Notes under the pieces: model-generated
What the model was told of the DNA's origin: nothing
Seen by the model: the letters and a program-made list of their open reading frames with translations, nothing else
Database searches by the model: none
Program-made: the position numbers and the translations under genes
Origin: Streptomyces sporangiiformans
GTDB taxonomy: Bacteria > Actinomycetota > Actinomycetes > Streptomycetales > Streptomycetaceae
Length of the DNA stretch: 64,000 bases
Reading direction: 5' to 3'
Assembly (NCBI RefSeq): GCF_005768555.2
Contig: NZ_VCHX02000352.1
Coordinates: 1 to 64,000, forward strand
Part shown: positions 1 through 64,000 of the stretch, piece by piece
Layout: each line of letters begins with the position of its first letter
Numbering within the stretch: the stretch's first letter is position 1

Positions 1-13
1 GAGGGGCTGACAT

Positions 14-119
14 ACCCAGCCCGTCCGGCGTTTGAGGACGAGGCCGTTCAGGCCGATTCGGGGGTCTGGGGGCGCAGCCCCCAGGAACGGGATGGGACGG
101 GTAGGGGCGGCGGGGGCGA
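14..119. repeat. dispersed intergenic repeat, copy 1
   Basis: This stretch downstream of the pirin gene carries a module seen again at 7781-7878. Positions 14-57 are identical, base for base, to 7781-7824. Both copies continue into a GGGGGTCTGGGG...AGCCCC hairpin and then GATGGGACGGGTAGGGGCGG. It has no open reading frame that looks like a gene. It probably acts as a terminator-like or mobile palindromic repeat; the function is inferred only from its position. Confidence 0.7.
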
Positions 120-135
120 GAAAACCTGCCCAGCG

Positions 136-789
136 CTACCCGGACATCTCCCACAGCAGCAGCTCCGCCGGAGAGTGAGCCACCGCCTCCAAATCCTTCG
201 CGTCCGTGATCCGTGCGGCATCCCCGGGGCCCAGCCCCACACCGTCCAACCACACTTCTCCGCGCACGACATGGACGTACACGAACGAACCGTCCGGCAC
301 AGCCGTCCGCTCCCCCGCTCCCAACCGCCGCACATGCAGCATCGCCCCCGCCTCCGGCACCGCGTACGGCGTGGAGTCGGCGATGCCGTGGACGATCTCG
401 TACGCGGGGTCGCCCCCCGGCTCCAGCGGCGCCAGCCACATCTGGACGAAGACCAGCGGCTCGGCGGCGTCGTTGCGTTCGACGTGGCGGACGCCGCCCG
501 CCGAGCTGAGGCGCTGCACGTCCCCGGGCCGCACCACCGACTCGTGGCCCGCCGAGTCGCGATGCGTCAGCTCGCCCGAGACGACCCAGGTCACGATCTC
601 GGTGTGGCTGTGCGGATGCTCGTCGAAGCCGGCGCCGGGCGCGAGCCGCTCCTCGTTGCAGGCTATGACCGCGCCGAAACGGAGGTTGTCCGGGTCGTAG
701 TGGGGCCCGAAGGAGAAGGCGTGCAGGGACTCGATCCCGGCCGCCCGGTCGCCTCCGCGGTAGCGCGCGTCGGCGCGCCGTACGTCCAT
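136..789 (-). CDS. pirin family bicupin protein
   Basis: A 217-residue protein with two cupin barrels, typical of the pirin family. The N-terminal barrel keeps the family metal pattern HPHSHTEI (H58, H60, E64) followed by GELTHRD with H76. Pirins bind iron or other metals; some have quercetin 2,3-dioxygenase activity and others act as redox-sensing co-regulators, and the sequence does not tell which applies. The ATG at 789 was chosen because the protein then starts with the usual short pirin N-terminus, although the frame stays open far upstream. It is divergent from fasR with about 60 bp between the starts. The C-terminal barrel lacks an obvious histidine cluster, as is common in the family. 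Confidence 0.85.
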   Translation of the reverse strand: MDVRRADARYRGGDRAAGIESLHAFSFGPHYDPDNLRFGAVIACNEERLAPGAGFDEHPHSHTEIVTWVVSGELTHRDSAGHESVVRPGDVQRLSSAGGVRHVERNDAAEPLVFVQMWLAPLEPGGDPAYEIVHGIADSTPYAVPEAGAMLHVRRLGAGERTAVPDGSFVYVHVVRGEVWLDGVGLGPGDAARITDAKDLEAVAHSPAELLLWEMSG

Positions 790-850
790 CACAGAGCCCA
801 CGGTAGACCCGCCGCCGCACCCGCCCGTCCGGATAAGGCAGTCTTGTCCC

Positions 851-2056
851 GTGCCCGAACCCGAAGCCAGCAATACCGAACGCCCAGCGCACAGCGTCCA
901 CGCGCACTCCGCGACCCTGAAACGGCTGGAGAAGTCCTCCGGAAGTCTCGCCGCGCAGGCCATCGCGCGCATGGACGAGACGCTGCCGTGGTACCGGGCC
1001 ATGCCCCCGGAGAACCGGTCCTGGATCGGTCTGGTCGCCCAGGCCGGTATCGCCGCTTTCACCGAGTGGTTCCGGCATCCCGACGCGCCGCAGGCCATCT
1101 CCACCGATGTCTTCGGCACCGCTCCACGCGAGCTGACCAGGGCGATCACCCTGCGCCAGACCGTGGAGATGGTACGGACGACCATCGAGGTGATGGAGAG
1201 CGCGATCGACGAGGTCGCGGCTCCCGGTGACGAATCGGTGCTCCGCGAGGCACTGCTCGTCTACGCCCGCGAGATCGCCTTCGCCACCGCCCAGGTGTAC
1301 GCGCAGGCCGCCGAGGCGCGCGGCGCCTGGGACGCCCGGCTGGAGTCCCTGGTCGTCAATGCCGTTCTGTCCGGTGAGGCCGACGAGGGGGCCGTGTCGC
1401 GTGCCGCAGCCCTTGGCTGGAATTCGCCGGAACATGTGTGCGTGGTGCTGGGCACGGCTCCCGACGGTGACAGTGAGCTGACGGTCGAGGCCATCAGGCG
1501 GGCCGCCCGGCACGCCAAGCTCCAGGTGCTGACCGGTGTGCTCGGTGACCGGCTCGTCGTCATCGCGGGTGGCAGTGACAATCCGCTGGCGGTCGCCAAG
1601 TCGCTGATCGGGCCGTATGCCGCGGGGCCCGTCGTGGCCGGGCCGGTCGTGCCCGACCTGCTGGCGGCGACCCGGTCCGCGCAGGCCGCGGCCGCCGGGC
1701 TGAAGGCGTGTTTCGCCTGGCAGGACGCCCCGCGGCCGGTACTGGCGGACGATCTGCTGCCGGAGCGCGCGATCGCCGGCGACCCCTCGGCGCGCGAGCA
1801 GTTGGTGGAGGAGATCTACAGACCGCTGGAGGAAGCCGGGTCCGCGCTCCTGGAGACCTTGAGTGTCTATCTGGAACAGGCGAGCAGTCTCGAAGGCGCC
1901 GCCAGGATGCTCTTCGTTCACCCCAACACCGTGCGCTACCGGCTTCGACGTGTGACTGACGTCACCGGCTGGTCGCCATCCGATGTACGCTCCGCCTTCA
2001 CGCTGCGAATCGCGCTGATCCTGGGGCGTCTGGCCGATGGAGATCCTCAACTCTAG
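851..2056 (+). CDS. fasR: PucR-type transcriptional activator FasR, fatty acid synthesis
   Basis: A 401-residue regulator read from GTG. The N-terminal two thirds form a sensory region without an obvious enzyme motif. The C-terminus (about residues 346-375, with VHPNTVRYRLRRV) is the PucR-type helix-turn-helix. It lies directly upstream of fabD-fabH-acpP-fabF in the same direction, the arrangement described for FasR of Streptomyces coelicolor, an activator of the fabDHPF operon. The identification rests on domain type plus this synteny. The gap to fabD is 83 bp and contains no strong terminator, so some readthrough into fabD is possible. It is divergent from the pirin gene. Confidence 0.88.
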   Translation: MPEPEASNTERPAHSVHAHSATLKRLEKSSGSLAAQAIARMDETLPWYRAMPPENRSWIGLVAQAGIAAFTEWFRHPDAPQAISTDVFGTAPRELTRAITLRQTVEMVRTTIEVMESAIDEVAAPGDESVLREALLVYAREIAFATAQVYAQAAEARGAWDARLESLVVNAVLSGEADEGAVSRAAALGWNSPEHVCVVLGTAPDGDSELTVEAIRRAARHAKLQVLTGVLGDRLVVIAGGSDNPLAVAKSLIGPYAAGPVVAGPVVPDLLAATRSAQAAAAGLKACFAWQDAPRPVLADDLLPERAIAGDPSAREQLVEEIYRPLEEAGSALLETLSVYLEQASSLEGAARMLFVHPNTVRYRLRRVTDVTGWSPSDVRSAFTLRIALILGRLADGDPQL

Positions 2057-2139
2057 GTTTTTGTCGGGGCCCTACAATTCCCCTTCCTGTTCTTCGTCCT
2101 TGTCCCCACGGGCGGCCGAAGCCGTCCACAAGAGAGAGT
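2057..2139 (+). promoter_or_regulatory. fabD upstream region, probable FasR target
   Basis: This 83-bp gap between fasR and fabD should hold the fab promoter and FasR site. TACAAT at 2073-2078 fits a -10 box, but I see no convincing -35 box at the right distance. GGGG at 2066-2069 and CCCC at 2080-2083 form an imperfect inverted repeat around the -10 box. AGAGAGAG just before the start serves as a weak ribosome site. Confidence 0.35.
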
Positions 2140-3084
2140 GTGAGAGTGCTCGTACTCGTCGCTCCCGGCCAGGGCGCCCAGACGCCCGGCTTCCTGACCC
2201 CTTGGCTTGAACTCCCCGGTGCCACCGACCGCCTCGCCGCGTGGTCGGACGCCATCGGGCTCGACCTGGCCCACTACGGCACGCAGGCCGACGCGGACGA
2301 GATCCGTGACACGGCGGTGGCCCAGCCGCTCCTCGTCGCGGCCGGAATCCTGTCCGCGTCCGCGCTGGGCGAGGTGGCACCGGGTGCCGTCGCGGGCCAC
2401 AGCGTCGGCGAGATCACCGCCGCCGCCTTCGCGGGCGTCCTCGACGACACGGCCGCCCTGACACTGGTCCGCAAGCGGGGCCTGGCCATGGCCGACGCCG
2501 CCGCGATCACGCAGACCGGCATGTCGGCGCTGCTCGGCGGCGAGCCGGAGACGGTCGTGCCGCACCTGGAGAAGCTGGAGCTGACTCCGGCGAACGTGAA
2601 CGGGGCGGGCCAGATCGTGGCCGCCGGCACCATGGAGCAACTGGCCGCGCTGGAGGCGGAGAAGCCCGAGGGCGTACGACGTGTCGTGGCTCTCAAGGTC
2701 GCCGGCGCTTTCCACACGCACCACATGGCCCCCGCGGTCGACACCCTGCGGGCGGCCGCAGCCGAGCTGACGTCGGCCGACCCGCGCGTCACGTATGTCT
2801 CGAACAAGGACGGCCAGGCGGTCGCGACCGGCGCCGAGGTGCTGTCGCGGCTGGTCGGGCAGGTCGCCAACCCGGTCCGCTGGGACCTGTGCATGCAGAC
2901 CTTCAAGGAACTGGGCGTGACCGCGCTCATCGAGGTGTGCCCCGGCGGCACGCTGACCGGTCTCGCCAAGCGCGCGCTGCCCGGCGTCAAGACGCTGGCG
3001 CTCAAGACCCCTGACGATCTCGACGCTGCCCGCGAGCTCATCGCCGAGGCGTCGACACCTGCCGCTGACGCGGCGGGCGCCTGA
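2140..3084 (+). CDS. fabD: malonyl-CoA:ACP transacylase FabD
   Basis: A 314-residue malonyl-CoA:acyl carrier protein transacylase, which loads malonate onto ACP for chain extension in type II fatty acid synthesis and, in streptomycetes, also supplies polyketide synthases. The nucleophile elbow GHSVG is at residues 86-90 (Ser88), and AFHTHHM supplies the catalytic histidine region. The frame can start at GTG 2140 or at GTG 2146, which would give MLVLVAPGQG; the latter resembles other streptomycete FabD N-termini. It is the first gene of the fab operon, 16 bp before fabH. Its last codons (TPAADAAGA) lie in a 27-bp sequence repeated exactly before acpP. Confidence 0.95.
   Translation: MRVLVLVAPGQGAQTPGFLTPWLELPGATDRLAAWSDAIGLDLAHYGTQADADEIRDTAVAQPLLVAAGILSASALGEVAPGAVAGHSVGEITAAAFAGVLDDTAALTLVRKRGLAMADAAAITQTGMSALLGGEPETVVPHLEKLELTPANVNGAGQIVAAGTMEQLAALEAEKPEGVRRVVALKVAGAFHTHHMAPAVDTLRAAAAELTSADPRVTYVSNKDGQAVATGAEVLSRLVGQVANPVRWDLCMQTFKELGVTALIEVCPGGTLTGLAKRALPGVKTLALKTPDDLDAARELIAEASTPAADAAGA
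3055..3081 (+). repeat. 27-bp direct repeat, copy in fabD 3' end
   Basis: A 27-bp sequence starting ACACCTGCCGCTGACG is present here as the last sense codons of fabD and again, without a mismatch, at 4174-4200 in the fabH-acpP spacer. It contains GCCGC-TGAC-GCGGC, a small hairpin. Both copies are followed by the same ribosome site AAGGAGCGC, at slightly different distances. Confidence 0.9.
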
Positions 3085-3100
3085 CAAGGAGCGCGAGAGC

Positions 3101-4132
3101 ATGTCGAAGATCAGGCCCAGCAAGGGCGCCCCGTACGCACGGATCCTGGGCGTGGGCGGCTACCGCCCGACCCGGGTCGTGCCTAACGAGGTGATCCTCG
3201 AGACGATCGACTCGTCCGACGAGTGGATCCGCTCGCGCTCCGGCATCGAGACCCGGCACTGGGCCTCCGACGAGGAGACGGTCGCCGCGATGTCGATCGA
3301 GGCTTCCGGCAAGGCGATCGCCGACGCCGGGATCACGGCCGAGCAGATCGGTGCCGTGGTCGTCTCCACCGTCTCGCACTTCAGCCAGACCCCGGCCGTG
3401 GCCACCGAGATCGCCGACAAGCTCGGCACCGACAAGGCCGCCGCGTTCGACATCTCGGCGGGCTGCGCGGGCTTCGGCTACGGCCTCACGCTCGCCAAGG
3501 GCATGGTCGTCGAGGGCTCGGCGGAGTACGTACTCGTCATCGGCGTCGAGCGCCTGTCCGACCTGACCGACCTGGAGGACCGCGCGACGGCCTTCCTGTT
3601 CGGCGACGGCGCGGGCGCGGTCGTCGTGGGCCCCTCCCCGGAGCCGCACATCGGCCCGACCGTCTGGGGTTCCGAGGGCGACAAGGCAGGCACGATCAAG
3701 CAGACTGTGCCGTGGGACCGCTTCCGGATCGGCGACGTGTCCCAACTGCCCCTCGACTCCAAGGGCGAGATCAAGTTCCCTGCGATCACGCAGGAGGGCC
3801 AGGCGGTGTTCCGCTGGGCCGTGTTCGAGATGGCGAAGGTCGCCCAGCAGGCGCTGGACGCGGCCGGAATCACCGCGAACGACCTGGACGTCTTCATTCC
3901 CCACCAGGCCAACGAGCGGATCATCGACTCGATGGTGAAGACGCTGAAACTGCCGGAGCACGTCACGGTCGCCCGCGATGTGCGCACCACCGGCAACACC
4001 TCGGCCGCCTCGATCCCGCTCGCGATGGAGCGGCTCCTGGCGACCGGCGAGGCGAAGAGCGGCGACACCGCGCTCGTCATCGGCTTCGGGGCGGGTCTCG
4101 TGTACGCCGCGACGGTCGTTACCCTCCCCTAG
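3101..4132 (+). CDS. fabH: 3-oxoacyl-ACP synthase III FabH
   Basis: A 343-residue beta-ketoacyl-ACP synthase III that condenses a short acyl-CoA primer with malonyl-ACP to start fatty acid synthesis. In streptomycetes it prefers branched primers such as isobutyryl-CoA. The catalytic Cys122 sits in SAGCAGF, the histidine in FIPHQANERI and the asparagine in TTGNTSAAS, so the Cys-His-Asn triad is complete. The length is normal for the family. The start has a clear ribosome site (AAGGAGCGC). It is followed by a 102-bp spacer with a UUCG hairpin and the second copy of the 27-bp repeat before acpP. Confidence 0.95.
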   Translation: MSKIRPSKGAPYARILGVGGYRPTRVVPNEVILETIDSSDEWIRSRSGIETRHWASDEETVAAMSIEASGKAIADAGITAEQIGAVVVSTVSHFSQTPAVATEIADKLGTDKAAAFDISAGCAGFGYGLTLAKGMVVEGSAEYVLVIGVERLSDLTDLEDRATAFLFGDGAGAVVVGPSPEPHIGPTVWGSEGDKAGTIKQTVPWDRFRIGDVSQLPLDSKGEIKFPAITQEGQAVFRWAVFEMAKVAQQALDAAGITANDLDVFIPHQANERIIDSMVKTLKLPEHVTVARDVRTTGNTSAASIPLAMERLLATGEAKSGDTALVIGFGAGLVYAATVVTLP

Positions 4133-4139
4133 GCACTCC

Positions 4140-4163
4140 GTGCCGGATCTTCGGATCCGGTGC
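4140..4163 (+). other. UUCG-loop hairpin between fabH and acpP
   Basis: CCGGATC (4143-4149), loop TTCG, then GATCCGG (4154-4160) form a perfect stem closed by C-G around a UUCG tetraloop, extended by two G-U pairs and one G-C pair. No U run follows. It may be an RNA processing or stability element that sets acpP mRNA apart from fabDH, or a weak terminator. Confidence 0.6.
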
Positions 4164-4173
4164 GGGCCCTGCA

Positions 4174-4200
4174 ACACCTGCCGCTGACGCGGCGGGCGCC
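4174..4200 (+). repeat. 27-bp direct repeat, copy in acpP leader
   Basis: An exact second copy of the 27 bp at 3055-3081. Here it is untranslated and lies 34 bp before the acpP start. The sequences next to the two copies differ until the shared AAGGAGCGC ribosome site, so only this block plus the ribosome site is duplicated. Confidence 0.9.
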
Positions 4201-4234
4201 ACACCCTCTGGATATCTACAAAGGAGCGCCTCAC

Positions 4235-4483
4235 ATGGCCGCCACGCAGGAAGAGATCGTCGCCGGACTCGCCGACATCGTGAACGAGATCGCCGGGATC
4301 CCCACCGAGGACGTCCAGCTGGACAAGTCCTTCACCGACGACCTGGACGTCGACTCGCTGTCCATGGTCGAGGTCGTCGTCGCCGCGGAAGAGCGCTTCG
4401 ACGTCAAGATCCCGGACGACGACGTCAAGAACCTCAAGACCGTCGGCGACGCGACCGAATACATCCTCAAGCACCAGGGCTGA
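4235..4483 (+). CDS. acpP: acyl carrier protein AcpP
   Basis: An 82-residue acidic acyl carrier protein of fatty acid synthesis. The phosphopantetheine attachment serine is Ser41 in DVDSLSM. The length and helix II sequence are standard. The ATG at 4235 follows AAAGGAGCG; an in-frame ATG at 4160 would add 25 unrelated residues and was rejected. It lies between fabH and fabF. Spacers with hairpins on both sides suggest the acpP transcript is processed or separately controlled, in keeping with the large amount of ACP cells need. Confidence 0.96.
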   Translation: MAATQEEIVAGLADIVNEIAGIPTEDVQLDKSFTDDLDVDSLSMVEVVVAAEERFDVKIPDDDVKNLKTVGDATEYILKHQG

Positions 4484-4512
4484 GCACCCCTCCGCCCGGG
4501 CGCTGCAGTCCC

Positions 4513-4553
4513 CGCCACCCGGCGGTGGCGCCGTTGTCCCCGCCTTTGCGGGG
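4513..4553 (+). other. two hairpins in the acpP-fabF spacer
   Basis: CGCCACC-CGGC-GGTGGCG (4513-4530) and CCCCGC-CTTT-GCGGGG (4538-4553) are two adjacent perfect stems. They end 36 bp before fabF. They could attenuate readthrough into fabF or protect the acpP 3' end. Confidence 0.55.
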
Positions 4554-4589
4554 GTTGTCCTCCTCGTATCCGTTGGAGAAAGAATTCCC

Positions 4590-5861
4590 GTGAACTCGAC
4601 CAATCGCACCGTGGTCGTCACCGGTATCGGCGCAACCACACCGCTGGGTGGCGACGCGGCCTCGACCTGGGAGGGCCTGATCGCCGGACGTTCCGGTGTC
4701 CGCCCTCTGGAGCAGGATTGGGCCGCCGAGCAGGCGGTCCGTATCGCGGCGCAGATCGCCGTGGAGCCGGGTGAGGTCATCCCTCGCCCGCAGGCCCGCC
4801 GCCTGGACCGCTCGGCGCAGTTCGCGCTGATCGCGGCCAAGGAGGCCTGGGCGGACGCCGGTTACACGGACAAGGCGGGTGAGGGCGCGGACGTCGACCC
4901 CAACCGGCTGGGCGCTGTCATCGCCTCCGGTATCGGCGGCGTCACGACCCTGCTCGACCAGTACGACGTGCTCAAGGAGAAGGGCGTACGCCGGGTCTCC
5001 CCGCACACCGTGCCGATGCTGATGCCGAACGGCCCGTCAGCCAACGTGGGTCTGGCGGTGGGCGCCCGCGCGGGCGTGCACACTCCGGTCTCCGCCTGCG
5101 CGTCGGGCGCCGAGGCCATCGGCTACGCGATCGAGATGATCCGCACGGGCCGCGCCGACGTCGTCGTCGCCGGTGGCACGGAAGCGGCCATCCACCCGCT
5201 GCCGATCGCCGCGTTCGGCAACATGATGGCGATGTCCAAGAACAACGACGACCCGCAGGGTGCCTCGCGTCCCTACGACACCGGACGTGACGGCTTCGTC
5301 CTCGGCGAGGGCGCCGGCGTCATCGTCCTGGAGTCGGCCGAGCACGCCGCCCGGCGCGGTGCCCGCGTCTACGCGGAGGCGGTCGGCCAGGGCATCTCCG
5401 CCGACAGTCACGACATCGTGCAGCCGGAGCCCGAGGGACAGGGCATCTCGCACGCGCTGCAGAACCTGCTCGACAGCACGGACCTGAACCCGGCCGAGAT
5501 CGTGCACGTCAACGCGCACGCCACCTCGACCCCGGCCGGCGACATCGCCGAGCTGAAGGCGCTGCGCAAGGTCTTCGGCGACGACACCGACCACTTCGCG
5601 GTCTCCGGCACCAAGTCGATGACCGGTCACCTCCTCGGTGGCGCGGGCGGCGTGGAGTCGGTCGCGACGGTGCTCGCCCTGTACCACCGGGTGGCTCCGC
5701 CGACCATCAATGTCGAGAACCTGGACCCGGAGGCCGAGGCCAACGCCGACGTCGTCCGCGGCGAGGCGCGCAAGCTTCCCGTCGAGGGCCGTATCGCCGC
5801 GCTGAACGACTCGTTCGGCTTCGGCGGGCACAACGTGGTGCTGGCGTTCCGTACTGTCTGA
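4590..5861 (+). CDS. fabF: 3-oxoacyl-ACP synthase II FabF
   Basis: A 423-residue beta-ketoacyl-ACP synthase II that extends acyl-ACP chains. Cys170 in VSACASGAEA is the nucleophile; the first catalytic histidine is in NAHATSTPAGD and the second in GFGGHN near the C-terminus. It starts at GTG after GGAGAAAG. It is the last gene of the fab operon and is closed by the strong hairpin at 5889-5930. All family motifs are intact. Confidence 0.96.
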   Translation: MNSTNRTVVVTGIGATTPLGGDAASTWEGLIAGRSGVRPLEQDWAAEQAVRIAAQIAVEPGEVIPRPQARRLDRSAQFALIAAKEAWADAGYTDKAGEGADVDPNRLGAVIASGIGGVTTLLDQYDVLKEKGVRRVSPHTVPMLMPNGPSANVGLAVGARAGVHTPVSACASGAEAIGYAIEMIRTGRADVVVAGGTEAAIHPLPIAAFGNMMAMSKNNDDPQGASRPYDTGRDGFVLGEGAGVIVLESAEHAARRGARVYAEAVGQGISADSHDIVQPEPEGQGISHALQNLLDSTDLNPAEIVHVNAHATSTPAGDIAELKALRKVFGDDTDHFAVSGTKSMTGHLLGGAGGVESVATVLALYHRVAPPTINVENLDPEAEANADVVRGEARKLPVEGRIAALNDSFGFGGHNVVLAFRTV

Positions 5862-5888
5862 CGCGCCTGAACCGGCGCCTACGCGCCT

Positions 5889-5930
5889 ACGACGAAGGCC
5901 CACCCGATACACCGGGTGGGCCTTCGTCGT
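5889..5930. terminator. bidirectional terminator fabF / DUF3145
   Basis: A perfect 18-bp stem (ACGACGAAGGCCCACCCG at 5889-5906 with its complement at 5913-5930) and a 6-nt loop lie between the convergent fabF and DUF3145 genes. The symmetric design would stop transcription from both sides. Confidence 0.9.
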
Positions 5931-5942
5931 GCGTGGACGGCT

Positions 5943-6437
5943 TCAGACGACCTGGTGGAGCCAGCGCACCGGGGCGCCCTCGCCCGCGTACCGGAAAGGC
6001 TCCAGCTCGTCGTCCCAGGGCTTGCCCAGCAGCTTGGTGAGTTCGGACTCCAGGTCCGTCTCGCCGCTCTGGGAGCGGGCGAGGGCGGCGCGCAGCCGGT
6101 CCTCGGGGATGAGGATGTCGCCGTGGATGCCCGTCACAGCGTGGAAGATGCCCAGGTCAGGGGTGCAGCTGTAGCGCTCGCCCTCGGCCGTGGCGCACGG
6201 CTCGGCGGTGACCTCGAAGCGCAGCATCTGCCAGCCGCGCAGCGCGGAGGCGAGCTTGGAGGCGGTGCCGGCCTCGCCCTGCCAGGAGAACTCGGACCGC
6301 CATGTGCCCGGAGAGGCGGGCTGCCGGATCCAGTCGAGGTTGACGCGTGTGCCGAGCACGCCCGCGATGGCCCATTCGACGTGCGGGCACAGCGCGCGCG
6401 GCGCGGAGTGCAGGTAGAGAACTCCACGTGTCGTCAC
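5943..6437 (-). CDS. DUF3145 family conserved protein
   Basis: A 164-residue soluble protein of unknown function found across Actinobacteria (DUF3145). It starts at GTG 6437 after GGAGG. There is no signal peptide or membrane segment. It is rich in Trp and Cys-containing segments (AEPCATAEGERYSC) but shows no enzyme motif I recognise. Its constant position beside fabF in streptomycetes suggests a link to lipid metabolism, but that is only neighbourhood evidence. It is convergent with fabF and shares its terminator. Confidence 0.85.
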   Translation of the reverse strand: MTTRGVLYLHSAPRALCPHVEWAIAGVLGTRVNLDWIRQPASPGTWRSEFSWQGEAGTASKLASALRGWQMLRFEVTAEPCATAEGERYSCTPDLGIFHAVTGIHGDILIPEDRLRAALARSQSGETDLESELTKLLGKPWDDELEPFRYAGEGAPVRWLHQVV

Positions 6438-6547
6438 TGGGACCTCCGGGCAAGCGGGACATCTTGTAACTTAGCGGAACGTCTGTGGCAGGACGGCCAC
6501 GGGGCGAGGCTACCGTGCGACGGCGCAAGGAGTGTGACGTACCGTCG

Positions 6548-6617
6548 GTCCCAGCGCCGGGAAACTCGGAGGTTTCACCCGGCGGGACGCGTGCCGGGCC
6601 CCCAGCCGGGGGCCCGG
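6548..6617 (+). other. strong paired hairpins in 5' leader of SGNH gene
   Basis: Two stems follow each other. At 6548-6588, GTCCC...GCCGG-GAAAC pairs with GTTTC-A-CCGGC-GGGAC around loop TCGGAG. At 6594-6617, CCGGGCCCCC pairs with GGGGGCCCGG around a 4-nt loop. They lie about 90-155 bp upstream of the hydrolase start, in a 267-bp gap without a gene. They could be a structured leader; the second stem also resembles a terminator without a U run. No known riboswitch class was recognised. Confidence 0.5.
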
Positions 6618-6704
6618 GAGTTGTCCTGGCGGGCAAACACAGCCATCCAGGGGGACGCCACGGCGGGTGCCTGCCGTTGCCCGACGAGCGAGGGGATCTT
6701 GGGG

Positions 6705-7616
6705 ATGTGGAAGCGCGGCCACCGTTCACGCACCGTCGTCACGACCGCGGCGGCGGTGCTGCTGGGTGTCGCCGGGTGGGCCGCGTGCGACGCGAGCGGC
6801 GGCAACGCCCCAGGCCCCCAGGGCAGCTCCACACCGTCGAAGCCGTCCCCGAAGCCCACTCCCACCTGGGACCGCAGCCCCCGCTCGCTGGCGGCGGTCG
6901 GCGACTCCATCACGCGTGGCTTCGACGCGTGTTCGGTCCTGGCCGACTGCCCCGAGTCGTCCTGGGCGACCGGCAGTGACGCGCAGGTCAACAGCCTCGC
7001 GGTGCGGCTGCTCGGAAAGGCCGGGGCGGCCCGGCGCAGTTGGAACTACGCGGTGTCCGGCTCCCGGATGGCCGACCTGCCCGGCCAGATGGCACAGGCG
7101 GCGACGCGGAAGCCGGAGCTGGTCACGGTGATGGCCGGCGCCAATGACGCCTGCCGTGCGTCGGTGTCCGCGATGACATCGGTGTCGGACTTCCGCGCCC
7201 AGTTCGAGGATGCGATGACCACGCTGCGCGAGGCGCTGCCCAAGACGCAGGTGTATGTGTCGAGCGTTCCCGACCTGAAGCGGCTGTGGTCCCAGGGGCG
7301 GACCAACGAGCTCGGCAAGCAGATCTGGAAGCTGGGCATCTGTCCGTCGATGCTGGCCGACGCGGACGCCCTGGACTCGGCGGCGACGCTACGGCGCGAC
7401 ACGGTGCAGGACCGCGTGGAGGCGTACAACGAGGTCCTGGAAGAGGTGTGCAAGAAGGACCTGCGGTGCCGCTTCGACGGCGGGGCGGTCTTCGACTTCC
7501 GCTTCGGCACCGCGCAGTTGAGCCCCTGGGACTGGTTCCACCCGAGCAAGAACGGGCAGGCACGGCTCGCAGAGATGGCGTACCGCGCGGTCACGGCGAC
7601 AAAGCCGTCCGACTGA
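6705..7616 (+). CDS. secreted SGNH/GDSL hydrolase, possible lipoprotein
   Basis: A 303-residue exported hydrolase of the SGNH superfamily, expected to act on ester bonds outside the cell. An N-terminal signal segment ends in WAAC (Cys28), an imperfect lipobox, followed by a Pro/Ser-rich linker. The catalytic motifs are GDSIT with Ser68, AGANDA (block III Asn) and DWFHP with Asp276 and His279. Paired cysteines elsewhere suggest disulfides, as in Streptomyces secreted lipases. The ATG at 6705 was chosen as the only start that gives a signal peptide, although the frame is open for 260 codons upstream. The substrate is not evident. Confidence 0.85.
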   Translation: MWKRGHRSRTVVTTAAAVLLGVAGWAACDASGGNAPGPQGSSTPSKPSPKPTPTWDRSPRSLAAVGDSITRGFDACSVLADCPESSWATGSDAQVNSLAVRLLGKAGAARRSWNYAVSGSRMADLPGQMAQAATRKPELVTVMAGANDACRASVSAMTSVSDFRAQFEDAMTTLREALPKTQVYVSSVPDLKRLWSQGRTNELGKQIWKLGICPSMLADADALDSAATLRRDTVQDRVEAYNEVLEEVCKKDLRCRFDGGAVFDFRFGTAQLSPWDWFHPSKNGQARLAEMAYRAVTATKPSD

Positions 7617-7626
7617 CGAGTCGTTC

Positions 7627-7878
7627 CGCCCCCGCCGCCCCTACCCGTCCCATCCCCAGGGGCTCCGCCCCTTCGACCCCGGGTTGTGTCTCGGCTGCGG
7701 GTTGGTCGTGGCTGGTCGCGCCCACGCGGCGGAGCCACATATGTCACAGCCCCGCGCCCCTGAAGGGGCGCGGCCGAGCCACCCAGCCCGTCCGGCGTTT
7801 GAGGACGAGGCCGTTCAGGCCGATGGGGGTCTGGGGCGGAGCCCCAGAAGGATGGGACGGGTAGGGGCGGCGGGGGCG
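7627..7878. repeat. 252-bp element with 29-bp perfect terminal inverted repeats
   Basis: Positions 7627-7655 are the exact reverse complement of 7850-7878. Inside are a block GGCTGGTCGCGCCCACGCGG shared with 42.9 kb, a hairpin GCGCCCCTGAAGGGGCGC and the 44-bp block shared with position 14. The element fills the gap between the convergent hydrolase and beta-glucosidase genes and codes for nothing. It looks like a composite palindromic repeat, either a MITE-like element or a bidirectional terminator. Confidence 0.75.
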
Positions 7879-7931
7879 GAAAAGCCGCGCGTGTCCCGGT
7901 ACCCCGGAGCCCCGGTACCCCGGTACCCCGG

Positions 7932-10409
7932 TCAGACGGTGATCGTCGTCGCGACCCGGCGGTCCGCGATCGAGCGGCCGGCCTGCACCTCGTACGCACC
8001 CTTCACGAACGCCCACGCGTTCGAGGTCTCGTCCCAGATCTCGAAGGCGCGCCGCGGGAGTTCGACCGTGACCTCGGCGCTCTCGCCGGGGCCGGCCTCG
8101 ACGCCGGCGAAACCGGCGAGCCGGCGGGCAGGGCGGTCGGCGTCCGCGTCCGTCGGCGCGAGGTAGACCTGGACGACCTCGCGGCCCGCACGCGCACCGG
8201 AGTTGGTGACGCGGACGGTGACCGTGGTGCCCTCGGCCTCGATCGACTCGTACGTCCAGGTCGTGTAGCCGAGTCCGTGCCCGAAGGCGTACGAGGGAGT
8301 CCGGCCCTCCTTCTCCCAGGCGCTGTAGCCGATGAACACGCCCTCGCCGTACTCGAGTCGGCCGTCGGCCGGGGTGACCTGAGTGACCGGGGCGTCCTCG
8401 AACGTGCCCCAGGTGGTGGGCAGCCGGCCGCCCGGCTCGTGCGCGCCGGTGAGCACATCGGCGAGGGCGTCGCCGCCCTCCTGGCCGGGGAACCAGCTGA
8501 GCAGCACGGCGGCGACCTCGTCGCGCCAGGGGAGTTCCACCGGGGAGCCGGAGTTCACGACCACGACGGTGTTCGGGTTGGCGGCGGCGACCGCGCGGAC
8601 CAGGTCGTCCTGGCGGCCAGGAAGCCGGAGGTCCGACCGGTCGAAGCCCTCGGACTCGACGCGCTCGGTGGTGGCGACCACGACGACCGCGGTGTCGGCG
8701 GCGCGGGCCGTCTCGACGGCCTCGGCGATCAGCTCGTCGGGGTCGCGCCGCGGTTCCTGGTGGGCGAGCGTGAAGCCGATGACCGGCATGGGGATGTTCT
8801 CGGGGAGGGTGGTGACGTAGGTGAGGGAGACGTCGACCGGCTCGCCCGCGAGCAGTTCGACCTGGGCGTGGGGCGTCGGAGCCCGGAAGAGCCCCTCGAA
8901 GCGGTCGTCGGTCTCGGGGCGCTGGACGTCGTCGAAGTACGTCGTGCCGCCGACCGTGAGCGCGAACGCGCCCAGGCCCTTGATGCCGAAGGTGTGCGGG
9001 CCGCTCACCCGCGGGGTGAAGGTGCCGGTCAGTTCGACCGTGTGCAGGGTGGCATGGGTGACGCCCTCGGGCAGGTCGTCGCCCATCCACTGGATGTGGC
9101 CGCCTGGGGCGGAGCCGGTGCCGATGACGTTGCCGTCGGCGTCCCGGCAGACGGCGCGCAGCTCGAACCCCTTGTCGGCGACGGCGAGTTCCTCGTTCGG
9201 GTCGGCGCCGAGCGCGTAGGTCACAGTGCCCTCGGGCAGAGCGGCGGTGAGGCCGTCGAGCGGTGAGACGATCCGGGCGGGGAAGACGATGGCGGAGCCG
9301 CCGCCGAGGACGCGGGCGTCGCGGGCCGCGGCGCCGATGAGGGCCACCTTGTGCCCGGTGGGCAGCGGGAGGGCGCCGTCGTTGCGGACGAGGACGAAGG
9401 AGCGGCGGGCGATCTCCCGGGCCAGCGCCTCACCGTCGACGGTCCCGGGCAGTTCGGTCACGACCGGCTCGGCGCCCTCCAGGATCCCGACGCGGGCGGC
9501 GAGGCGCAGCACGTTCCGCACCGCCTCGTCGACCTTCGCCTCCTCGACCTGGCCGTCCCGTACGGCCCTCGCGAGCGCGTCGCCGTACACGGTCCGCGGG
9601 CCGGGCATCGCGATGTCCAGGCCGCCCTCGACGGCGCCGGTGGTCGACCGGGCGGCCGTCCAGTCGGAGACGTTGATGCCGTCGAAGCCCCATTCGCCGC
9701 GCAGGACTTCGCCCACGAGGTGGTGGTGCTCGGTCATCGTCGTGCCGTTGACCGAGTTGTAGGCGGTCATGATGCCCCAGGGGTGGGCGCCGGCGACGAT
9801 GGTCTCGAAGGGGGCCAGGTAGAGCTCGCGCAGGGCGCGTTCGGAGACCACGTTGTTCACCGTGAAGCGTTCGGTCTCGGCGTCGTTCGCCACGAAGTGC
9901 TTGACCGTGGTGCCGACGCCGCCTTCCTGTACGCCGCTGACGTAGCCGCAACCGATCCGCCCGGTCAGATACGGGTCCTCGCTGTACGCCTCGAAGTGAC
10001 GCCCGCCGAGCGGGGAGCGGTGGAGGTTGATGGTGGGCGCGAGGAGGACGTGGACGCCCTTGCGACGGGCCTCCTGCGCGAGGAGGGTGCCTGCGCGGCG
10101 GGCCAGGGCCGGGTCCCAGGTGGCGGCGAGGGCGGTCGGGGACGGCAGTGCGATGGACGGGTCGTCGGAGGTCCAGCGCACGCCCCGTACACCGATCGGG
10201 CCGTCCGACATGACCAGGGACTTCAGTCCGATCTCGGGCAGTGCGGGCAGGGACCACATGTTCTGTCCGGCGAGCAGCCGCGCTTTGGCGTCCAGGTCGA
10301 GTGCGCCGAGCGCCGCCTCGACCACCGCTTCGCGCGCCTGGTCGGCCGGGCTGAGGGGGGTTCCCCCTGCGTGAGCGGGGCCGAGACCTTGCGTGGGGGT
10401 TCCTGCCAT
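7932..10409 (-). CDS. GH3 beta-glucosidase with PA14 insert
   Basis: An 825-residue glycoside hydrolase family 3 enzyme, expected to release glucose or another monosaccharide from the non-reducing end of beta-glycosides. The (beta/alpha)8 domain carries KHF at 170-172 and the nucleophile Asp249 in NVSDW. The alpha/beta sandwich domain follows, interrupted at roughly residues 400-530 by a PA14-like module (TFTPRVSGPHTFGIKG, then TTYFDD) that usually adds substrate contacts. A fibronectin III-like domain closes the protein. There is no signal peptide, so it is probably intracellular. The ATG at 10409 has the ribosome site GAGGAGGC. It is divergent from a TetR gene, its likely regulator. Confidence 0.92.
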   Translation of the reverse strand: MAGTPTQGLGPAHAGGTPLSPADQAREAVVEAALGALDLDAKARLLAGQNMWSLPALPEIGLKSLVMSDGPIGVRGVRWTSDDPSIALPSPTALAATWDPALARRAGTLLAQEARRKGVHVLLAPTINLHRSPLGGRHFEAYSEDPYLTGRIGCGYVSGVQEGGVGTTVKHFVANDAETERFTVNNVVSERALRELYLAPFETIVAGAHPWGIMTAYNSVNGTTMTEHHHLVGEVLRGEWGFDGINVSDWTAARSTTGAVEGGLDIAMPGPRTVYGDALARAVRDGQVEEAKVDEAVRNVLRLAARVGILEGAEPVVTELPGTVDGEALAREIARRSFVLVRNDGALPLPTGHKVALIGAAARDARVLGGGSAIVFPARIVSPLDGLTAALPEGTVTYALGADPNEELAVADKGFELRAVCRDADGNVIGTGSAPGGHIQWMGDDLPEGVTHATLHTVELTGTFTPRVSGPHTFGIKGLGAFALTVGGTTYFDDVQRPETDDRFEGLFRAPTPHAQVELLAGEPVDVSLTYVTTLPENIPMPVIGFTLAHQEPRRDPDELIAEAVETARAADTAVVVVATTERVESEGFDRSDLRLPGRQDDLVRAVAAANPNTVVVVNSGSPVELPWRDEVAAVLLSWFPGQEGGDALADVLTGAHEPGGRLPTTWGTFEDAPVTQVTPADGRLEYGEGVFIGYSAWEKEGRTPSYAFGHGLGYTTWTYESIEAEGTTVTVRVTNSGARAGREVVQVYLAPTDADADRPARRLAGFAGVEAGPGESAEVTVELPRRAFEIWDETSNAWAFVKGAYEVQAGRSIADRRVATTITV

Positions 10410-10493
10410 CGCGGTGCCTCCTCGTTGAAGTCCGTTGCGTCCGGCCATCCTGCATCGATCACCAGTAGATCGGTAGGTTTGGTTATATTGCCG

Positions 10494-10534
10494 TGACGTA
10501 CGGTCCTCTGTGAGTCGCACGCATGTCGTACGGT
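10494..10534. promoter_or_regulatory. direct repeats in GH3/TetR divergent region
   Basis: TGACGTACGGT (10494-10504) and TGTCGTACGGT (10524-10534) are direct repeats 30 bp apart, three helical turns, between the divergent beta-glucosidase and tetR starts. The spacing suits cooperative binding. Assigning them to the TetR protein is inference. Confidence 0.4.
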
Positions 10535-10540
10535 GACGTC

Positions 10541-11119
10541 ATGACGACCAGGGCGATCAGAGGCGCGGAGCGGCGTGCGGAGATTCTCCGGGCGGCCCTT
10601 GAGGTGATCGCCGAGCGCGGCTACCGGGGCGCGAGCCTGGCCGCGGTCGCGGAGCGGGTGGGGCTCACCCAGCAGGGGCTGCTGCACTACTTCCCCACCA
10701 AGGAGGCGCTGCTCGTCGCCGTCCTGGCCGAGCGCGACAAGTGGGACGCGATGCCGGACTCCCAGTGGCGGCTCGATCTGCTCGCCTCGCTCACCGAGTA
10801 CAACGCGATGCGACCGGGCATCGTGCAGACCTTCTCGGCGCTGCTCGGCGAGAGCGTCACGGAGGAACATCCGGCGCGCGAGTTCTTCACCGAGCGGTAC
10901 GAGGCCGTGCGCGCGACCATGGCGCAGGTGCTGCGCGCCGAGTACGGGGAACGACTGCCCAGCGGGCTCACGCCGGAACGAGCCGCTCCCCTGCTCGTCG
11001 CGGTGATGGACGGGCTGCAGTACCAGTGGCTGCTGGCGCCGGAGGACGTGGACATGCCCGGGGCGTTCCGGGACTTCCTCACTCTGCTCGGCGAAACGCC
11101 TGGCGTCAGCGAGGACTGA
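10541..11119 (+). CDS. TetR family transcriptional regulator
   Basis: A 192-residue repressor-type protein. The N-terminal helix-turn-helix covers about residues 10-55 (GYRGASLAAVAERVGLTQQGLLHYFPTK is typical TetR). The C-terminal ligand domain has no named subfamily signature. The ATG at 10541 is preferred; an upstream in-frame ATG at 10523 would sit on the putative operator. It is divergent from the GH3 gene and probably controls it. Its 3' end overlaps the tail of a ridA remnant on the other strand by 14 bp. Confidence 0.88.
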   Translation: MTTRAIRGAERRAEILRAALEVIAERGYRGASLAAVAERVGLTQQGLLHYFPTKEALLVAVLAERDKWDAMPDSQWRLDLLASLTEYNAMRPGIVQTFSALLGESVTEEHPAREFFTERYEAVRATMAQVLRAEYGERLPSGLTPERAAPLLVAVMDGLQYQWLLAPEDVDMPGAFRDFLTLLGETPGVSED

Positions 11120-11300
11120 CCGCGGCGACGACCTCGGCCTCGATCTGCGCCTCCGGCTTGAACAGGCGCGGCACCTCCAAGGTCATGCTGGTGGGCGGCG
11201 TGCCGGTGAGGAACTCCTGACGTACGGCGCCGTATTCGTGCCGCTTGCCGATGTCCGTCAGATACGTGCGGATGTTGATGACGTCGGCGAGGGTCGCACC
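11106..11300 (-). pseudogene. ridA 3' remnant (RidA/YjgF family)
   Basis: Reading the minus strand gives 64 codons that end in a normal stop and match the C-terminal half of RidA enamine/imine deaminases (VINIRTYLTD, then GAVRQEF, TPPTSMTLEVPRL and IEAEVVA). The N-terminal half and start codon are missing: the homology begins abruptly at 11300 and directly abuts the tail of a lysR-like gene. No frameshift is seen inside the fragment, so the truncation may be recent. RidA removes reactive 2-aminoacrylate; the fragment cannot fold into the normal trimer subunit and is probably dead. Confidence 0.75.
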
Positions 11301-11377
11301 GGTCGCTCACGCCCTCGGCGGAGGCGTTCCTGGAGGCGCTGCGGGAGGCGGCGGCGAGGATCCCGAGGGAACACTGA
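11300..11377 (+). pseudogene. lysR-type regulator 3' remnant
   Basis: The plus strand from 11300 reads RSLTPSAEAFLEALREAAAR and a few more residues to TGA at 11375-11377. This is the usual C-terminal end of a LysR-type regulator (LTP-A-AFL pattern). No upstream LysR sequence exists; the homology starts at the same point where the ridA remnant ends on the other strand. The pair looks like the outer ends of a divergent lysR-ridA pair whose middle was deleted. The fragment is short, so the family call is moderate. Confidence 0.5.
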
Positions 11378-11474
11378 AGCCACCCGGGTCATGCCCCATG
11401 GCGTAGTCCCGTCCGTCACGCGATACTTCGGCCACCTCACCATGCCCTCGCGTGACGAAAGGACCTGAACTCCC

Positions 11475-12740
11475 TTGGTACACATACGCGTTCGGCTCGG
11501 CGCCCTCGGACTGGCACTGCTTGCGGGCTTCGCGGCCCCGCCCGCCATGGCGGCCGAGGAACCCGCGGCCGCGCTCACGGTGGAGGAACAGCGCCTCGAC
11601 AAGGCGGCGCCCCAGGAGATCCTGCGCCGATCCGGATTCGACACGGTGGCACCTCGGTTCGCGAGGGCGCTGGGCAAGGCGGACTCGTACGCGCAGGCCG
11701 AGCGGGTGGTCGTACGACAGGGAGCGCGGCTGTGGCGGCAAGCGGTCGACCGCGCTCAGGGCCGGGGTCCGGTGAGTGGTGACCTGACGCGGGACGACGA
11801 CCGCCCGCTGTACTGGGCGCGGCTGGGCATGACCCGCGAAGTACGCCTGTGGGAGCCGGAGTTCGGCATCACCGAGGCCCAACGCGCGGGGCTCCTCGCC
11901 TCCCTTGAGCGGAGTTCACGCGGCCAGGACTCCATCCGCTACCCGCACGGGCGAGGCCAGGCGCCCGGCAAGGGTGTCAAGCGGATCCTGGTCACCGGCT
12001 TCGACCCGTTCACGCTGGACCGCGACATCCGCATATCGAACCCCTCCGGTGCCACGGCGCTCGCTCTCGACGGCACCGTGATCGAGACGGCGGACGGCCC
12101 CGCGCGCATCGAGACGGCCGTGTTCCCGGTGCGCTGGCAGGACTTCGCGGACGGCACGGTGGAGCGCACACTTCGCCCGTACCTGCCCCGTGTCGACCTG
12201 TTCACGACGGTCAGCCAGGGACGGGTGGGCCGTTTCGACGTCGAGCGCACCAACGGTGCCTGGCGGGGCGGCTTCCCCGACAACGAGAACCTCTCGCGCA
12301 CGGAGACCATCCCGGTGACCGACCCGGGCTCGCAGCCGCAGTGGACGTCGACGTCCTTGCCGTACAAGGAGATCGTGGCCGCGAGCACGGGGCGCTTCCC
12401 CGTGTACGACAACACCGCCGTGACCGAGATCCCGGCGGGCGGCACCGAGCCCGTGACACGGCCCGACGGCCCGACTCCGGGCTCGACGGCACGGGCCGGA
12501 GGCGGCGGGAACTACCTCTCCAACGAGATCGCGTACCGCGCGACGCTGCTGCGTGACCGGCTCGGCCTGCGCGGCTCGCTGCCCGGCGGGCATGTGCACA
12601 CGCCGGTGCTCCAGTTCGGCACGGGGAACACGGACCCGGCGACCGGTACGGTCACGGACGCGCAGTTCGTCCAGAACCGGCTGGACATCATCGCGCAGGT
12701 GCGCTCGATCCTGACGGTGGCCGCCGGCGTCACCAAGTGA
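11475..12740 (+). CDS. secreted pyroglutamyl-peptidase (C15)-like protein, Cys replaced by Ser
   Basis: A 421-residue exported protein starting at TTG after GAAAGGA, with a signal peptide ending near AMA (residue 26). After about 140 unassigned residues, the C-terminal half follows the C15 pyroglutamyl-peptidase fold: VTGFDPF at 173-179, then RFDVERTNG with the catalytic Glu257 and FPDNEN. In place of the usual nucleophile motif Y-x-C-N it reads NYLSN, putting Ser349 where Cys is expected. A GGHVH histidine follows at 373-375. C15 enzymes are normally about 215 residues and cytoplasmic, so both the export and the Cys-to-Ser change are unusual. It may be inactive or a serine variant. Its 3' end overlaps the EI24 gene by 11 bp. 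Confidence 0.75.
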   Translation: MVHIRVRLGALGLALLAGFAAPPAMAAEEPAAALTVEEQRLDKAAPQEILRRSGFDTVAPRFARALGKADSYAQAERVVVRQGARLWRQAVDRAQGRGPVSGDLTRDDDRPLYWARLGMTREVRLWEPEFGITEAQRAGLLASLERSSRGQDSIRYPHGRGQAPGKGVKRILVTGFDPFTLDRDIRISNPSGATALALDGTVIETADGPARIETAVFPVRWQDFADGTVERTLRPYLPRVDLFTTVSQGRVGRFDVERTNGAWRGGFPDNENLSRTETIPVTDPGSQPQWTSTSLPYKEIVAASTGRFPVYDNTAVTEIPAGGTEPVTRPDGPTPGSTARAGGGGNYLSNEIAYRATLLRDRLGLRGSLPGGHVHTPVLQFGTGNTDPATGTVTDAQFVQNRLDIIAQVRSILTVAAGVTK

Positions 12741-13575
12741 CGCTGCCGGCCTGCTGCCCGTCGCCGAATTCGCCCTGCCCCGAATCTGGATGCTGCCCCT
12801 GCCCCTTCCCTTGCCCGTCACTGTCTCCGGATTCCTCGCCCAGCAGGTCGCGGGCCATCAGCGTGGCGCCCGCGACCGCGCCGGGCATCAGGAAGACGGC
12901 GACGAACGGGACGAGGAAGGCGACGGCCAGGGGTGTGCCGAAGCCCCAGATCAGGGTCTTGCGGGAGCGCAGCAGCGTGAGGCGCTCGCGGAGTTCGACA
13001 CGGCGGCGCTGCATCGCGACGGCCGTCAGCTCCTCGGTGAGGAAGAACCCGGTGACGAGGAAGCCGATCACCGGAACGACGGTCTGGCCGGCGAACGGGA
13101 TGAACCCGAGTCCGAAGAGCAGCACGCCCCACACCGCGGCCCTGACGACGATTCGGAGGCTGTCCCTCGCGGAGATCACCAGTTCCCGCCACAGGGGCAG
13201 TCCCGACTCGGGCGCCGTCCCGTCCGGGGAGACGTCCCGGTCGACCTTCTCGGAGAGGTTCTCGTAGAAGGGCTGGCCGATGAGGAGGGTCACGGCGGTG
13301 AAGGTGACCACGGCGAGGAGCAGGGCGAGGGCGAAGAGGACGACCGTCAGGAACCCGCGGAAGAGGCCGAGCCATGGGTCGGCCCAGCCGTCGGCGAACG
13401 GTGTGGCCCAGGTGACGAAGTCCGCGCCCCACAGGGCCAGGGCGGTCAGTGCGGCGGCATACAACACGAGGGTGATCAGCCCGGGAATCAGCCCGACCCC
13501 GAACTGCTTCCCGTGCCGGGCCACCCATCGCTGCCCCTGCACCAAGTAGCGGAACCCCAAGCCAAGATCACCCAT
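12730..13575 (-). CDS. EI24 domain membrane protein
   Basis: A 281-residue integral membrane protein of the EI24/CysZ-like family. Several hydrophobic segments are visible (for example LIPGLITLVLYAAALTALAL, VVLFALALLLAVV and AVWGVLLFGLGFIPFAG), with a short loop LIGQPFYENLSEKVD typical of the family. The C-terminal 40 residues are polar and Gly/Gln/Asp-rich. CysZ members move sulfate and eukaryotic EI24 is a stress protein; no specific role can be given here. It ends 11 bp inside the convergent C15-like gene, so the two tails are shared. Confidence 0.8.
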   Translation of the reverse strand: MGDLGLGFRYLVQGQRWVARHGKQFGVGLIPGLITLVLYAAALTALALWGADFVTWATPFADGWADPWLGLFRGFLTVVLFALALLLAVVTFTAVTLLIGQPFYENLSEKVDRDVSPDGTAPESGLPLWRELVISARDSLRIVVRAAVWGVLLFGLGFIPFAGQTVVPVIGFLVTGFFLTEELTAVAMQRRRVELRERLTLLRSRKTLIWGFGTPLAVAFLVPFVAVFLMPGAVAGATLMARDLLGEESGDSDGQGKGQGQHPDSGQGEFGDGQQAGSVTW

Positions 13576-13616
13576 GGGTGCAGCTTATAGGCTCCGCCTC
13601 CAAGCCCCCCGGGGCG

Positions 13617-13805
13617 TACCTTGGCTGCGGCTCGTTGGTGGCTGGTCGCGCAGTTCCCCGCGCCCCTGAAAGCATGGGTGCACCTACGCTTCTAGGGGCG
13701 CGGGGAACTGCGCGAGCGACCACAACCGCCCCGCAGCCGAGACACGACGTCTGGGGTCTGGGGCGAAGCCCCAGGGATGGGCCGGGTAGGGGCGCGGCGA
13801 GGGCG
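13617..13805. repeat. dispersed intergenic repeat with 21-bp inverted arms
   Basis: CGCGCAGTTCCCCGCGCCCC (13647-13666) plus one base forms a perfect 21-bp arm that pairs with 13694-13714 around a 26-nt loop. The flanks repeat modules seen elsewhere in the window (GGGTCTGGGGCGAAGCCCCAG and GGGTAGGGGCG, compare 7830-7875). The block fills the gap between the EI24 gene start and the end of the next gene. Confidence 0.7.
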
Positions 13806-13833
13806 AGGAAACCCCGCGGTCGCCGCGCGAGCG

Positions 13834-14697
13834 TCACGCGGGATGGACCGCGACCACAACCCCCCGCTCCGCCGCAGGCGACACCGCCGCCGACACCCGG
13901 ACGGCCACCGCCCGCGCCACCCGCCCCGCACGCGACGCGGACGCCAGAAGCACCGGCTGCAGGTGTTCCAGCCCGGACACCACAAGCTCCTCCCCGGCGA
14001 CAAGAAGAGGACGGCCCGCCTTCAGCGCGGCAGCCCCCGCCTCGGTGAGGTCCGCGAGAGGCGGCAGCGTCACACGGATCACCCCCACCCCGGCGGCAGC
14101 CGCCCGTTCCGCCAGAGCCACCTGCAAGGGCAGCAGCGGAGCCAGCGCCGCCGTCAACGCGTCGGCCATGCGCTGGAGTTCGGGGGACGAGTCCCGCAGT
14201 ACGTCCGCGGCGGCCCGGATCAAAGGCGCCGCGGCAAGGAGCACCCCCGCCGCCACCCCCGCCGCCGCGGGCAGCAGCGGCGACGTGGCCTCGACGAGCT
14301 CACCGAGCGCTTCCGCGGCTTCCTCCACCGCGGGCTCCACCGCGTCGAGGACAGGCAGCAAGCTGTCCCCGAGCGCCGTGAGCAACGCCTGCGCGGGCTC
14401 ACTCACCGGATGCACGGCGAGCGGCGCACCGGTCGTACCGAGCCGCGTCAGCGTCTCCACGATGCGATAGAACGCCTCCTGCGCCTGCGGCGAGGCACTC
14501 GCCTCGGCCAGCTCGGCGGTGGTCTCCCGCAGCACCCTCAACACCTCGGCTCCCGAACCGTCCCTCGGATCAAAGGTGTTGACGGCGATGCGGGTGAGGT
14601 TGCCGGCGGTGTCCAGGAGCTGTCCGGTGATGTCGGTCGTGTTGCGCGCCATGCGCACGACTTCCTCGCGGCTGGGCAGGGACGGAATCGGGGACAT
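13834..14697 (-). CDS. hypothetical alanine-rich protein
   Basis: A 287-residue protein rich in Ala, Leu, Val and Glu, read from ATG 14697 with an excellent ribosome site (AGGAGGC). The first 40 residues are polar (MSPIPSLPSREEVVRMARN), followed by helical repeats with Glu/Ala heptads and a hydrophobic stretch (LLPAAAGVAAGVLLAAAPLI) that could be a membrane-associated helix. I recognise no family or active site. The heptad-like pattern suggests a long helical bundle. Upstream, the divergent carboxypeptidase gene starts about 210 bp away. Confidence 0.65.
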   Translation of the reverse strand: MSPIPSLPSREEVVRMARNTTDITGQLLDTAGNLTRIAVNTFDPRDGSGAEVLRVLRETTAELAEASASPQAQEAFYRIVETLTRLGTTGAPLAVHPVSEPAQALLTALGDSLLPVLDAVEPAVEEAAEALGELVEATSPLLPAAAGVAAGVLLAAAPLIRAAADVLRDSSPELQRMADALTAALAPLLPLQVALAERAAAAGVGVIRVTLPPLADLTEAGAAALKAGRPLLVAGEELVVSGLEHLQPVLLASASRAGRVARAVAVRVSAAVSPAAERGVVVAVHPA

Positions 14698-14905
14698 GGA
14701 GCCTCCTCGCCTCACGCGGTGGGGTGCGGTGCGCTTGCGCTCTGCCTGCCGGTCCCGGCTCTCCGTCGCGCCGGTGCCCGCCTCCAGCATGCCCTCTCGA
14801 GGTGCGCGATCAACGGCCCTTCGGGGCATCTGTGGCACCAACGCCCTCTTGTTGCAGGGAAGTCGAACAGGTACACCTCCCCGTACCGATTCCCAGGAGG
14901 TACGC

Positions 14906-17440
14906 GTGCGCCTGCAGAGACCCGTCCTGTTCGCCACCGCCACAGCCACCGCGGCGGCCACGCTCTTAGCCACCCCGAACGGAGCCGCCGCCGACCCCGC
15001 TCCGCGGCCCCCGACCCGCGAGGCAGCGGACCGAACCCCCTCCGATCGAGCCGCGCGAACCGCGGAGAGTACGACCGACAGGGCTCTGGCCTCCCCCGTC
15101 ACCGAACTCACCGGAGGTACCCGCGGCTACCCCCGTGAGCAGGTCCTCGCCCCGGACCCGGAGAACCCGGCGGACAAGTCCCTCAAGCTCGGCCTGACCC
15201 CGTACCACGCCATCGCCCCGAAGCTGAACGCCCTCCAACGGCTCGGCGACCGTGTCAGCGTGGAGATCGCGGGCCGCTCGGCGGGCGGCCACCGCCTCTA
15301 CCTGGTCACTGTCACCGCGCCGGAGTCGGTCCGCCAGGCCCGCGCCCAGGAACGTATGCGCGATCTGATCGAGAACGCGCCCCGGGAAGCCGCCAAGGAC
15401 CCGGCGATCAAGGCCGCGTACAAGACGCCCGTCTTCTTCAACAACAACATCCACGGCAACGAGTGGGAGGGCACGGACGCCGCCCTCAAGCTCATCGAGC
15501 GGCTCGCGAAGGCGAAGGACAAGGCGACCACCGGCCTTCTCGCCCGCCACCGCGTCTACTTCAACGTCACCGCGAACCCGGACGGCCGCATCGCCGGCAC
15601 CCGCGCGAACGCGGGCGGCTTCGATCTGAACCGCGACTTCGTCACCGCCTCGCAGCCCGAGGTCCGCGCGATGCGGCAGATCGCCATCGACAAGCAGCCC
15701 GCGGTGATGGTCGACCTGCACGGCTACGTCAACGGCACGCTCATCGAGCCGACCACGCCCCCGCACGGCGAGAACTACGAGTACGACCTGTTCCTCAAGA
15801 ACACGTACGCCAACGCCCTCGGCATGGAGTCCGCCGTCAACGGCCTCGGCTACACGCCCGAGAAGGACGGCGTCGAGCCCGCCCAGATCCCGTTCCGCGA
15901 CCAGGAGGAGGGCTGGGACGACTGGCCGCCGATCTTCACCCCGCAGTACATGCCGTTCCACGGCACGATCGCGGCGCACACGGTCGAGTTCCCGATGGCG
16001 GTGAACAACGACGAGTACGACGAGCTCCCGGTGGCCGAACTGCGCCGCCGCTCGGCCATCAACGTGGACATCGCGGGCGCGGCGATGACCGCGACCCTCG
16101 ACTACGCCCGGACGCACAGGACTTCACTGATCGCCGACCAGATCGAGGTCTTCCGGCGGGGCGCGACGGGCGCCGCGCAGGTGCCGGTGTCGCCCAGCAC
16201 GGTGCCGGGCGTCCCGGGCATCGGCCCGGAGGACGTCTACACGGCCGACTTCCCGCGCGCGTACGTCATTCCCTCTGGGCGTGGACAGCGCTCGGCCCCT
16301 GCCGCGGGCCGGCTCGTCGACCACCTGCTCGCCAACGACGTACAAGTCCGGCGTGCGGCCAAGGACTTCGGACTGGGCGGCAAGGTGTACCCGAAGGGCT
16401 CGTACGTCATCGACATGCACCAGCCCAAACGCGGCATGGCCAATGTGATGCTGGCCGACGGCCGGGACATCAGCGACAAGGTGTCGGTCATGTACGACAT
16501 CTCCGGCTGGAGTCTGGGGCGTCTGTGGGGCGCGACCGTCGAGCCCGTGCGGACCACCAGGCTCTCGGTCCCGTCCCACGCTGTCCACGAGGCGGCGCGC
16601 GTCGGCCATGTCGCCCCGGGCGGCAACCTCCGCCTGCGCCTGGACGACGCACGCGAGATCGCCGCTCTCAACTCCCTTCTGGCGGACGGGGTCGCGGTAC
16701 GCCGGGCGGCCGACGGCAGTGCGATCGTGCCCGCCTCGGCGCGCGCGAAGGCGACCGCGCTCGCCAAGAAGTACGACGTCGCCTTCGACGCGACGCGGGC
16801 CACCGGCACGGCACCACTCCACCGCGTACGGGTCGCCGCAGCCGTCACACCCGGCGAACTGTTCGCGCTCCGTGAGATGAACTTCGACGTGACCGCGGTG
16901 TCGACGGCGACCCTCAACGCGGGCTTCGACTGGTCGAAGGCGGACGTCCTGTTCGCCTCGGCCGGACTGGACCACCAGGGCCTCAACGCGACCGCCAGGG
17001 CCGCCCTGGACGGCTTCCTCGCCCGCAAGGGGCTCGTCGGCCGCGGAGCCACCGGAGCGGCCCTCAACGCCGCCGCGGACCTGCTTGCCGTCAAGCCCGT
17101 CGAGGGCAACGGGGACGCCAACGGCGTGGTCCGCGTGGTCAATTCGGCCGGCGGCGTCACGGCGGGCGCGCCGGACCACAGCTTCGTCTACGCGCCCATG
17201 TGGTTCACGAACCTCGGATCCTCAGTGCGCGTGGAGCAGTCGTACGCGAGCGGGAACCCGCTGGTCTCCGGTCACTGGCGCGCTCTGGAGGACGGCACGG
17301 GCGGCCCCGCCCAGGCCGCGGGCCGGGCCTCGGTCGTCAGTGGACCGCGCGTCGTCCTGTTCGGCACGGAGCCCCTCTTCCGCGACCACCCGAAGGGGGA
17401 ATTTCCACAGCTCGCACGGGCCTTGTTGACAGTGTCCTGA
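14906..17440 (+). CDS. secreted M14 zinc carboxypeptidase
   Basis: An 844-residue exported metallopeptidase. The start at GTG 14906 has the ribosome site AGGAGG and gives a signal peptide with a likely cut after GAAA (about residue 29). The M14 domain spans about residues 95-420: zinc ligands H183 and E186 in NIHGNEWEG, the third histidine in VDLHGY and the catalytic glutamate in HTVEFPM. The remaining 400 residues form a large C-terminal region without a named domain, seen in big actinobacterial M14 proteins. It probably digests extracellular peptides. The next gene begins 35 bp downstream. Confidence 0.9.
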   Translation: MRLQRPVLFATATATAAATLLATPNGAAADPAPRPPTREAADRTPSDRAARTAESTTDRALASPVTELTGGTRGYPREQVLAPDPENPADKSLKLGLTPYHAIAPKLNALQRLGDRVSVEIAGRSAGGHRLYLVTVTAPESVRQARAQERMRDLIENAPREAAKDPAIKAAYKTPVFFNNNIHGNEWEGTDAALKLIERLAKAKDKATTGLLARHRVYFNVTANPDGRIAGTRANAGGFDLNRDFVTASQPEVRAMRQIAIDKQPAVMVDLHGYVNGTLIEPTTPPHGENYEYDLFLKNTYANALGMESAVNGLGYTPEKDGVEPAQIPFRDQEEGWDDWPPIFTPQYMPFHGTIAAHTVEFPMAVNNDEYDELPVAELRRRSAINVDIAGAAMTATLDYARTHRTSLIADQIEVFRRGATGAAQVPVSPSTVPGVPGIGPEDVYTADFPRAYVIPSGRGQRSAPAAGRLVDHLLANDVQVRRAAKDFGLGGKVYPKGSYVIDMHQPKRGMANVMLADGRDISDKVSVMYDISGWSLGRLWGATVEPVRTTRLSVPSHAVHEAARVGHVAPGGNLRLRLDDAREIAALNSLLADGVAVRRAADGSAIVPASARAKATALAKKYDVAFDATRATGTAPLHRVRVAAAVTPGELFALREMNFDVTAVSTATLNAGFDWSKADVLFASAGLDHQGLNATARAALDGFLARKGLVGRGATGAALNAAADLLAVKPVEGNGDANGVVRVVNSAGGVTAGAPDHSFVYAPMWFTNLGSSVRVEQSYASGNPLVSGHWRALEDGTGGPAQAAGRASVVSGPRVVLFGTEPLFRDHPKGEFPQLARALLTVS

Positions 17441-17475
17441 ACACGTCCGAAGGCATTGCGAATCGAGGAGTACGG

Positions 17476-18627
17476 ATGACCCAGGAGATCCACGGCACCG
17501 TCGCCGAAGGCTACGAAGCGGTGCGCGACGAGTTCGCGGCCGTCGTCGCCGCCGAACGCCCGGACTACGCGGGCCAGTTGAGCGCGTATGTCCAGGGGCG
17601 GCGGGTCGTGGATCTCTGGGCCGGGCCGGAGACCGACGGCGAGACGCTGTTCGGCGTCTTCTCGTCCACGAAGGGGGCGGCCCACCTGGTGGTCGCCCTG
17701 CTCGTGCAGGACGGGACTCTGGAGCTCGACCGCGAGGTGGCGTACTACTGGCCGGAGTTCGCCGCCGAGGGCAAGGGGAGGGTGACGCTGCGCGAACTGC
17801 TCGCGCACCGTGCGGGCGTGATCGGATCCGACGCCGGCTTCACCCACGACGAACTGGCCGACGACCGGGTGATCGCCGAACGGCTCGCGACCCAGCGCCC
17901 GTTCTGGCGCCCTGGCACGGCCTTCGGCTACCACGCCCTCGTGATCGGCGCGCTGACGGGCGAGGTCGTACGACGGGCCACGGGCCGTACGCTCCAGGAG
18001 CTGTACGAGGAGCGGATCCGCGCCCCGTACGGGCTCGACCTCTTCCTGGGGCTGCCCGAGGCGGAGGAGCCCCGCTACCGCTCCGTACAGCCGATGGCGC
18101 CCACGGCCGAGGAGCAGGCCGTGCTGGACTCCACGCCCAGGGGTCCGCACACGCTGGCCTCGATAGCCTTCAACGAGCATGTGCCGGGGCAAGAGTCGCT
18201 GGTGGCCCACCCCAACTCCCGTACCGTGCGCGCCAAGGGCCCCGCGTCAGCGGGCGGTGTCGCCTCCGCGCGCGGGCTCGCCGGGATGTACGCGGCGGCG
18301 ATCAGCCGGGTGAACGGCCGGACGCCGCTGCTGAAGCCGGACACGATCGCGGAGGTCGGGCAGATCCACTCGGTCGGCCACGACCTGGTGGCCCGCGCCC
18401 ACAAGTCGTTCGGGCTGGGCTTCCAGGCCACGGCGGACTCCTGGTACCCGTTCCTGGGCGCCGGAACGTTCGGCCACAGCGGCGCGGGCGGCTCCCAGGC
18501 CTTCGCCGACCCGCGCAGTGGCCTGGCGTACGGCTACACGCGCCGCCGCGTCGCCTTCCCGGGCGGTGCGGCTCCGGAGAACCAGCGGCTGGTGCGCGCG
18601 GTGCACACAGTGGCCGTCAGAGCTTGA
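17476..18627 (+). CDS. serine hydrolase, beta-lactamase class C / EstB type
   Basis: A 383-residue cytoplasmic serine hydrolase of the class C beta-lactamase/penicillin-binding fold. It shows SSTK with Ser63 and Lys66, the tyrosine motif as Y152-H (FGYHAL), and GHSGAGG as the third (HxG) motif near the C-terminus. The missing Asn after Tyr152 and the lack of a signal peptide point to an EstB-like esterase rather than a beta-lactamase. The ATG at 17476 follows GAGGAG. It may be co-transcribed with the carboxypeptidase. Its tail overlaps the convergent oxidoreductase by 11 bp. Confidence 0.88.
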   Translation: MTQEIHGTVAEGYEAVRDEFAAVVAAERPDYAGQLSAYVQGRRVVDLWAGPETDGETLFGVFSSTKGAAHLVVALLVQDGTLELDREVAYYWPEFAAEGKGRVTLRELLAHRAGVIGSDAGFTHDELADDRVIAERLATQRPFWRPGTAFGYHALVIGALTGEVVRRATGRTLQELYEERIRAPYGLDLFLGLPEAEEPRYRSVQPMAPTAEEQAVLDSTPRGPHTLASIAFNEHVPGQESLVAHPNSRTVRAKGPASAGGVASARGLAGMYAAAISRVNGRTPLLKPDTIAEVGQIHSVGHDLVARAHKSFGLGFQATADSWYPFLGAGTFGHSGAGGSQAFADPRSGLAYGYTRRRVAFPGGAAPENQRLVRAVHTVAVRA

Positions 18628-19639
18628 CGATCATCTTGCCGATGTTGTCGCCGCGCAGGACGCCGAGGAACGCCTCCAGGTTGTTCTCGATGCCCTCGAC
18701 GACGGTCTCGCGGTACTTCAGCTCACCGGAGCCGACCCAGGGGCCGACTTCCCGCACGAACTCGGGCTGCAGGTCGTAGTGGTCGCTGAACAGGAAGCCC
18801 TCGATACGGCCGCGGGTCTGGATGAGGCGGGCGAGGTTCTTCGGGCCGGGGGCCGGCTCGGTGTTGTTGTAGACGGAGATCATCCCGCAGACGGCGATGC
18901 GGCCGCCCCGGTTGAGCCGGCCGATGGCGGCCTCGAGGTGGTCACCGCCCACGTTGTCGAAGTAGACGTCGACGCCGTCGGGGGCCGCCTCGCCCAGCTG
19001 CTCGCTCACGGAACCGTTCTTGTAGTTGAAGGCGGCGTCGAAGCCGTACTCCTCGACGAGGAGCTTGACCTTGTCGTCGGAACCGGCGGAGCCGATGACC
19101 CGCGAGGCGCCCTTGAGCTTGGCGATCTGCCCGACCTGGCTGCCGACGGCACCGGCGGCACCGGAGACGAACACGGAGTCGCCCTCCTGGAAGGAGGCGG
19201 TGCGCAGAAGGCCCGCGTAGGCCGTGAGACCGGTCATGCCGAGGACACCCAGGTACGTGCTCAGCGGCGCGGCGTCCGGGTCCACCTCGACGGCCTCCTG
19301 GGCGTCGACCACGGCGTACTCGCGCCAGCCGAGGAAGTGCAGGACGTGGTCGCCGACGGAGATGCCGTCGGCGTTCGAGGCGACGACCTCGCCGACGGCG
19401 CCGCCCTGCATGACCTTGCCGAGCTCGAAGGGGGCGACGTACGACTTCGCGGAGCTCATGCGGCCGCGCATGTACGGGTCCACGGAGAGGTACCGGTTAC
19501 GGACCAGCACCTGACCCGGGCCGGGCTGCTCGACCTCGGCCTCGACCAGGGCGAAGTCCTCGGGCTTCGGCCAGCCGGCCGGGCGGGTGAGGAGGTGCCA
19601 TTCGCGGCTGGTGGCGGGGAGCTCGGGCATGACGGTCAT
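18617..19639 (-). CDS. NADP-dependent MDR oxidoreductase
   Basis: A 340-residue medium-chain reductase without zinc-binding cysteines, of the prostaglandin/leukotriene reductase (PTGR, CurA-like) type that reduces double bonds of enones with NADPH. The dinucleotide motif is GAAGAVGSQVGQ at mid-protein, and SVDPYMRGRM in the N-terminal domain is characteristic. The ATG at 19639 follows AAAGG. It is divergent from a MarR gene, a common arrangement in which MarR represses a reductase and responds to reactive electrophiles. Confidence 0.92.
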   Translation of the reverse strand: MTVMPELPATSREWHLLTRPAGWPKPEDFALVEAEVEQPGPGQVLVRNRYLSVDPYMRGRMSSAKSYVAPFELGKVMQGGAVGEVVASNADGISVGDHVLHFLGWREYAVVDAQEAVEVDPDAAPLSTYLGVLGMTGLTAYAGLLRTASFQEGDSVFVSGAAGAVGSQVGQIAKLKGASRVIGSAGSDDKVKLLVEEYGFDAAFNYKNGSVSEQLGEAAPDGVDVYFDNVGGDHLEAAIGRLNRGGRIAVCGMISVYNNTEPAPGPKNLARLIQTRGRIEGFLFSDHYDLQPEFVREVGPWVGSGELKYRETVVEGIENNLEAFLGVLRGDNIGKMIVKL

Positions 19640-19673
19640 AACAGGCGCCTTTCCTATGTACTGGCGTGCGGAT

Positions 19674-19727
19674 TTACTTAAGACCCTGAAACAACCATGC
19701 TCCTGAATATTTCATGCTGTCAAGTAA
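19674..19727. promoter_or_regulatory. candidate MarR operator between MDR gene and marR
   Basis: TTACTTAAGA (19674-19683) and TGTCAAGTAA (19718-19727) form an inverted pair matching at 8 of 10 bases in the AT-richer stretch between the divergent genes. This is the natural place for MarR control of both genes. Confidence 0.35.
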
Positions 19728-19745
19728 CGGGGTACGCTGGAGTCC

Positions 19746-20180
19746 ATGGCCTCCGTCCCACAGAAGACCCGCCCCGATCCGTTGACCCTGGAAGTCGTCG
19801 ACCTCATCGGTACGGTGGTGGCTCGCTATCACGAGGAGTACGAGGGCGCTGCCGCCGAGCACGCGTTGACGGGGGCACAGGCGCGCCTTCTGAGCCTTCT
19901 CTCCCTGGAGCCGCTGCCCATGCGACGGCTCGCCCAGAAACTGAAGTGCGAGCCGTCGAACGTCACCGGCATCGTCGACCGGCTCGAGTCCCGCGGCCTC
20001 GTCGAGCGCCGCCCCGACCCAGGCGACCGCCGGGTGAAGCTCGCCGCGGTCACGGACGAGGGCCGCCGCGTCGCCCACGGCCTCCGCGACTCCCTCAACT
20101 TCGCCCGCGAGCCCCTCGCGGGCCTGTCACCCGAGGAGAGACTCGCGCTACGGGACTTGCTCCTGCGCATGCTGGAGTAG
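19746..20180 (+). CDS. MarR family transcriptional regulator
   Basis: A 144-residue winged-helix regulator. The recognition region MRRLAQKLKCEPSNVTGIVD and the wing (LVERRPDPGDRRVKLAAVT) are clear MarR features. It starts at ATG 19746. It is divergent from the MDR oxidoreductase and probably represses it and itself. There are no cysteines in the canonical OhrR position; the single Cys in the recognition region could sense thiol-reactive compounds, which is speculation. Confidence 0.92.
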   Translation: MASVPQKTRPDPLTLEVVDLIGTVVARYHEEYEGAAAEHALTGAQARLLSLLSLEPLPMRRLAQKLKCEPSNVTGIVDRLESRGLVERRPDPGDRRVKLAAVTDEGRRVAHGLRDSLNFAREPLAGLSPEERLALRDLLLRMLE

Positions 20181-20224
20181 GGCTCCGCCTGGCGCCGGCG
20201 CCTCCGGCGGCTGGGCGGGTTGCG

Positions 20225-20310
20225 CCTGCTGCTGGTGGGTGGGGGTATGCGCCCCTTCAGGGGCGCGGGGAACTGCGCGACCAGCCACAACCGGCCCGCA
20301 CCCGAAGTAC
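20225..20310. repeat. dispersed intergenic repeat with GCGCCCC-TTCA-GGGGCGC hairpin
   Basis: The hairpin at 20249-20266 is followed by CGGGGAACTGCGCGACCAGC, the same wording as the right arm at 13700-13720. It lies between the convergent marR and zinc-ribbon membrane protein genes and probably ends both transcripts. Confidence 0.65.
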
Positions 20311-20319
20311 GAAACCCAC

Positions 20320-21012
20320 CTACGAGCACCACCACAAGAAGCGCGTGCACGTCTCCGAGGGCGTGGGCACCGGGGTCGTGGGGTCGTCGGCGGGCGGGCG
20401 GGAAGTCGGGGGCGCGGGAGGCTTGGAGGTCGCGGCGGGAGCCGACGGCTTCGGCGTCGGCGTCTCCTTGGCCGACGGTTCCTTGGACTTGCCGCCGTCC
20501 TTCTTCGGGGGCTTCTTCGACTCCGATGCCGAGGGAGAAGCCGAGTCGTCCGGCGAGTCGGCATCCGGCACGGAGCCCCCGTCCCCGCCACCGGACCCCG
20601 ACGAACCCTCCGCCGACGCCGTGGGCGATTCGGCGGAGGCATCCTCGGCGGGCGCCGCGTTCGGCTCCGCCGGCGGAGCGTTCCCGCCGATCTCCGCGAG
20701 CCCCAGTCCGCCCGCGGCAAGCAGCAACCCCGCCCCGATCAGCAAGGCCCGCCGACGCCGACGCCGATGCAGCGCTGCCCGCCGGTCCCGCCGGCTCACC
20801 CGCGCGCCGCGCCCACGGCTCCGAGAGCGGGCCTGGCGCCCCACCGCCTCCGGCTCGTCCTCCTCGTGGACGTCGTCGTACGCGTCCGCATCCGAATCAT
20901 CACGATCCGACAACGAATGCGCGTACGCACGGCACGCCTCGGCGGGTGTGCCGCACCCCGGGCAGGCGAGGGCGCCATTGAGGTGCCGTTGGCACGGGTG
21001 GCAGTAGTCCAT
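20320..21012 (-). CDS. SCO2400-like zinc-ribbon membrane protein
   Basis: A 230-residue protein with an N-terminal zinc-ribbon pattern CHPC then CPGC (residues 4-21). It continues with an acidic then arginine-rich stretch, one membrane segment (ALLIGAGLLLAAGGLGLA, about 90-107) and a long Ser/Pro/Lys/Ala-rich outer tail ending in ETCTRFLWWCS. The layout predicts the zinc ribbon inside and the disordered tail outside. It resembles proteins annotated as the SCO2400 family in streptomycetes, in the same neighbourhood. The function is unknown; it could be a membrane-bound sensor or anchor. Confidence 0.75.
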   Translation of the reverse strand: MDYCHPCQRHLNGALACPGCGTPAEACRAYAHSLSDRDDSDADAYDDVHEEDEPEAVGRQARSRSRGRGARVSRRDRRAALHRRRRRRALLIGAGLLLAAGGLGLAEIGGNAPPAEPNAAPAEDASAESPTASAEGSSGSGGGDGGSVPDADSPDDSASPSASESKKPPKKDGGKSKEPSAKETPTPKPSAPAATSKPPAPPTSRPPADDPTTPVPTPSETCTRFLWWCS

Positions 21013-21179
21013 GACGCCGGAAGGCTAAGTTCCGAACAGGTGACGTTCCTAGTCGCGGCTGTGAAAGTTGTGTAGGGAAGGCCGCGCTCCGACCGGTCGG
21101 GGCAAGGACAGTACGGACTATTCCGCGCCATCCGGCGCCCATCGCATCGAAACCGTTACGTGTTCGACCGCTCGACCCA

Positions 21180-21209
21180 TTGACACTCCGGCCGCGACAT
21201 CCTTACTGT
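21180..21209 (+). promoter_or_regulatory. promoter of the sugar-acid dehydratase operon
   Basis: A perfect TTGACA (21180-21185) is followed after 18 bp by TACTGT (21204-21209). Transcription would begin near 21216, immediately before the TTCGAA-containing operator candidates, which would suit repression. Confidence 0.6.
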
Positions 21210-21220
21210 CCGACCAGCAT

Positions 21221-21246
21221 TTCGAACGAGTGACGAAATTTCGAAC
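21221..21246 (+). promoter_or_regulatory. candidate IclR-type operators before dehydratase gene
   Basis: TTCGAA at 21221-21226 and GACGAAATTTCGAA at 21232-21245, which contains the perfect palindrome CGAAATTTCG, lie just downstream of the promoter. The second matches the family TTCGAAATATCGAA found before iclR and the arabinan operons at 11 of 14 positions. Confidence 0.5.
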
Positions 21247-21277
21247 AGAGCCGAAGAGCAGCAGGGGAGCAACCGCC

Positions 21278-22435
21278 GTGCGCATCACGGGAATCAGCAC
21301 GCACGTGGTAGGGACGCCATGGCGCAACCTGACCTACGTCCAGGTACACACCGACGAGGGTCTCACCGGCGTCGGTGAGACCCGCATGCTGGGACATACC
21401 GACGCACTGCTCGGCTATCTGCACGAGGCAGAGGCCAACCACATTCTCGGGTCGGACCCCTTCGCTGTCGAGGATCTGGTCCGCCGCATGAAGTACGGCG
21501 ACTACGGGCGCGCCGGAGAGATCGTCATGTCCGGCATCGCCGTGATCGAGATGGCGTGCCTGGACATCAAGGGCAAGGCCCTCGGCGTCCCGGTCTGGCA
21601 GTTGCTCGGCGGCAAGGTCACCGACAAGGTCAAGGCCTATGCCAACGGCTGGTACACCACGGAGCGGACCCCCGAGGCGTACCACAAGGCCGCGCAGGAG
21701 GTCATCGCGCGCGGTTACCGGGCCCTCAAGATCGACCCCTTCGGTACCGGGCACTTCGAGCTCGACCACGAGGCCACCCTCTACTCCGTCTCGCTCATCG
21801 AGGCCGTACGGGACGCCATCGGGCCCGAGGCCGAGCTGATGCTGGAGATGCACGGCCGGTTCTCCCCCGCGACCGCCGTCCGCCTCGCCCACGAGCTGGC
21901 CCCGTTCAAGCCCGCGTGGCTGGAGGAGCCGGTCCCGCCGGAGAACCTCAAGGCCCTGGAGAAGGTGGCCGCGAAGGTCGACATGCCGCTCGCCACCGGT
22001 GAGCGTATTCACGATCGCATCGAGTTCCGCGAGCTCTTCGAGAGCCAGGCCGTGGACATCATTCAGCCCGACGTCGGTCACATCGGCGGTATCTGGGAGA
22101 CCAGGAAGCTGGCCGCCACCGCCGAGACCCACTACATGCTCGTCGCGCCGCACAACGTCGGCGGGCCGGTCCTGACCGCCGCCTCCCTCCAGGTCGGTTT
22201 CAGCTCCCCGAACTTCAAGATCCTGGAGCACTTCAACGACTTCGCGGACGCGGAGATCAAGAAGGTGGTCAAGGGCGCGCCCCAGGTCGTCGACGGTTAC
22301 TTCCACCTCTCGGACGCGCCCGGCCTCGGCGTCGAGCTGGACACGGACGCCGCCGCGGAGTTCCCGCAGCAGCAGGCCCGCTTCGACCTGTGGGCGGACG
22401 GCTGGGAGCAGCGCAAGCCGAAGGGATCGCAGTGA
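21278..22435 (+). CDS. mandelate racemase/enolase-superfamily sugar-acid dehydratase
   Basis: A 385-residue enolase-superfamily enzyme that should dehydrate a sugar acid to a 2-keto-3-deoxy acid. The metal ligands are E190, E216 and E242, spaced 26 residues apart as in the mandelate racemase subgroup. The catalytic Asp-His pair is D265 (QPDVGHIGG) and H292 (APHNVGGP), and K151 (LKID) sits on the opposite side. EMHGRF with H192 resembles gluconate, galactonate or mannonate dehydratases; the exact substrate cannot be read. It starts at GTG 21278 after AGGGGAGC. Its stop overlaps the start of the dehydrogenase (GTGA), so the two are coupled. Confidence 0.85.
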   Translation: MRITGISTHVVGTPWRNLTYVQVHTDEGLTGVGETRMLGHTDALLGYLHEAEANHILGSDPFAVEDLVRRMKYGDYGRAGEIVMSGIAVIEMACLDIKGKALGVPVWQLLGGKVTDKVKAYANGWYTTERTPEAYHKAAQEVIARGYRALKIDPFGTGHFELDHEATLYSVSLIEAVRDAIGPEAELMLEMHGRFSPATAVRLAHELAPFKPAWLEEPVPPENLKALEKVAAKVDMPLATGERIHDRIEFRELFESQAVDIIQPDVGHIGGIWETRKLAATAETHYMLVAPHNVGGPVLTAASLQVGFSSPNFKILEHFNDFADAEIKKVVKGAPQVVDGYFHLSDAPGLGVELDTDAAAEFPQQQARFDLWADGWEQRKPKGSQ

Positions 22436-23436
22436 GCACCGAGGTCGTCATCGACGCGCCGGGCGAGCACCGGATCGTCCCGCACGAGCCGACCGCTCCG
22501 GCCGCCGGCGAGGCCCTCGTACGGGTTCACGCGAGCGGCATTTGCGGCAGCGACCGTGAGGTGTACCAGGGGCACCGGCCCGAGGGGTACGTCCGCTACC
22601 CGCTCACGCCCGGGCACGAGTGGTCCGGGACGGTCGAGGCGGTGGGCTCCGGGGTTCCGGCGTCCCTGGTCGGCCGCAAGGTGGTGGGCGAGGGCTTCCG
22701 GAACTGCCAGGTCTGCGACCGCTGCCACGCGGGCGAGACCACGCTGTGCTCGGCCGGTTACGAGGAGACGGGCTTCACCCAGCCCGGAGCGATGGCCACC
22801 ACGCTCACCCTGCCGGCCCGGCTGCTCCACGTCCTCCCGGACGACGCCGACCTGACGGCGGCGGCGCTCCTGGAGCCCGCCGCCTGTATCGCGGCCGCCG
22901 CGCTCAAGGCGAACGCGCGGCCCGGTGAGCGGGTCGCGGTCGTGGGCACGGGGACGCTCGGGATGTTCGCGGTTCAGTTCCTGAAGGCGGGCTCGCCGTC
23001 GGAGCTGCTGGTGGTGGGCACCCGCCCGGACCGCGAGGAGCTCTCGAAGACCTTCGGCGCCACCGACTTCCGTACCCGGGACCAGGAGCTGCCGGACGAC
23101 TTCGACGTCGTCATCGAGACCGCCGGTTCGGCGTCCGCCGCTAACACCGCCGCCTCCCTGCTCAGGCGCGGCGGGCGGCTCGTCCTCACCGGTATCCCCG
23201 CCGCGGGTGCCGACGGACTCGACCCCACTGATCTCGTCGTACGGCAGCTGGAGGTGCACACCGTGTTCGGTGCGCCGCCGGAGGCCTGGGCGCACACGGT
23301 GCGGGTGTTCGGTGCCGGCCTGCTGGATCCGCTGCCCCTGGTCACCCACGAGCTGCCGCTGGAGGAGTTCGCGCACGCCATCGAGCTGGTCGGCTCCGGC
23401 GATCCGGCGGTCGGCAAGGTCCTGATGCGGCCGTAG
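22432..23436 (+). CDS. zinc-dependent sugar/alcohol dehydrogenase
   Basis: A 334-residue medium-chain zinc dehydrogenase. The catalytic zinc ligands are C38 (ICGSD) and H62-E63 (PGHEWSG). The structural zinc cysteines are C92, C95, C98 and C106. The NAD-binding region contains VGTGTLGMFAVQ. It is probably a polyol, sugar or sugar-acid dehydrogenase feeding or following the dehydratase, with which it overlaps by 4 bp. A strong hairpin 31 bp after its stop separates it from the next gene. Confidence 0.88.
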   Translation: MSTEVVIDAPGEHRIVPHEPTAPAAGEALVRVHASGICGSDREVYQGHRPEGYVRYPLTPGHEWSGTVEAVGSGVPASLVGRKVVGEGFRNCQVCDRCHAGETTLCSAGYEETGFTQPGAMATTLTLPARLLHVLPDDADLTAAALLEPAACIAAAALKANARPGERVAVVGTGTLGMFAVQFLKAGSPSELLVVGTRPDREELSKTFGATDFRTRDQELPDDFDVVIETAGSASAANTAASLLRRGGRLVLTGIPAAGADGLDPTDLVVRQLEVHTVFGAPPEAWAHTVRVFGAGLLDPLPLVTHELPLEEFAHAIELVGSGDPAVGKVLMRP

Positions 23437-23466
23437 CGCCATCGGCGCCCGCCCCGCCCCCAAGCC

Positions 23467-23507
23467 GTACGCCGGTACGGAGACCCTGACACTCCGTACC
23501 GGCGTAC
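23467..23507 (+). terminator. 16-bp perfect stem after the dehydrogenase
   Basis: GTACGCCGGTACGGAG (23467-23482) pairs perfectly with 23492-23507 around a 9-nt loop. There is no U run, as usual in Streptomyces. It probably reduces readthrough into the next gene, which has its own operator candidate. Confidence 0.75.
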
Positions 23508-23527
23508 ATCCACCGACACGAACTCCG

Positions 23528-23541
23528 TCCGAAACATCGAA
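23528..23541 (+). promoter_or_regulatory. candidate IclR-type operator before gene at 23559
   Basis: TCCGAAACATCGAA matches TTCGAAATATCGAA at 12 of 14 positions. It ends 17 bp before the start codon and just before the AAGAAGGA ribosome site. Confidence 0.5.
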
Positions 23542-23558
23542 CGCGAAGAAGGACAGTT

Positions 23559-24527
23559 GTGACCGACGCCTCCGCTACGGCAGCCCGTCGACCCGGTGAG
23601 CAGCCGCTCGCCGCGCTCGGCCTGAGCGCGCCCGACCTCTCCCCCGCCGACGCCTCGCCGCACACGTTCCCCGAGGGCGGCCGCTGGCGCACCGAGATCC
23701 CTTCGTGCGAGGGGCCGGAGGCGCTGGCCGTGGTCCTCAAGGAGGCCTCGCGGCTCGATGTGCCGATCCACCGGATCAGCCAGGGCAGCGGTGTCTGGAT
23801 GCTGACCGACGCCGAGATCACCGAGATGGTCGAGGCCACCGGCGAGCGTGACATCGAGCTCTGCCTCTTCACGGGCCCGCGCGGCACCTGGGACATCGGC
23901 GGTTCGACCCGTACCGACTCCCGGGGCGGCGGTCTGCGCGCCCGTGGCCACGACGCGGTGGCCGGCTGCGTCGAGGACGCCATCAGGGCCACGGAGCTGG
24001 GCGTCAAGTGCCTGCTGGTGGCCGACGAGGGCGTGCTGTGGACCCTGCACCGCGCGCGCGAGGCCGGGATCATCCCCGCCGACACGACGCTCAAGGTCTC
24101 CGCGCTGATCGGCCCCGTCAACCCGGCCGCGTACGCCGTATACGAACAGCTCGGCGGCGACTCCATCAACGTGCCCAGCGATCTGACTCTCGATCACCTG
24201 ACGGAGATCCGCAGAACCAGCGCGGCCCCCATGGACATGTACATCGAGGCCCCCGACGATCTCGGCGGTTATGTGCGGATGTACGAGGTCGCCGAGCTGA
24301 TCCGGCGCGGCGCACCGCTCTACCTGAAGTTCGGTCTGTCCAAGGCTCCCGGGATCTACCCGTACGGTGCTCACATGCGGGACCTCACCCTGAGCACCGC
24401 CCGGGAGCGGGTGCGGCGTGGACGTCTCGCTCTGGACCTGCTCGCGCGGCACGGGGCGGACGGCGACATGGCTCCGCTGGGGTCGAGAATGCCCGGCAAG
24501 CTGAACCGATTCGCAATTCCCTCATAA
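23559..24527 (+). CDS. conserved hypothetical protein, putative barrel enzyme in sugar-acid locus
   Basis: A 322-residue cytoplasmic protein starting at GTG after AAGAAGGA. It has no signal peptide. Alternating strands and helices ([79 protein letters not shown]) look like a beta/alpha barrel, distantly reminiscent of peptidase U32-like or aldolase barrels. I recognise no named family with certainty. It sits between sugar-acid enzymes and a sugar ABC importer and has its own IclR-type site, so a catabolic enzyme role (an aldolase, dehydratase or isomerase acting on the keto-deoxy acid) is plausible but unproven. Confidence 0.65.
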
Positions 24528-24675
24528 CGTTCCGGCTAAACCCTCTTCACACAAGACCACACAGCCGGACACAATCCGACACGACCTCTTTCCGGTTTTT
24601 CCTTGCTTCGCCCCCAGAGCGTCATCGCCTAGTTCAGGCAGAGCTCCACCCCCCGACTTACCAAGGAAGTTGATC

Positions 24676-25788
24676 ATGCGCAACCGCAGAAGCGCCCTCG
24701 CCGCCATAGCCGCGACCGCCAGCCTCGCCCTCACCCTGTCCGCCTGCGGGCAGAACAGCGAGGGCGGCAGCGAGGAGAACAAGGGCGACGCCAAGGGCTC
24801 CACCGTCGGCATCGCCATGCCCACCAAGTCCTCCGAGCGGTGGATCGCCGATGGCGCCAACGTCGTCAAGGGCCTGAAGGCCAAGGGCTACAAGACGAAG
24901 CTGGTGTACGGCGAGGACGACCCGGACCAGCAGGTCTCGCAGATCGAGAACCTGATCACCCAGGGCGTCAGCGCGCTGATCATCGCCGCGATCGACAACA
25001 AGTCGCTGGACAACGTCCTCCAGCAGGCCGCCGACGCCAACATCCCGGTGATCTCCTACGACCGCCTGATCCTCGGCACCGAGAACGTCGACTACTACGC
25101 CTCGTTCGACAACGAGAAGGTCGGCGAGCTGCAGGGCGGCTACATCGTCGACAAGCTCGGCCTGAAGGACGGCAGCAAGAAGGGCCCGTTCAACGTCGAG
25201 CTCTTCGCCGGCTCGAACGACGACAACAACACCAAGTACTTCTTCCAGGGCGCGATGAACGTCCTGCAGCCGTACATCGACAAGAAGCAGCTGGTGGTCA
25301 AGTCGGGCCAGACCAAGCTGAACCAGGTCACCACCCTGCGCTGGGACGGCGGCACCGCCCAGAAGCGCATGGACGACCTGCTGACCTCCGCGTACAAGAG
25401 CGACCGCGTCGACGCGGTGCTCTCGCCGTACGACGGCATCTCCATCGGTATCCTCTCGGCGCTGAAGTCCGACGACTACGGCTCCAAGAGCAAGCCGCTG
25501 CCGATCGTCACCGGCCAGGACGCCGAGGTCGCCTCGGTGAAGTCGATCATCGCGGGCCAGCAGACGCAGACCGTCTACAAGGACACCCGCAAGCTCGCCG
25601 ACGTCGCCACCAACATGGTCGACTCCGTGCTGAACGACAAGAAGCCCGAGACGAACGACACCAAGACCTACGACAACGGTGCGAAGGTCGTGCCCGCCTA
25701 CCTGCTCGACCCGGTCAGCGTCGACAAGACCAACTACAAGGAGGTCGTCGTCGACTCGGGTTACATCAAGGAAAGCGACCTGAAGTAA
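24676..25788 (+). CDS. chvE: ChvE-type multiple-monosaccharide-binding lipoprotein
   Basis: A 370-residue substrate-binding lipoprotein of a CUT2 sugar ABC importer. The signal peptide ends in lipobox LSAC with lipidated Cys24. The mature part follows the pentose/hexose-binding fold ([44 protein letters not shown]). Relatives bind galactose, arabinose, xylose or glucose. The ATG at 24676 has the ribosome site AAGGAAG; a TTG two codons earlier is not favoured. It is the first gene of a three-gene transporter operon. I saw no TTCGAA-type site in the 148 bp before it. Confidence 0.92.
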
Positions 25789-25820
25789 CCGCCGTTTTCT
25801 AAGGATTGGAAGGCACGACC

Positions 25821-27371
25821 ATGGCGGGACCCGTCCTGGAAATGCGCTCGATCGTCAAGACCTTTCCCGGCGTAAAAGCGCTGTCGGACGTCACACTGAC
25901 CGTCCAGCAGGGCGAGGTCCACGCCATCTGTGGGGAGAACGGCGCCGGCAAGTCGACCTTGATGAAGGTCCTCTCCGGCGTCCACCCGCACGGCACCTAC
26001 GAAGGGGAGATCCTCTTCGAGGGAGAGGTCTGCAGCTTCAAGGACATCCGGGCGAGCGAGCAGCACGGCATTGTGATCATCCACCAGGAACTGGCACTGG
26101 TGCCGTTTCTCTCCATCGCGGAGAACATCTTCCTCGGCAACGAGCACGCCACGCGCGGGCTCATCAGCTGGAGCGAGACGCTGAAGCACGGGTCCGAACT
26201 GCTGCGGCGGGTCGGACTGAGCGAGCACCCCGACACCCGCGTCGCCGACATCGGCGTGGGCAAGCAGCAGCTCGTGGAGATCGCGAAGGCGCTGTCGAAG
26301 AAGGTGAAGCTGCTCATCCTGGATGAGCCGACCGCCGCCCTCAACGACGAGGACAGCGGCAAGCTCCTGGACCTCATCCTGGAGCTGAAGAAGCAGGGCA
26401 TCACCTCGATCATCATCTCCCACAAGCTCAACGAGATCCGCAAGGTCGCCGACTCGGTGACGATCCTCCGCGACGGGCGCACCATCGAGACGCTCGACGT
26501 CAAGGCCGCGGAGACCACCGAGGACCGGATCATCAGCGGGATGGTCGGCCGCGACCTGGAACACCGCTTCCCGGAGCGGACGCCGCACCAACCGGAGGAG
26601 GGCGTCGCACCCGCCCTGGAGATCCGCGACTGGACCGTGCACCACCCGATCGACCAGCAGCGCAAGGTGGTCGACGATGTGTCACTCACCGTGCGGCGCG
26701 GGGAGATCGTCGGGATCGCGGGACTGATGGGCGCGGGCCGCACCGAGCTCGCGATGAGTGTCTTCGGGCGCACCTACGGCCGGTACGCGGGCGGCACGGT
26801 CCTCAAGGACGGCAAGGAGATCCGTACGAAGACCGTCCCGGAGGCGGTCAAGCACGGCATCGCGTACGTCACCGAGGACCGCAAGCACTACGGGCTCAAC
26901 CTCATCGACACGATCAACCGCAACATCTCGCTGAGCTCCCTGAAGAAGGTCGCGAAGCGCGGGATCGTCGACGAGCACGAGGAGCGCCAGGTCGCCGAGG
27001 GCTTCCGCAAGTCCATGAACATCAAGGCGCCGACGGTCTTCGAGCCGGTGGGCAAGCTGTCCGGCGGCAACCAGCAGAAGGTCGTCCTCAGCAAGTGGAT
27101 CTTCGCGGGTCCGGACGTGCTGATCCTGGACGAACCGACACGCGGCATCGATGTGGGTGCCAAGTTCGAGATCTACACGGTCATCGACAAGTTGGCTGCC
27201 GAGGGCAAGGCGGTCGTCTTCATCTCGTCCGAGCTGCCCGAGCTGCTCGGAATGTGCGACCGCATCTACACGATGGCCGCGGGACGGCTGACGGGTGAGT
27301 TCTCGCGGGCCGAGGCTTCTCAGGAAGCGCTGATGCGTCAGATGACGAAGGACAAAGAGGTAACACGATGA
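25821..27371 (+). CDS. mmsA: sugar ABC transporter ATPase, duplicated ATPase domains
   Basis: A 516-residue CUT2-type ATPase with two nucleotide-binding domains. The first has Walker [10 protein letters not shown] (38-46), signature [12 protein letters not shown] and ILDEPTAAL. The second has the degenerate GLMGAGRTE, signature [13 protein letters not shown] and [12 protein letters not shown], as is normal in the RbsA/MglA/GguA family. It powers uptake of the sugar bound by the ChvE-type protein. Translation starts at ATG 25821; the stop overlaps the permease start (ATGA). Confidence 0.95.
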
Positions 27372-28612
27372 GCACGGATGTGACCGCCAAGACGCCGGCC
27401 GGCGCGCCGCCCGGCAAGAGCGGATCGGCCGCGGACGACGGTCTGCTGAAGCTGATGCTGGAAGGCATGCGCCGCAACATGCGGCAGTACGGCATGCTGA
27501 TCGCGCTCGGCCTGATCGTGGCCCTGTTCGCCGTGTGGACCAACGGCGACCTGATCCTGCCTCGCAACGTCTCCAACCTCGTGCTGCAGAACAGCTACAT
27601 CCTGATCCTCGCGATCGGCATGATGCTGGTCATCATCGCGGGCCATATCGACCTGTCGGTCGGCTCGCTCACCGCGTTCGTCGGATCGATCGCCGCGGTA
27701 CTGATGGTCAACCACGACATGGCCTGGCCCCTGGCCGTGGTCCTGTGCCTGGTGCTGGGCGCGGCCGCGGGCGCGATGCAGGGCTTCTTCATCGCGTATC
27801 TGGGGATACCGTCCTTCATCGTCACCCTCGCCGGAATGCTGCTCTTCCGCGGTCTGACGGAGATCTTCCTGAAGGGCCAGACGCTCGGCCCGTTCCCGGA
27901 CGGGCTGCAGAAGGTCTCCAACGGCTTCCTGCCCGAGGTCGGTCCGAACACCAACTACCACAACCTCACGCTGCTGCTCGGCTTCGGCCTGATCGCGTTC
28001 GTGGTGATCCAGGAGGTCCGCGACCGCAGGCGGCAGCAGGAGTTCTCCCTCGATGTGCCCCCGGTCAAGCTCTTCCTGCTCAAGCTCGTCGCGCTGATCG
28101 CCGCCCTTCTCACCGTCACGATGCTGCTCGCCAGCTACAAGGGCGCCCCGGTGGTCCTGCTGATCCTCGGCGTCCTGGTCGTCGGCTTCGGCTATGTCAT
28201 GCGCAACGTCGTCATCGGCCGCCACGTGTACGCGATCGGCGGCAACCTGCCCGCGGCCAAGCTGTCCGGTGTGAAGGACAAGAAGGTCACCTTCCTGGTC
28301 TTCCTGAACATGGGCATGATGGCGGCCCTGGCGGGTCTGGTCTTCGCGGCCCGCTTCAACGCGGCCTCGCCCAAGGCCGGCCTCAACTTCGAACTGGAGG
28401 CGATCGCCGCCTCGTTCATCGGCGGTGCGTCGATGAGCGGTGGCGTCGGCACGGTCCTCGGCGCCATCATCGGCGGCCTGGTCCTGGGTGTGCTGAACAA
28501 CGGCATGAACCTCGTCGGCGTCGGCACCGACTGGCAGCAGGTCATCAAGGGCCTGGTGCTGCTCGCGGCGGTCGGCTTCGACGTGTGGAACAAGCGCAAG
28601 GTCGGTTCGTAA
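27368..28612 (+). CDS. mmsB: sugar ABC transporter permease
   Basis: A 414-residue inner-membrane permease of the GguB/MmsB type, longer than RbsC because of an insert between membrane segments (about residues 210-230, [18 protein letters not shown]). Around ten hydrophobic helices are visible, with the CUT2 motif [10 protein letters not shown] and the conserved [20 protein letters not shown] near the C-terminus. It overlaps the ATPase gene by 4 bp. A stable GAAA-loop hairpin follows its stop. Confidence 0.93.
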
Positions 28613-28625
28613 GAAACCCATAGGT

Positions 28626-28655
28626 CGTACGGGGGCCCGAAAGGGCCCCCGTACG
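28626..28655 (+). terminator. GAAA-tetraloop terminator after permease
   Basis: CGTACGGGGGCCC (28626-28638) pairs with GGGCCCCCGTACG (28643-28655) around GAAA. It is a very stable 13-bp hairpin between the transporter operon and galM. Confidence 0.85.
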
Positions 28656-28682
28656 CATGTGTGCACGCCACGGGAGGCAGCC

Positions 28683-29729
28683 GTGAAGGAGCTCTTCGGC
28701 AAGCTCGCCGACGGGACGGAGATCCACCGCTGGTCGCTGGAGAACGGCGGGACGCGTCTGAAAGTCCTGTCGTACGGGGGGATCGCGCAGTCCCTGGAGA
28801 TCCCCGACACCCGCGGCCGCCACGCGAACGTGTCCCTGGGCTTCGCCGCCATCGAGGACTACGTCGCCTCCAGCCCGTACTTCGGCGCGCTGATCGGCCG
28901 GTACGGAAACCGTATGGCCGGCGGCGCGTTCACGCTGGACGGCGAGGCGTACCGGGTGAACGTCAACGACGGCGACAACAGCCTGCACGGCGGGGCCCAG
29001 GGCTTCGACAAGCACGTCTGGGACTTGGAGGCCTTCACCTCCGGCTCGGACGTCGGCCTGATCCTGCGTCACACCAGCGCCGACGGCGAGATGGGCTACC
29101 CCGGCACGCTGCGGACCAAGGTCACGTACACCCTCACCCGGCACGGCGACTGGCGCATCGACTACGAGGCCACCACCGACAAGGCCACGGTCGTCAACCT
29201 CACCAGCCACGTGTACTGGAACCTCGCGGGCGAGGGCAACGGCTCGGTGTACGACCACGAGCTGGAGATCGCCGCGTCCCGGTACACCCCGGTCGACTCG
29301 GGCCTGATCCCCACCGGTGAGCCGGCCGAGGTCGCGGGCACCCCCTTCGACTTCCGCCGTACGAAGTCCATCGGCGAGGACATCCGCGAGGCGGACCAGC
29401 AACTGGTGTACAGCCAGGGCTTCGACCACAACTGGGTCCTGGACAAGGGCGTCACGGCGGAGCCCGAGCACATCGCGACGCTGCGCGACCCGTCATCGGG
29501 CCGCACGCTCAAGATCGCGACGACCGAGCCGGGGGTGCAGTTCTACTCCGGGAACTTCCTCGACGGCACGCTCGTCGGCACCGGCGGCCACCTCTACCGT
29601 CAGGGCGACGCGCTGTGCCTGGAGACCCAGCACTTCCCGGACTCGCCGAACCAGCCGTCGTTCCCGTCCACCGTGCTGCGGCCCGGTGAGACGTACCGCT
29701 CGACGACGATCCACTCCTTCGGCGTCTGA
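28683..29729 (+). CDS. galM: aldose 1-epimerase (mutarotase)
   Basis: A 348-residue mutarotase that interconverts alpha and beta anomers of aldoses, bringing imported sugar into the form used by the next enzyme. NSLHGG with H102 and the catalytic H176 in TSHVYWNL are present, as is the catalytic glutamate in ETQHFPDSPNQP near the C-terminus. It starts at GTG 28683 after GGGAGGCA. It stands behind the sugar importer operon but after a terminator, so it may be expressed partly by readthrough. Confidence 0.94.
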   Translation: MKELFGKLADGTEIHRWSLENGGTRLKVLSYGGIAQSLEIPDTRGRHANVSLGFAAIEDYVASSPYFGALIGRYGNRMAGGAFTLDGEAYRVNVNDGDNSLHGGAQGFDKHVWDLEAFTSGSDVGLILRHTSADGEMGYPGTLRTKVTYTLTRHGDWRIDYEATTDKATVVNLTSHVYWNLAGEGNGSVYDHELEIAASRYTPVDSGLIPTGEPAEVAGTPFDFRRTKSIGEDIREADQQLVYSQGFDHNWVLDKGVTAEPEHIATLRDPSSGRTLKIATTEPGVQFYSGNFLDGTLVGTGGHLYRQGDALCLETQHFPDSPNQPSFPSTVLRPGETYRSTTIHSFGV

Positions 29730-29803
29730 AACCCGATGGGGAACGTCAATCTCCTCAGTTCTCCCATGGGTTGAACACAGCCACATTTCCGTTCGTATGA
29801 AGA

Positions 29804-29833
29804 GGCGGCCCGCGCATCCCCATGCGGGCCGCC
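29804..29833 (+). terminator. hairpin between galM and aminotransferase
   Basis: GGCGGCCCGC-GCAT and ATGC-GGGCCGCC form a stem with a 2-nt bulge and a CCCC loop, directly before the ribosome site of the next gene. A weaker imperfect hairpin at about 29729-29772 precedes it. Confidence 0.65.
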
Positions 29834-29851
29834 CCCACGGACGGAGGGTCC

Positions 29852-31594
29852 ATGGCCGACAATGTCACCTCGCTTTTCCGCAGCGGCGCGCACAGCCCGT
29901 CGATGGCCGCGCTGGCACGCGAGAGCGGGGAGGCGGGTCCGCTGGACTTCTGCATCCCGTGCAATCCGTACTTTCCGACCCCGGCGATGTTCGACGAGCT
30001 GTCGCATCGGCTGCGCGACATCATCACCTTCTATCCCAGCAGCGCGGACACCATCACCGGCGAGCTGTGCAATCTGCTCCAACTGCCCCCGCAGTGTGTC
30101 GCCATGGGCAACGGGTCCACCGAACTCATCACCTGGATCGACCACTTACTGGTACGCGAGTCCCTCGCCATCCCCGTCCCCACCTTCGGCCGCTGGACCG
30201 ACCAGCCGATGGAGACCGGCAAGCGCGTCGACATGTTCCCGCTCCAGGAGAGCAACGGCTTCGCACTCGACCCGGCCCAGTACATCCAGTTCATCCGCTC
30301 CCGGGGCAGCCGGGTCGCCGTCATCTGCAACCCGAACAACCCCGACGGCGGCTTTCTGCCGCGCCAGACGATCAACGCCTTCTGCGACGCCCTCGCCGAT
30401 CTGGATCTGATCGTCATCGACGAGTCGTTCCTGGAGTTCGCCGACGCGGAGGCCGAACCGAGCGTCGTCGAGGACGCGGTGATGCGCCCCAACGTGATCG
30501 TGCTGCGCAGCCTCGGCAAGAACTTCGGTCTGCACGGCGTGCGCTTCGGCTACCTCGTGGCCAACCCGAGTCTCGCGGGCAGGATCCGCTCCATGCTGCC
30601 CAAGTGGAACCTCAACTCCTTCGCGGAGACCGTGGTGTTCATGCTCCGGGACCACGGCGCCGAGTACATGGAGAGCCTGCACCAGGTCCGCCGTGACCGG
30701 CTGGACATGGCCCGCCAGCTCTCCCAACTGCCCGGTCTGACGGTGTATCCGTCGCAGGGCAACTTCCTCTTCGTGCGCCTCCCCGTGGGCGCCGAGGGCA
30801 CCGTGGTCCGGGATCGGCTGCTCACCGAGCACCGGATCCTGGTCCGCGAGTGCGGCAACAAGATCGGCTCGTCCAGTCGCTTCCTGCGGCTCGTGGTCCG
30901 GCCCCAGGTGGACGTGCGTCGCCTGGTGTCCGGCCTGGAGTCGGTTCTCTACGGGTCCAGGAGGGGAGCCGCCGTGCCCGAACCGGCTGGGGGTAACACC
31001 TACAGCTCGGGTACGGCGGCCGTGGACCGACTGGTCAGCTCGACCAACGGACAAGGAACGCAGGGGCTGGCCGCCGCGGCCCAGGCCCGGCAGCCGCAGG
31101 AGCTGACCGCGGCCCAAGCCCGGCAGGGTCAGGGGCAGGGGATGACCGCGGCCCAGGCCCGGGGGATGACGGCCCCCCAGTCCCGGGGGCAGGGAATGAC
31201 CGCGGCCCAGGCCCGGGGGATGCTGCCCGCCTCGGCGCAGGGCCAGCAGCAGGCCGCCGGACTCGCACCCGCCGCCTACGGCCAGCAGCAAGCCGCCGGG
31301 CTCGCACCCGTGGCGCAAGACCAACAGCAAGCCGCCGGTTTCGCCTCCATGAACCAAGGTCAGCAGCAAGCCGGGCTGGCCCCGGTGGCCCAGGGACAGC
31401 CCGAGCAGCAACCCTGGCTGACGCCGATGTCCGCCCAGGCGCAGCAGCAGCAAGCAGCCGGGCTGACTCCCGTGGCCCAGCCAGGCCCACAGCCGATGCC
31501 CCAGGCCACCGGCTGGCCGGCGGCGGCCTCCGGACCGGGTCTGTCCCAGGGCACCGCGTGGCCGGACGCCGCGGCGGGCAACCGCGCCGGCTGA
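29852..31594 (+). CDS. class I/II aminotransferase (histidinol-phosphate type) with repetitive Gln/Ala tail
   Basis: A 580-residue protein. Residues 1 to about 370 form a complete fold-type I PLP aminotransferase resembling histidinol-phosphate or CobD-type enzymes: NPNNPDGG at 160-167, the Schiff-base Lys223 in SLGKNFGLHGVRFGY, and an Arg-containing C-terminal domain. From about 400 to 580 a low-complexity tail follows, with repeats of GMTAAQARG and GQQQAAGLAPVA, which no aminotransferase needs. The start at 29852 follows GGAGGG. The tail has the same frame and codon bias, so it is not a frameshift artefact. The substrate is unknown; the tail may be a disordered interaction or condensate-forming segment. 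Confidence 0.85.
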   Translation: MADNVTSLFRSGAHSPSMAALARESGEAGPLDFCIPCNPYFPTPAMFDELSHRLRDIITFYPSSADTITGELCNLLQLPPQCVAMGNGSTELITWIDHLLVRESLAIPVPTFGRWTDQPMETGKRVDMFPLQESNGFALDPAQYIQFIRSRGSRVAVICNPNNPDGGFLPRQTINAFCDALADLDLIVIDESFLEFADAEAEPSVVEDAVMRPNVIVLRSLGKNFGLHGVRFGYLVANPSLAGRIRSMLPKWNLNSFAETVVFMLRDHGAEYMESLHQVRRDRLDMARQLSQLPGLTVYPSQGNFLFVRLPVGAEGTVVRDRLLTEHRILVRECGNKIGSSSRFLRLVVRPQVDVRRLVSGLESVLYGSRRGAAVPEPAGGNTYSSGTAAVDRLVSSTNGQGTQGLAAAAQARQPQELTAAQARQGQGQGMTAAQARGMTAPQSRGQGMTAAQARGMLPASAQGQQQAAGLAPAAYGQQQAAGLAPVAQDQQQAAGFASMNQGQQQAGLAPVAQGQPEQQPWLTPMSAQAQQQQAAGLTPVAQPGPQPMPQATGWPAAASGPGLSQGTAWPDAAAGNRAG

Positions 31595-31635
31595 CCACCG
31601 GCACCCGCCGCCGACCCGTCCGTCGGGGGCCTCGC

Positions 31636-32601
31636 CTAGATCTTCCCGGCCCCGGCTCCCGCCGTCACCGAGGCGATCACGGAGGAGGCCGGTTCCGCCG
31701 AGTAGCTGTACGGCGGGGAGGTGAAGCTGCCCGCCTGTGAGATCTCCGTGGCGGCACCGCCGAGGTCGTTGCCGCGCAGCACCGCGTACCCGTCGACGTC
31801 GCTGCTGCGGTTCGTCGTCACGGCGACCTTGGTCGACCGGAACACGTTGTTCTCCACGAGGACCTGGGCGCCCATCCGGGAGTGCACGGCGGTGTCGGCG
31901 CCGGCCACGTAGTTGTCGTAGAAGTGGCCGGTGCCGAAGCGCAGACTCGGGATGCGCGAGTAGATGTTGCTGAAGTGGTTGTGGTGGTACGTCACGCGCA
32001 GATGGCCGGTGTCCTCGCCCGCGTTGTTGTCGCTGTGGCCGACGAGTGAGCCCTTGAAGTGGTCCCGGAAGATGTTCCAGGACACCGTGACGAAGTCGGA
32101 CCCGTGGTTGATGTCGAGCAGACCGTCGTAGTAGTCCTTGTCGTGGTCGCGGTCCGCCGAGAAGGAGTTGTGGTCGATCCACACCTTCGTGGACTCCTGG
32201 ACGGTGATGCCGTCCGAGGGCGCGAGCGGTTTGCTGATGTTGAGGTTGCGTACGACGACGTTCGACACCTCCTTCAGGCGCAGCCCGCCGCCGGTGAAGC
32301 CGGACGACGAACCGACGCCCAGCACCGTGGTGTTGGAGCCGATGTCGACCTGTCCGCTCAGCGTGATCAGTCCGGAGACCCGGACCACCTTGGCCGCGTT
32401 TGTGGTGACGGCCGCCTTGAACGCCGCGAGTGTGCTGACGGTGACGGGGGTGGCGTTGCCGCCTCCCGTCGTGCCCGCGCCGAAACCGATCGGTGAGGTC
32501 TCGGCGGCCGTGGCGGTCAGGGCCGGGATGCCCAGGGCGAGGGCGGTGGCTCCGGCGCCGGAGAGGGCGATGAAACGGCGTCGGCTCATGGTGGGGCGCA
32601 T
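31636..32601 (-). CDS. secreted pectate lyase, PL1 family
   Basis: A 321-residue exported polysaccharide lyase that should cleave polygalacturonate by beta-elimination with calcium. The N-terminus carries a twin-arginine signal (SRRRFIALSG, with the cut near TAAA). The parallel beta-helix with VWIDHNSFSADRD and DGLLDINHGSDFVTVSWN supplies calcium-binding aspartates, and RIPSLRFG holds the catalytic arginine. The ATG at 32601 has the ribosome site GGAAGGGA. It lies downstream of the arabinanase, separated by a terminator, and shares the plant cell-wall theme of the region. Confidence 0.92.
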   Translation of the reverse strand: MRPTMSRRRFIALSGAGATALALGIPALTATAAETSPIGFGAGTTGGGNATPVTVSTLAAFKAAVTTNAAKVVRVSGLITLSGQVDIGSNTTVLGVGSSSGFTGGGLRLKEVSNVVVRNLNISKPLAPSDGITVQESTKVWIDHNSFSADRDHDKDYYDGLLDINHGSDFVTVSWNIFRDHFKGSLVGHSDNNAGEDTGHLRVTYHHNHFSNIYSRIPSLRFGTGHFYDNYVAGADTAVHSRMGAQVLVENNVFRSTKVAVTTNRSSDVDGYAVLRGNDLGGAATEISQAGSFTSPPYSYSAEPASSVIASVTAGAGAGKI

Positions 32602-32631
32602 ACGGATGTCCCTTCCGTGGGTGTGGGGGGT

Positions 32632-32675
32632 GCGCAGGCCCGCGAGGAGTGGGGGAAGAACACGCGGGCCTGCGC
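32632..32675 (-). terminator. terminator between arabinanase and pectate lyase
   Basis: GCGCAGGCCCGCG (32632-32644) pairs perfectly with CGCGGGCCTGCGC (32663-32675) around an 18-nt loop. It ends the arabinanase transcript on the minus strand. Confidence 0.8.
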
Positions 32676-32778
32676 GGGGATGGGGCCGGGACCGAACTGT
32701 GGGCGCGGCCCGGCGACCGCGGTCAGGCCGGGGGCCGGCCCCGTGACGGCGTAGCCGGTGGACGTGCCGACCGCAGGG

Positions 32779-33753
32779 TCAGTAGGCGACGGGCCATCCG
32801 CTGCTCCAGTTCAGAAGGTTGACACCGAGCTTCGGAGTTCCGTTGTCCTGGCCGTCGTAGTAGTGGTAGACGATCAGGTCGCCGTCCACATCGTTCATGA
32901 TCGACTGTCCGCCGGGGCCGATGTACCGGCCGTGCGACTCCAGCACGGGCGTACCACCGTTGTTCATCATCGCGACGCCGTTCTTGTCGCGGTACGGCCC
33001 GGTGACGCCGGTCGCCCGGCCGACCTTCACCTTGTAGGTGGAGCTCGTGCCGGCGCAGCATGTGTCGTACGAGGCGAACAGGTAGTAGTAGCCGCCCCGT
33101 TTGACGATGTACGGGGCCTCGACGGCCTTGGTCCCGGTGGGGCGCGACGCCAGCGAGTAGCGGGTGGTGTTGGACGAGAGCTGCTTCCCGGTCGACGGAT
33201 TGATCTGGATCATCTTGATCCCGGTCCACCAACTGCCGAAGGACAGCCACCACTTGCCGTCGTCGTCCACGAAGAGGTTCGGGTCGATGGCGTTGTAGTC
33301 GTTCGACGCGCTCGAGGTGTGGACGATGCCCTGGTCGGTCCAGCTGCCCGGCCGGCCGGTGCTCGAAGTCGCCAGCCCGATGGCCGAGTTCTGCGAGCCG
33401 AAGGACGAGACCGAGTAGTACAGCAGGTACTTGCCGCCGTGGTACGAGAGGTCGGGCGCCCAGGCCTCCGGCACGGAGGAGTACCGCGACCACCAGCTGG
33501 GCCGCGAGGAGAACGCGTCGGCGCCGCCGCTGAAGGCGATGCGGTCGGTGGAGGTGCGGTTGCTGATGCCTCCGCCGGTGGCGTACAGCAGGTACTGGCC
33601 CGACGAAGTGCGCAGCATCGTCGGGTCGTGGACCACGGTCGAGCCGGTGACGGTGCCCGGGTTCGGATATGCGGACGCCGAGCTCGGGACGAGCGCGAGC
33701 AGGATGGCCGCGGGGACGGCGAGAAGAGTGGTTCTTCGGGAGGTGCGGCGCAC
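32779..33753 (-). CDS. secreted GH43 arabinanase (paralog 1)
   Basis: A 324-residue exported family 43 glycoside hydrolase of the endo-1,5-alpha-L-arabinanase type. The signal peptide starts at GTG 33753 (ribosome site GGAGG) and ends near SASA (residue 28). The three catalytic acids are D43 (VVHDPTML), D157 (NAIDPNLF) and E212 (VEAPYIV). CCAGTSSTYKV is typical of this subfamily. A close paralog is encoded at 42972-43967. The promoter upstream is one of three matching promoter/operator elements. Confidence 0.92.
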   Translation of the reverse strand: MRRTSRRTTLLAVPAAILLALVPSSASAYPNPGTVTGSTVVHDPTMLRTSSGQYLLYATGGGISNRTSTDRIAFSGGADAFSSRPSWWSRYSSVPEAWAPDLSYHGGKYLLYYSVSSFGSQNSAIGLATSSTGRPGSWTDQGIVHTSSASNDYNAIDPNLFVDDDGKWWLSFGSWWTGIKMIQINPSTGKQLSSNTTRYSLASRPTGTKAVEAPYIVKRGGYYYLFASYDTCCAGTSSTYKVKVGRATGVTGPYRDKNGVAMMNNGGTPVLESHGRYIGPGGQSIMNDVDGDLIVYHYYDGQDNGTPKLGVNLLNWSSGWPVAY

Positions 33754-33805
33754 GCGGAGCCTCCTTGCGTGGGGGCGTGGGGGGGGAACAGCCCGTTCGG
33801 TCACG

Positions 33806-33871
33806 TTCGGCATTTTGAACGCCGGTCATGACTTCGAACGGGACCGTAGAATCGAACCCCTTGCGCGTCAA
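33806..33871 (-). promoter_or_regulatory. shared promoter/operator element, copy 1 (arabinanase)
   Basis: On the minus strand, TTGACG (33866-33871), a 17-bp spacer and TACGGT (33843-33848) form a clear promoter. The downstream flank, read on the plus strand, is ACTTCGAACGGGACCGTA, identical to the copy at 47.1 kb. A degenerate palindrome TTCGGCATTTTGAA (33806-33819) lies between promoter and gene. The spacer has AAGGGGTT where the other two copies have AAGCGCTT. Confidence 0.75.
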
Positions 33872-33923
33872 CGGTTCGCGCAGCACCTTCCAGCACGCCG
33901 GTCGTCGAATCGCGTTCGACAAC

Positions 33924-34187
33924 TCACCTGTCGCAAAGCTGACTTGCCGCCCTGGACGTGCGCCTGCCCGGGTCGGCGGGGCGGCTGCGCGAGACGATGC
34001 GCATGCCGGTGACGTCCACGACACGCACTTGAAGCGAACCGCACCCGCAGCGGGTCCACACCGTGCTGCCCGCCGCGGTGGTGTGCCGGGACACCACCTG
34101 GAAGGGCTCCGCGCGGTCCGGCCAACCGCAGTGCGGGCATACGTCGCCGGTCGCGCCGCGGGCCCTGCCGTCGGCTGTGCTGGTCAT
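33924..34187 (-). CDS. small zinc-ribbon protein
   Basis: An 87-residue protein with CPHCGWP and RCGCGSLQVRV, four cysteines spaced for a zinc ribbon. The ATG at 34187 has a strong ribosome site (GGAGGAG). A basic tail (SRSRPADPGRRTSR) follows. No enzyme domain is present. It lies between the arabinanase promoter and a divergent LysR gene; similar small proteins occur in streptomycetes, without a known role. It could bind nucleic acid. Confidence 0.65.
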   Translation of the reverse strand: MTSTADGRARGATGDVCPHCGWPDRAEPFQVVSRHTTAAGSTVWTRCGCGSLQVRVVDVTGMRIVSRSRPADPGRRTSRAASQLCDR

Positions 34188-34289
34188 CTGCGACTCCTCC
34201 TGTGCATGCAGGTATGTAAGGGGATACATCCGGAAACGGCTGGATGGACGGTCGCGACACAGCCAGGGTGTACCGACGCCTTTGTGTAC

Positions 34290-34310
34290 GTCCAGGTTGA
34301 CTTCCTGGAC
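34290..34310. promoter_or_regulatory. inverted repeat upstream of lysR
   Basis: GTCCAGG and CCTGGAC form a perfect 7-bp inverted repeat with a 7-bp spacer, 22 bp before the lysR start. It is a candidate autoregulatory LysR box. Confidence 0.45.
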
Positions 34311-34332
34311 CTCACCTTGAAGCGTGGGCTTC

Positions 34333-35238
34333 ATGATTGACCTACGCCGGTTGCATGTCCTCCGGGCGGTCGACCACTACGGAACGGTCACCGCCGCCGC
34401 CCGTGCCCTGCACTTCACCCCGTCCGCCGCCTCTCAGCAGATCCGGCAGCTCGCCCGCGACCTGGGCGTCGACCTGCTGGAGCCGCAGGGGCGCGGCGTA
34501 CGGCTCACCCCGGCCGCGCAGAGCCTGCTGACGCATGCCGACGCGATCCAGGCCCACTGGGAGCGGGCCGAACTCGATCTGCGGGCCGACCACACCGACC
34601 CCGCCGGGCTGCTGCGGACGAGCGGCTTCCCCGTGGCCATCTCGGTCCTGCTCGCCCCGATGGCGGCACACCTGCGGGAACGCCACCCAAAACTCTGCGT
34701 CCGGATCCATGAGGCGGAGGTGACCGAGAGTTTCGATCTGCTCTTCGAGGGCGAGATCGATCTCGCCGTCGTCGAGGCCACCCCGCACAACCCGCCGCTC
34801 AGTGACGCCCGCTTCGACCAACAGCCGCTCCTGGACGACCCGTTCGACCTGGTCGTCCCCGACACGCACCGGCTGGCGGGGCGTACCCACGTCGATCTCA
34901 GGGACGCCGCCCGCGAGGACTGGATCGCCCCGGTGCCGAACAGCCCCTGCCGTCCGCACGTCCTTTCGGCGTGCGGCGCGGCCGGCTTCACGCCCGATGT
35001 CGTCCACCACGCGATGGACTGGAACGTCATGGCCCATCTGGTCGCCAACGGCCTGGGCGTCGCCCTGATCCCCCGCCTCGCCCATCTGACACCGCACCTG
35101 CCGATCAGCCGCGTACGCTGCACCGCCGACCCGCACCGCAAGCTCCTCACCTGCACCCGCAGCGGCGGCCACGAACGACCGGCCGTCGCGGCCGCCCTGC
35201 GCGAACTGCGCGCACTGGCACCTACGGCGGTGGCATGA
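34333..35238 (+). CDS. LysR family transcriptional regulator
   Basis: A 301-residue regulator. The winged helix-turn-helix is at residues 1-60 (GTVTAAARALHFTPSAASQQI). The substrate-binding domain follows, with typical strands such as IDLAVVE. It starts at ATG 34333; a GTG three codons earlier is possible. It is divergent from the small zinc-ribbon gene and convergent with a methyltransferase. The target is unknown; ArgP/IciA-like or amino-acid-responsive regulators have a similar outline, but no assignment is made. Confidence 0.9.
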   Translation: MIDLRRLHVLRAVDHYGTVTAAARALHFTPSAASQQIRQLARDLGVDLLEPQGRGVRLTPAAQSLLTHADAIQAHWERAELDLRADHTDPAGLLRTSGFPVAISVLLAPMAAHLRERHPKLCVRIHEAEVTESFDLLFEGEIDLAVVEATPHNPPLSDARFDQQPLLDDPFDLVVPDTHRLAGRTHVDLRDAAREDWIAPVPNSPCRPHVLSACGAAGFTPDVVHHAMDWNVMAHLVANGLGVALIPRLAHLTPHLPISRVRCTADPHRKLLTCTRSGGHERPAVAAALRELRALAPTAVA

Positions 35239-35284
35239 GGCCGGCGCCCGGCAACGAGAGCCTGGAGCGATCACCTGCAGCGGG

Positions 35285-36019
35285 CTACTCCCCCTCCGGC
35301 CGCAGGGCGACGAAGACGAACTCCCGGCCCGGCCGGTCGGGGGCGTCGCGCACGTCGTCCACCACGTACCCCTGCGCGGTCAACTCCGCCTCGATCTCCG
35401 CCCGCTCGCGAGAACGCAGCGTCGAATCCGAGGTCAGTACCTGCCCGTCCGCGGCGAACACATAAGTCCAGCGGAAACTCACCAGCGGCTCACTGACCTC
35501 GACCAGGTCGACCCAGCTCTCGACCGCGCCGACGCCCGGAATCTCCACCACGCCGTACGAGGCGTCACGGTTCCACTCCTCCCAGGCGCGCTGCGCGGGA
35601 TCCCGGGTCTCGAACACGAAACGCCCGCCCGGCCGCAGCGCTTCGTAAGCCCCTCGCAGGGTCATCCGCCACGCCTCGGAGTCGGTGATCTCCTGGGCGG
35701 CGTTCGCCGTCATGGTCGCGAGGTCGACCCGCAGCGGCGGGAGCGCCGTAGCATCACCATGGATCCAGCGCACCCGGTCGCCACCCGGCTTGGCCCGGGC
35801 CACATCGAGGGACGCGGCGGCCGGATCAACACCGACGACCTCGATCCCCCGGCCGGCCAGCGAAAGCGCGAACACGCCCGTCCCGCAGCCGATGTCCAGC
35901 ACCCGGCGCGCCCCGAACTCCTCCACGACGCGGACGTACGCGTCGAGATCGCTTCGGTCGGGGTCGAGCGGGTCGTAGATCGCGGCGAGCCGGGGATTCC
36001 TGAATACCTCGCCAGCCAT
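35285..36019 (-). CDS. class I SAM-dependent methyltransferase
   Basis: A 244-residue methyltransferase. The SAM-binding motif I is VLDIGCGTGVFALSLAGRG and the acidic end of strand 2 is VVGVDPAAASL. The C-terminal half has WVDLVEVSEPLVSFRWTYVF, common in small methyltransferases of unknown substrate. ATG 36019 was chosen because the sequence before it is not protein-like. It is convergent with lysR, 46 bp apart. Confidence 0.85.
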   Translation of the reverse strand: MAGEVFRNPRLAAIYDPLDPDRSDLDAYVRVVEEFGARRVLDIGCGTGVFALSLAGRGIEVVGVDPAAASLDVARAKPGGDRVRWIHGDATALPPLRVDLATMTANAAQEITDSEAWRMTLRGAYEALRPGGRFVFETRDPAQRAWEEWNRDASYGVVEIPGVGAVESWVDLVEVSEPLVSFRWTYVFAADGQVLTSDSTLRSRERAEIEAELTAQGYVVDDVRDAPDRPGREFVFVALRPEGE

Positions 36020-36183
36020 GAGACCAAAGGTATCCGGCGCGTCCGGGGCCGGGCAGGCTCGCGACGGCATGCGGAATGTGCCCCAACTCCGGTGGAAGCA
36101 GGGGACGTTGGGCGGTAGGTCCTCAGCTTCCGCACAGCCGCGCACCAAGGCTTTCCTCAGATACGCCCCTACGTTCTTGGCCC

Positions 36184-36917
36184 ATGACCGAGAACACCAC
36201 TCCCCACGGCAACGCCCCCGAGGCGTACTCCGACACCACCGTGTCCGGCAGGCACCGCCGGGACAAGAGCGTCCAGCGACGCCGTGTGCTGATCGGCGGC
36301 GGCACCATCGCCGTGACCGGCGGGCTGGCGGCGGCCGGGCTCGCAGCCGCCGAACCGAGCACCAGGAAGAAACAGACCAAGGCGTCGACCTCCGCCACCA
36401 GCAGCGTGTGCGTTCTCAACGCCGAGGTCACCGAGGGCCCGTACTCCCTCGAAGGCGCCCTCGTCCGCGAGGACATCAGGGAGGACAAATAGGGCTTCGA
36501 GGTCCGGTACACCTTCACGGTCGTCGACATCGCGAACGACTGCGCCCCGCTCGCGGACGCCCTGGTCGAGATCAGAACGGCCAGTGCGGCATCACCTCGA
36601 TCTGGCCCGGCCACTACGTCTCCCGCGCCGTCCACGTCCATATGCGCGTCCACACGGACGTCACGCTCACCGACGACTCGTACACCGGTGGCGAGATCAT
36701 CCACACCGGCCAGCTGTTCTTCGACCCGGACATCAACGAGGAGATCCAGGCGACCTCCCCGTACTCGGCCAACACCACCCCCGAGACCGCCCTCGCCGAC
36801 GACAGCATCTACGACGACGGCGGCGCCTCCTCCGGTCTGCTGACGCTGACGGCACTGGGCTCCAGCGTGTCGGACGGCTACAAGGCCACGCTCACCGTCG
36901 GCATCGACAGCACCTGA
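36184..36917 (+). pseudogene. intradiol dioxygenase pseudogene
   Basis: The start codes for a twin-arginine leader (RRRVLIGGG) and the N-terminus of a secreted intradiol ring-cleavage dioxygenase-like protein (CVLNAEVTEGPY). A TAG at 36490-36492 stops the frame. Reading past it gives FTVVDIANDCAPLADALVEI and then breaks off where the family has its first iron-ligand region. In another frame, ITSIWPGHYVSRAVHVHMRV and the normal C-terminal part continue to TGA at 36917. So there is one nonsense codon plus an out-of-frame internal deletion, which removes the first tyrosine/histidine ligands. The protein would have acted outside the cell on aromatic compounds. Confidence 0.85.
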
Positions 36918-36947
36918 GCCGAGGACCGAGCCGAAAGCAGCGTCGAC

Positions 36948-36977
36948 GGCCCGGGACCAGAGCTGGAGTCCCGGGCC
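36948..36977. terminator. terminator between dioxygenase pseudogene and ABC permease
   Basis: GGCCCGGGAC (36948-36957) pairs with GTCCCGGGCC (36968-36977) around a 10-nt loop, between converging units. Confidence 0.8.
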
Positions 36978-36984
36978 TTGCCCC

Positions 36985-37845
36985 TCACTGCCCCGACAAG
37001 CCCGTGTGCGCCACCCCCCGCACGATCTGCCGCTGGAACAGTACGAAGACGATCAGCAGCGGCAGGCCCGCGATGACGACCGACGCCATCATCTGCTCGT
37101 AGCGCAGGCCGTAGGAGGTCTGGACGTTGACCAGGCCCACCGGAAGGGTCATGCCGCCCGGGTCGGTGGTCACCAGGAACGGCCAGAGGAAGTTGTTCCA
37201 GGTGGAGATGAAGGTGAAGATACCCACAGCGGCCAGCACCGGGCGGGACAGTGGCATCACGATCGTCCAGAACACCCGCCAGCGGCCGGCGCCGTCGACG
37301 AAGGCCGCCTCCTCCAGTTCGCGGGGAACGCCGTCGAAGAACTTGACCAGGATGAACACCATGGCCGGGGCGGCGACTTGGGGCAGGATCACACCCCAGT
37401 AGGTGTCGACCAGGCCGAGTTGGACCATCTCGGCGAACAGCGGGGCCATCAGGACCTGGGGCGGAACCATGATTCCGGCGAGGACGACGGCGTACAGGAT
37501 CTTGCGGCCGCGGAACTCCGTGCGGGAGAAGCCGTACGCCGCCATCGCGCAGAGCAGGACCGTCAGGATGGTGGTCATCACCGAGATGTACGCCGTGTTG
37601 AACATCCAGCGGCCGATGTCCCCCGCTTCCCAGACCTTCCGGTACGCGTCCAGGGTGAGGTGCGAGCCGATCCAGCGCAGGGGCGTCTTCGTTGCCTCGC
37701 CCTCCGGTTTGAGGGACGTCGCCACGGTCCAGGCCAGGGGGAGAATCCACACCACCGCTAGGATCAGGGCACCGGCCAGCATCACCCAGCGGCCCGGTGT
37801 CCAGCGGACCTTGCGTCCCTCGTCGGTTGACGTCAGCACGCTCAC
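36985..37845 (-). CDS. carbohydrate ABC permease, MalG type (system 1)
   Basis: A 286-residue membrane permease of the CUT1 family. About six helices are visible, and the EAA loop reads EEAAFVDGAGRWRVFWTIVMPLSRP. It starts at GTG 37845 with the ribosome site GGGAGGCA, overlapping the stop of the partner permease by 4 bp. It is the last gene of a three-gene operon (binding protein, two permeases). No ATPase gene accompanies it, so a shared ATPase such as MsiK is expected. It is a paralog of the permease at 43990-44838. Confidence 0.92.
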   Translation of the reverse strand: MSVLTSTDEGRKVRWTPGRWVMLAGALILAVVWILPLAWTVATSLKPEGEATKTPLRWIGSHLTLDAYRKVWEAGDIGRWMFNTAYISVMTTILTVLLCAMAAYGFSRTEFRGRKILYAVVLAGIMVPPQVLMAPLFAEMVQLGLVDTYWGVILPQVAAPAMVFILVKFFDGVPRELEEAAFVDGAGRWRVFWTIVMPLSRPVLAAVGIFTFISTWNNFLWPFLVTTDPGGMTLPVGLVNVQTSYGLRYEQMMASVVIAGLPLLIVFVLFQRQIVRGVAHTGLSGQ

Positions 37846-38792
37846 TTCGCTGCCTCCCCACTCCGGCGGGACAGCCGCAGCTGCACCAGTGAAACGACCA
37901 CGATCAGTGCGAAGAAGATGTACGAGACGGCCGACGCGTAGCCGATGCGGTAGCCGGTGAACCCGGACTGGTAGACGTACTGGAGGATCGGGCGGGTCGA
38001 GTCGTCGGGGCCACCGCCCGTCATGATGTACACCTGGTCGAAGATCTTCAGGGAGGCCAGGATCTGGAGGATCAGGACCAGTCCCGTGGTGCGCTTCAGC
38101 AGCGGGAGGGTCACGTGCCGCAACCTGTGCCAAGCCCCCGCGCCGTCCAACTCCGCCGCCTCGTAGAGGTGTCGGGGGATGGACTGCAACGCCGCCAGGT
38201 AGAGAAGGAAGTTGAAACCGACCGTCCACCAGACCGTGGCGAGGACGATCGAGAGCATCGCGTAGCGCTCGTCCGTCAGCCAGCCGATGCCCGGGTGCAG
38301 GCCGAAGGCGGCGAGCAGCTGGTCCGCGAAGCCGAAGTCCGAGGGGAAGATCACCCAGAGGAACAGCAGACCGATCACGCCCGACGGCAGGAGGAAGGGC
38401 GCGAACCACGAGAGCCGCCACAGCCATTGGACGAACCGCAGGTGGTGCGAGAGCAGCGCCATGACCAGGCCCGTCACCACCAGCGGCACCGTCGACAGGA
38501 TCGTGAACCAGATCGTGTTCCACAGTGACGACCAGACGCCCGGGTCCCGGAAGGCCTCCGCGTAGTTGTCGAAGCCGATGAACTCCCCTCCCTCACCGGT
38601 GATGTTGTCGCTGCGCAGGCTCATGCCGATGCCGGAGACCAGCGGCCAGAGGAGGAAGAGGGCGTAGGCGAGGAAGAAGGGGCCGATGAACATCAAGCCG
38701 TGCTCGGTCCACTTACGGCGGATGCCGACGGGCCGGGCCGCCGGTTTGTCCGCCGAGACCGGGACGGAGGTCGCGGTCGTCGTCGTGGTCAC
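37842..38792 (-). CDS. carbohydrate ABC permease, MalF type (system 1)
   Basis: A 316-residue membrane permease of the CUT1 family. It has a threonine-rich N-terminus, six to seven helices and the EAA loop YEAAELDGAGAWHRLRHVTLP. It starts at GTG 38792 after AGGAGGT, overlapping the binding-protein stop (GTGA). It is a paralog of 44835-45782: both contain NITGEG, a LWRL-FAPFLLPS-V motif and WWTVGF-FLLYLAALQ-IP. Confidence 0.92.
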   Translation of the reverse strand: MTTTTTATSVPVSADKPAARPVGIRRKWTEHGLMFIGPFFLAYALFLLWPLVSGIGMSLRSDNITGEGGEFIGFDNYAEAFRDPGVWSSLWNTIWFTILSTVPLVVTGLVMALLSHHLRFVQWLWRLSWFAPFLLPSGVIGLLFLWVIFPSDFGFADQLLAAFGLHPGIGWLTDERYAMLSIVLATVWWTVGFNFLLYLAALQSIPRHLYEAAELDGAGAWHRLRHVTLPLLKRTTGLVLILQILASLKIFDQVYIMTGGGPDDSTRPILQYVYQSGFTGYRIGYASAVSYIFFALIVVVSLVQLRLSRRSGEAAK

Positions 38793-40144
38793 GCGGCACC
38801 TCCTGCGCTGCCGAGTGAATCGCTGCCAAGCGGATCGGGCGTGTCGAGCAGCTTCCGCAGTCTCTTCTTCGCCGCGCTCAGGGCGCCTCGCGGCGTGCGC
38901 GATCCGGTGAGGACGCCCGAGAAGACCGCGCCCAGCTGGATCCACATCGGCGAGGCCGAGCCCGCGAACCAGGCGGGCTGGTCGAGGACCACGTCGTCGA
39001 TGACCGAGCGGTACTCGGACTGCGGCTCCAGCTTCAGATAGGCCGGTTCCTCCAGAGTCGGCAGATACGCGGGTACGTGGCCGCCCTTGGCCCAGTCAAC
39101 GGAGTGCTTGAGCATCCAGGCGACGAAGGTGTGGACGGCCTCGGTCGCCGCGTCCGAGCGGCCGTCCTGATGCGGGAGCACGAAGGAGTGGCAGTCGGCC
39201 TGGGCGGCGGGGCGCCCGAAGAGCCCGGGTACGCGGGTCATGGAGAACGGCAGCTTGCTGGTGGCGAAGGTGGACACCTCCCACTCGCCGTTGAGGTGGA
39301 AGGCGGTCTTGCCGGCGTTGAACACCCCGATGGAGCCTGGGTAGTCGACGCGGCGGACCATCAGGCCGTCCTCGGTGAGCGAGGCCATGAACTCAAGGAT
39401 CTCCAGGGCCTTGGCGTCGTCGAGCGCGAGGCGTCTGCCGTCCGCGGACAGGACCGTGCCGCCCAGCTGCGAGTAGAAGGTGGCGAACAGGCGCCAGGGC
39501 GTGACACAGTCGGGGCCCGTCGTCTCGGCGGTCAGCCCGGGTGCGCCCGTGGCCTTCTTCGCCGCGCGCAGGGCGTCCGTGAACTCCCGGGCGCTGCCGA
39601 TGGTCCGGAGCTTCCCGCCGTCGCCGAGCAGCCCGGCCTTCTCGCAGACGTCGGTGTTGTAGTAGAGCACCATGGGGTGGGTGTCGAAGGGGATGGCGTA
39701 CTGCTTCCCGTCGACCGTGCCGCGCTTCCAGATGGCCTCGGGGAACTGGCTGCTCCCGACGCCCAGTTCCCGGAGCCGGTCCAGGTCGAACGGGTCGAGG
39801 AGCCGCCCGGGGCCGAAGCCCGCGAGCCTGGCCAGGTGGAGGACCGCCACCTCGGGCGCCCGCCCGCCGGCCCCTGCCATGCTCAGCTTCGTGTAGTACG
39901 GAGTGCCCCATTGGAGCTGGGTCGCCTCCAGGTCGATCCCCGGGTGCTCCTTGGCGAACGCGTCGACCAGCGCGGTCATGTTGGCCCCGTCGCCACCGCC
40001 GAAGAGGTGCCAGTAGCGCAGCCGAGTCCTCCCCTCGGCACCGAAGGAGGGTGCGGCGCAGCCCGCCGCGCCCAGCGCCAGTCCTCCGGTGGCGGCGAGT
40101 AACTTCCGTCTGGTCAGGCGTGGTTCATGTCGTACATCGTTCAC
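38789..40144 (-). CDS. sugar-binding lipoprotein (system 1)
   Basis: A 451-residue CUT1 substrate-binding protein. The twin-arginine signal (LTRRKLLAATGG) ends in lipobox AAGC with Cys29. The mature fold shows RYWHLFGGGDGANM and PYYTKLSMAGAGGRAPEVAVLHL. It starts at GTG 40144 with the ribosome site AAGGA. From its genomic company, an arabino-oligosaccharide or pectin-derived oligosaccharide is the likely ligand. It is clearly paralogous to 45779-47128, and both operons start from the same promoter/operator element. Confidence 0.9.
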   Translation of the reverse strand: MNDVRHEPRLTRRKLLAATGGLALGAAGCAAPSFGAEGRTRLRYWHLFGGGDGANMTALVDAFAKEHPGIDLEATQLQWGTPYYTKLSMAGAGGRAPEVAVLHLARLAGFGPGRLLDPFDLDRLRELGVGSSQFPEAIWKRGTVDGKQYAIPFDTHPMVLYYNTDVCEKAGLLGDGGKLRTIGSAREFTDALRAAKKATGAPGLTAETTGPDCVTPWRLFATFYSQLGGTVLSADGRRLALDDAKALEILEFMASLTEDGLMVRRVDYPGSIGVFNAGKTAFHLNGEWEVSTFATSKLPFSMTRVPGLFGRPAAQADCHSFVLPHQDGRSDAATEAVHTFVAWMLKHSVDWAKGGHVPAYLPTLEEPAYLKLEPQSEYRSVIDDVVLDQPAWFAGSASPMWIQLGAVFSGVLTGSRTPRGALSAAKKRLRKLLDTPDPLGSDSLGSAGGAA

Positions 40145-40161
40145 GGCCCGTCCTTGAGTTG

Positions 40162-40226
40162 TCCGAAATTCCGAACTATGCCCGTAACTTCGGACGGACC
40201 GTAGAGTCGAAGCGCTTCCGCGTCAA
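40162..40226 (-). promoter_or_regulatory. shared promoter/operator element, copy 2 (ABC system 1)
   Basis: On the minus strand, TTGACG (40221-40226), 17-bp spacer and TACGGT (40198-40203). The spacer holds GGAAGCGCTTCG, a near-palindrome of the kind bound by LacI-family proteins. Between promoter and gene lies TCCGAAATTCCGAA (40162-40175), 11 of 14 matches to the IclR-type motif. Confidence 0.75.
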
Positions 40227-40251
40227 CGGTTCGCGCAAGCTTTCGCGCGAT

Positions 40252-41160
40252 CTAGACGGCGACCGGCTCCGCCACCTCGGCCGCCTCTTCCGTCGCCCTC
40301 TCCTTGCGGTGGGCGCGGATCGAGTAGGCCAGGGCGGCGGCCCACAGCGCGTACAGCAGGACGTAGACGGGGGTGCTCAGCGCGCTGGACACGGCGATCC
40401 AGTCGCTCTTCAGGAGCGTATTGACGTTGGTCACGATGATGACGCCGCCGACCGCGGAGCCGAGCACGCGCGGCGGGACGAGGCGTACCAGCCAGGCGGC
40501 TATCGGGGCGGCGATCAGCCCACCGAGGAGGAAGGCGGCGACCCAGGCCCAGTCGAGGCCCTGTGAGCCGAGGGAGAGGAGGAAGCCGAGGCTGGCGGCG
40601 ATCGCGACCATGAACTCGCTGGTGTCGATCGAGCCGATCACCTTGCGGGGTTCCATGCGACCGCTGGCCAGCAGGGCCGGGGTACCGACCGGGCCCCAGC
40701 CGCCCCCGCCCGTCGCGTCCAGGAACCCGGCGACCAGCCCGAGCGGCGACAGGAACCGTTTGCCGAGCGGCTTGCCGAGGTTGCCCTTGGGCATACCGCG
40801 GAACGTGAACCGGGACATGACGTACAGGCCGAGCCCGAGCAGGATCAGCGACATCACCGGCTCGGCGACCCCGGTGGACAGCCGGGACAGGACGGTCGCG
40901 CCGAGGAACGCTCCAAGGGCGCCGGGCACGCCGATCCTGGCGACGACCTTCCAGTCCACGTTCCCGAAGCGCCAGTGCGCGGCCCCGGACATCAGGGTCG
41001 TACCGATCTCGGCGAGGTGGACCGTGGCCGAGGCCGCGGCCGGGTTGGTACCCAGGGCGAGCAGCAGGGTGGTCGAGGTCACGCCGTAGGCCATGCCAAG
41101 GCTGCCGTCCACCAACTGGGCCCCCAGGCCCGCCAGTGCGAGCAGTACCAGCGTGCGCAT
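40252..41160 (-). CDS. TSUP (TauE/SafE) family anion permease
   Basis: A 302-residue membrane protein with about eight helices in two related halves (GVTSTTLLLALGTNPAAASATVHLAEIGTT and FLDATGGGGWGPVGTPALLASG), the hallmark of sulfite/sulfonate exporter-type permeases. ATG 41160 is preferred because GGGGA stands 9 bp before it; an in-frame ATG at 41178 has no ribosome site. It lies with its tail facing the ABC operon promoter. Function: probably transport of a sulfur anion or organic acid. Confidence 0.88.
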   Translation of the reverse strand: MRTLVLLALAGLGAQLVDGSLGMAYGVTSTTLLLALGTNPAAASATVHLAEIGTTLMSGAAHWRFGNVDWKVVARIGVPGALGAFLGATVLSRLSTGVAEPVMSLILLGLGLYVMSRFTFRGMPKGNLGKPLGKRFLSPLGLVAGFLDATGGGGWGPVGTPALLASGRMEPRKVIGSIDTSEFMVAIAASLGFLLSLGSQGLDWAWVAAFLLGGLIAAPIAAWLVRLVPPRVLGSAVGGVIIVTNVNTLLKSDWIAVSSALSTPVYVLLYALWAAALAYSIRAHRKERATEEAAEVAEPVAV

Positions 41161-41189
41161 ACGCGTCTGTCCCCTCATTCCCTAGCTTG

Positions 41190-41206
41190 CCTACCGGTTC
41201 AGTAGG
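41190..41206 (-). promoter_or_regulatory. inverted repeat upstream of TSUP gene
   Basis: CCTAC-CGGTTCA-GTAGG is a 5-bp inverted repeat with a 7-bp spacer, about 30 bp before the gene start. It is a possible operator. Confidence 0.35.
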
Positions 41207-41335
41207 AATTCCCGGACGAGGGTAGGCGATCAAGGTGAGAAGACGTTGAAGGCGATGTGAAGACGCATCACAGTCCGGGGCGGGCCAAAGGGGCTGATGT
41301 TCCAGCCCATTTGGCGCCCTGTCGTCCTGTGACCG

Positions 41336-42847
41336 TCACACCAGGCGGATCACGTTCCAGGAAAGCGGCTCCAGGACGCCGCTGAGCGTGCCGTCGTGGA
41401 GGGTGGTGTCCGTGACGGGGTGCGGGGTGACGCGGTCCGGGGTGTCGAGGGTGTTGCGGGCCTCGGGATCGGTGTCCGCCAGTGCGGAGTGCTCCAGAAC
41501 CGAGGTCAACTCCAGGCCATTCAGCGCGACTTCGAGCGGAAGCCGCTCCGTCCGGCTGCGGTTGACCGCGAACACCGTCACCGAACCGTCCTCGGCGCGC
41601 ACGGCCGTGGCGTGCAGCAGGTCCGTCTCGCCGTACTTCTTCGTCTCGTACGTCGGCGAGTCCACGCGGACGTCGAGGACCTGCCCACGCCCGTACCGGG
41701 AGGCCTGCGCGAACGGGAAGAACGTCGTCTGCCGCCAGGCCGGACCGCCCGGCTCCGTGAGGATCGGCGCGATGACGTTGACGAGTTGGGCGAGGCAGGC
41801 GACGGTCACCCGGTCCGCGTGCCGCAGCAGCGCGATGAGCAGGGAGCCGAAGACGACCGCGTCCATGACGCTGTAGTTGTTCTCCAGCAGACGGGGCGCC
41901 TGCGGCCAGTCCCGCGCGGAGGAGTCCTCGATCGCGTGCCACTCCGACGTGTACCAGACGTTCCACTCGTCGAAGGACAGGTTGATCTTCTTCTTGGACT
42001 TCAGCTTCGCGCCCACGTGGTCGCAGGTCGCGACGACGTTCTCGATGAAGGACTCCATGTCGACGGCGGAGGCGAGGAAGGAGTCGACGTCGCCGTCCTG
42101 GGGCTCGTAGTAGGCGTGCAGGGAGATGTGGTCGACGAGGTCGTACGTCTCCGCCAGGACGGTCGCCTCCCACGCGGCGAAGGTGGGCATGCCCTGGCTG
42201 GAGGACCCGCAGGCGACCAGTTCGACGGACGGGTCGATCTGCCGCATGGCCCGGGCGGTCTCGGCGGCGACGCGGCCGTATTCCTCGGCGGTCTTGTGCC
42301 CGGTCTGCCAGGGACCGTCCATCTCGTTTCCGAGGCACCACAGCCTGATCCCGAAGGGGTCCTTGTCGCCGTGGGCCGCGCGGAGGTCCGACAGGGCCGT
42401 GCCGGAGGGGTGGTTGGCGTACTCCTGGAGTTCCAGCGCCTCCGCGACCCCCCGGGTGCCCAGGTTGAGGGCCATCATCGGCTCGGCCTGCGGGCCGATC
42501 TTCTTCAGGAAGGCGATGTACTCGCTGAGCCCGAAGCGGTTGGTCTCCGTGGACCGCCAGGCGAGGTCGAGCCGGCGGGGCCGCTCGTCCGCGGGGCCCA
42601 CCGAGTCCTCCCACTTGTAGCCGGAGACGAAGTTGCCTCCGGGGTAGCGGATCGTGGTCACGCCGAGCTCGCGGACGAGTTCGAGGACGTCGGTACGGAG
42701 GCCTCCGGCGTCGGCCGAGGGGTGGTCGGGTTCGTAGATGCCGGTGTAGACGCAGCGGCCGAGGTGCTCGACGAAGGAGCCGAAGAGACGCGGGTTGACC
42801 TCACCGATGGTGAAGGCGGGATCGAGGGTGAAGCGGGCGGTGCGCAT
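41336..42847 (-). CDS. GH51 alpha-L-arabinofuranosidase
   Basis: A 503-residue intracellular family 51 enzyme that removes terminal L-arabinofuranose from imported arabino-oligosaccharides. The acid/base Glu175 is in CLGNEMDG and the nucleophile Glu294 in LSFDEWNVW. The N-terminal barrel and C-terminal jelly roll have normal length. There is no signal peptide. The ATG is preceded by AGGAAAAG. It is the last gene of the arabinan operon 47128 to 41336. Three 15-bp tandem repeats stand immediately before it. Confidence 0.95.
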   Translation of the reverse strand: MRTARFTLDPAFTIGEVNPRLFGSFVEHLGRCVYTGIYEPDHPSADAGGLRTDVLELVRELGVTTIRYPGGNFVSGYKWEDSVGPADERPRRLDLAWRSTETNRFGLSEYIAFLKKIGPQAEPMMALNLGTRGVAEALELQEYANHPSGTALSDLRAAHGDKDPFGIRLWCLGNEMDGPWQTGHKTAEEYGRVAAETARAMRQIDPSVELVACGSSSQGMPTFAAWEATVLAETYDLVDHISLHAYYEPQDGDVDSFLASAVDMESFIENVVATCDHVGAKLKSKKKINLSFDEWNVWYTSEWHAIEDSSARDWPQAPRLLENNYSVMDAVVFGSLLIALLRHADRVTVACLAQLVNVIAPILTEPGGPAWRQTTFFPFAQASRYGRGQVLDVRVDSPTYETKKYGETDLLHATAVRAEDGSVTVFAVNRSRTERLPLEVALNGLELTSVLEHSALADTDPEARNTLDTPDRVTPHPVTDTTLHDGTLSGVLEPLSWNVIRLV

Positions 42848-42854
42848 CTTTTCC

Positions 42855-42899
42855 TTTCGAGGGGTTCAGTTTCGAGGGGTGCAGTTTCGAGGGGTGCAG
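42855..42899 (-). repeat. three 15-bp tandem repeats before GH51 gene
   Basis: Units at 42855-42869, 42870-42884 and 42885-42899 read TTTCGAGGGGTGCAG, with one base changed in the first. They lie 8 bp from the GH51 start and would be part of its mRNA leader. Confidence 0.85.
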
Positions 42900-42900
42900 T

Positions 42901-42971
42901 TTTGTCTGCGGGTCGTGTGTGGCTGGTCGCGCCCACGCGGCGGAGCCGCACATTGATGCTGCCCCGCGCCC
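42901..42971. repeat. dispersed repeat module inside arabinan operon
   Basis: CTGGTCGCGCCCACGCGGCG, a GGAGCCGCACA-type continuation and CCCCGCGCCCCT also occur at 7703-7760. This is a part copy of the intergenic repeat family, inserted between two genes of one operon. Confidence 0.6.
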
Positions 42972-43967
42972 CTAACCGGCGCTTGGCCAGCCGTTCTTTG
43001 TCCAGTTCAGGGTGTTCAGGCCCAGCTTGGGCGTGCCTGAGTCCTCTGCGTCGTAGTAGTGGTACGCCAGGATGTCTCGGCCCTTGTGCCTGAAGACCGA
43101 CTCGCCGCCCGGGCCCACGTACCGGCCGTGGCCGGCCAGCAGCAGGTCGCCGCCGCCCTCCAGCAGGGGCTTGCCCGTGCTGTCGACGTACGGGCCGGTC
43201 ACCGAGGTCGAGCGGCCGACTCTGATCTTGTACGTCGAGTTCACGCCCGCACAGCACGCGTCGTACGAGGCGAAGAGATAGAAGTAGCGACCGTGCCGGA
43301 CGATGGACGGGCCCTCCACCGCGTACGGCGCGTCGGGGCGGGTTGCCAGGTGGTGGACCGTGGCGCCGGGGATCGCCTTGCCCGTCTTCGGGTTCAGCTC
43401 GATCATGCGGATGCCCGTCCAGTACGAGCCGAAGGACATCCACAGCTTGCCGTCCGCCCTGATGATCGCCGGGTCGATGGCGTTCCAGTCCTCGCCCCGC
43501 TCGGAGGCGAAGACCTTGCCGCGGTCGGTCCAGGTTCCGGGCAGGCCGGTCCGGGAGGTGGCGACGCCGATCGCGGAATGGTTCGTGCCCCAGGAGGAGA
43601 CCGAGTAGTAGAGCCAGTACCTGCCGTGGCGGTACGAGATGTCGGGCGCCCAGGGGTCGCCGGTGTCGTTGTACTCGTACCACCACGCGGGCGGCTCGGC
43701 GAAGGCGTTGCCGGCGTCGGTCCAGTGCCTGAGGTTCTTGGACAGGCGGGCTCCGATCACGCCGCCCGTGGAGTAGGCGACGTACTGGCCGTTCTTGAGG
43801 CGGAGGACGGTCGGGTCGTGGATGATCTCCTGACCTGTGATCGGCCGGGGGTCGGGGTACTCGGCCGCCTGCGCCGTGGAGGGGAGGAGGGCGAGCAGGG
43901 CGGCGGCGGTCAGGGCCGTGGCGAGGCCGAAGCGTCTCAACGTGATCAACCGGCTCAACTTGCTCAA
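42972..43967 (-). CDS. secreted GH43 arabinanase (paralog 2)
   Basis: A 331-residue exported family 43 enzyme, paralog of 32779-33753. The signal peptide ends near AQA (residue 34). The catalytic acids are D51 (IHDPTVL), D165 (NAIDPAII) and E218 (VEGPSIV). The start is TTG 43967 with the ribosome site AGGAG at 8 bp; no ATG or GTG fits. It is encoded in the ABC operon 22 bp after the permease, so import and depolymerisation are co-expressed. Confidence 0.9.
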   Translation of the reverse strand: MSKLSRLITLRRFGLATALTAAALLALLPSTAQAAEYPDPRPITGQEIIHDPTVLRLKNGQYVAYSTGGVIGARLSKNLRHWTDAGNAFAEPPAWWYEYNDTGDPWAPDISYRHGRYWLYYSVSSWGTNHSAIGVATSRTGLPGTWTDRGKVFASERGEDWNAIDPAIIRADGKLWMSFGSYWTGIRMIELNPKTGKAIPGATVHHLATRPDAPYAVEGPSIVRHGRYFYLFASYDACCAGVNSTYKIRVGRSTSVTGPYVDSTGKPLLEGGGDLLLAGHGRYVGPGGESVFRHKGRDILAYHYYDAEDSGTPKLGLNTLNWTKNGWPSAG

Positions 43968-43989
43968 CTGGCACTCTCCTTCGGTGACT

Positions 43990-44838
43990 TCACTGGCCCG
44001 CGAGACCGGTGTGGGCGACGCCCGCGACGATCTGCCGCTGGAAGAAGACGAAGACGATGATCAGGGGCAGGCCCGCCATGAGACCGCCGGCCATGAGCTG
44101 GGCCCACTGGATGCCGTAGGAGTTCATGACGGTCGCGATGCCGTTCGGCATCGTCATCAGGTCGGGGTTGTTGGTCGCCATGTACGGCCAGAGGAAGTTG
44201 TTCCACGACGCGATGAAGGTGAAGATCCCGACGGCGGAGAGTGAGGGACGGGAGAGCGGGAGAACGATGGTGAAGAAGATCCGCCAGCGTCCGGCGCCGT
44301 CGATGAACGCGGCCTCCTCGACCTCTCGCGGGATGCCCTGGAAGAACTTGTAGAGGATGTAGACCATGGCCGCGGGCGCGCACTGCGGCAGGATCATGCC
44401 CCAGTACGTGTCGATCATGCCCATCGACTGCACGGTCGTGAAGAGCGGGACGCCGAGGACGGCCGGAGAGATCATCAGGCCCGCCATCACCAGGCCGAGC
44501 AGCGCGTTCTTGCCGCGGAACTCGGTGCGTGCGAAGCCGTAGCCGGCGAGCGCGCTGACGAGTACGACGACGAAGGTGACGCAGATCGAGACGACCAGGG
44601 AGTTCACGAACCAGTTGGTGATGTTGCCGGTCTCGAAGATGTTCTTCCAGGCCTGGGCGGTCCAGTCCTTGGGGAGCCACCGGACCGGCACGGCGACGGC
44701 TTCGGCCTCCGATTTGAAGGAGGTGAACAGGGTCCACACGAGCGGGGCCGTCATCACCGCGGAGACGGCTGCGCCGACCACGGTGAGGATGATCTGGCTC
44801 GGGCTCCAGCTTTTGCGTACTCCGACGCCGGCACTCAT
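43990..44838 (-). CDS. carbohydrate ABC permease, MalG type (system 2)
   Basis: A 282-residue CUT1 permease with about six helices and the EAA loop EEAAFIDGAGRWRIFFTIVLPLSRP. It starts at ATG 44838, overlapping the stop of the partner by 4 bp. It is the paralog of 36985-37845. No dedicated ATPase gene is present in the operon. Confidence 0.92.
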   Translation of the reverse strand: MSAGVGVRKSWSPSQIILTVVGAAVSAVMTAPLVWTLFTSFKSEAEAVAVPVRWLPKDWTAQAWKNIFETGNITNWFVNSLVVSICVTFVVVLVSALAGYGFARTEFRGKNALLGLVMAGLMISPAVLGVPLFTTVQSMGMIDTYWGMILPQCAPAAMVYILYKFFQGIPREVEEAAFIDGAGRWRIFFTIVLPLSRPSLSAVGIFTFIASWNNFLWPYMATNNPDLMTMPNGIATVMNSYGIQWAQLMAGGLMAGLPLIIVFVFFQRQIVAGVAHTGLAGQ

Positions 44839-45782
44839 CGGGTGCCCTCCTCACGCTTGCGCAGCAGCCACATCCGCCCCAGGGCGACGATGGCGATGAT
44901 CAGGAAGAAGAGGATGGAGATCGCGGAGGCATAGCCGACGCGATAGCTGGTGAAGCCCTGTTCGAGGGTGTACTGGACCAGCGTGCGGGTCGATTGCTCC
45001 GGCCCCGGACCGAACTCGTACATCACCACGACCTGGTCGAAGACCTGGAGCGAGGCGAGGATCTGGAGCGCCACGACCAAGCCGGTGATGTTGCGCAGCA
45101 TCGGCAGGGTGATGCGGATCATGCGGTGCCAGGCGTTCGCGCCGTCCAGGGCGGCGGCCTCGTACAGGTGCGGCGGGATGTTCTGCAGGGCGGCCAGGTA
45201 GAGCAGGAAGCTGAAGCCGACGGTCCACCACAGGGTGGCGATGACGACGGCGGTCATGGCCGTGGACTTCTGGGTGAGCCAGGCCGATTCCAGGCCGAAG
45301 ATGTGGTCGATCAGTCCGGTGTCCGGGTTGAACATCCAGCGCCACATGTTGCCGACGACGGCGGACGGCAGCAGGAACGGGGCGAAGAAGCACAGCCGCC
45401 AGAGCCACTTGGCGTGCTCGATGTGGTGGGCGAGCATGGCGAGGAGGAAGGCGGCGACGACGATGCAGGGCACCACGAGGAGCGTGAAGTAGGCGCTGTG
45501 GCCGAGAGATTCCCACATCAGGGGATCGCCGAGCGCCTCGCGGTAGTTGTCCAGGCCGACGAAGCTCGCGCCCTCACCGGTGATGTTGGCGTCGGTCAGG
45601 CTCAGCCACAGGCCGCGCAGGATGGGGACGAGAACGAAGAGCGCGTACAGGAGCAGGAACGGGGCGACGAACCAGCCGCCGTGCTGGAGCATACGACCGA
45701 GCCGGGCCCGGTTGCCGTCCTCCGCGACCGCGGCCACGGAGCGTACGGCGCCGGGGACGGCCGTGGTGTCGAGGGTGGTCAT
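44835..45782 (-). CDS. carbohydrate ABC permease, MalF type (system 2)
   Basis: A 315-residue CUT1 permease with the EAA loop YEAAALDGANAWHRMIRITLP. It starts at ATG 45782, overlapping the binding-protein stop (ATGA). It is the paralog of 37842-38792, with the same NITGEG insert and helix motifs. It forms the transmembrane channel together with the MalG-type partner. Confidence 0.92.
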   Translation of the reverse strand: MTTLDTTAVPGAVRSVAAVAEDGNRARLGRMLQHGGWFVAPFLLLYALFVLVPILRGLWLSLTDANITGEGASFVGLDNYREALGDPLMWESLGHSAYFTLLVVPCIVVAAFLLAMLAHHIEHAKWLWRLCFFAPFLLPSAVVGNMWRWMFNPDTGLIDHIFGLESAWLTQKSTAMTAVVIATLWWTVGFSFLLYLAALQNIPPHLYEAAALDGANAWHRMIRITLPMLRNITGLVVALQILASLQVFDQVVVMYEFGPGPEQSTRTLVQYTLEQGFTSYRVGYASAISILFFLIIAIVALGRMWLLRKREEGTR

Positions 45783-47128
45783 GCCGCGCCGCCTCCCATC
45801 GGGTTCCTCATCTCCAGGAGCCCTTCCAGGACTCGGCGCATTCGGCGGGCCACCGCTTCGGGTTTCACCGAGCCGAGGTTGGCGGCGACGACCACGGGGC
45901 CGATGCGCTGGGAGAGAGTGCCGCTGGAACCCGAGAACCAGGCCTCGGGTTCGAGTGCCATGTGGTCCATCGCGGAGGCGTACTCGGACTGCGGCCGGAG
46001 CTTCTGGTACGCCGGGTCGGAGAGGGTCGGCAGGTGGGCGGGGATGTGGCCGCCGCCCGCCCAGTCGACGGCGTGCAGGACGATGTGTGCGGCCAGTCGG
46101 TGGGCGGCCTCGTTGCCGGCGCCGCCGCGTTCGGCCTGGCGGGGCAGGACGAAGGCGTGCGACTCCGCCTGGGTCGCGGGCTTGCCGAAGAGGGCCGGCA
46201 GCGGGGTGGCACCGTAGTCGAGCTTGGGTCCGGAGTAGACCGGCACGGACCACCCGCCCTCCCAGACGAAGGCACCGCCGTTGATGAAGTGCTCGGCGTC
46301 GGGGGCGCCCGGGACGTTGTAGCCGTCGGTGATGTGCCGGCGCAGGAACTCCAGGACCTCGGTGGCCTTGTCGGTGTCGAAGGTGACGTCGGTGAGGCCG
46401 GAGTCGTAGTAGGTGCCGCCCGCCTGGGCGTAGAAGGACATGAAGAACCACCAGGCGAAGTTCTGGTCGGAGGCGTGCACGCCGACCGTCTGGATTCCCC
46501 TCCTGACGGCTTTCTTGGCGGCCTTCAGCGCGTCGAACCAGTCGTCGGTGGAGGTGAGCGGGACGAGGTTGCCGTCGTCACCGATCAGCCCGGCCTTCTC
46601 GCAGACGTCCTTGCGGTAGAAGTTCAGCTGAGGGTGGATGTCGAGGGGCAGGGCGTACAGCTTGCCGTCGATGACGGACCGTTTCCACAGTGCCGGGTCG
46701 AAGTCCTCTTCCCTCACCCCGTATCGGGCGAGGATCTCCCTGTCGAAGGGATCCAGAAGCCGCTCGGGCGCGAAGCCGGCGAGTCGGCCGAGGTGCGTCA
46801 CCCCCAGTTCGGGGGCGCGGTCGCCGGCGGCCGCCATGGCCAGCTTGGTGTAGTACGGATTGCCCCACCGAAGCGTGGAGTCCTTCACGTCGATGCCGGG
46901 GTTCGCCTTACGGAAGGCGTCCAGCATCGCGATCATGTTGGCGCCGTCGCCCCCGCTGAAGAGGTTCCAGTAGCGCACCCGCGTCCCCGCGCCGGAGGCG
47001 AGGGCGTCGGCGCCCGTCCCCACCGCGGCGAAACCTAAGCTCCCGGCAACGGCCAACCCGCCCAGGCCGCCCAGGAGTTGTCTGCGATTCAGGTCAGGTT
47101 GTCCCACTACCCCGCCTTTGTTCGACAT
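45779..47128 (-). CDS. sugar ABC substrate-binding protein (system 2), no lipobox cysteine
   Basis: A 449-residue CUT1 binding protein, paralog of 38789-40144 (RYWNLFSGGDGANM, PYYTKLAMAAAGDRAPELGVTHL). The twin-arginine signal NRRQLLGGLGG is clear, but where the paralog has its lipidation Cys this protein reads GFAAVGTGADA, without any cysteine. It may be released, or stay anchored by its uncleaved signal. It starts at ATG 47128; the start codon lies inside the operator palindrome. First gene of the five-gene arabinan operon that ends with GH43 and GH51. Confidence 0.9.
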   Translation of the reverse strand: MSNKGGVVGQPDLNRRQLLGGLGGLAVAGSLGFAAVGTGADALASGAGTRVRYWNLFSGGDGANMIAMLDAFRKANPGIDVKDSTLRWGNPYYTKLAMAAAGDRAPELGVTHLGRLAGFAPERLLDPFDREILARYGVREEDFDPALWKRSVIDGKLYALPLDIHPQLNFYRKDVCEKAGLIGDDGNLVPLTSTDDWFDALKAAKKAVRRGIQTVGVHASDQNFAWWFFMSFYAQAGGTYYDSGLTDVTFDTDKATEVLEFLRRHITDGYNVPGAPDAEHFINGGAFVWEGGWSVPVYSGPKLDYGATPLPALFGKPATQAESHAFVLPRQAERGGAGNEAAHRLAAHIVLHAVDWAGGGHIPAHLPTLSDPAYQKLRPQSEYASAMDHMALEPEAWFSGSSGTLSQRIGPVVVAANLGSVKPEAVARRMRRVLEGLLEMRNPMGGGAA

Positions 47129-47186
47129 ATCGAATATCGCACGTAACTTCGAACGGGACCGTAAAATCGAAGCGCTTGCGCGTCAA
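47121..47186 (-). promoter_or_regulatory. shared promoter/operator element, copy 3 (arabinan operon)
   Basis: On the minus strand, TTGACG (47181-47186), 17-bp spacer with CGCAAGCGCTTCG and TACGGT (47158-47163). The best IclR-type palindrome of the window, TTCGACATATCGAA (47121-47134), overlaps the start codon, about 17 bp downstream of the expected transcript start. The leader is very short and has no clear ribosome site. Confidence 0.8.
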
Positions 47187-47322
47187 TGGGGCCTACGGAA
47201 CTTCAGCTGGGCCGGGATATGACGAGGTCTCACGAAACGCGTAATCTCGGCCCGCACGGCAACGACCCGAACAACTTGGATGACTTGGACGACTTGACCG
47301 GCCGACCCTCCGGGAGCACACG

Positions 47323-47364
47323 ATGAGCGCGCCCTGTCGGGCAGAACGGCCCTCGCGGCGATGA
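47323..47364 (+). CDS. 13-codon leader ORF coupled to DUF6545 gene
   Basis: ATG at 47323, after GGGAG, opens a frame of 13 codons (MSAPCRAERPSRR) whose TGA overlaps the start codon of the next gene as ATGA. It may be a leader peptide for translational coupling, or the last trace of a lost upstream gene. Confidence 0.45.
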   Translation: MSAPCRAERPSRR

Positions 47365-48581
47365 ATCCTTCCGAATTCTTCGGCGAGCTGTACATCTCGT
47401 TCTGGATACCGACCGCGGTCCTGGCCGCCGCACTGGTGATCAAGCTGCCCAGCATCATCAAGCTCTGGAGGGACCCGCTGCTGCGAGCGGTCGGCGGCCT
47501 GCTGCTGCTCGCCTGCTGTGTGTTCGTCTTCGCGGCGCCGCCGGCCATCGCCTGGACCAACCGGGTCACCGGTGTGGCGAACATCGCGGCGCCGTGGGTG
47601 TACTCCCTCATCACCGCGTTCTGCGCGTCCTGCCTCCTGCTGATCATCGCCTGGCGCAACGGCCTGTCCGACCGCTCGGCGTCGACTCGCCGCGCCACGC
47701 GGTGGGTCGTCGCCGTCTACAGCGGCGTGATCATCGCCCTGTGGGTGCTCTTCGCGCTCGCGGACGTCCGCGTCGAGCGGGTGCGGGACCTGGACACGTA
47801 CTACGCCACCACGCCCTTCATGCGGGAAGAGATCGTGCTCTACCTGCTCGCGCACACCGTGGCCTGCCTGATCACGTCCAGGCTGATCTGGAACTGGGTG
47901 CGCACCGGCGGACTCGACGCCTGGCTGCGCGGCGGACTGCAGTGCCTGGGCGCCGGCTACGCGATGAACCTGCTCTACGACGGCGCGAAGCTCACGGCCG
48001 TCCTCGCCCGCTGGACCGGACACGATCTGGACTGGCTGAGCACGGACGTGGCTCCGCCGGTCGCCTGCCTCTCCGCCATCCTGATCGCGGTCGGCTTCAT
48101 CCTCCCCCACGCCGGCCAGTACCTGCACGGCCGCTGGCGCGTCCGGCTCGGCCACTGGAACCTCAGGCCCCTGTACCTGCTGATGCGGACCGCCACCGGC
48201 ACCGGCGTCCCCGTCACGCTCCGGGCCACCGCGGAGCTGCGCCTGACGCACCGTGAGACATTCATCCGCGACGCTCTCCTCCAACTGGCCCCCCATATCG
48301 ACGAAGACGTGCATCGACGGGCGTACGCCGCGGCACTCGGCCTCGGATTCGAGCCGGGCCGGGCGAAGGCCCTCGCCGCGGCCGTGACGATCCAGGCAGC
48401 CGTCCACGCCAAGGACCGAGCGGGCAAGGACGAGTACTCCGCCCCCTCCGGCAGCCCGAACACCATGGATCTGCTCCAGGACATCGAGGGCGTGTCCCGA
48501 GCCCTCGCCGAAACCGACGACATCAAGGCGGTACGTACCCACGCGGCTGCCGAGGAAGAGAGCGTGCCGGCGCATGAGTGA
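47361..48581 (+). CDS. MAB_1171c-like (DUF6545) membrane protein
   Basis: A 406-residue protein. The N-terminal 250 residues hold about seven membrane helices, followed by a cytoplasmic part (about 255-406) rich in Arg and Ala. This layout and sequence match the MAB_1171c putative transporter family (DUF6545), which in streptomycetes often stands next to helix-turn-helix or ImmA/IrrE-type genes and oxidases. The function is unknown. No such partner is seen upstream here, only a 13-codon leader. Downstream it overlaps the FAD monooxygenase by 8 bp, so the two are translated together. Confidence 0.75.
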   Translation: MNPSEFFGELYISFWIPTAVLAAALVIKLPSIIKLWRDPLLRAVGGLLLLACCVFVFAAPPAIAWTNRVTGVANIAAPWVYSLITAFCASCLLLIIAWRNGLSDRSASTRRATRWVVAVYSGVIIALWVLFALADVRVERVRDLDTYYATTPFMREEIVLYLLAHTVACLITSRLIWNWVRTGGLDAWLRGGLQCLGAGYAMNLLYDGAKLTAVLARWTGHDLDWLSTDVAPPVACLSAILIAVGFILPHAGQYLHGRWRVRLGHWNLRPLYLLMRTATGTGVPVTLRATAELRLTHRETFIRDALLQLAPHIDEDVHRRAYAAALGLGFEPGRAKALAAAVTIQAAVHAKDRAGKDEYSAPSGSPNTMDLLQDIEGVSRALAETDDIKAVRTHAAAEEESVPAHE

Positions 48582-50019
48582 CCGTCCTGCCCCCGCCCGG
48601 CGGCCCGTCAGGTCCGCCGTCGTCCTCGGCGGATCCCACGCGGGCATGCTCGCGGCCCGTGCCCTGGCCGAGTTCGCGGACGTCGTCACCGTCGTCGAGC
48701 GCGATGTCCTGCCCGCCGGGCCCGAACGCCGCAAGAACCTCCCGCAGGCACGGCACGCCCACTTGCTGTGGTCCGGCGGCGCGCGAGCCGTCGAGGATCT
48801 GGTGCCCGGTACCACCGAACTGCTCCTGGCGGCCGGAGCGCACCGGCTGGCGGTCACGACGGACATGGTCGCCCTGTCGCCGAAGGGCTGGTACCGGCGC
48901 TGGCCCGAGTCGCACTACATGATCCTGTGCAGCCGTGACCTGCTCGACGCGACCGTCCGGGCCCAAGTCCTCGACGACGACCGGATCACCCTGCTCGAGC
49001 GCACCGAGGCGGTGGGGCTCGACAGCAGGGACGGCACCGGCGGCACCGACGGCACCCTCGCGGTCACCGGAGTCCGCTTACGGGGCGTCGACGGAGAGGA
49101 GCGCACGCTCACGGCCGATCTGGTGGTCGACGCCACCGGCCGCGCCTCCCGTACGCCCCAGTGGCTCGGGGCCCTGGGGCTTCCCGGACCGGCCCGGCGG
49201 ACGGTCGACTCCGGCCTCGCGTACGCCAGCCGCATCTACCGCGCCCCAAAGCGGGCCCGTCAGGGCTACCCGGTCGTCAACGTGCTGGCGGACCAGCGTG
49301 CAGGGGTCCCCGGCCGGGCCGGAGTGCTGCTCCCCATCGAGGGCGGACAGTGGCTCGTCACGCTGTCCGGTACGACCGGCGGCGAACCCTCCGCCGCCGA
49401 CGACGACTTCGTACGGTTCGCGCGGGAAGAGCTGCGCCACCCGATCCTCGGCGAGCTGCTCGCGCACGCCGAGCCACTGACCGACGTGGGGTTCACCCGC
49501 ACCACCGCCAACCGCCGTCATTACTACGAGCGGCTGCCGGCCTGGCCCGAGAACCTCACCGTCCTCGGTGACGCGCTCGCCGCGTACAACCCGATCTACG
49601 GGCACGGCATGTCGGTCGCGGCCCAAAGCGCCCTGGCCCTACGCGAGGTGATCCGCCGTCAGGGCTGGGGCAGCCCCGGGCTGGCGCGACGTATCCAGAA
49701 GGCGGTGGCCGGCCCCGTCAACGCGGCCTGGGACCTGGCCACCGGCCAGGACGTCTTCTACCCGGGCGCGACGCGGAACGGTCCCACGCTCCGGGAGCGG
49801 ATCGTCGCCGCGTACGTCGACCGCCTGCTGCACACCGCGATGGGCAACGGCCGTATCGCCCGCAGGCTGACCGACGTCACCTCACTCCAGCGGGGCGGGC
49901 ACGTACTCCTCGCCCCCAGCGTGCTCCTCGCGGCCGCGATCGGCCCGCTCAAGCCTCCGCTGGCCGGGCCGCCCCTCACCACCGGGGAGCGCGAGGCGGC
50001 AGGCGGCCCGGACCAGTAA
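48574..50019 (+). CDS. FAD-dependent monooxygenase
   Basis: A 481-residue flavoprotein of the aromatic hydroxylase type. The dinucleotide motif appears as VLGGSHAGMLAARAL near the N-terminus; LVVDATGRASRTP is the middle motif, and VLGDALAAYNPIYGHGMSVAAQSA is the second FAD contact. Related proteins act on hydrophobic or polyketide-like substrates, and the substrate here is unknown. It is overlapped by the DUF6545 gene and convergent with the lactonase gene, 10 bp apart. Confidence 0.85.
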   Translation: MSDRPAPARRPVRSAVVLGGSHAGMLAARALAEFADVVTVVERDVLPAGPERRKNLPQARHAHLLWSGGARAVEDLVPGTTELLLAAGAHRLAVTTDMVALSPKGWYRRWPESHYMILCSRDLLDATVRAQVLDDDRITLLERTEAVGLDSRDGTGGTDGTLAVTGVRLRGVDGEERTLTADLVVDATGRASRTPQWLGALGLPGPARRTVDSGLAYASRIYRAPKRARQGYPVVNVLADQRAGVPGRAGVLLPIEGGQWLVTLSGTTGGEPSAADDDFVRFAREELRHPILGELLAHAEPLTDVGFTRTTANRRHYYERLPAWPENLTVLGDALAAYNPIYGHGMSVAAQSALALREVIRRQGWGSPGLARRIQKAVAGPVNAAWDLATGQDVFYPGATRNGPTLRERIVAAYVDRLLHTAMGNGRIARRLTDVTSLQRGGHVLLAPSVLLAAAIGPLKPPLAGPPLTTGEREAAGGPDQ

Positions 50020-50029
50020 CCATCGGGCG

Positions 50030-50890
50030 CTATCCGGCGAACGCCGGCTGCGCCAGGCCCTTCCCCGCGCCCGGCAGCACCAGCACCGAGCCCGACATCG
50101 GGTGCGGTGCCTCCAGGCCCGTACGGGCCGTGGTGATGTACAGGTCGGTCAGGTCGGCGCCGCCGAAGGCGCAGGCCGTGGGGCGGCGGACGGGGAGCGG
50201 GACCACTCGGTCCAGCTCGCCGGAGGGCGTGTAGCGGCGGACGGCGCCGCCGTCCCAGAGGGCCACCCAGACGCAGCCGTCGGCGTCGACGGTGAGCCCG
50301 TCGGGGAAGCCGGCGCCGTCCTCGACGGCCGCCAACTGCCGCCTGTTGACCAGCCGGTGGTTCGCCGCGTCGGCATCGACGTCGAACACGTCGATGCGGC
50401 GCGTCGGCGAGTCGATGTAGTACATCAGGCGTCCGTCGGGGCTCCAGCCCGTGCCGTTGCTGACGGCCACGTCGTCGAGGACGACCTCCACCGTGCCGTC
50501 GGCGGTGACACGGGAGAGGGAGCCACCGCCCGGCGCCTCGTCGTAGCGCATGGTGCCCGCCCACAGTGCGCCGTCGGGGGCGACCGCCGCGTCGTTGGCC
50601 CGGCGTCCGGGCACGGGGTCCCGGTGCAGCCAGCGGAAGTCGTCGGCGCCGGGCCCGTAGAGCCCCACGCCGTCCCGGAGGTTGACCACCAGTCCGCCGC
50701 CCGCGCGCGGCTTCGCGGCGCCCACGTGCTGCTCGGTCACCATGACCGTGCGGCGGCCGGAGACGGGATCGTACGTATGGACCCTGGACCCGAGTATGTC
50801 GACCCAGATCAGCCGCCCGGCGGCCGGATCCCAGGTGGGCCCCTCACCCAGCGCGGCCTGTTCGCGGACCGCGACCTCCACGTCGCTCAT
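50030..50890 (-). CDS. SMP-30/gluconolactonase family sugar lactonase
   Basis: A 286-residue six-bladed beta-propeller lactonase that opens sugar lactones to sugar acids with a divalent metal. LGEGPTWD supplies the metal Glu, VSNGTGWSPDG the Asn and FPDGLTVDADG the Asp. RANDAAVAPDG holds a further substrate-side Asn. It starts at ATG 50890, overlapping the iclR stop (ATGA), so it is co-transcribed with the regulator. It would supply the missing step between a sugar dehydrogenase and the dehydratase at 21.3 kb. Confidence 0.92.
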   Translation of the reverse strand: MSDVEVAVREQAALGEGPTWDPAAGRLIWVDILGSRVHTYDPVSGRRTVMVTEQHVGAAKPRAGGGLVVNLRDGVGLYGPGADDFRWLHRDPVPGRRANDAAVAPDGALWAGTMRYDEAPGGGSLSRVTADGTVEVVLDDVAVSNGTGWSPDGRLMYYIDSPTRRIDVFDVDADAANHRLVNRRQLAAVEDGAGFPDGLTVDADGCVWVALWDGGAVRRYTPSGELDRVVPLPVRRPTACAFGGADLTDLYITTARTGLEAPHPMSGSVLVLPGAGKGLAQPAFAG

Positions 50891-51660
50891 GCCGGGCTCC
50901 GATGTCCGAGCCGCTCGGACAGCTCGGCCGCGCCCTTCGCGGCGAGCTGCTCCAGCTCCCCGCGGCGCTCCTCGCTCCAGCGGATCATGGGTACCGAGAT
51001 GGAGAGCGCGGCGACGACCTTCCCCGTGCGGTCGCGCACGGGCGCGGCCACACAGCTGACGTCCGGGTTCGACTCGCGGCTCTCCACGGCGACACCCCGG
51101 CTGCGGATCTCGGCGAGAGCCTCGCGCAGGGCGGCCGGGTCGGTGATGCTGTTGGGCGTCATCCCGGTCAGCTCGGCGTCCTGGGGGATCCGCGAGGTCA
51201 GCTCGGACTCGGGGAGCGAGGCGAGCAGCATCTTGCCCACGGACGTGCAGTGTGCGGGGAGCCGGCGGCCGGCGGCGGACACCATGCGCACGGCGTGCGT
51301 GGAGTCGACCTTGGCGATGTAGATGACGTCGGTGCCCTCCAGGATCGCCACGTGCACGGTCTCGTCGCAGGTCTCGGCGACGGACCGGGCGACCTGCTGC
51401 CCCTCGGCGGCGAGGTCGAGCTGCTCGGAGTACCGGCTGCCGAGCTGGTACGGACGCACGCCGAGGCGGTAACGTCCGGGCTGACCCGGTACGGGCGCGA
51501 TGTACGAACGTGCGGCCAGCGTGGTCACCAGCTCGTGCACGGTGGTGCGCGGCAACTGGAGCCGACGCACTATGTCGGGGGCGGAGAGCGTCCCGTCCCC
51601 GTCGAGAAAGAGCTCAAGAATGTCGAGAGCCCGGGTCACGGCTGGTACGAGGCGTCCCAC
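50887..51660 (-). CDS. IclR family transcriptional regulator
   Basis: A 257-residue regulator with an N-terminal winged helix (LSAPDIVRRLQLPRTTVHELV) and a C-terminal effector domain (AHCTSVGKMLLASL, SCVAAPVRDRTGKVVAALSIS). The GTG at 51660 follows GGAGGGAG and gives a normal N-terminus, although the frame is open further upstream. It is in one operon with the SMP-30 lactonase, which points to a sugar acid or lactone as effector. A palindrome-like site lies 20 bp upstream, and similar sites stand before five other units in this window. Confidence 0.9.
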   Translation of the reverse strand: MGRLVPAVTRALDILELFLDGDGTLSAPDIVRRLQLPRTTVHELVTTLAARSYIAPVPGQPGRYRLGVRPYQLGSRYSEQLDLAAEGQQVARSVAETCDETVHVAILEGTDVIYIAKVDSTHAVRMVSAAGRRLPAHCTSVGKMLLASLPESELTSRIPQDAELTGMTPNSITDPAALREALAEIRSRGVAVESRESNPDVSCVAAPVRDRTGKVVAALSISVPMIRWSEERRGELEQLAAKGAAELSERLGHRSPA

Positions 51661-51679
51661 GGCCGGCTCCCTCCCTATG

Positions 51680-51693
51680 TTCGATATTTCAAC
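51680..51693 (-). promoter_or_regulatory. candidate IclR autoregulatory site
   Basis: Read on the minus strand it is GTTGAAATATCGAA, 12 of 14 matches to TTCGAAATATCGAA, placed 20 bp before the iclR start. Confidence 0.5.
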
Positions 51694-51858
51694 AGACGAT
51701 CGGCATGACGAACACAGGCTACTCATGTGGGTTTCCGCGGGCAATGGCCTGACCGTCACGGGTGGGTAGCGGGAGGAGCGGAACAATCCGGTCAAAGGGG
51801 ATGCCTGGGCGGGAGAAGCGGGCGCGGGCGGCGGGGAAAGCGGCCGGGGGCCGAGCCG

Positions 51859-53100
51859 TCAGCGCAGGGAGCGTGGGTCCCCGAGCCGGCCCCGAAGCCG
51901 CTGCGCCCGCAGGACTAACTCCAGCTCGAACCGCCGGTCGGGATCGTCGATCTCGTCGCCCCAGAGCTCGCGGATCTGGCGGAGGCGGTAGCGGACGGTC
52001 TGCGGGTGAACGCCAAGGCGGGCGGCCACCTCGGGAGCGCCACCCCTGGTTTCCAGCCATGCCAGCAGCGTCTCCGCCAGGCGCCGTCCGTGCGTGGGCC
52101 CGCAGTGGGCGAGCGGCTCCAGACACCGCAGCGCCAGGTCGTCGATCAGCTCCTCCGGCTGCAGCAGGACCAGCGCCTCGGTGTGCTCCGTGCAGTACAG
52201 CACCTCTCCCGAGGGCAGCAGGGCCCGCTCCATCAGCCTCACCGCCGCTTCGGCCCAGCGCAGCGACTTCGCCGCGTCGGCGAGCGGTACCGGCGGCCCG
52301 ATCGCGCCCGCCCACCCGCTCATCGCGCGCCGGAGCAGCTCGGGCCGCCCCGCGGCGTCCGGGTCGGGCACGACCATCCGGGGCTGCTCGCACTCCATGT
52401 CCAGCAGCACGCCCTGGCTCACGGCGGGGGCCACGGCCTCCCGGGCGGGCCGCAGCAGCACGCCCACCGCGACCTTGTCGGGCAGCGGCCAGCCGATCCG
52501 CGCGGCCCGCTCGGCGAGCGCGTCGGCCGGATCGCCCCGGTGGTGCTCGGCGAGCAGCAGCTCCATGAGCCCGCGCTGGAGGCGGAGCCGCTCCCCCGCC
52601 TGCCGGGCCGCGGCCTCCGCGTAGCCGCGTACGGACTGGTCGACGAGCCCGTCCAGGTACTCGTAGCCGGCGTCGACCAGCTCGTACATCGCGGGCGGCG
52701 GGATCTCCACGCGCTGTCCGATCTCGGCGAAACGGCGCCAGGCGAGCCGTACCCCGAGACGGTAGATCGCCTGCAGCGAGTCGAGACTGCGGCCGTGCAG
52801 CCCCTCGCCCCGGCCGAACTCCTGGAAGACCCCGGGAGGCACTCGCGGGCGGCCCTCGGCGGTCTCCAGATGCTGGACGAAGACCTCGATGGCCCGGCGG
52901 ATGCCGATCAGCGCCATGGGCTCGCCGGAGTCGTCGAGCACGACGGGCAGGTGGGGGTATTCGCGGCGTATCTCGCCGAGGATCTCCTCGGCCAGCTCGG
53001 GCGCCTCGGCCATGGCGATCGCGGCGAACCGCCGCACCTGAAGGCGGGGCACGTCGTGCCAGGCCGAGCGCACGGTGAGGGATCCCGGGCGGAGGGGCAT
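51859..53100 (-). CDS. PucR family transcriptional regulator
   Basis: A 413-residue regulator. The N-terminal half is a sensor region with conserved EVFVQHLETAEGRP and FQEFGRGEG. The C-terminal helix-turn-helix is PEVAARLGVHPQTVRYRLRQI (about residues 355-380). This is the same general architecture as FasR at the start of the window, but the N-terminal part differs. It is read 2 bp after the stop of the DUF2613 gene, so they form a unit. The target is unknown. Confidence 0.88.
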   Translation of the reverse strand: MPLRPGSLTVRSAWHDVPRLQVRRFAAIAMAEAPELAEEILGEIRREYPHLPVVLDDSGEPMALIGIRRAIEVFVQHLETAEGRPRVPPGVFQEFGRGEGLHGRSLDSLQAIYRLGVRLAWRRFAEIGQRVEIPPPAMYELVDAGYEYLDGLVDQSVRGYAEAAARQAGERLRLQRGLMELLLAEHHRGDPADALAERAARIGWPLPDKVAVGVLLRPAREAVAPAVSQGVLLDMECEQPRMVVPDPDAAGRPELLRRAMSGWAGAIGPPVPLADAAKSLRWAEAAVRLMERALLPSGEVLYCTEHTEALVLLQPEELIDDLALRCLEPLAHCGPTHGRRLAETLLAWLETRGGAPEVAARLGVHPQTVRYRLRQIRELWGDEIDDPDRRFELELVLRAQRLRGRLGDPRSLR

Positions 53101-53102
53101 GA

Positions 53103-53255
53103 TCAGCGCTCCCGGCCGGCCGTCTCGTAGGTGATGAGCGGGGTGTTCGGTTGCTCGGGAGTCGCATAGAGCAGCGCGACGATGCCGAGGGCGGCGCCGA
53201 CGGCGAGCGCGGCGGCGGCCGCGACGGTCAGCAGGGCGGCAAGCAGTCTGGGCAT
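53103..53255 (-). CDS. DUF2613-type small membrane protein
   Basis: A 50-residue peptide made almost entirely of one membrane helix (residues 4-30, MPRLLAALLTVAAAA then LGIVALLY) and a polar tail (ATPEQPNTPLITYETAGRER). Small actinobacterial DUF2613 proteins look like this. The ATG at 53255 follows GAGG. It ends 2 bp before the PucR start and is co-transcribed with it. It is too short for most gene finders. Confidence 0.7.
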   Translation of the reverse strand: MPRLLAALLTVAAAAALAVGAALGIVALLYATPEQPNTPLITYETAGRER

Positions 53256-53398
53256 CGCAGGGTCAGCCTCTCTGAGGTCGTCCCACCCCGGTCACCCCGC
53301 ACCAGCGGCTTGTGCGGTCCCGGCCGGCAGCCGGTCCCGCCCGGTCCTGAACCAGTCCCACCCGGCCCCGTCCGGAAGAGCCCAGTCTCGGCAATGCA

Positions 53399-53428
53399 TT
53401 GACACTCCGTCAAGAGTGCGCCTACGGT
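53399..53428 (+). promoter_or_regulatory. promoter with internal inverted repeat before DUF3068 gene
   Basis: TTGACA (53399-53404), 18-bp spacer and TACGGT (53423-53428). The -35 box forms one arm of TTGAC-ACTCC-GTCAA (53399-53413), so a repressor bound there would cover it. Confidence 0.6.
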
Positions 53429-53513
53429 TCCCGGCCCATACCGCACGTGCACCCTCCCCCACCGTGCCGCCACATCACTGTGCCGCGTCACCACAAGCCC
53501 CTGGAGTGCCCGG

Positions 53514-54491
53514 ATGCGCCGTACTGCCTCACCCTTGTCCCTGATCCTGCTGGGTCTGGGCGTGTTCCTGCTCGTCCTGGCCCCGCTGCTCGCCTGGTAC
53601 GTCGAGCCACGCGCCCAGCGCACCCCGATCGACATCGACTCGAAGACCGTGTTCACCGGCACGGGCAGCTACTTCGACACGGGCGAGATCGAGACCGTCC
53701 ACGACAAGAAGATCACCATCACCCGCCAGGTCAGGGGCGATGTCTCCGACAGCGAGAAGAGCGGCCGGGCGGTCTGGGACGTGTCCACCTCCGTCGACAA
53801 CGACAAGTCGCTGCCCGCGGCGGATCCGCACGACGCGCTGCAGTGGACGACGGAGCGCTGGGTGACCGACCGGAAGACGAACACACCGGTGCACTGCTGC
53901 CAGGAGGAGCCGTACTTCGACGGCGAGGCGTATCTGAAGTTCCCCTTCGACGTACAGAAACGCTCGTACCGCTGGTGGGACAACACGCTCGGCTCGACGG
54001 TCACGCTGAAGTACCGGGGCACGAAGAAGATCCAGGGGTACGAGGGCTACCGGTTCACCGGCACCGTCGCCGCCACGAAGACCGGCACCCGGCTGGTGCC
54101 GGGCAGCATCGTGGGGGAACCCGAGCGCAGCCAGGTGCTGGCCGAGGAGTGGTACGCCAACCACGGCATCGAACTGGTCGCCGACCAGCGCACGGGCCGG
54201 ATCATCTACGCGGCGATCGGGCCCCGCAAGACACTGCGGGCACCCGGTTCCGACAAGGACGCGGCGGTCCTGCTGGACAGCGAGCGCATCGCCTTCACCA
54301 AGGAGACCCAGAAGGAGCAGGTGGAGCTCGCCGACGCGGACAGCGGTCAGCTGCGGATGGTGGGGCAGACGCTGCCTGTGGGGGCGGGTGCGCTGGGTTC
54401 GGTCCTCGCACTGGCGGGAGTCGTTTTGGTGGTACGAGGGCGTCCACATCCCGAAACGACCGAGACATCCCAGCAGCCGCTCACGATGTGA
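53514..54491 (+). CDS. DUF3068 (PorA-like) envelope protein
   Basis: A 325-residue protein with an N-terminal signal anchor (LSLILLGLGVFLLVLAPLLAWYV), a large extracellular beta-rich domain and a C-terminal membrane helix (VGAGALGSVLALAGVVLVVRG). The layout matches DUF3068, called porin PorA family in databases although a pore function in Streptomyces is unproven. TPVHCCQEEPYFDGEAYLKFPF is a typical segment. The ATG at 53514 follows GGAG. It precedes the glycosyltransferase operon by about 300 bp. Confidence 0.85.
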   Translation: MRRTASPLSLILLGLGVFLLVLAPLLAWYVEPRAQRTPIDIDSKTVFTGTGSYFDTGEIETVHDKKITITRQVRGDVSDSEKSGRAVWDVSTSVDNDKSLPAADPHDALQWTTERWVTDRKTNTPVHCCQEEPYFDGEAYLKFPFDVQKRSYRWWDNTLGSTVTLKYRGTKKIQGYEGYRFTGTVAATKTGTRLVPGSIVGEPERSQVLAEEWYANHGIELVADQRTGRIIYAAIGPRKTLRAPGSDKDAAVLLDSERIAFTKETQKEQVELADADSGQLRMVGQTLPVGAGALGSVLALAGVVLVVRGRPHPETTETSQQPLTM

Positions 54492-54788
54492 TGAGACGTC
54501 AGCTGGAAAAGGCCCCGAATTTGTCACCTCGGTGAGTAGCCGCATCGAACCGCTGGGCGAAAACTATCCACCCCCACCCAAGCACAGACCTCCCACAGCA
54601 CCGTCACCACCGGCGCCCACAACCCCCACAATCCGCACCGCGATCCGCACCGCCCGTACCGCGAAACCCCGCACCGCGAAACACAGCCGACCCGCACCAC
54701 GAGACCCCTGCCCGATCGCAAGATCCGCACCCGTGCCGTGCCATACCCCCCACGCTGGTTCCGCACCCTGAGACGAGTTGGAGCACCC
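54492..54788 (+). other. C-rich spacer before glycan operon
   Basis: This 297-bp gap has no supported gene. It holds an inverted repeat TCACC-TC-GGTGA (54534-54545) and a strongly C-rich, G-poor stretch (about 54570-54760) with repeats of CCGCACCGCGA. Such strand asymmetry could give an unstructured RNA leader or loading region. I see no clear -35/-10 pair. Confidence 0.4.
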
Positions 54789-55943
54789 ATGCCCCAGCAC
54801 GTGCCTTCGTCGTTGCGCGCCGCCTTCCCCCGCTCCGCGCAGCGTCACCCGGCGCTCCCCCCACAGCCGCGCCGTATCGTCTTCCTCGCCCGTCGTGACT
54901 TCGGCAACGCGGCCGCGGGCGGCTCCGAACTGCTCGTCGACCGACTCGCCGAGGGCCTGACCCAGCTCGGCCACCAGGTCACCCTGCTGTGCGGCGGCCC
55001 CGCCGCGTACCGCGACTACCGCGTCGTGTCGGCAGGCGGCGATCTCGGCCACTATCTGCGCGTCCGCTCCACGTTCCAGCGTCAGGTCGGCGACTGCGAT
55101 CTGCTGGTCGAGGTCTGCAACGGCATGCCGTACCTGGCGCCGCTGTGGCATCGCGGCCCGACGCTGTGCCTGGTCAACCATGTGCACACCGACCTGTGGC
55201 GGATGCGGTTCGGCGGACCAATGGCGCCGGCCGCCCGGCTCGGCCGAAGACTCGAACACTGGGCGCTCGCGGGCACGCCGCAGCGCCGCAACCTGCTGGT
55301 CGCCGTCTCCCCGTCCACGGCACACGCGCTGCGGGCGATCGGGGTCGAGCGCGAGCGCATCCGGGTCGTCCACAACGGCGTCGAGGAGCCTGCCCCACGG
55401 GCCGAGCGCTCGCCGGAGCCGCTGTTCGTGGCGATGGGACGGCTCGTCGAGTACAAACGGATCGATCTGCTGCTGCGGCTGTGGGAGCGGGTCCGCCCGG
55501 TCACCGGCGGCCGACTGGTGATCATCGGCGACGGCCCCGAGCGGGAGCGCCTCGAACACCTCGCGGGCCCGGGCGTCGAGTTCACGGGCCATGTCTCCGA
55601 ACCCGAGAAGCACCGCCTGCTCTGCGCCGCCTGGATACTCCTGCATCCCTCGGCGGTCGAGGGCTGGGGCCTGGTGGTGACCGAGGCCGCGGCCCGCGAG
55701 ACGCCCGCGATCGCCTTCGACGTACCGGGGCTGCGTGACTCCGTCGTGGACGGCGAGACCGGGCTGCTGGCCCGGGGCGAGTCGTCCTTCGCGGCGGCCT
55801 GGTGCGCCCTCGCCCTGTCCGCCGAGCGCCGCACCCTGATGGGCAAGGCGGCCCGCGAGCGTGCCGCCCAGTTCCGCTGGCACCGCACGGTCCGGCAGTT
55901 CCGCGCGGTGGCGACGGAGGCGGTGAGGAACTGGACGCCATGA
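54789..55943 (+). CDS. GT4 family glycosyltransferase
   Basis: A 384-residue GT-B enzyme. The N-terminal domain begins RRIVFLARRDFGNAAAGGSELLV. The donor-binding domain has FVAMGRLVEYKRIDLLL and the E-x7-E motif in EGWGLVVTEA, then VDGETGLLARG, all family 4 features. It should transfer a sugar from a nucleotide donor to a lipid or polysaccharide acceptor on the cytoplasmic side. ATG 54789 follows GGAGCA. Its stop overlaps the next start (ATGA): first gene of six tightly coupled ones. Confidence 0.92.
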   Translation: MPQHVPSSLRAAFPRSAQRHPALPPQPRRIVFLARRDFGNAAAGGSELLVDRLAEGLTQLGHQVTLLCGGPAAYRDYRVVSAGGDLGHYLRVRSTFQRQVGDCDLLVEVCNGMPYLAPLWHRGPTLCLVNHVHTDLWRMRFGGPMAPAARLGRRLEHWALAGTPQRRNLLVAVSPSTAHALRAIGVERERIRVVHNGVEEPAPRAERSPEPLFVAMGRLVEYKRIDLLLRLWERVRPVTGGRLVIIGDGPERERLEHLAGPGVEFTGHVSEPEKHRLLCAAWILLHPSAVEGWGLVVTEAAARETPAIAFDVPGLRDSVVDGETGLLARGESSFAAAWCALALSAERRTLMGKAARERAAQFRWHRTVRQFRAVATEAVRNWTP

Positions 55944-56704
55944 CCGCTCCCACCCGTACAGGCAGAGGTACGGGGACGGGTCTGAAGGACCCGTCCCTGC
56001 GTCGCTCCCTCGCCCTCTTCCGCGCCTTCCTCCATGAGCAGGACGACCCCGAGGGCTGCTACTCGCTGCTCGCGCGAGACGCCGCCGACCAGGTGGAGGC
56101 GTACGACGGGCCGGTGAAGGGCCGCGTCGTCGTGGACATCGGCGGCGGGGGCGGCTACTTCACCGACGAGTTCCGCCGGCGCGGCGCGCACGGCTACCTC
56201 TTCGAACCGGACGTACGGGAACTCGGGGACAGGCCGCCCGGGGGCGCGGTCGTCGCGGACGGATATCTGCTGCCGCTGGCGGACGGGGTCGCGGATGTCT
56301 GCTTCTCCTCCAACGTCCTGGAGCACGTGGCCGACCCGCAGACCTTCCTGAGCGAGATGGTGCGGGTCACCCGGCCCGGCGGCCTGATCTATGTGTCGTT
56401 CACCAACTGGCTGTCCCCCTGGGGCGGCCACGAATGGGCGCCCTGGCACTACTTCGGCGCCGAGCGGGCCCGCGCCCGCTACCGGCGTCGTACGGGCCGC
56501 CCGGCCAAGCACACCCTCGGCGAGAACCTCTTCGCCGTGCACATCGGACCCACTCTGCGGCAGGTGCGCGCCCGGGACGACGTCACGGTCGTCTCGGCGC
56601 GCTCCCGCTACTGGCCGTTCCTCGCCCAGGCCGTCGCGAAGGCACCGGTACTGCGCGAGTTCGCCACCTGGAATCTCCTCCTCATCCTCCGGCGGTGTCC
56701 ATGA
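55940..56704 (+). CDS. class I SAM-dependent methyltransferase in glycan operon
   Basis: A 254-residue methyltransferase. Motif I is VVVDIGGGGGYFTDEF, and LPLADGVADVCFSSNVLEHV is typical of Methyltransf_11. The C-terminal half contains NWLSPWGGHEWAPWHYFG, seen in methyltransferases linked to glycan and lipid operons. It overlaps both neighbours by 4 bp. It probably methylates a sugar or lipid intermediate of the same product. Confidence 0.88.
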   Translation: MTAPTRTGRGTGTGLKDPSLRRSLALFRAFLHEQDDPEGCYSLLARDAADQVEAYDGPVKGRVVVDIGGGGGYFTDEFRRRGAHGYLFEPDVRELGDRPPGGAVVADGYLLPLADGVADVCFSSNVLEHVADPQTFLSEMVRVTRPGGLIYVSFTNWLSPWGGHEWAPWHYFGAERARARYRRRTGRPAKHTLGENLFAVHIGPTLRQVRARDDVTVVSARSRYWPFLAQAVAKAPVLREFATWNLLLILRRCP

Positions 56705-59700
56705 CCAGCACGGTCCAGGCCCCTCCCCCGGCACCGACCCGTCCCCTCGCCACCGTGCCCGGCCCCGCCCAGGGGCCGAGGTCGCGGCGGTGGCTGCTGG
56801 GGTTCTGGGCCGTGGTGTTCGTGCTCTTCCTGGCCGTGGACCCGGGCCGCATGACGTTCGAGACGAAGCTCGGTGTCGCGCTCGACCCTTGGCAGTTCAT
56901 GTCCGACCTCGGCCAGTTGTGGCACGACCGGGGCGGCTTCGGCGGCATCGCCGACCAGTACGTCGGCTACGCCTTCCCGATGCTGCCGTTCTACGGCCTG
57001 TGCGATCTGCTGGGCATCCCGGTCTGGCTGGCCGAGCGGCTGTGGCTGTCCCTCGTCGTGACGACCGCCTTCTGGGGCGCGCTGCGGCTGGCGGAGCGCC
57101 TCGGCATCGGCAGCAACGCCTCGCGGCTGCTCGGCGCGGTGACGTACGCGCTGTGGCCGGTGTTCACGATCGTCGTCGGCTCGACCTCCGCGGCAGCGCT
57201 CCCCGGCGCGCTCCTGCCGTGGGTGCTGCTGCCGCTGACCAACGAGCGCTACAGCGCCCGGGTGGCCGCCCTGCGCTCGGCGCTGCTCATCCCCTTCATG
57301 GGCGGCGTGAACGCCGCCGCGACGCTCGCTTCTCTGCTGCCCGTCGGCCTCTATCTCCTCTCCCGCCCCCGCGGCCCCCGGCAGCGCAAGCTGATCACCT
57401 GGTGGGTGCCGGGCGTGATCCTGGCGACGGCCTGGTGGGTGGTCCCGCTGCTGCTGCTCGGGATCTACGGCGAGAACTTCCTTCCGTACGTGGAGAGTTC
57501 GCAGACCACCACGGCCACCATGTCGGCGACGGAGACCCTGCGCGGCGCCGGTAACTGGGTGGCGTATCTGCACTTCGGCGAGTCCTGGCTGCCCGCGGGC
57601 TGGACCGTCGCGACGTCGGTCGTCGTGATCGTCTGCTCGGCTCTCGCGGCGGGCCTGGGGCTCGCCGGGCTCGCCCGCCGGGACCTGCCCGAGCGGCGCT
57701 GGCTGGTGCTGACCGTGCTGTCGGTCGCGCTCATCACCCTGGCCGGGTACGGCGGTTCGTTCGGCGCGCCCTTCCACGGGGTGGTGCAGGACTGGCTGGA
57801 CGGCGCCATCGTCCCCTTCCGCAACATCTACAAGTTCCAGACCGGTATGGCCCTCGCGCTCGTCTTCGGGCTGATGCATCTGGTCGGTGTCGCCTCCGAG
57901 ACACGGGGCGCCCGTCCCGTGCGCGGGCGCCGCCTGGCCCCGCTGATCGCGGCGGTTCTCGTACTCCCCGGCCTCGCCCTGCCCTACCTCAACGGGTCGA
58001 TCCTGCAACCGGGTTCGTTCCAGGAGCTCCCCAAGTACTGGAAGTCCACGGCGAACTGGCTCCAGGAGCGCTCCCCCGACTCCCGCGCCCTGGTCGTGCC
58101 CGCCACCGCGCACGGCATCTACACCTGGGGCTCCCCCATCGACCAGCCCCTCGATGTCCTCGCCGAGTCCCGCTGGGCCCAGCGGGACTACGTGCCGTTC
58201 GGCACCGCGGGCAACCGGCGCGCCATGGACGCGGTCGAGCAGGCGCTGATGACGGGCGGCGAAGTCCCGGGCCTGGCCGACTACTTGAGCCGGGCCGGGC
58301 TCTACTACGTCGTCGTACGCAACGATCTCGACCCCGACCAGATGGGCTACGTACCGACCACGACCGTGAAGCGCACCCTGGAGGAGTCGGGCTACCGGCG
58401 GGTGACCGGGTTCGGGCCGGAGATGACCGGCGGGCGGATCCCGGACGACACCCCGCTGCAGATCGAGGGGCTGTATCCGCGGCAGCGCGCCGTCGAGATC
58501 TACGAGCCGGCGAGCGGGGAGGTGCCGCGGCCCGGGCAGGCCGGGCTGAAGCAGGTCGCCGACACGGCCGTCGTCTCCGGCGGCCCCGAGGCGCTGCTGC
58601 CGCTGTCCGCCGATCCGGCGATGCGGGACCGGGCCGCCGTGCTGACCGGCGACAACCATCCCGGGCTCGGCTCCCCCGCACTGCAGGTGGTGGGCGACGG
58701 ACTGCGGCGCGCCGACACGCGGTTCGGGCTGGTCAACGCCAACACCTCGTACCCGTACACCCGTGACGAGCGCAATCACTCCGACAGCTACCAGGACGCC
58801 GGCGAGAAGCCGCACCAGATCCTGCCGACGAAGGGCATCGAGCATCAGACGGTCGCCGAGCTGCGCGGTGCCCGCTCGGTGACCGCGTCGTCGAGCGGCA
58901 ACTGGCTGTTCTATCTGCCGCAGTACGACCCCGTGAACGCCTTCGACGGCAATCCCGACACCGCGTGGGCCGAGGGCGCGGCGGGCTCGGCGGACGGGCA
59001 GTGGCTGCGCGTCGGATTCACGGACGAGACGGAGATCCCCTCGTCGATCCGGGTCACGCCGCTGCCTCAGGACAGTGTGCGGTCGGCGCCCACGCGGGTG
59101 CGTGTGGAGACCGAACGCGGCTCCGCCACTAGCTATCTCCAGTCGAACGGCATGCGGCAGCGGATCAAGGCCCCGGCCGGGGGGACGAACTGGCTGCGGA
59201 TCACGATCCTGGACTCGGTGGCCCGCCACTCCGGCCTGTCCGGCGCGGGCTTCTCTGAGATCACCATCCCGGACGTCCAGGTGACCCGCATGCTGCGGCT
59301 CCCGACGGACGCCGAGCGCACGGACGCCGCCGCCGAGGTCGTGTCGCTGCACCGGGCGTCCGACCCGGGCGGGCTCTCCCCGACGGGCACGGAGGCGGGA
59401 CTGCACCGCCGCTGGACCTCCGACGCGGCGGGCACGTACCAGGTGAAGGCGAGCGCGGTCCCGATCCCGAGCGACGAACTCGACGAGTTGCTGTACAAAG
59501 TCGCGCCCGACCAGCGCAGCCGCATCACCGCGACCGCCGACTCGACCGCCCGCCTCGGCACGGGCCTGTCGCCGCGCAACCTCACCGACGGCGATCTGAC
59601 CACCGCCTGGATCGCCGGGGACAATCCCACGATCCAGCTGCGCTGGCCGGGCGAACAGCCCGTCGGCGAGGTCGTCCTCGCGCCCGCGGGCGGTCTGTCC

Positions 59701-61248
59701 ACCCGGCCCACCAAGGTGAACATCAGCTCGCCGGACGGCGCGGCGATCGCCGGCGTCGACGAGAACGGCGTCGTCCGCTTCCCCCCGATCACCACGGACC
59801 GCCTCGACATCACGGTCACCGAGACCGCGCCGATGACCGTCTACAACCCGGTCGTCGACGACGAACTGCAACTGCCGGTCGGCCTGACCGAGGCGTACAT
59901 CCCGGCGCTCGACCAGTACCGCACCCCGCAGCCCCGGGCCTCCCGGCCCTTCGCGCTGCCGTGCGGACAGGGTCCGACACTCGCCGTCGACAGCGAGCTG
60001 TACCAGACGAGCGCGAAGGGAACCGTACGGGATCTCGTGGAGCGGCGGCCCATCGAGCTGACGCTCTGCCAGGCGGTGCGGGCGAACGAGTGGCGGGCGG
60101 ACGCCTCGTTGTCCCTGGGCTCGGGCGAGCACCGGGTCGAGGCGGGCGACGCGGGGCCGCTGGCGGTGACGGATGTGACGCTGACCCGCGGCACGGTCAC
60201 GGCCCCCGCCACCGCCCAGCGTGACCTGCGAATACGGGACTGGCTCGGCGACCGCCGCGAGGTGACCGTCGGCTCGGGCGCCGCCTCCTATCTGACGACG
60301 TACGAGAACTTCAACGACGGCTGGAAGGCCACGCTGAACGGCAAGGAGCTGAACCCCGTACGGCTCGACGGCTGGCAGCAGGGCTGGCGGATCCCCAAAG
60401 GCGCGGGCGGCGCGGTGAAGCTCTCGTACGAGCCGTCCGTGGTGTACGAGGCCGGGCTGATCGCGGGCGGGGTCGGGGTGCTCGCGCTCGTGGGCCTCGT
60501 CCTCTACCGGCGCCGCTCACCCAACCCCGACGAGCCTCCGCCGGTGCCGCCCGCTCCGGGCCCGGTGCTGGGCGTGGTGGTGCTCACGTTGGTGGGCGTG
60601 GTGATCGCCGGGTTCTTCGCGCTGCTGGTGCCGGTGCTGGCGCTCCTCGCGGGGCGGCGGCACGCGCTCCTGGTGCCGATCGCGTTCCTCGCCCTCGCGG
60701 GCTCCGGGATCGCCGCCGCCACCGGGGCGGGGACACCGGTCGCGCAGGACGCGGGGGCGTTCGGGCCCACGGCCCAACTGCTGGCGCTGATCGGGCTGTT
60801 CGCGGGGCTGGTGTCCGTACGGGAGGCGGCGACCGAGCCTCGTGGGGCGGCGCCTCACGGATCTCCTGGCCCGCCACCCCGGCCGCTCGGCGGTGTGCCG
60901 CCCGTACCGCCGCCGGCGCCGCAGCCGTCCGGTTCCCAGGCTCCCACGGAGCCGCTGCCGCAGCGGGTGCGCGGGGAGACCTACGGGCCGCCGACGCCCG
61001 GAGTGCACGAGTCCGGGCCCACCGTCTCCGCACGGGGCCCCGCGTCCGCCCAGCGGGAACCCGATCCGCCCACGGTCCGCTTCCCCGTCCGGAAACCGAA
61101 GTTCAAGGCGACTCGGCCCGAAGAGCCGGACCCGAAGGAAGAGAAGGAAGAGAAGAAAGAAAGGGAAGAGAAGGCCGCGAGGGACGCGAGGGACGCGGAG
61201 GAAGAGCCGCAAGACCGGAAAGAGACGGGGGAAGGCGGAAGCACATGA
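56701..61248 (+). CDS. AftD-like GT-C arabinofuranosyltransferase family protein (DUF3367)
   Basis: A 1515-residue membrane protein. The N-terminal 500 residues hold about a dozen helices with the GT-C features of the alpha-(1->3)-arabinofuranosyltransferase AftD family, including the acidic region MTFETKLGVALDPWQFM and VPFRNIYKFQTGMALAL. Two F5/8-type discoidin-like modules follow outside the membrane (DPVNAFDGNPDTAWAEG and LSPRNLTDGDLTTAWIAG). Then come two to four more helices, a Pro-rich part and a Lys/Glu-rich end of about 45 residues. AftD builds arabinan in mycobacteria; streptomycetes have no mycolyl-arabinogalactan, so the acceptor here must differ. Both ends overlap neighbours by 4 bp. 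Confidence 0.88.
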   Translation: MTSTVQAPPPAPTRPLATVPGPAQGPRSRRWLLGFWAVVFVLFLAVDPGRMTFETKLGVALDPWQFMSDLGQLWHDRGGFGGIADQYVGYAFPMLPFYGLCDLLGIPVWLAERLWLSLVVTTAFWGALRLAERLGIGSNASRLLGAVTYALWPVFTIVVGSTSAAALPGALLPWVLLPLTNERYSARVAALRSALLIPFMGGVNAAATLASLLPVGLYLLSRPRGPRQRKLITWWVPGVILATAWWVVPLLLLGIYGENFLPYVESSQTTTATMSATETLRGAGNWVAYLHFGESWLPAGWTVATSVVVIVCSALAAGLGLAGLARRDLPERRWLVLTVLSVALITLAGYGGSFGAPFHGVVQDWLDGAIVPFRNIYKFQTGMALALVFGLMHLVGVASETRGARPVRGRRLAPLIAAVLVLPGLALPYLNGSILQPGSFQELPKYWKSTANWLQERSPDSRALVVPATAHGIYTWGSPIDQPLDVLAESRWAQRDYVPFGTAGNRRAMDAVEQALMTGGEVPGLADYLSRAGLYYVVVRNDLDPDQMGYVPTTTVKRTLEESGYRRVTGFGPEMTGGRIPDDTPLQIEGLYPRQRAVEIYEPASGEVPRPGQAGLKQVADTAVVSGGPEALLPLSADPAMRDRAAVLTGDNHPGLGSPALQVVGDGLRRADTRFGLVNANTSYPYTRDERNHSDSYQDAGEKPHQILPTKGIEHQTVAELRGARSVTASSSGNWLFYLPQYDPVNAFDGNPDTAWAEGAAGSADGQWLRVGFTDETEIPSSIRVTPLPQDSVRSAPTRVRVETERGSATSYLQSNGMRQRIKAPAGGTNWLRITILDSVARHSGLSGAGFSEITIPDVQVTRMLRLPTDAERTDAAAEVVSLHRASDPGGLSPTGTEAGLHRRWTSDAAGTYQVKASAVPIPSDELDELLYKVAPDQRSRITATADSTARLGTGLSPRNLTDGDLTTAWIAGDNPTIQLRWPGEQPVGEVVLAPAGGLSTRPTKVNISSPDGAAIAGVDENGVVRFPPITTDRLDITVTETAPMTVYNPVVDDELQLPVGLTEAYIPALDQYRTPQPRASRPFALPCGQGPTLAVDSELYQTSAKGTVRDLVERRPIELTLCQAVRANEWRADASLSLGSGEHRVEAGDAGPLAVTDVTLTRGTVTAPATAQRDLRIRDWLGDRREVTVGSGAASYLTTYENFNDGWKATLNGKELNPVRLDGWQQGWRIPKGAGGAVKLSYEPSVVYEAGLIAGGVGVLALVGLVLYRRRSPNPDEPPPVPPAPGPVLGVVVLTLVGVVIAGFFALLVPVLALLAGRRHALLVPIAFLALAGSGIAAATGAGTPVAQDAGAFGPTAQLLALIGLFAGLVSVREAATEPRGAAPHGSPGPPPRPLGGVPPVPPPAPQPSGSQAPTEPLPQRVRGETYGPPTPGVHESGPTVSARGPASAQREPDPPTVRFPVRKPKFKATRPEEPDPKEEKEEKKEREEKAARDARDAEEEPQDRKETGEGGST

Positions 61249-62627
61249 CCACCCTGGACCACCCGGCGCGCGACGGCACGGACGGCCCCGTGCGCCCGCC
61301 GCACCGGATCCCGTTCCCCGTCGTGGACGAGGTCGCCCGGCACTGCCTCCAGGAGGAGGAGCCGGAGACCGTCCACATCGAGGTCCACCTGCCGGGCCAC
61401 CTCGACCCGACCCGCCTGAGGACGGCCTTCACCGAAGCCCTGCACCGCCATCCCCGCATCCTGATGCGCGAGGCCGCGGGCCCCTGGTACCGCCGCCGCT
61501 ACGAATGGGAGCTCACGCCCGACCCCGATGTGGACGTGGTCGCGTTCCCGCCCCCGGACCGGGACGCGCTCAAGCACGCCCGCGACCGGGCCCTGTCCGA
61601 CGCCCCGCCGCTGTCGGCCTCACCTCCGATCCGCCTGGAGGTCGTACGCGACCCGGAGGACGACGGCAGCGTTCTCTTCGTCACCATCAACCACACCGCC
61701 CTGGACGGCCCCGCCTGCCTGAGGGTGCTCGCCACGGCGGCCGAACTGTACGGCGGCGAGGACAACGCCCCGGCCGCACCCCCGACCCGTACGACCGGCG
61801 CCGCGCCCGAGCAGACCGAGACCCCCTCCACCCTGGCCCCGCCCGCCCGAGTCGCCCACGGCAGCCCCGAGCCCTCCCCCGGCAACGGCATGCTCGTGGC
61901 CGAGCTGAGCGTCCCGCACCGGCCCAAGGGGGCGCCGTACACGGTGAACGACCAGCTCATGGCGGCCACGGCGCTGATGATCGCCCACTGGAACAGGGAA
62001 CACGGCGCCCGCCCACGCCCACTGCGCATCACCATGCCGGTGGACGACCGGCCGCGCGGCACGGACATGCCCATCGGCAACGGCACCCGACTCGTCGAAG
62101 TCCCCTTCGCTCCCGAGGAGCTGGACGCCTCCGACCTGGCCGGCCTGCTGCGCCGCACAGCCGACCGCACTCGCGCGCTCAAGGCCCTGCCCAGGCCCCA
62201 ACTCGGTCACGGCGCCGCCCTGTTGACAGCTCCGGTGGTTCCCGTGTCCTGGCGGGCCGCACTCACCAGAGGCCTGCGCAGGGCGGCCGCGCCCTGGACG
62301 TCCACCACCCTGCTGAGCAACATCGGCCGCATCCCGTACCCCCTCGACTTCGGCGAGGGAGCGGGCCGCGCGCACGCGGTGTGGTTCTCGGCGCCGGCCC
62401 GTATGCCCCGCGGCCTGACGGTCACGACGGCCTCCACCGCCGGCCGCCTGCATGTGGCGCTCCGCTGGTCCCGCACCCTCCTCAGCCACGGTGACGGCTC
62501 CCATCTCCGCGACCTGTTCGAGCACTACCTGCACGAGACGGAACACGCGACGCAACACGCGCCGGAGAGCTCGAAGGAGAGCTCGAAGGAGAACGCCGGG
62601 GAAAACCCGAAGGGGAGCACCCCATGA
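61245..62627 (+). CDS. condensation-domain/PapA-like acyltransferase
   Basis: A 460-residue protein with the fold of condensation domains and PapA acyltransferases. The active motif HxxxD appears as NHTALDG with H150 and D154; the usual first histidine of HHxxxD is Asn149. A linker of about 60 Pro/Thr/Glu-rich residues interrupts the two halves near 170-225. The protein ends in a short repeat SSKESSKEN. It probably esterifies a sugar hydroxyl with an acyl group. It is coupled by ATGA overlaps on both sides. Confidence 0.82.
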   Translation: MTTLDHPARDGTDGPVRPPHRIPFPVVDEVARHCLQEEEPETVHIEVHLPGHLDPTRLRTAFTEALHRHPRILMREAAGPWYRRRYEWELTPDPDVDVVAFPPPDRDALKHARDRALSDAPPLSASPPIRLEVVRDPEDDGSVLFVTINHTALDGPACLRVLATAAELYGGEDNAPAAPPTRTTGAAPEQTETPSTLAPPARVAHGSPEPSPGNGMLVAELSVPHRPKGAPYTVNDQLMAATALMIAHWNREHGARPRPLRITMPVDDRPRGTDMPIGNGTRLVEVPFAPEELDASDLAGLLRRTADRTRALKALPRPQLGHGAALLTAPVVPVSWRAALTRGLRRAAAPWTSTTLLSNIGRIPYPLDFGEGAGRAHAVWFSAPARMPRGLTVTTASTAGRLHVALRWSRTLLSHGDGSHLRDLFEHYLHETEHATQHAPESSKESSKENAGENPKGSTP

Positions 62628-63364
62628 CCACGGCTCCGCCCCGCCGGCGCCCGCGCGGACTGCGGGACTTCTACGAGGACCCGGACGTCACCGTCGCCTC
62701 GGGCACTCCCCGCAGCCTCCGCCAGGCCCGGATGCTCGCCGCCGCCCTCGGGCCGGCCGGCAAGGAGGCACAGACGGTCATCGACATCGGTTGCGGCGAC
62801 GGCAGCGCGGCCGCGACCGCCGCCCCGCTCCTCGCCGGCCACCGCATCGTGGGCGTCGACTGGTCCCAGGACGCCCTCCGGCGCGCGCACGCCCACCTGC
62901 CGTACGCGGTGCGCGGCGAACTCACCGACGGCGGGCTGCCGTTCCGGTCCGGCTCCGCCGACGCCGTCCTGTTCAGCGAGGTCGTCGAGCACCTCGTGGA
63001 CCCCGACGCGGCCCTCGACGAGATCCACCGGATCCTGCGCCCCGGAGGTCATCTCATGCTCTCCACACCGAACCTGGCCGCCTGGTACAACCGGGCGCTG
63101 CTCCTCGCGGGCGTCCAGCCCGTCTTCTCCGAAGTGAGCCTGCGCGCCATCCACGGCCGTCCGGGCCAGGAGGTCGTGGGCCATCTGCGGCTCTACACGG
63201 CCCGAGCGCTACGGGAGTTCGTGACCGCTTCGGGCTTCGAGGTCGTACGGCTGCGGGGCGCGCCCTTCCACGGCGTACCGCGCCCGCTGCGCCCCCTGGA
63301 CCGACTGGCCTGCCGCATCCCCTCCACGGCCTCGATCCTGCTCCTGCACGCACGGAGGACGTAG
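62624..63364 (+). CDS. class I SAM-dependent methyltransferase, second in glycan operon
   Basis: A 246-residue methyltransferase. VIDIGCGDGSAAATA is motif I, VDWSQDALRRA motif II, and LFSEVVEHLVDPDAALDEI the later motif. MLSTPNLAAWYNRALLLAGVQP is typical of lipid- and sugar-linked methyltransferases. Its stop is 3 bp before the next start. It probably modifies the same glycoconjugate. Confidence 0.88.
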   Translation: MTTAPPRRRPRGLRDFYEDPDVTVASGTPRSLRQARMLAAALGPAGKEAQTVIDIGCGDGSAAATAAPLLAGHRIVGVDWSQDALRRAHAHLPYAVRGELTDGGLPFRSGSADAVLFSEVVEHLVDPDAALDEIHRILRPGGHLMLSTPNLAAWYNRALLLAGVQPVFSEVSLRAIHGRPGQEVVGHLRLYTARALREFVTASGFEVVRLRGAPFHGVPRPLRPLDRLACRIPSTASILLLHARRT

Positions 63365-63367
63365 ACC

Positions 63368-64000
63368 ATGTGGTGGGGAGTGGCCGCGGCCCTGCTGGCG
63401 AACGTTCTGAACAGCGCCGGATTCGTCCTGGAGAAACGGGCGCTCGCGGCCATGCCCGCGGTGAGCGTCCGGGAACCGTGGCGACTGCTGCGGCTCGTCC
63501 TCGGCAGCCCGCTGTGGATCGGCGGCTCCCTCTCCCTGGCGGCCGGCTTCGGCGCGCAGCTCGCCGTCTACCGCACCCTCCCGATCGCCGCCGCCCAGGG
63601 CCTCTTCGTCTCCGGCCTGGTGCTGCTGGTTCTGCTCTCCTCGGTGCTGCTCGGCGAGGAGACCTCCGGCCGCGAGCGGTACGCGCTCGGCGCGATCCTC
63701 GCCGCGCTGCTGATGGTGGTGCTGTCGCTGAACGAACGTTCCGACACGGTCAGCCACAGCGCGCCCCTCCCCCTGATCCTGCTCGTCTGCCTGCCGTCCC
63801 TCGCGCTGGGCATCTGGCTGTACGGCTCCGCCGAGCACCGCGCCCGCCGCCGGCACCGCCTGCCGACCACCGGCGTCGAATACGGCGTGGCGGTGGGCCT
63901 GCTGTACGGCGTGAGTTCGCTGGCCATCAAGGGCGTGTCGAGCCATCTGACGACAACTGACTTCGGCGGGGCGGTACTTGACGTACTGCGTTCCCCGTAT
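63368..64000 (+). CDS. EamA/DMT-type transporter, partial at window end
   Basis: The first 211 codons of a membrane protein that runs off the window. Hydrophobic helices follow one another (WGVAAALLANVLNSAGFVLE, WIGGSLSLAAGFGAQLAVY, FVSGLVLLVLLSSVLLGEE, LGAILAALLMVVLSL, LILLVCLPSLALGIWLYG). The motif GLFVSGLVLLVLLSSVLLGEE is typical of DMT/EamA-type carriers. As the sixth coupled gene it may move the lipid-linked product or a precursor across the membrane. The 3' end is not in the window. Confidence 0.8.
   Translation, partial: MWWGVAAALLANVLNSAGFVLEKRALAAMPAVSVREPWRLLRLVLGSPLWIGGSLSLAAGFGAQLAVYRTLPIAAAQGLFVSGLVLLVLLSSVLLGEETSGRERYALGAILAALLMVVLSLNERSDTVSHSAPLPLILLVCLPSLALGIWLYGSAEHRARRRHRLPTTGVEYGVAVGLLYGVSSLAIKGVSSHLTTTDFGGAVLDVLRSPY

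Follow-up and report, generated by a model that had tools for sequence, protein, structure and literature searches.

A predicted IclR-family regulon of arabinan and hemicellulose genes in Streptomyces, with a tandem operator behind its promoters and before the regulator's own gene

Introduction

Operators of the form GTNCG-N5-6-CGNAC have been described for several IclR-family regulators (PcaR, PcaU, PobR, HmgR, NdgR and others), where, according to the passages of PMC8222616 considered here, they are arranged as tandem palindromes with centres 18-22 nt apart. KdgR, also of the IclR family, controls pectin and oligogalacturonate use, and its motif RWWGAAACGNCGTTTCAKKA is placed in an A/T-rich group in the passages considered. 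Among LacI-family proteins, BxlR of Streptomyces, tied to xylobiose and xylanase genes, is reported to recognise the motif CGAANxTTCG, tandem geometry being unmentioned in the passages considered (PMC12772271). The bifidobacterial regulators of arabinose and arabino-oligosaccharide use, AraQ, AbfR and AauR, are likewise of the LacI family, and several of them are local, encoded beside their genes, as far as the passages of PMC5928203 go.

Here we describe a locus of Streptomyces sporangiiformans within a stretch of 64,000 nucleotides (contig NZ_VCHX02000352.1, positions 1 to 64,000), referred to below as the window. Its predicted operators resemble those of the IclR family, as far as the passages considered describe them, in half-sites, within-palindrome spacing, tandem palindromes and closeness to the gene start, and both the described regulons and this one include sugar or sugar-acid genes. 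The predicted targets differ, being enzymes for arabinan, arabinoxylan and pectin; the word-stem "arabin" does not occur in the main text of PMC8222616, and no such regulon is named in the passages of it considered. The likeness to KdgR lies in the control, predicted for this locus, of plant cell wall polysaccharide use by an IclR protein (in NCBIfam the window IclR matches KdgR second best, with a score under the KdgR cut-off), whereas the A/T-rich motif of KdgR is unlike the operator found here. With BxlR the locus shares the tie to hemicellulase genes in Streptomyces, but the second palindromes of the window SBP3 and GH43a operators, TTCGATATGTCGAA and TTCAAAATGCCGAA, do not have the BxlR form as compared by eye. 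The bifidobacterial regulators act on the same substrates and belong to another family, and no LacI domain was found on the window's contig.

Promoters and operators of the window

A sequence-only reading of the window had pointed out three elements that share TTGACG, a 17-bp spacer and TACGGT, a flank kept in two copies with two changes in the third, and a palindrome between each promoter and its gene. Reading of the three copies, all on the minus strand, bore this out: flank ACTTCGAACGGGACCGTA is exact in two copies and carries one substitution and one deletion in the third, and every palindrome proved to be half of a tandem pair. The pattern TTGACGNNNAAGNGNTTCGANTNTACGGT, allowing up to 3 mismatches, matched three times in the window and never in 100 dinucleotide shuffles, and the whole-genome scan suggested earlier (10,363,105 bp; stricter pattern TTGACGCGN, up to 3 mismatches) returned the same three copies only, the reversed-pattern control giving none. 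With these controls empty, random recurrence of the motif is ruled out. The elements of the window are as follows.

33843-33871, minus: GH43 endo-arabinanase unit, promoter with the spacer AAGGGGTT, which has no LacI-type core
40198-40226, minus: SBP2 (second ABC transporter unit) promoter, the spacer of which contains AAGCGCTT at 40210-40217
47158-47186, minus: promoter of the SBP3 transporter/GH43/GH51 unit; -35 TTGACG at 47181-47186, -10 TACGGT at 47158-47163
47170-47177, minus: AAGCGCTT in the 17-bp spacer of the SBP3 promoter
33805-33839, minus: tandem IclR-type operator before the GH43 arabinanase; 19/22 specified positions
40161-40195, minus: weaker tandem IclR-type operator before SBP2; 18/22; orthologous unit in one relative (L048)
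47120-47154, minus: tandem IclR-type operator before SBP3; palindrome 1 at 47139-47154, palindrome 2 at 47120-47135; 21/22
51679-51713, minus: tandem IclR-type operator belonging to the IclR gene itself and located in its predicted 5' leader; 20/22
51739-51744 and 51716-51721, minus: promoter-like boxes of the IclR gene, TTGCCC and TAGCCT
21212-21246, plus: partial IclR-type operator before the dehydratase/ChvE-GguAB operon; 17/22

The genes concerned are these.

21278-29729, plus: operon of a sugar-acid dehydratase (enolase superfamily), a Zn-dehydrogenase, an unknown protein, a ChvE-GguA-GguB monosaccharide transporter and an aldose epimerase
32779-33753, minus: GH43 endo-arabinanase (GH43a) with a signal-like N-terminus; likely GTG start 33753 after AAGGAGG
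38789-40144, minus: SBP2, with permeases at 37842-38945 and 36985-37842
41336-42847, minus: GH51-type arabinofuranosidase ArfA (NF051901 above cut-off)
42972-43967, minus: second GH43 arabinanase
44835-45800 and 43990-44838, minus: permeases after SBP3
45779-47107, minus: SBP3, an ABC solute-binding protein as predicted from its gene context and its likeness to SBP2; the start is twin-arginine-like
50030-50890, minus: SMP-30/gluconolactonase-family protein (PF08450), overlapping the IclR stop
50887-51660, minus: regulator of the IclR family and putative repressor of the regulon, with its likely GTG start at 51660

Directly after the -10 box stand two 16-bp palindromes of the GTTCG-N6-CGAAC type with centres 19 bp apart, and before SBP3 the pair precedes the likely GTG start at 47107. 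The half-sites follow the IclR consensus (RTTCGANATNTCGAAC). A promoter equivalent to that of the window SBP3 was present at all 80 loci fetched by the SBP3 protein; 78 of these promoters score 12-14 out of 14 against the IclR consensus and the remaining two score 11. The spacing is exactly 19 bp in 77 of the 80, within the 18-22 nt of described IclR operators, and no other offset in the 10-31 bp range occurred in any. Past the second palindrome conservation drops. The predicted tandem operator, and not the LacI-type core of the spacer, is the invariant part of the modules.

The three modules are not the only ones in the window with this kind of operator: it also precedes the IclR gene itself, and a weaker version precedes the sugar-acid dehydratase operon, where the partial operator lies downstream of TTGACA-N18-TACTGT (21180-21209). 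The latter arrangement was found in all eight relatives read, the stretch of one of them (L233) ending before the -35 box. The IclR protein has both domains of its family (PF09339, 48.3 bits, cut-off 22; PF01614, 164.3 bits, cut-off 24) and is probably co-transcribed with the SMP-30/gluconolactonase-family gene. SBP3 itself had no NCBIfam match, and the protein at 23559-24527 had neither a Pfam nor an NCBIfam match.

Two further candidates were considered. One is GTTCGATTCTACGGTC, a possible additional palindrome that covers the -10 box of GH43a promoters: TTCGA[AT] is retained in 27/32 GH43a promoters versus 15/80 SBP3 promoters, and the distance to the other palindromes differs by at least one base (by eye). 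The other, a LysR gene at 34324-35238 as the regulator of GH43a, was dropped because it was found in only 7 of 100 loci, a minimum figure since the loci were about 20 kb long at most.

Conservation of the operator and content of the regulon

At the 80 SBP3-anchored loci the operator was scored upstream of genes passing identity and length filters, a match requiring 17 or more of the 22 positions. It was found before SBP3 in 80/80 cases, GH43a in 18/18 and IclR in 61/61, and before the permease in 0/80, SMP30 in 0/63, PucR in 0/26, TauE in 0/17 and GH51 in 3/75. The gene at 47361 scored in 13/51 loci, probably owing to the intergenic region that it has in common with SBP3. When 20 loci picked by the promoter motif were added, the figures became 98/98, 32/32 and 67/67 for SBP3, GH43a and IclR, respectively, with none in the reversed-sequence control. 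Both IclR and SBP3 were found in 73 loci; in 71 of these the IclR gene shares the strand of SBP3 and is located upstream of it.

Scanning of the genome with the operator gave 17 matches at 15 places, at a threshold below which the SBP2 (18/22) and dehydratase operon (17/22) operators fall; the reversed control gave none, and a pattern with the gap lengthened by 5 bp gave one. Twelve of the places are outside the window, and ten of these adjoin plant-polysaccharide genes (arabinofuranosidase, xylanase or pectinase), the domains beside them being GH62, AbfB, GH127/GH115, GH43, arabinofuranosidase, GH10/GH62, Pel9A-like, GH43, GH43/melibiase and AbfB.

Among 295 Streptomyces genomes the operator was found in 170 (reversed control 0) and a match to the IclR protein (E up to 1e-90) in 207. 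Both were present in 169 genomes, IclR without operator in 38 (at the scan stringency used), operator without IclR in one and neither in 87 (Fisher p 5e-43), a co-occurrence that is partly built in, as the operator counted is often that of the IclR gene's own promoter, and that also has to be read with the point that genomes devoid of the IclR gene may be devoid of the target genes too. The earlier suggestion of an IclR-type block downstream of the promoter, with the window IclR as likely binder, accordingly gains from the operator before IclR at every locus scored and from its absence in 87 of 88 genomes lacking the IclR gene. Taken together, these patterns make it likely that the modules belong to a regulon for the use of arabinan and hemicellulose whose IclR-family regulator also controls its own gene, with binding by the 50887-51660 protein as its predicted basis. 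Other IclR paralogues in the genomes may bind some of the sites.

The spacer core and a possible second control

The claim that two of the spacers carry a LacI-type core between the -35 and -10 boxes was confirmed for the SBP3 and SBP2 copies; AAGCGCTT is absent from the GH43a copy. These are its only two occurrences in the window (0.36 expected; 5 of 100 shuffles reach two). Because AAGCGCTT is frequent genome-wide (126 places versus 172 for the reversed control), it is notable by position only. The palindromic AA-CG-TT core at this fixed position is exact in 48 of the 80 SBP3 promoters, one mismatch away in 3 and at least two away in 29; it is thus missing from 32/80 species, among them the two relatives closest in SBP3 identity, as well as from 24/32 GH43a promoters.

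On the SBP3 tree the core appears or disappears at least 16 times, equal to the lowest of 500 label shuffles (mean 25). It is clustered by descent, and its frequency is therefore due in part to shared ancestry. The spacer columns next to it change 12 to 31 times. In a simple neutral simulation (single rate, equal base frequencies, root state AAGCGCTT) about one exact tip is left at rate 3 (15.5 changes per column; 20.5 observed in the flanks) and about three at rate 2, while rate 0.5 gives a mean of 32 exact tips (upper 61) but about 31 one-mismatch tips versus the 3 observed. The lack of core changes among core-bearing species arises from the selection of these species and carries no evidential weight. 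The core is kept far beyond neutral expectation where it is present, yet it is optional.

The genome encodes 55 LacI domains, and in 3 of the 49 loci scanned AAGCGCTT lies within 300 bp upstream of such a domain: L067 (TGTCGAAGCGCTTCGACA), L075 (CAGCAAGCGCTTTCTA) and L237 (ATCTAAAGCGCTTTAAGC). By the flanking G and C, the L075 type fits the spacer site best. Of 12 genomes selected because their spacers are of the AAGCGCTTCC type, 11 have an L075-like site, which in three of them (L194, L196, L209) was found beside this LacI gene. In the same 12 genomes the 16-mer TAGN-AAGCGCTT-NCTA (at most one mismatch) occurs 2 to 6 times per genome; of 18 such loci read, nine are beside LacI genes and four are the SBP3 promoter. 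The search for a LacI gene with a matching operator, suggested earlier, thus produced three loci and failed to identify the cognate LacI.

It is possible, though we consider it rather unlikely, that only the IclR operator is functional and that AAGCGCTT, instead of being a LacI operator, belongs to the promoter or to the IclR site. The many promoters without the core and the contig without a LacI domain agree with this explanation, whereas the scarcity of one-mismatch intermediates beside 48 exact cores, the changes in the neighbouring columns and the LacI genes beside half of the 16-mer loci read in the 12 selected genomes oppose it. Of the proposed LacI-type block, the exact core in 48 species stands, and its generality does not. 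A second, LacI-type control through AAGCGCTT is therefore regarded as plausible.

Other explanations for the shared sequence

The palindromes might instead be bound by some other protein, for instance another IclR paralogue or a LacI regulator of xylan genes resembling BxlR, which would leave the neighbouring IclR a bystander. Several regulon targets do resemble xylan genes and some palindromes contain CGAAATTTCG, the reported BxlR motif being 5'-CGAANxTTCG-3' (passages of PMC12772271); the fourth A of that motif, however, is not conserved here (GTTCGANATNTCGAAC), the 19-bp tandem geometry is that of IclR operators as far as the passages considered describe them, and the operator precedes the IclR gene at all 61 loci and is missing from 87 of the 88 genomes that have no IclR match. 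We find this alternative improbable.

Spread of the module by duplication, as proposed in the sequence-only reading, was not upheld as a recent event. The three window copies differ pairwise in 13, 13 and 17 of 64 columns, while the nearest orthologues in other species differ from the SBP3 copy in 5 and from the GH43a copy in 4, and recent duplication was on this ground rejected as the main cause for these two elements. For the SBP2 element the distances are less telling, as it is about as near to some SBP3 elements of relatives (9/64) as to the only orthologue read (10/64). The two transporters are apparent paralogues (with SBP2 as query the SBP3 loci are found, mostly at 39-46% identity), and the likeness of the three copies exceeds the operator, extending to TTGACGCGNAAG and the -10 region. 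Nevertheless, the operator geometry recurs before unrelated genes, including the 12 places outside the window, and conservation of SBP3 promoters drops past the second palindrome, so that a recently duplicated cassette, alike by descent and not by selection, is very unlikely to account for the shared sequence. Least of all would the palindromes act as leader RNA structure: for the targets examined they do fall within the 5' leader as predicted, but Rfam gave no window match at gathering thresholds, the operators are short and their distance to the start codon varies.

Proposed control and significance

In the scheme that we propose, each module consists of an ordinary -35/-10 promoter and, directly behind it, a tandem operator for a repressor of the IclR family. 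Two IclR dimers, or one tetramer, would occupy the palindromes, which at 19 bp are about two helical turns apart, and the bound protein would cover the predicted transcript start and early leader, blocking RNA polymerase and so acting by repression rather than activation. Release would come from an effector derived from arabinose, with a sugar acid of the oxidative pathway as the probable candidate. The IclR protein would repress its own gene and, genome-wide, those of arabinofuranosidases, arabinoxylanases and pectinases. In roughly 60% of species the LacI-type core between the boxes of the transporter promoter would add a second, independent block by a putative LacI protein.

Streptomyces are well-known soil degraders of plant cell walls. 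In the open-licence literature searched, no paper naming a regulator for their arabinan genes was found, and none on IclR, arabinan and Streptomyces combined. As a tentative view, of somewhat less than even probability, the locus may encode an undescribed IclR master repressor, found widely among Streptomyces, that governs the breakdown of arabinan, arabinoxylan and pectin side chains and is coupled to oxidative rather than isomerase-based arabinose use, the species-variable LacI spacer site forming a two-signal gate on the uptake operon. Since the spacer site is optional, promoters that have a second putative repressor site and promoters that lack it form a natural series, and the operator allows a direct listing of the regulon in hundreds of species and points to one candidate protein to test. 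Through operator or regulator, the hemicellulase set could perhaps be de-repressed as a whole.

Promoter elements and the units they precede

Gene products in the window were assigned by Pfam and NCBIfam, and the features of interest are:

21278-29729 (+), dehydratase operon of sugar-acid genes
32779-33753 (-), GH43 endo-arabinanase gene (GH43a), followed in unit 1 by pectate lyase (31636-32601)
38789-40144 (-), solute-binding protein gene (SBP2), in unit 2 with two permeases
45779-47107 (-), solute-binding protein gene (SBP3), in unit 3 with two permeases, GH43 arabinanase and ArfA-type arabinofuranosidase
50030-50890 (-), SMP-30/gluconolactonase-family gene (SMP30)
50887-51660 (-), IclR-family regulator gene, whose product has both IclR domains

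SBP3 is read as a solute-binding protein although it has no NCBIfam match of its own. A LysR gene (34324-35238) lies divergent from GH43a and has counterparts in just 7 of 100 loci, a lower bound given loci of ~20 kb at most.

The sequence-only reading described TTGACG, a 17-bp spacer and TACGGT in front of the three units, and all three copies are indeed present, on the minus strand (33806-33871, 40162-40226 and 47121-47186). When the 10.36 Mb assembly was scanned for this core pattern, just three matches with up to 3 mismatches were found and none to the reversed pattern. Among 295 Streptomyces genomes 75 carry the pattern at the same stringency (reversed control 0). Since that search was anchored on the motif itself, a gene-anchored comparison was added, in which alignment of the SBP3 protein gave 80 named Streptomyces loci, the best 80 of 185 relatives. 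All 80 promoters have a TTGAC -35 box and a TACGGT-type -10 box, directly followed by a somewhat variable stretch whose consensus is GTTCGAAGTTACG...ATTCGANATNTCGAAC. Paired elements were seen elsewhere: in one genome (G253:C1) two lie in opposite orientation at about 600746-604139 and 10936663-10940056, ~0.6 Mb from either end of one long contig, as if in terminal inverted repeats, and in another (G228, locus L048) a similar pair is located at the SBP2 and GH43a units.

The tandem operator

The operator consists of two palindromes, each 16 bp long and of GTTCG-N6-CGAAC form, their centers being 19 bp apart. When the second palindrome is kept fixed, the first reaches at least 8/9 at offset 19 in 77 of the 80 SBP3 promoters; no promoter does so at another offset between 10 and 31. 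Ribosome-binding sites and alignment with relatives point to likely GTG starts for SBP3 (47107), GH43a (33753) and IclR (51660), and the palindromes would thus lie in leaders, although the longest frames would place them within coding sequence.

Upstream regions were scored on 22 specified positions, with at least 17 matches called an operator, and genes passing identity and length filters were counted. The enlarged set adds 20 loci picked by the promoter motif, a few of them from the same records as the SBP3-anchored loci; reversed sequences gave 0.

Genes with the operator upstream (80 SBP3-anchored loci; enlarged set)
SBP3: 80/80; 98/98
GH43a: 18/18; 32/32
IclR: 61/61; 67/67
SBP2: enlarged set 1/1
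Permease: 0/80; 0/99
SMP30: 0/63; 1/72
GH51: 3/75; 3/94
Gene at 47361: 13/51; 14/57
PucR: 0/26; 0/27
TauE: 0/17; 0/26
LysR: 0/4; 0/7
GguB: 0/2; 0/8
ChvE: enlarged set 0/1

The 13/51 for the gene at 47361 probably reflects the intergenic region that it has in common with SBP3. In the window the operators score 21 (SBP3), 20 (IclR), 19 (GH43a), 18 (SBP2) and 17 (dehydratase operon) of 22; in the last the first palindrome has no left half, yet the arrangement before this operon is retained in 8 of 8 relatives read.

An IclR relative with 81-95% identity occurs in at least 73 of 100 loci (a lower bound, the loci being cut at ~20 kb), and in 71 of these 73 it lies upstream of SBP3 on the same strand. 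Of the 295 genomes, 207 have an IclR match (E up to 1e-90) and 170 the operator (up to 2 mismatches; reversed control 0): both are found in 169, IclR only in 38, the operator only in one and neither in 87. Since one of the operators is frequently that of the IclR promoter itself, this co-occurrence is partly built in. In the same order but beyond the genus, a match was found in one of 15 genomes. The proposed IclR-type control downstream of the promoter is supported, as a predicted operator, by the tandem palindromes, their presence before every IclR gene scored and the co-occurrence across genomes.

Predicted regulon and arabinose metabolism

With up to 3 mismatches the composite operator occurs at 15 distinct places in the genome (reversed control 0; one match with the gap lengthened by 5 bp), a stringency that the SBP2 and dehydratase promoters do not reach. 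Twelve places are outside the window, 10 of them within ~500 bp of genes with the matches tabulated.

Operators outside the window and adjoining products
L214: GH62
L216: AbfB and a sub-threshold GH43 match
L217 (G000:C324:29840-29874): GH127 and GH115
L218: GH43
L219: arabinofuranosidase domain
L221: GH10 and GH62
L223: Pel9A-like helix
L224: GH43
L225: GH43 and melibiase
L226: AbfB
L222: before a LacI gene
L215: no clear target

At L217 a single tandem operator separates the GH127 gene from the divergently oriented GH115 gene and may control both.

Despite this large predicted arabinan regulon, AraA (PF02610; AraA_N) was not found in the whole assembly, whereas 5 of 14 control genomes were positive by the same search. 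The products of the operon with the operator variant (21278-29729) are a sugar-acid dehydratase of the enolase superfamily, whose best NCBIfam match, galactonate dehydratase, is below cut-off, together with a zinc dehydrogenase, an unknown protein, an aldose epimerase and ChvE-GguA-GguB (all three above NCBIfam cut-off). This operon and the SMP-30 lactonase-family protein encoded after IclR together suggest a putative oxidative arabinose route; the 322-aa protein at 23559-24527, without Pfam or NCBIfam match, is possibly a missing pathway enzyme.

The LacI-type core in the spacer

The core AAGCGCTT is found in two of the three window spacers, and as an 8-mer alone it is unremarkable, with 126 genomic occurrences against 172 of the reversed control. 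Among the 80 SBP3 promoters, 48 have it exactly and 3, 3, 9, 5, 7, 3, 1 and 1 differ by one to eight mismatches, respectively. On the SBP3 tree, core columns show 4 to 23 changes, all 80 promoters counted, and flanking spacer columns 12 to 31 (mean 20.5), the commonest 8-column flank haplotype being shared by 6 of 80. Neutral simulation left about one exact core tip at rate 3 (mean 15.5 changes) and about three at rate 2. Taken together, the mismatch counts, flank changes and simulation argue that selection has probably preserved the core in many lineages. It is missing in others, including the two nearest relatives (L084 and L085), and the tree shows its presence to be clustered: it changes 16 times, as few as in the lowest of 500 label shuffles.

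The exact core occurs in 8 of 32 GH43a promoters. In the spacers of the GH43a promoters (window 33849-33865; L034-L163) CGCAAG...TTCGATTC is mostly conserved around three freely varying middle bases; SBP3 promoters show the opposite, a conserved core between variable flanks.

Twelve genomes selected for AAGCGCTTCC-type spacers were searched for TAGN-AAGCGCTT-NCTA with up to 1 mismatch, giving 2 to 6 places per genome (reversed control 0 or 1). The 18 loci returned comprise 9 that adjoin LacI genes, 4 copies of the SBP3 promoter and 5 of other kinds. In L195, L197, L200 and L203-L205 the site is at or near the start of a LacI gene (GPTLAVV..AGVSVPTASKVVNG). The window's genome has 55 LacI domains, none on the window's contig. 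A LacI-type site in the spacer is plausible where the probably selected core is kept; it is missing in other lineages and in one of the three window copies.

Descent of the copies

Compared over 64 columns, which comprise the promoter core and the operator, the three copies in the window show 13 (GH43a-SBP3), 13 (SBP2-SBP3) and 17 (GH43a-SBP2) differences. The window SBP3 element differs from those of SBP3 relatives by at least 5 (median 12, n=98) and the GH43a element from its relatives by at least 4 (median 12, n=32); SBP2 is 10 from its sole orthologue and at least 9 from SBP3 relatives. The SBP3 and GH43a copies, being nearer to their closest orthologues than to each other, are by these distances older than the species, and for them the suggested spread by duplication is unsupported as a recent event; for SBP2, about equally far from its orthologue and from the nearest SBP3 elements of relatives, the distances favor neither reading.

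Mechanism and relation to known systems

The operator takes up some 40 bases directly downstream of the -10 box, which makes steric repression the simplest reading: IclR dimers or a tetramer on the operator would sterically repress, and a spacer site would separately block polymerase. Repression of the targets, rather than activation, is what we infer from operator position only.

PMC8222616 gives GTNCG-N5-6-CGNAC for IclR motifs and a distance of 18-22 nt, mainly 19-21, for tandem sites, which it ties to tetramer binding; the operator here agrees with both the motif and the spacing. For a Streptomyces, PMC12772271 reports BxlR-type motifs of xylan genes; a pull-down there contained an IclR-like protein, and the authors connect its S. 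coelicolor homologue with allantoin genes. PMC5928203 describes LacI-type arabinose regulators in bifidobacteria. The review PMC10766802 has no occurrence of IclR, and no paper joining IclR, arabinan and Streptomyces was found in the open-licence literature.

Of the dual control proposed, the IclR half is most likely right and the LacI half plausibly so. The element is real, strongly conserved and, judged from sequence, regulatory.
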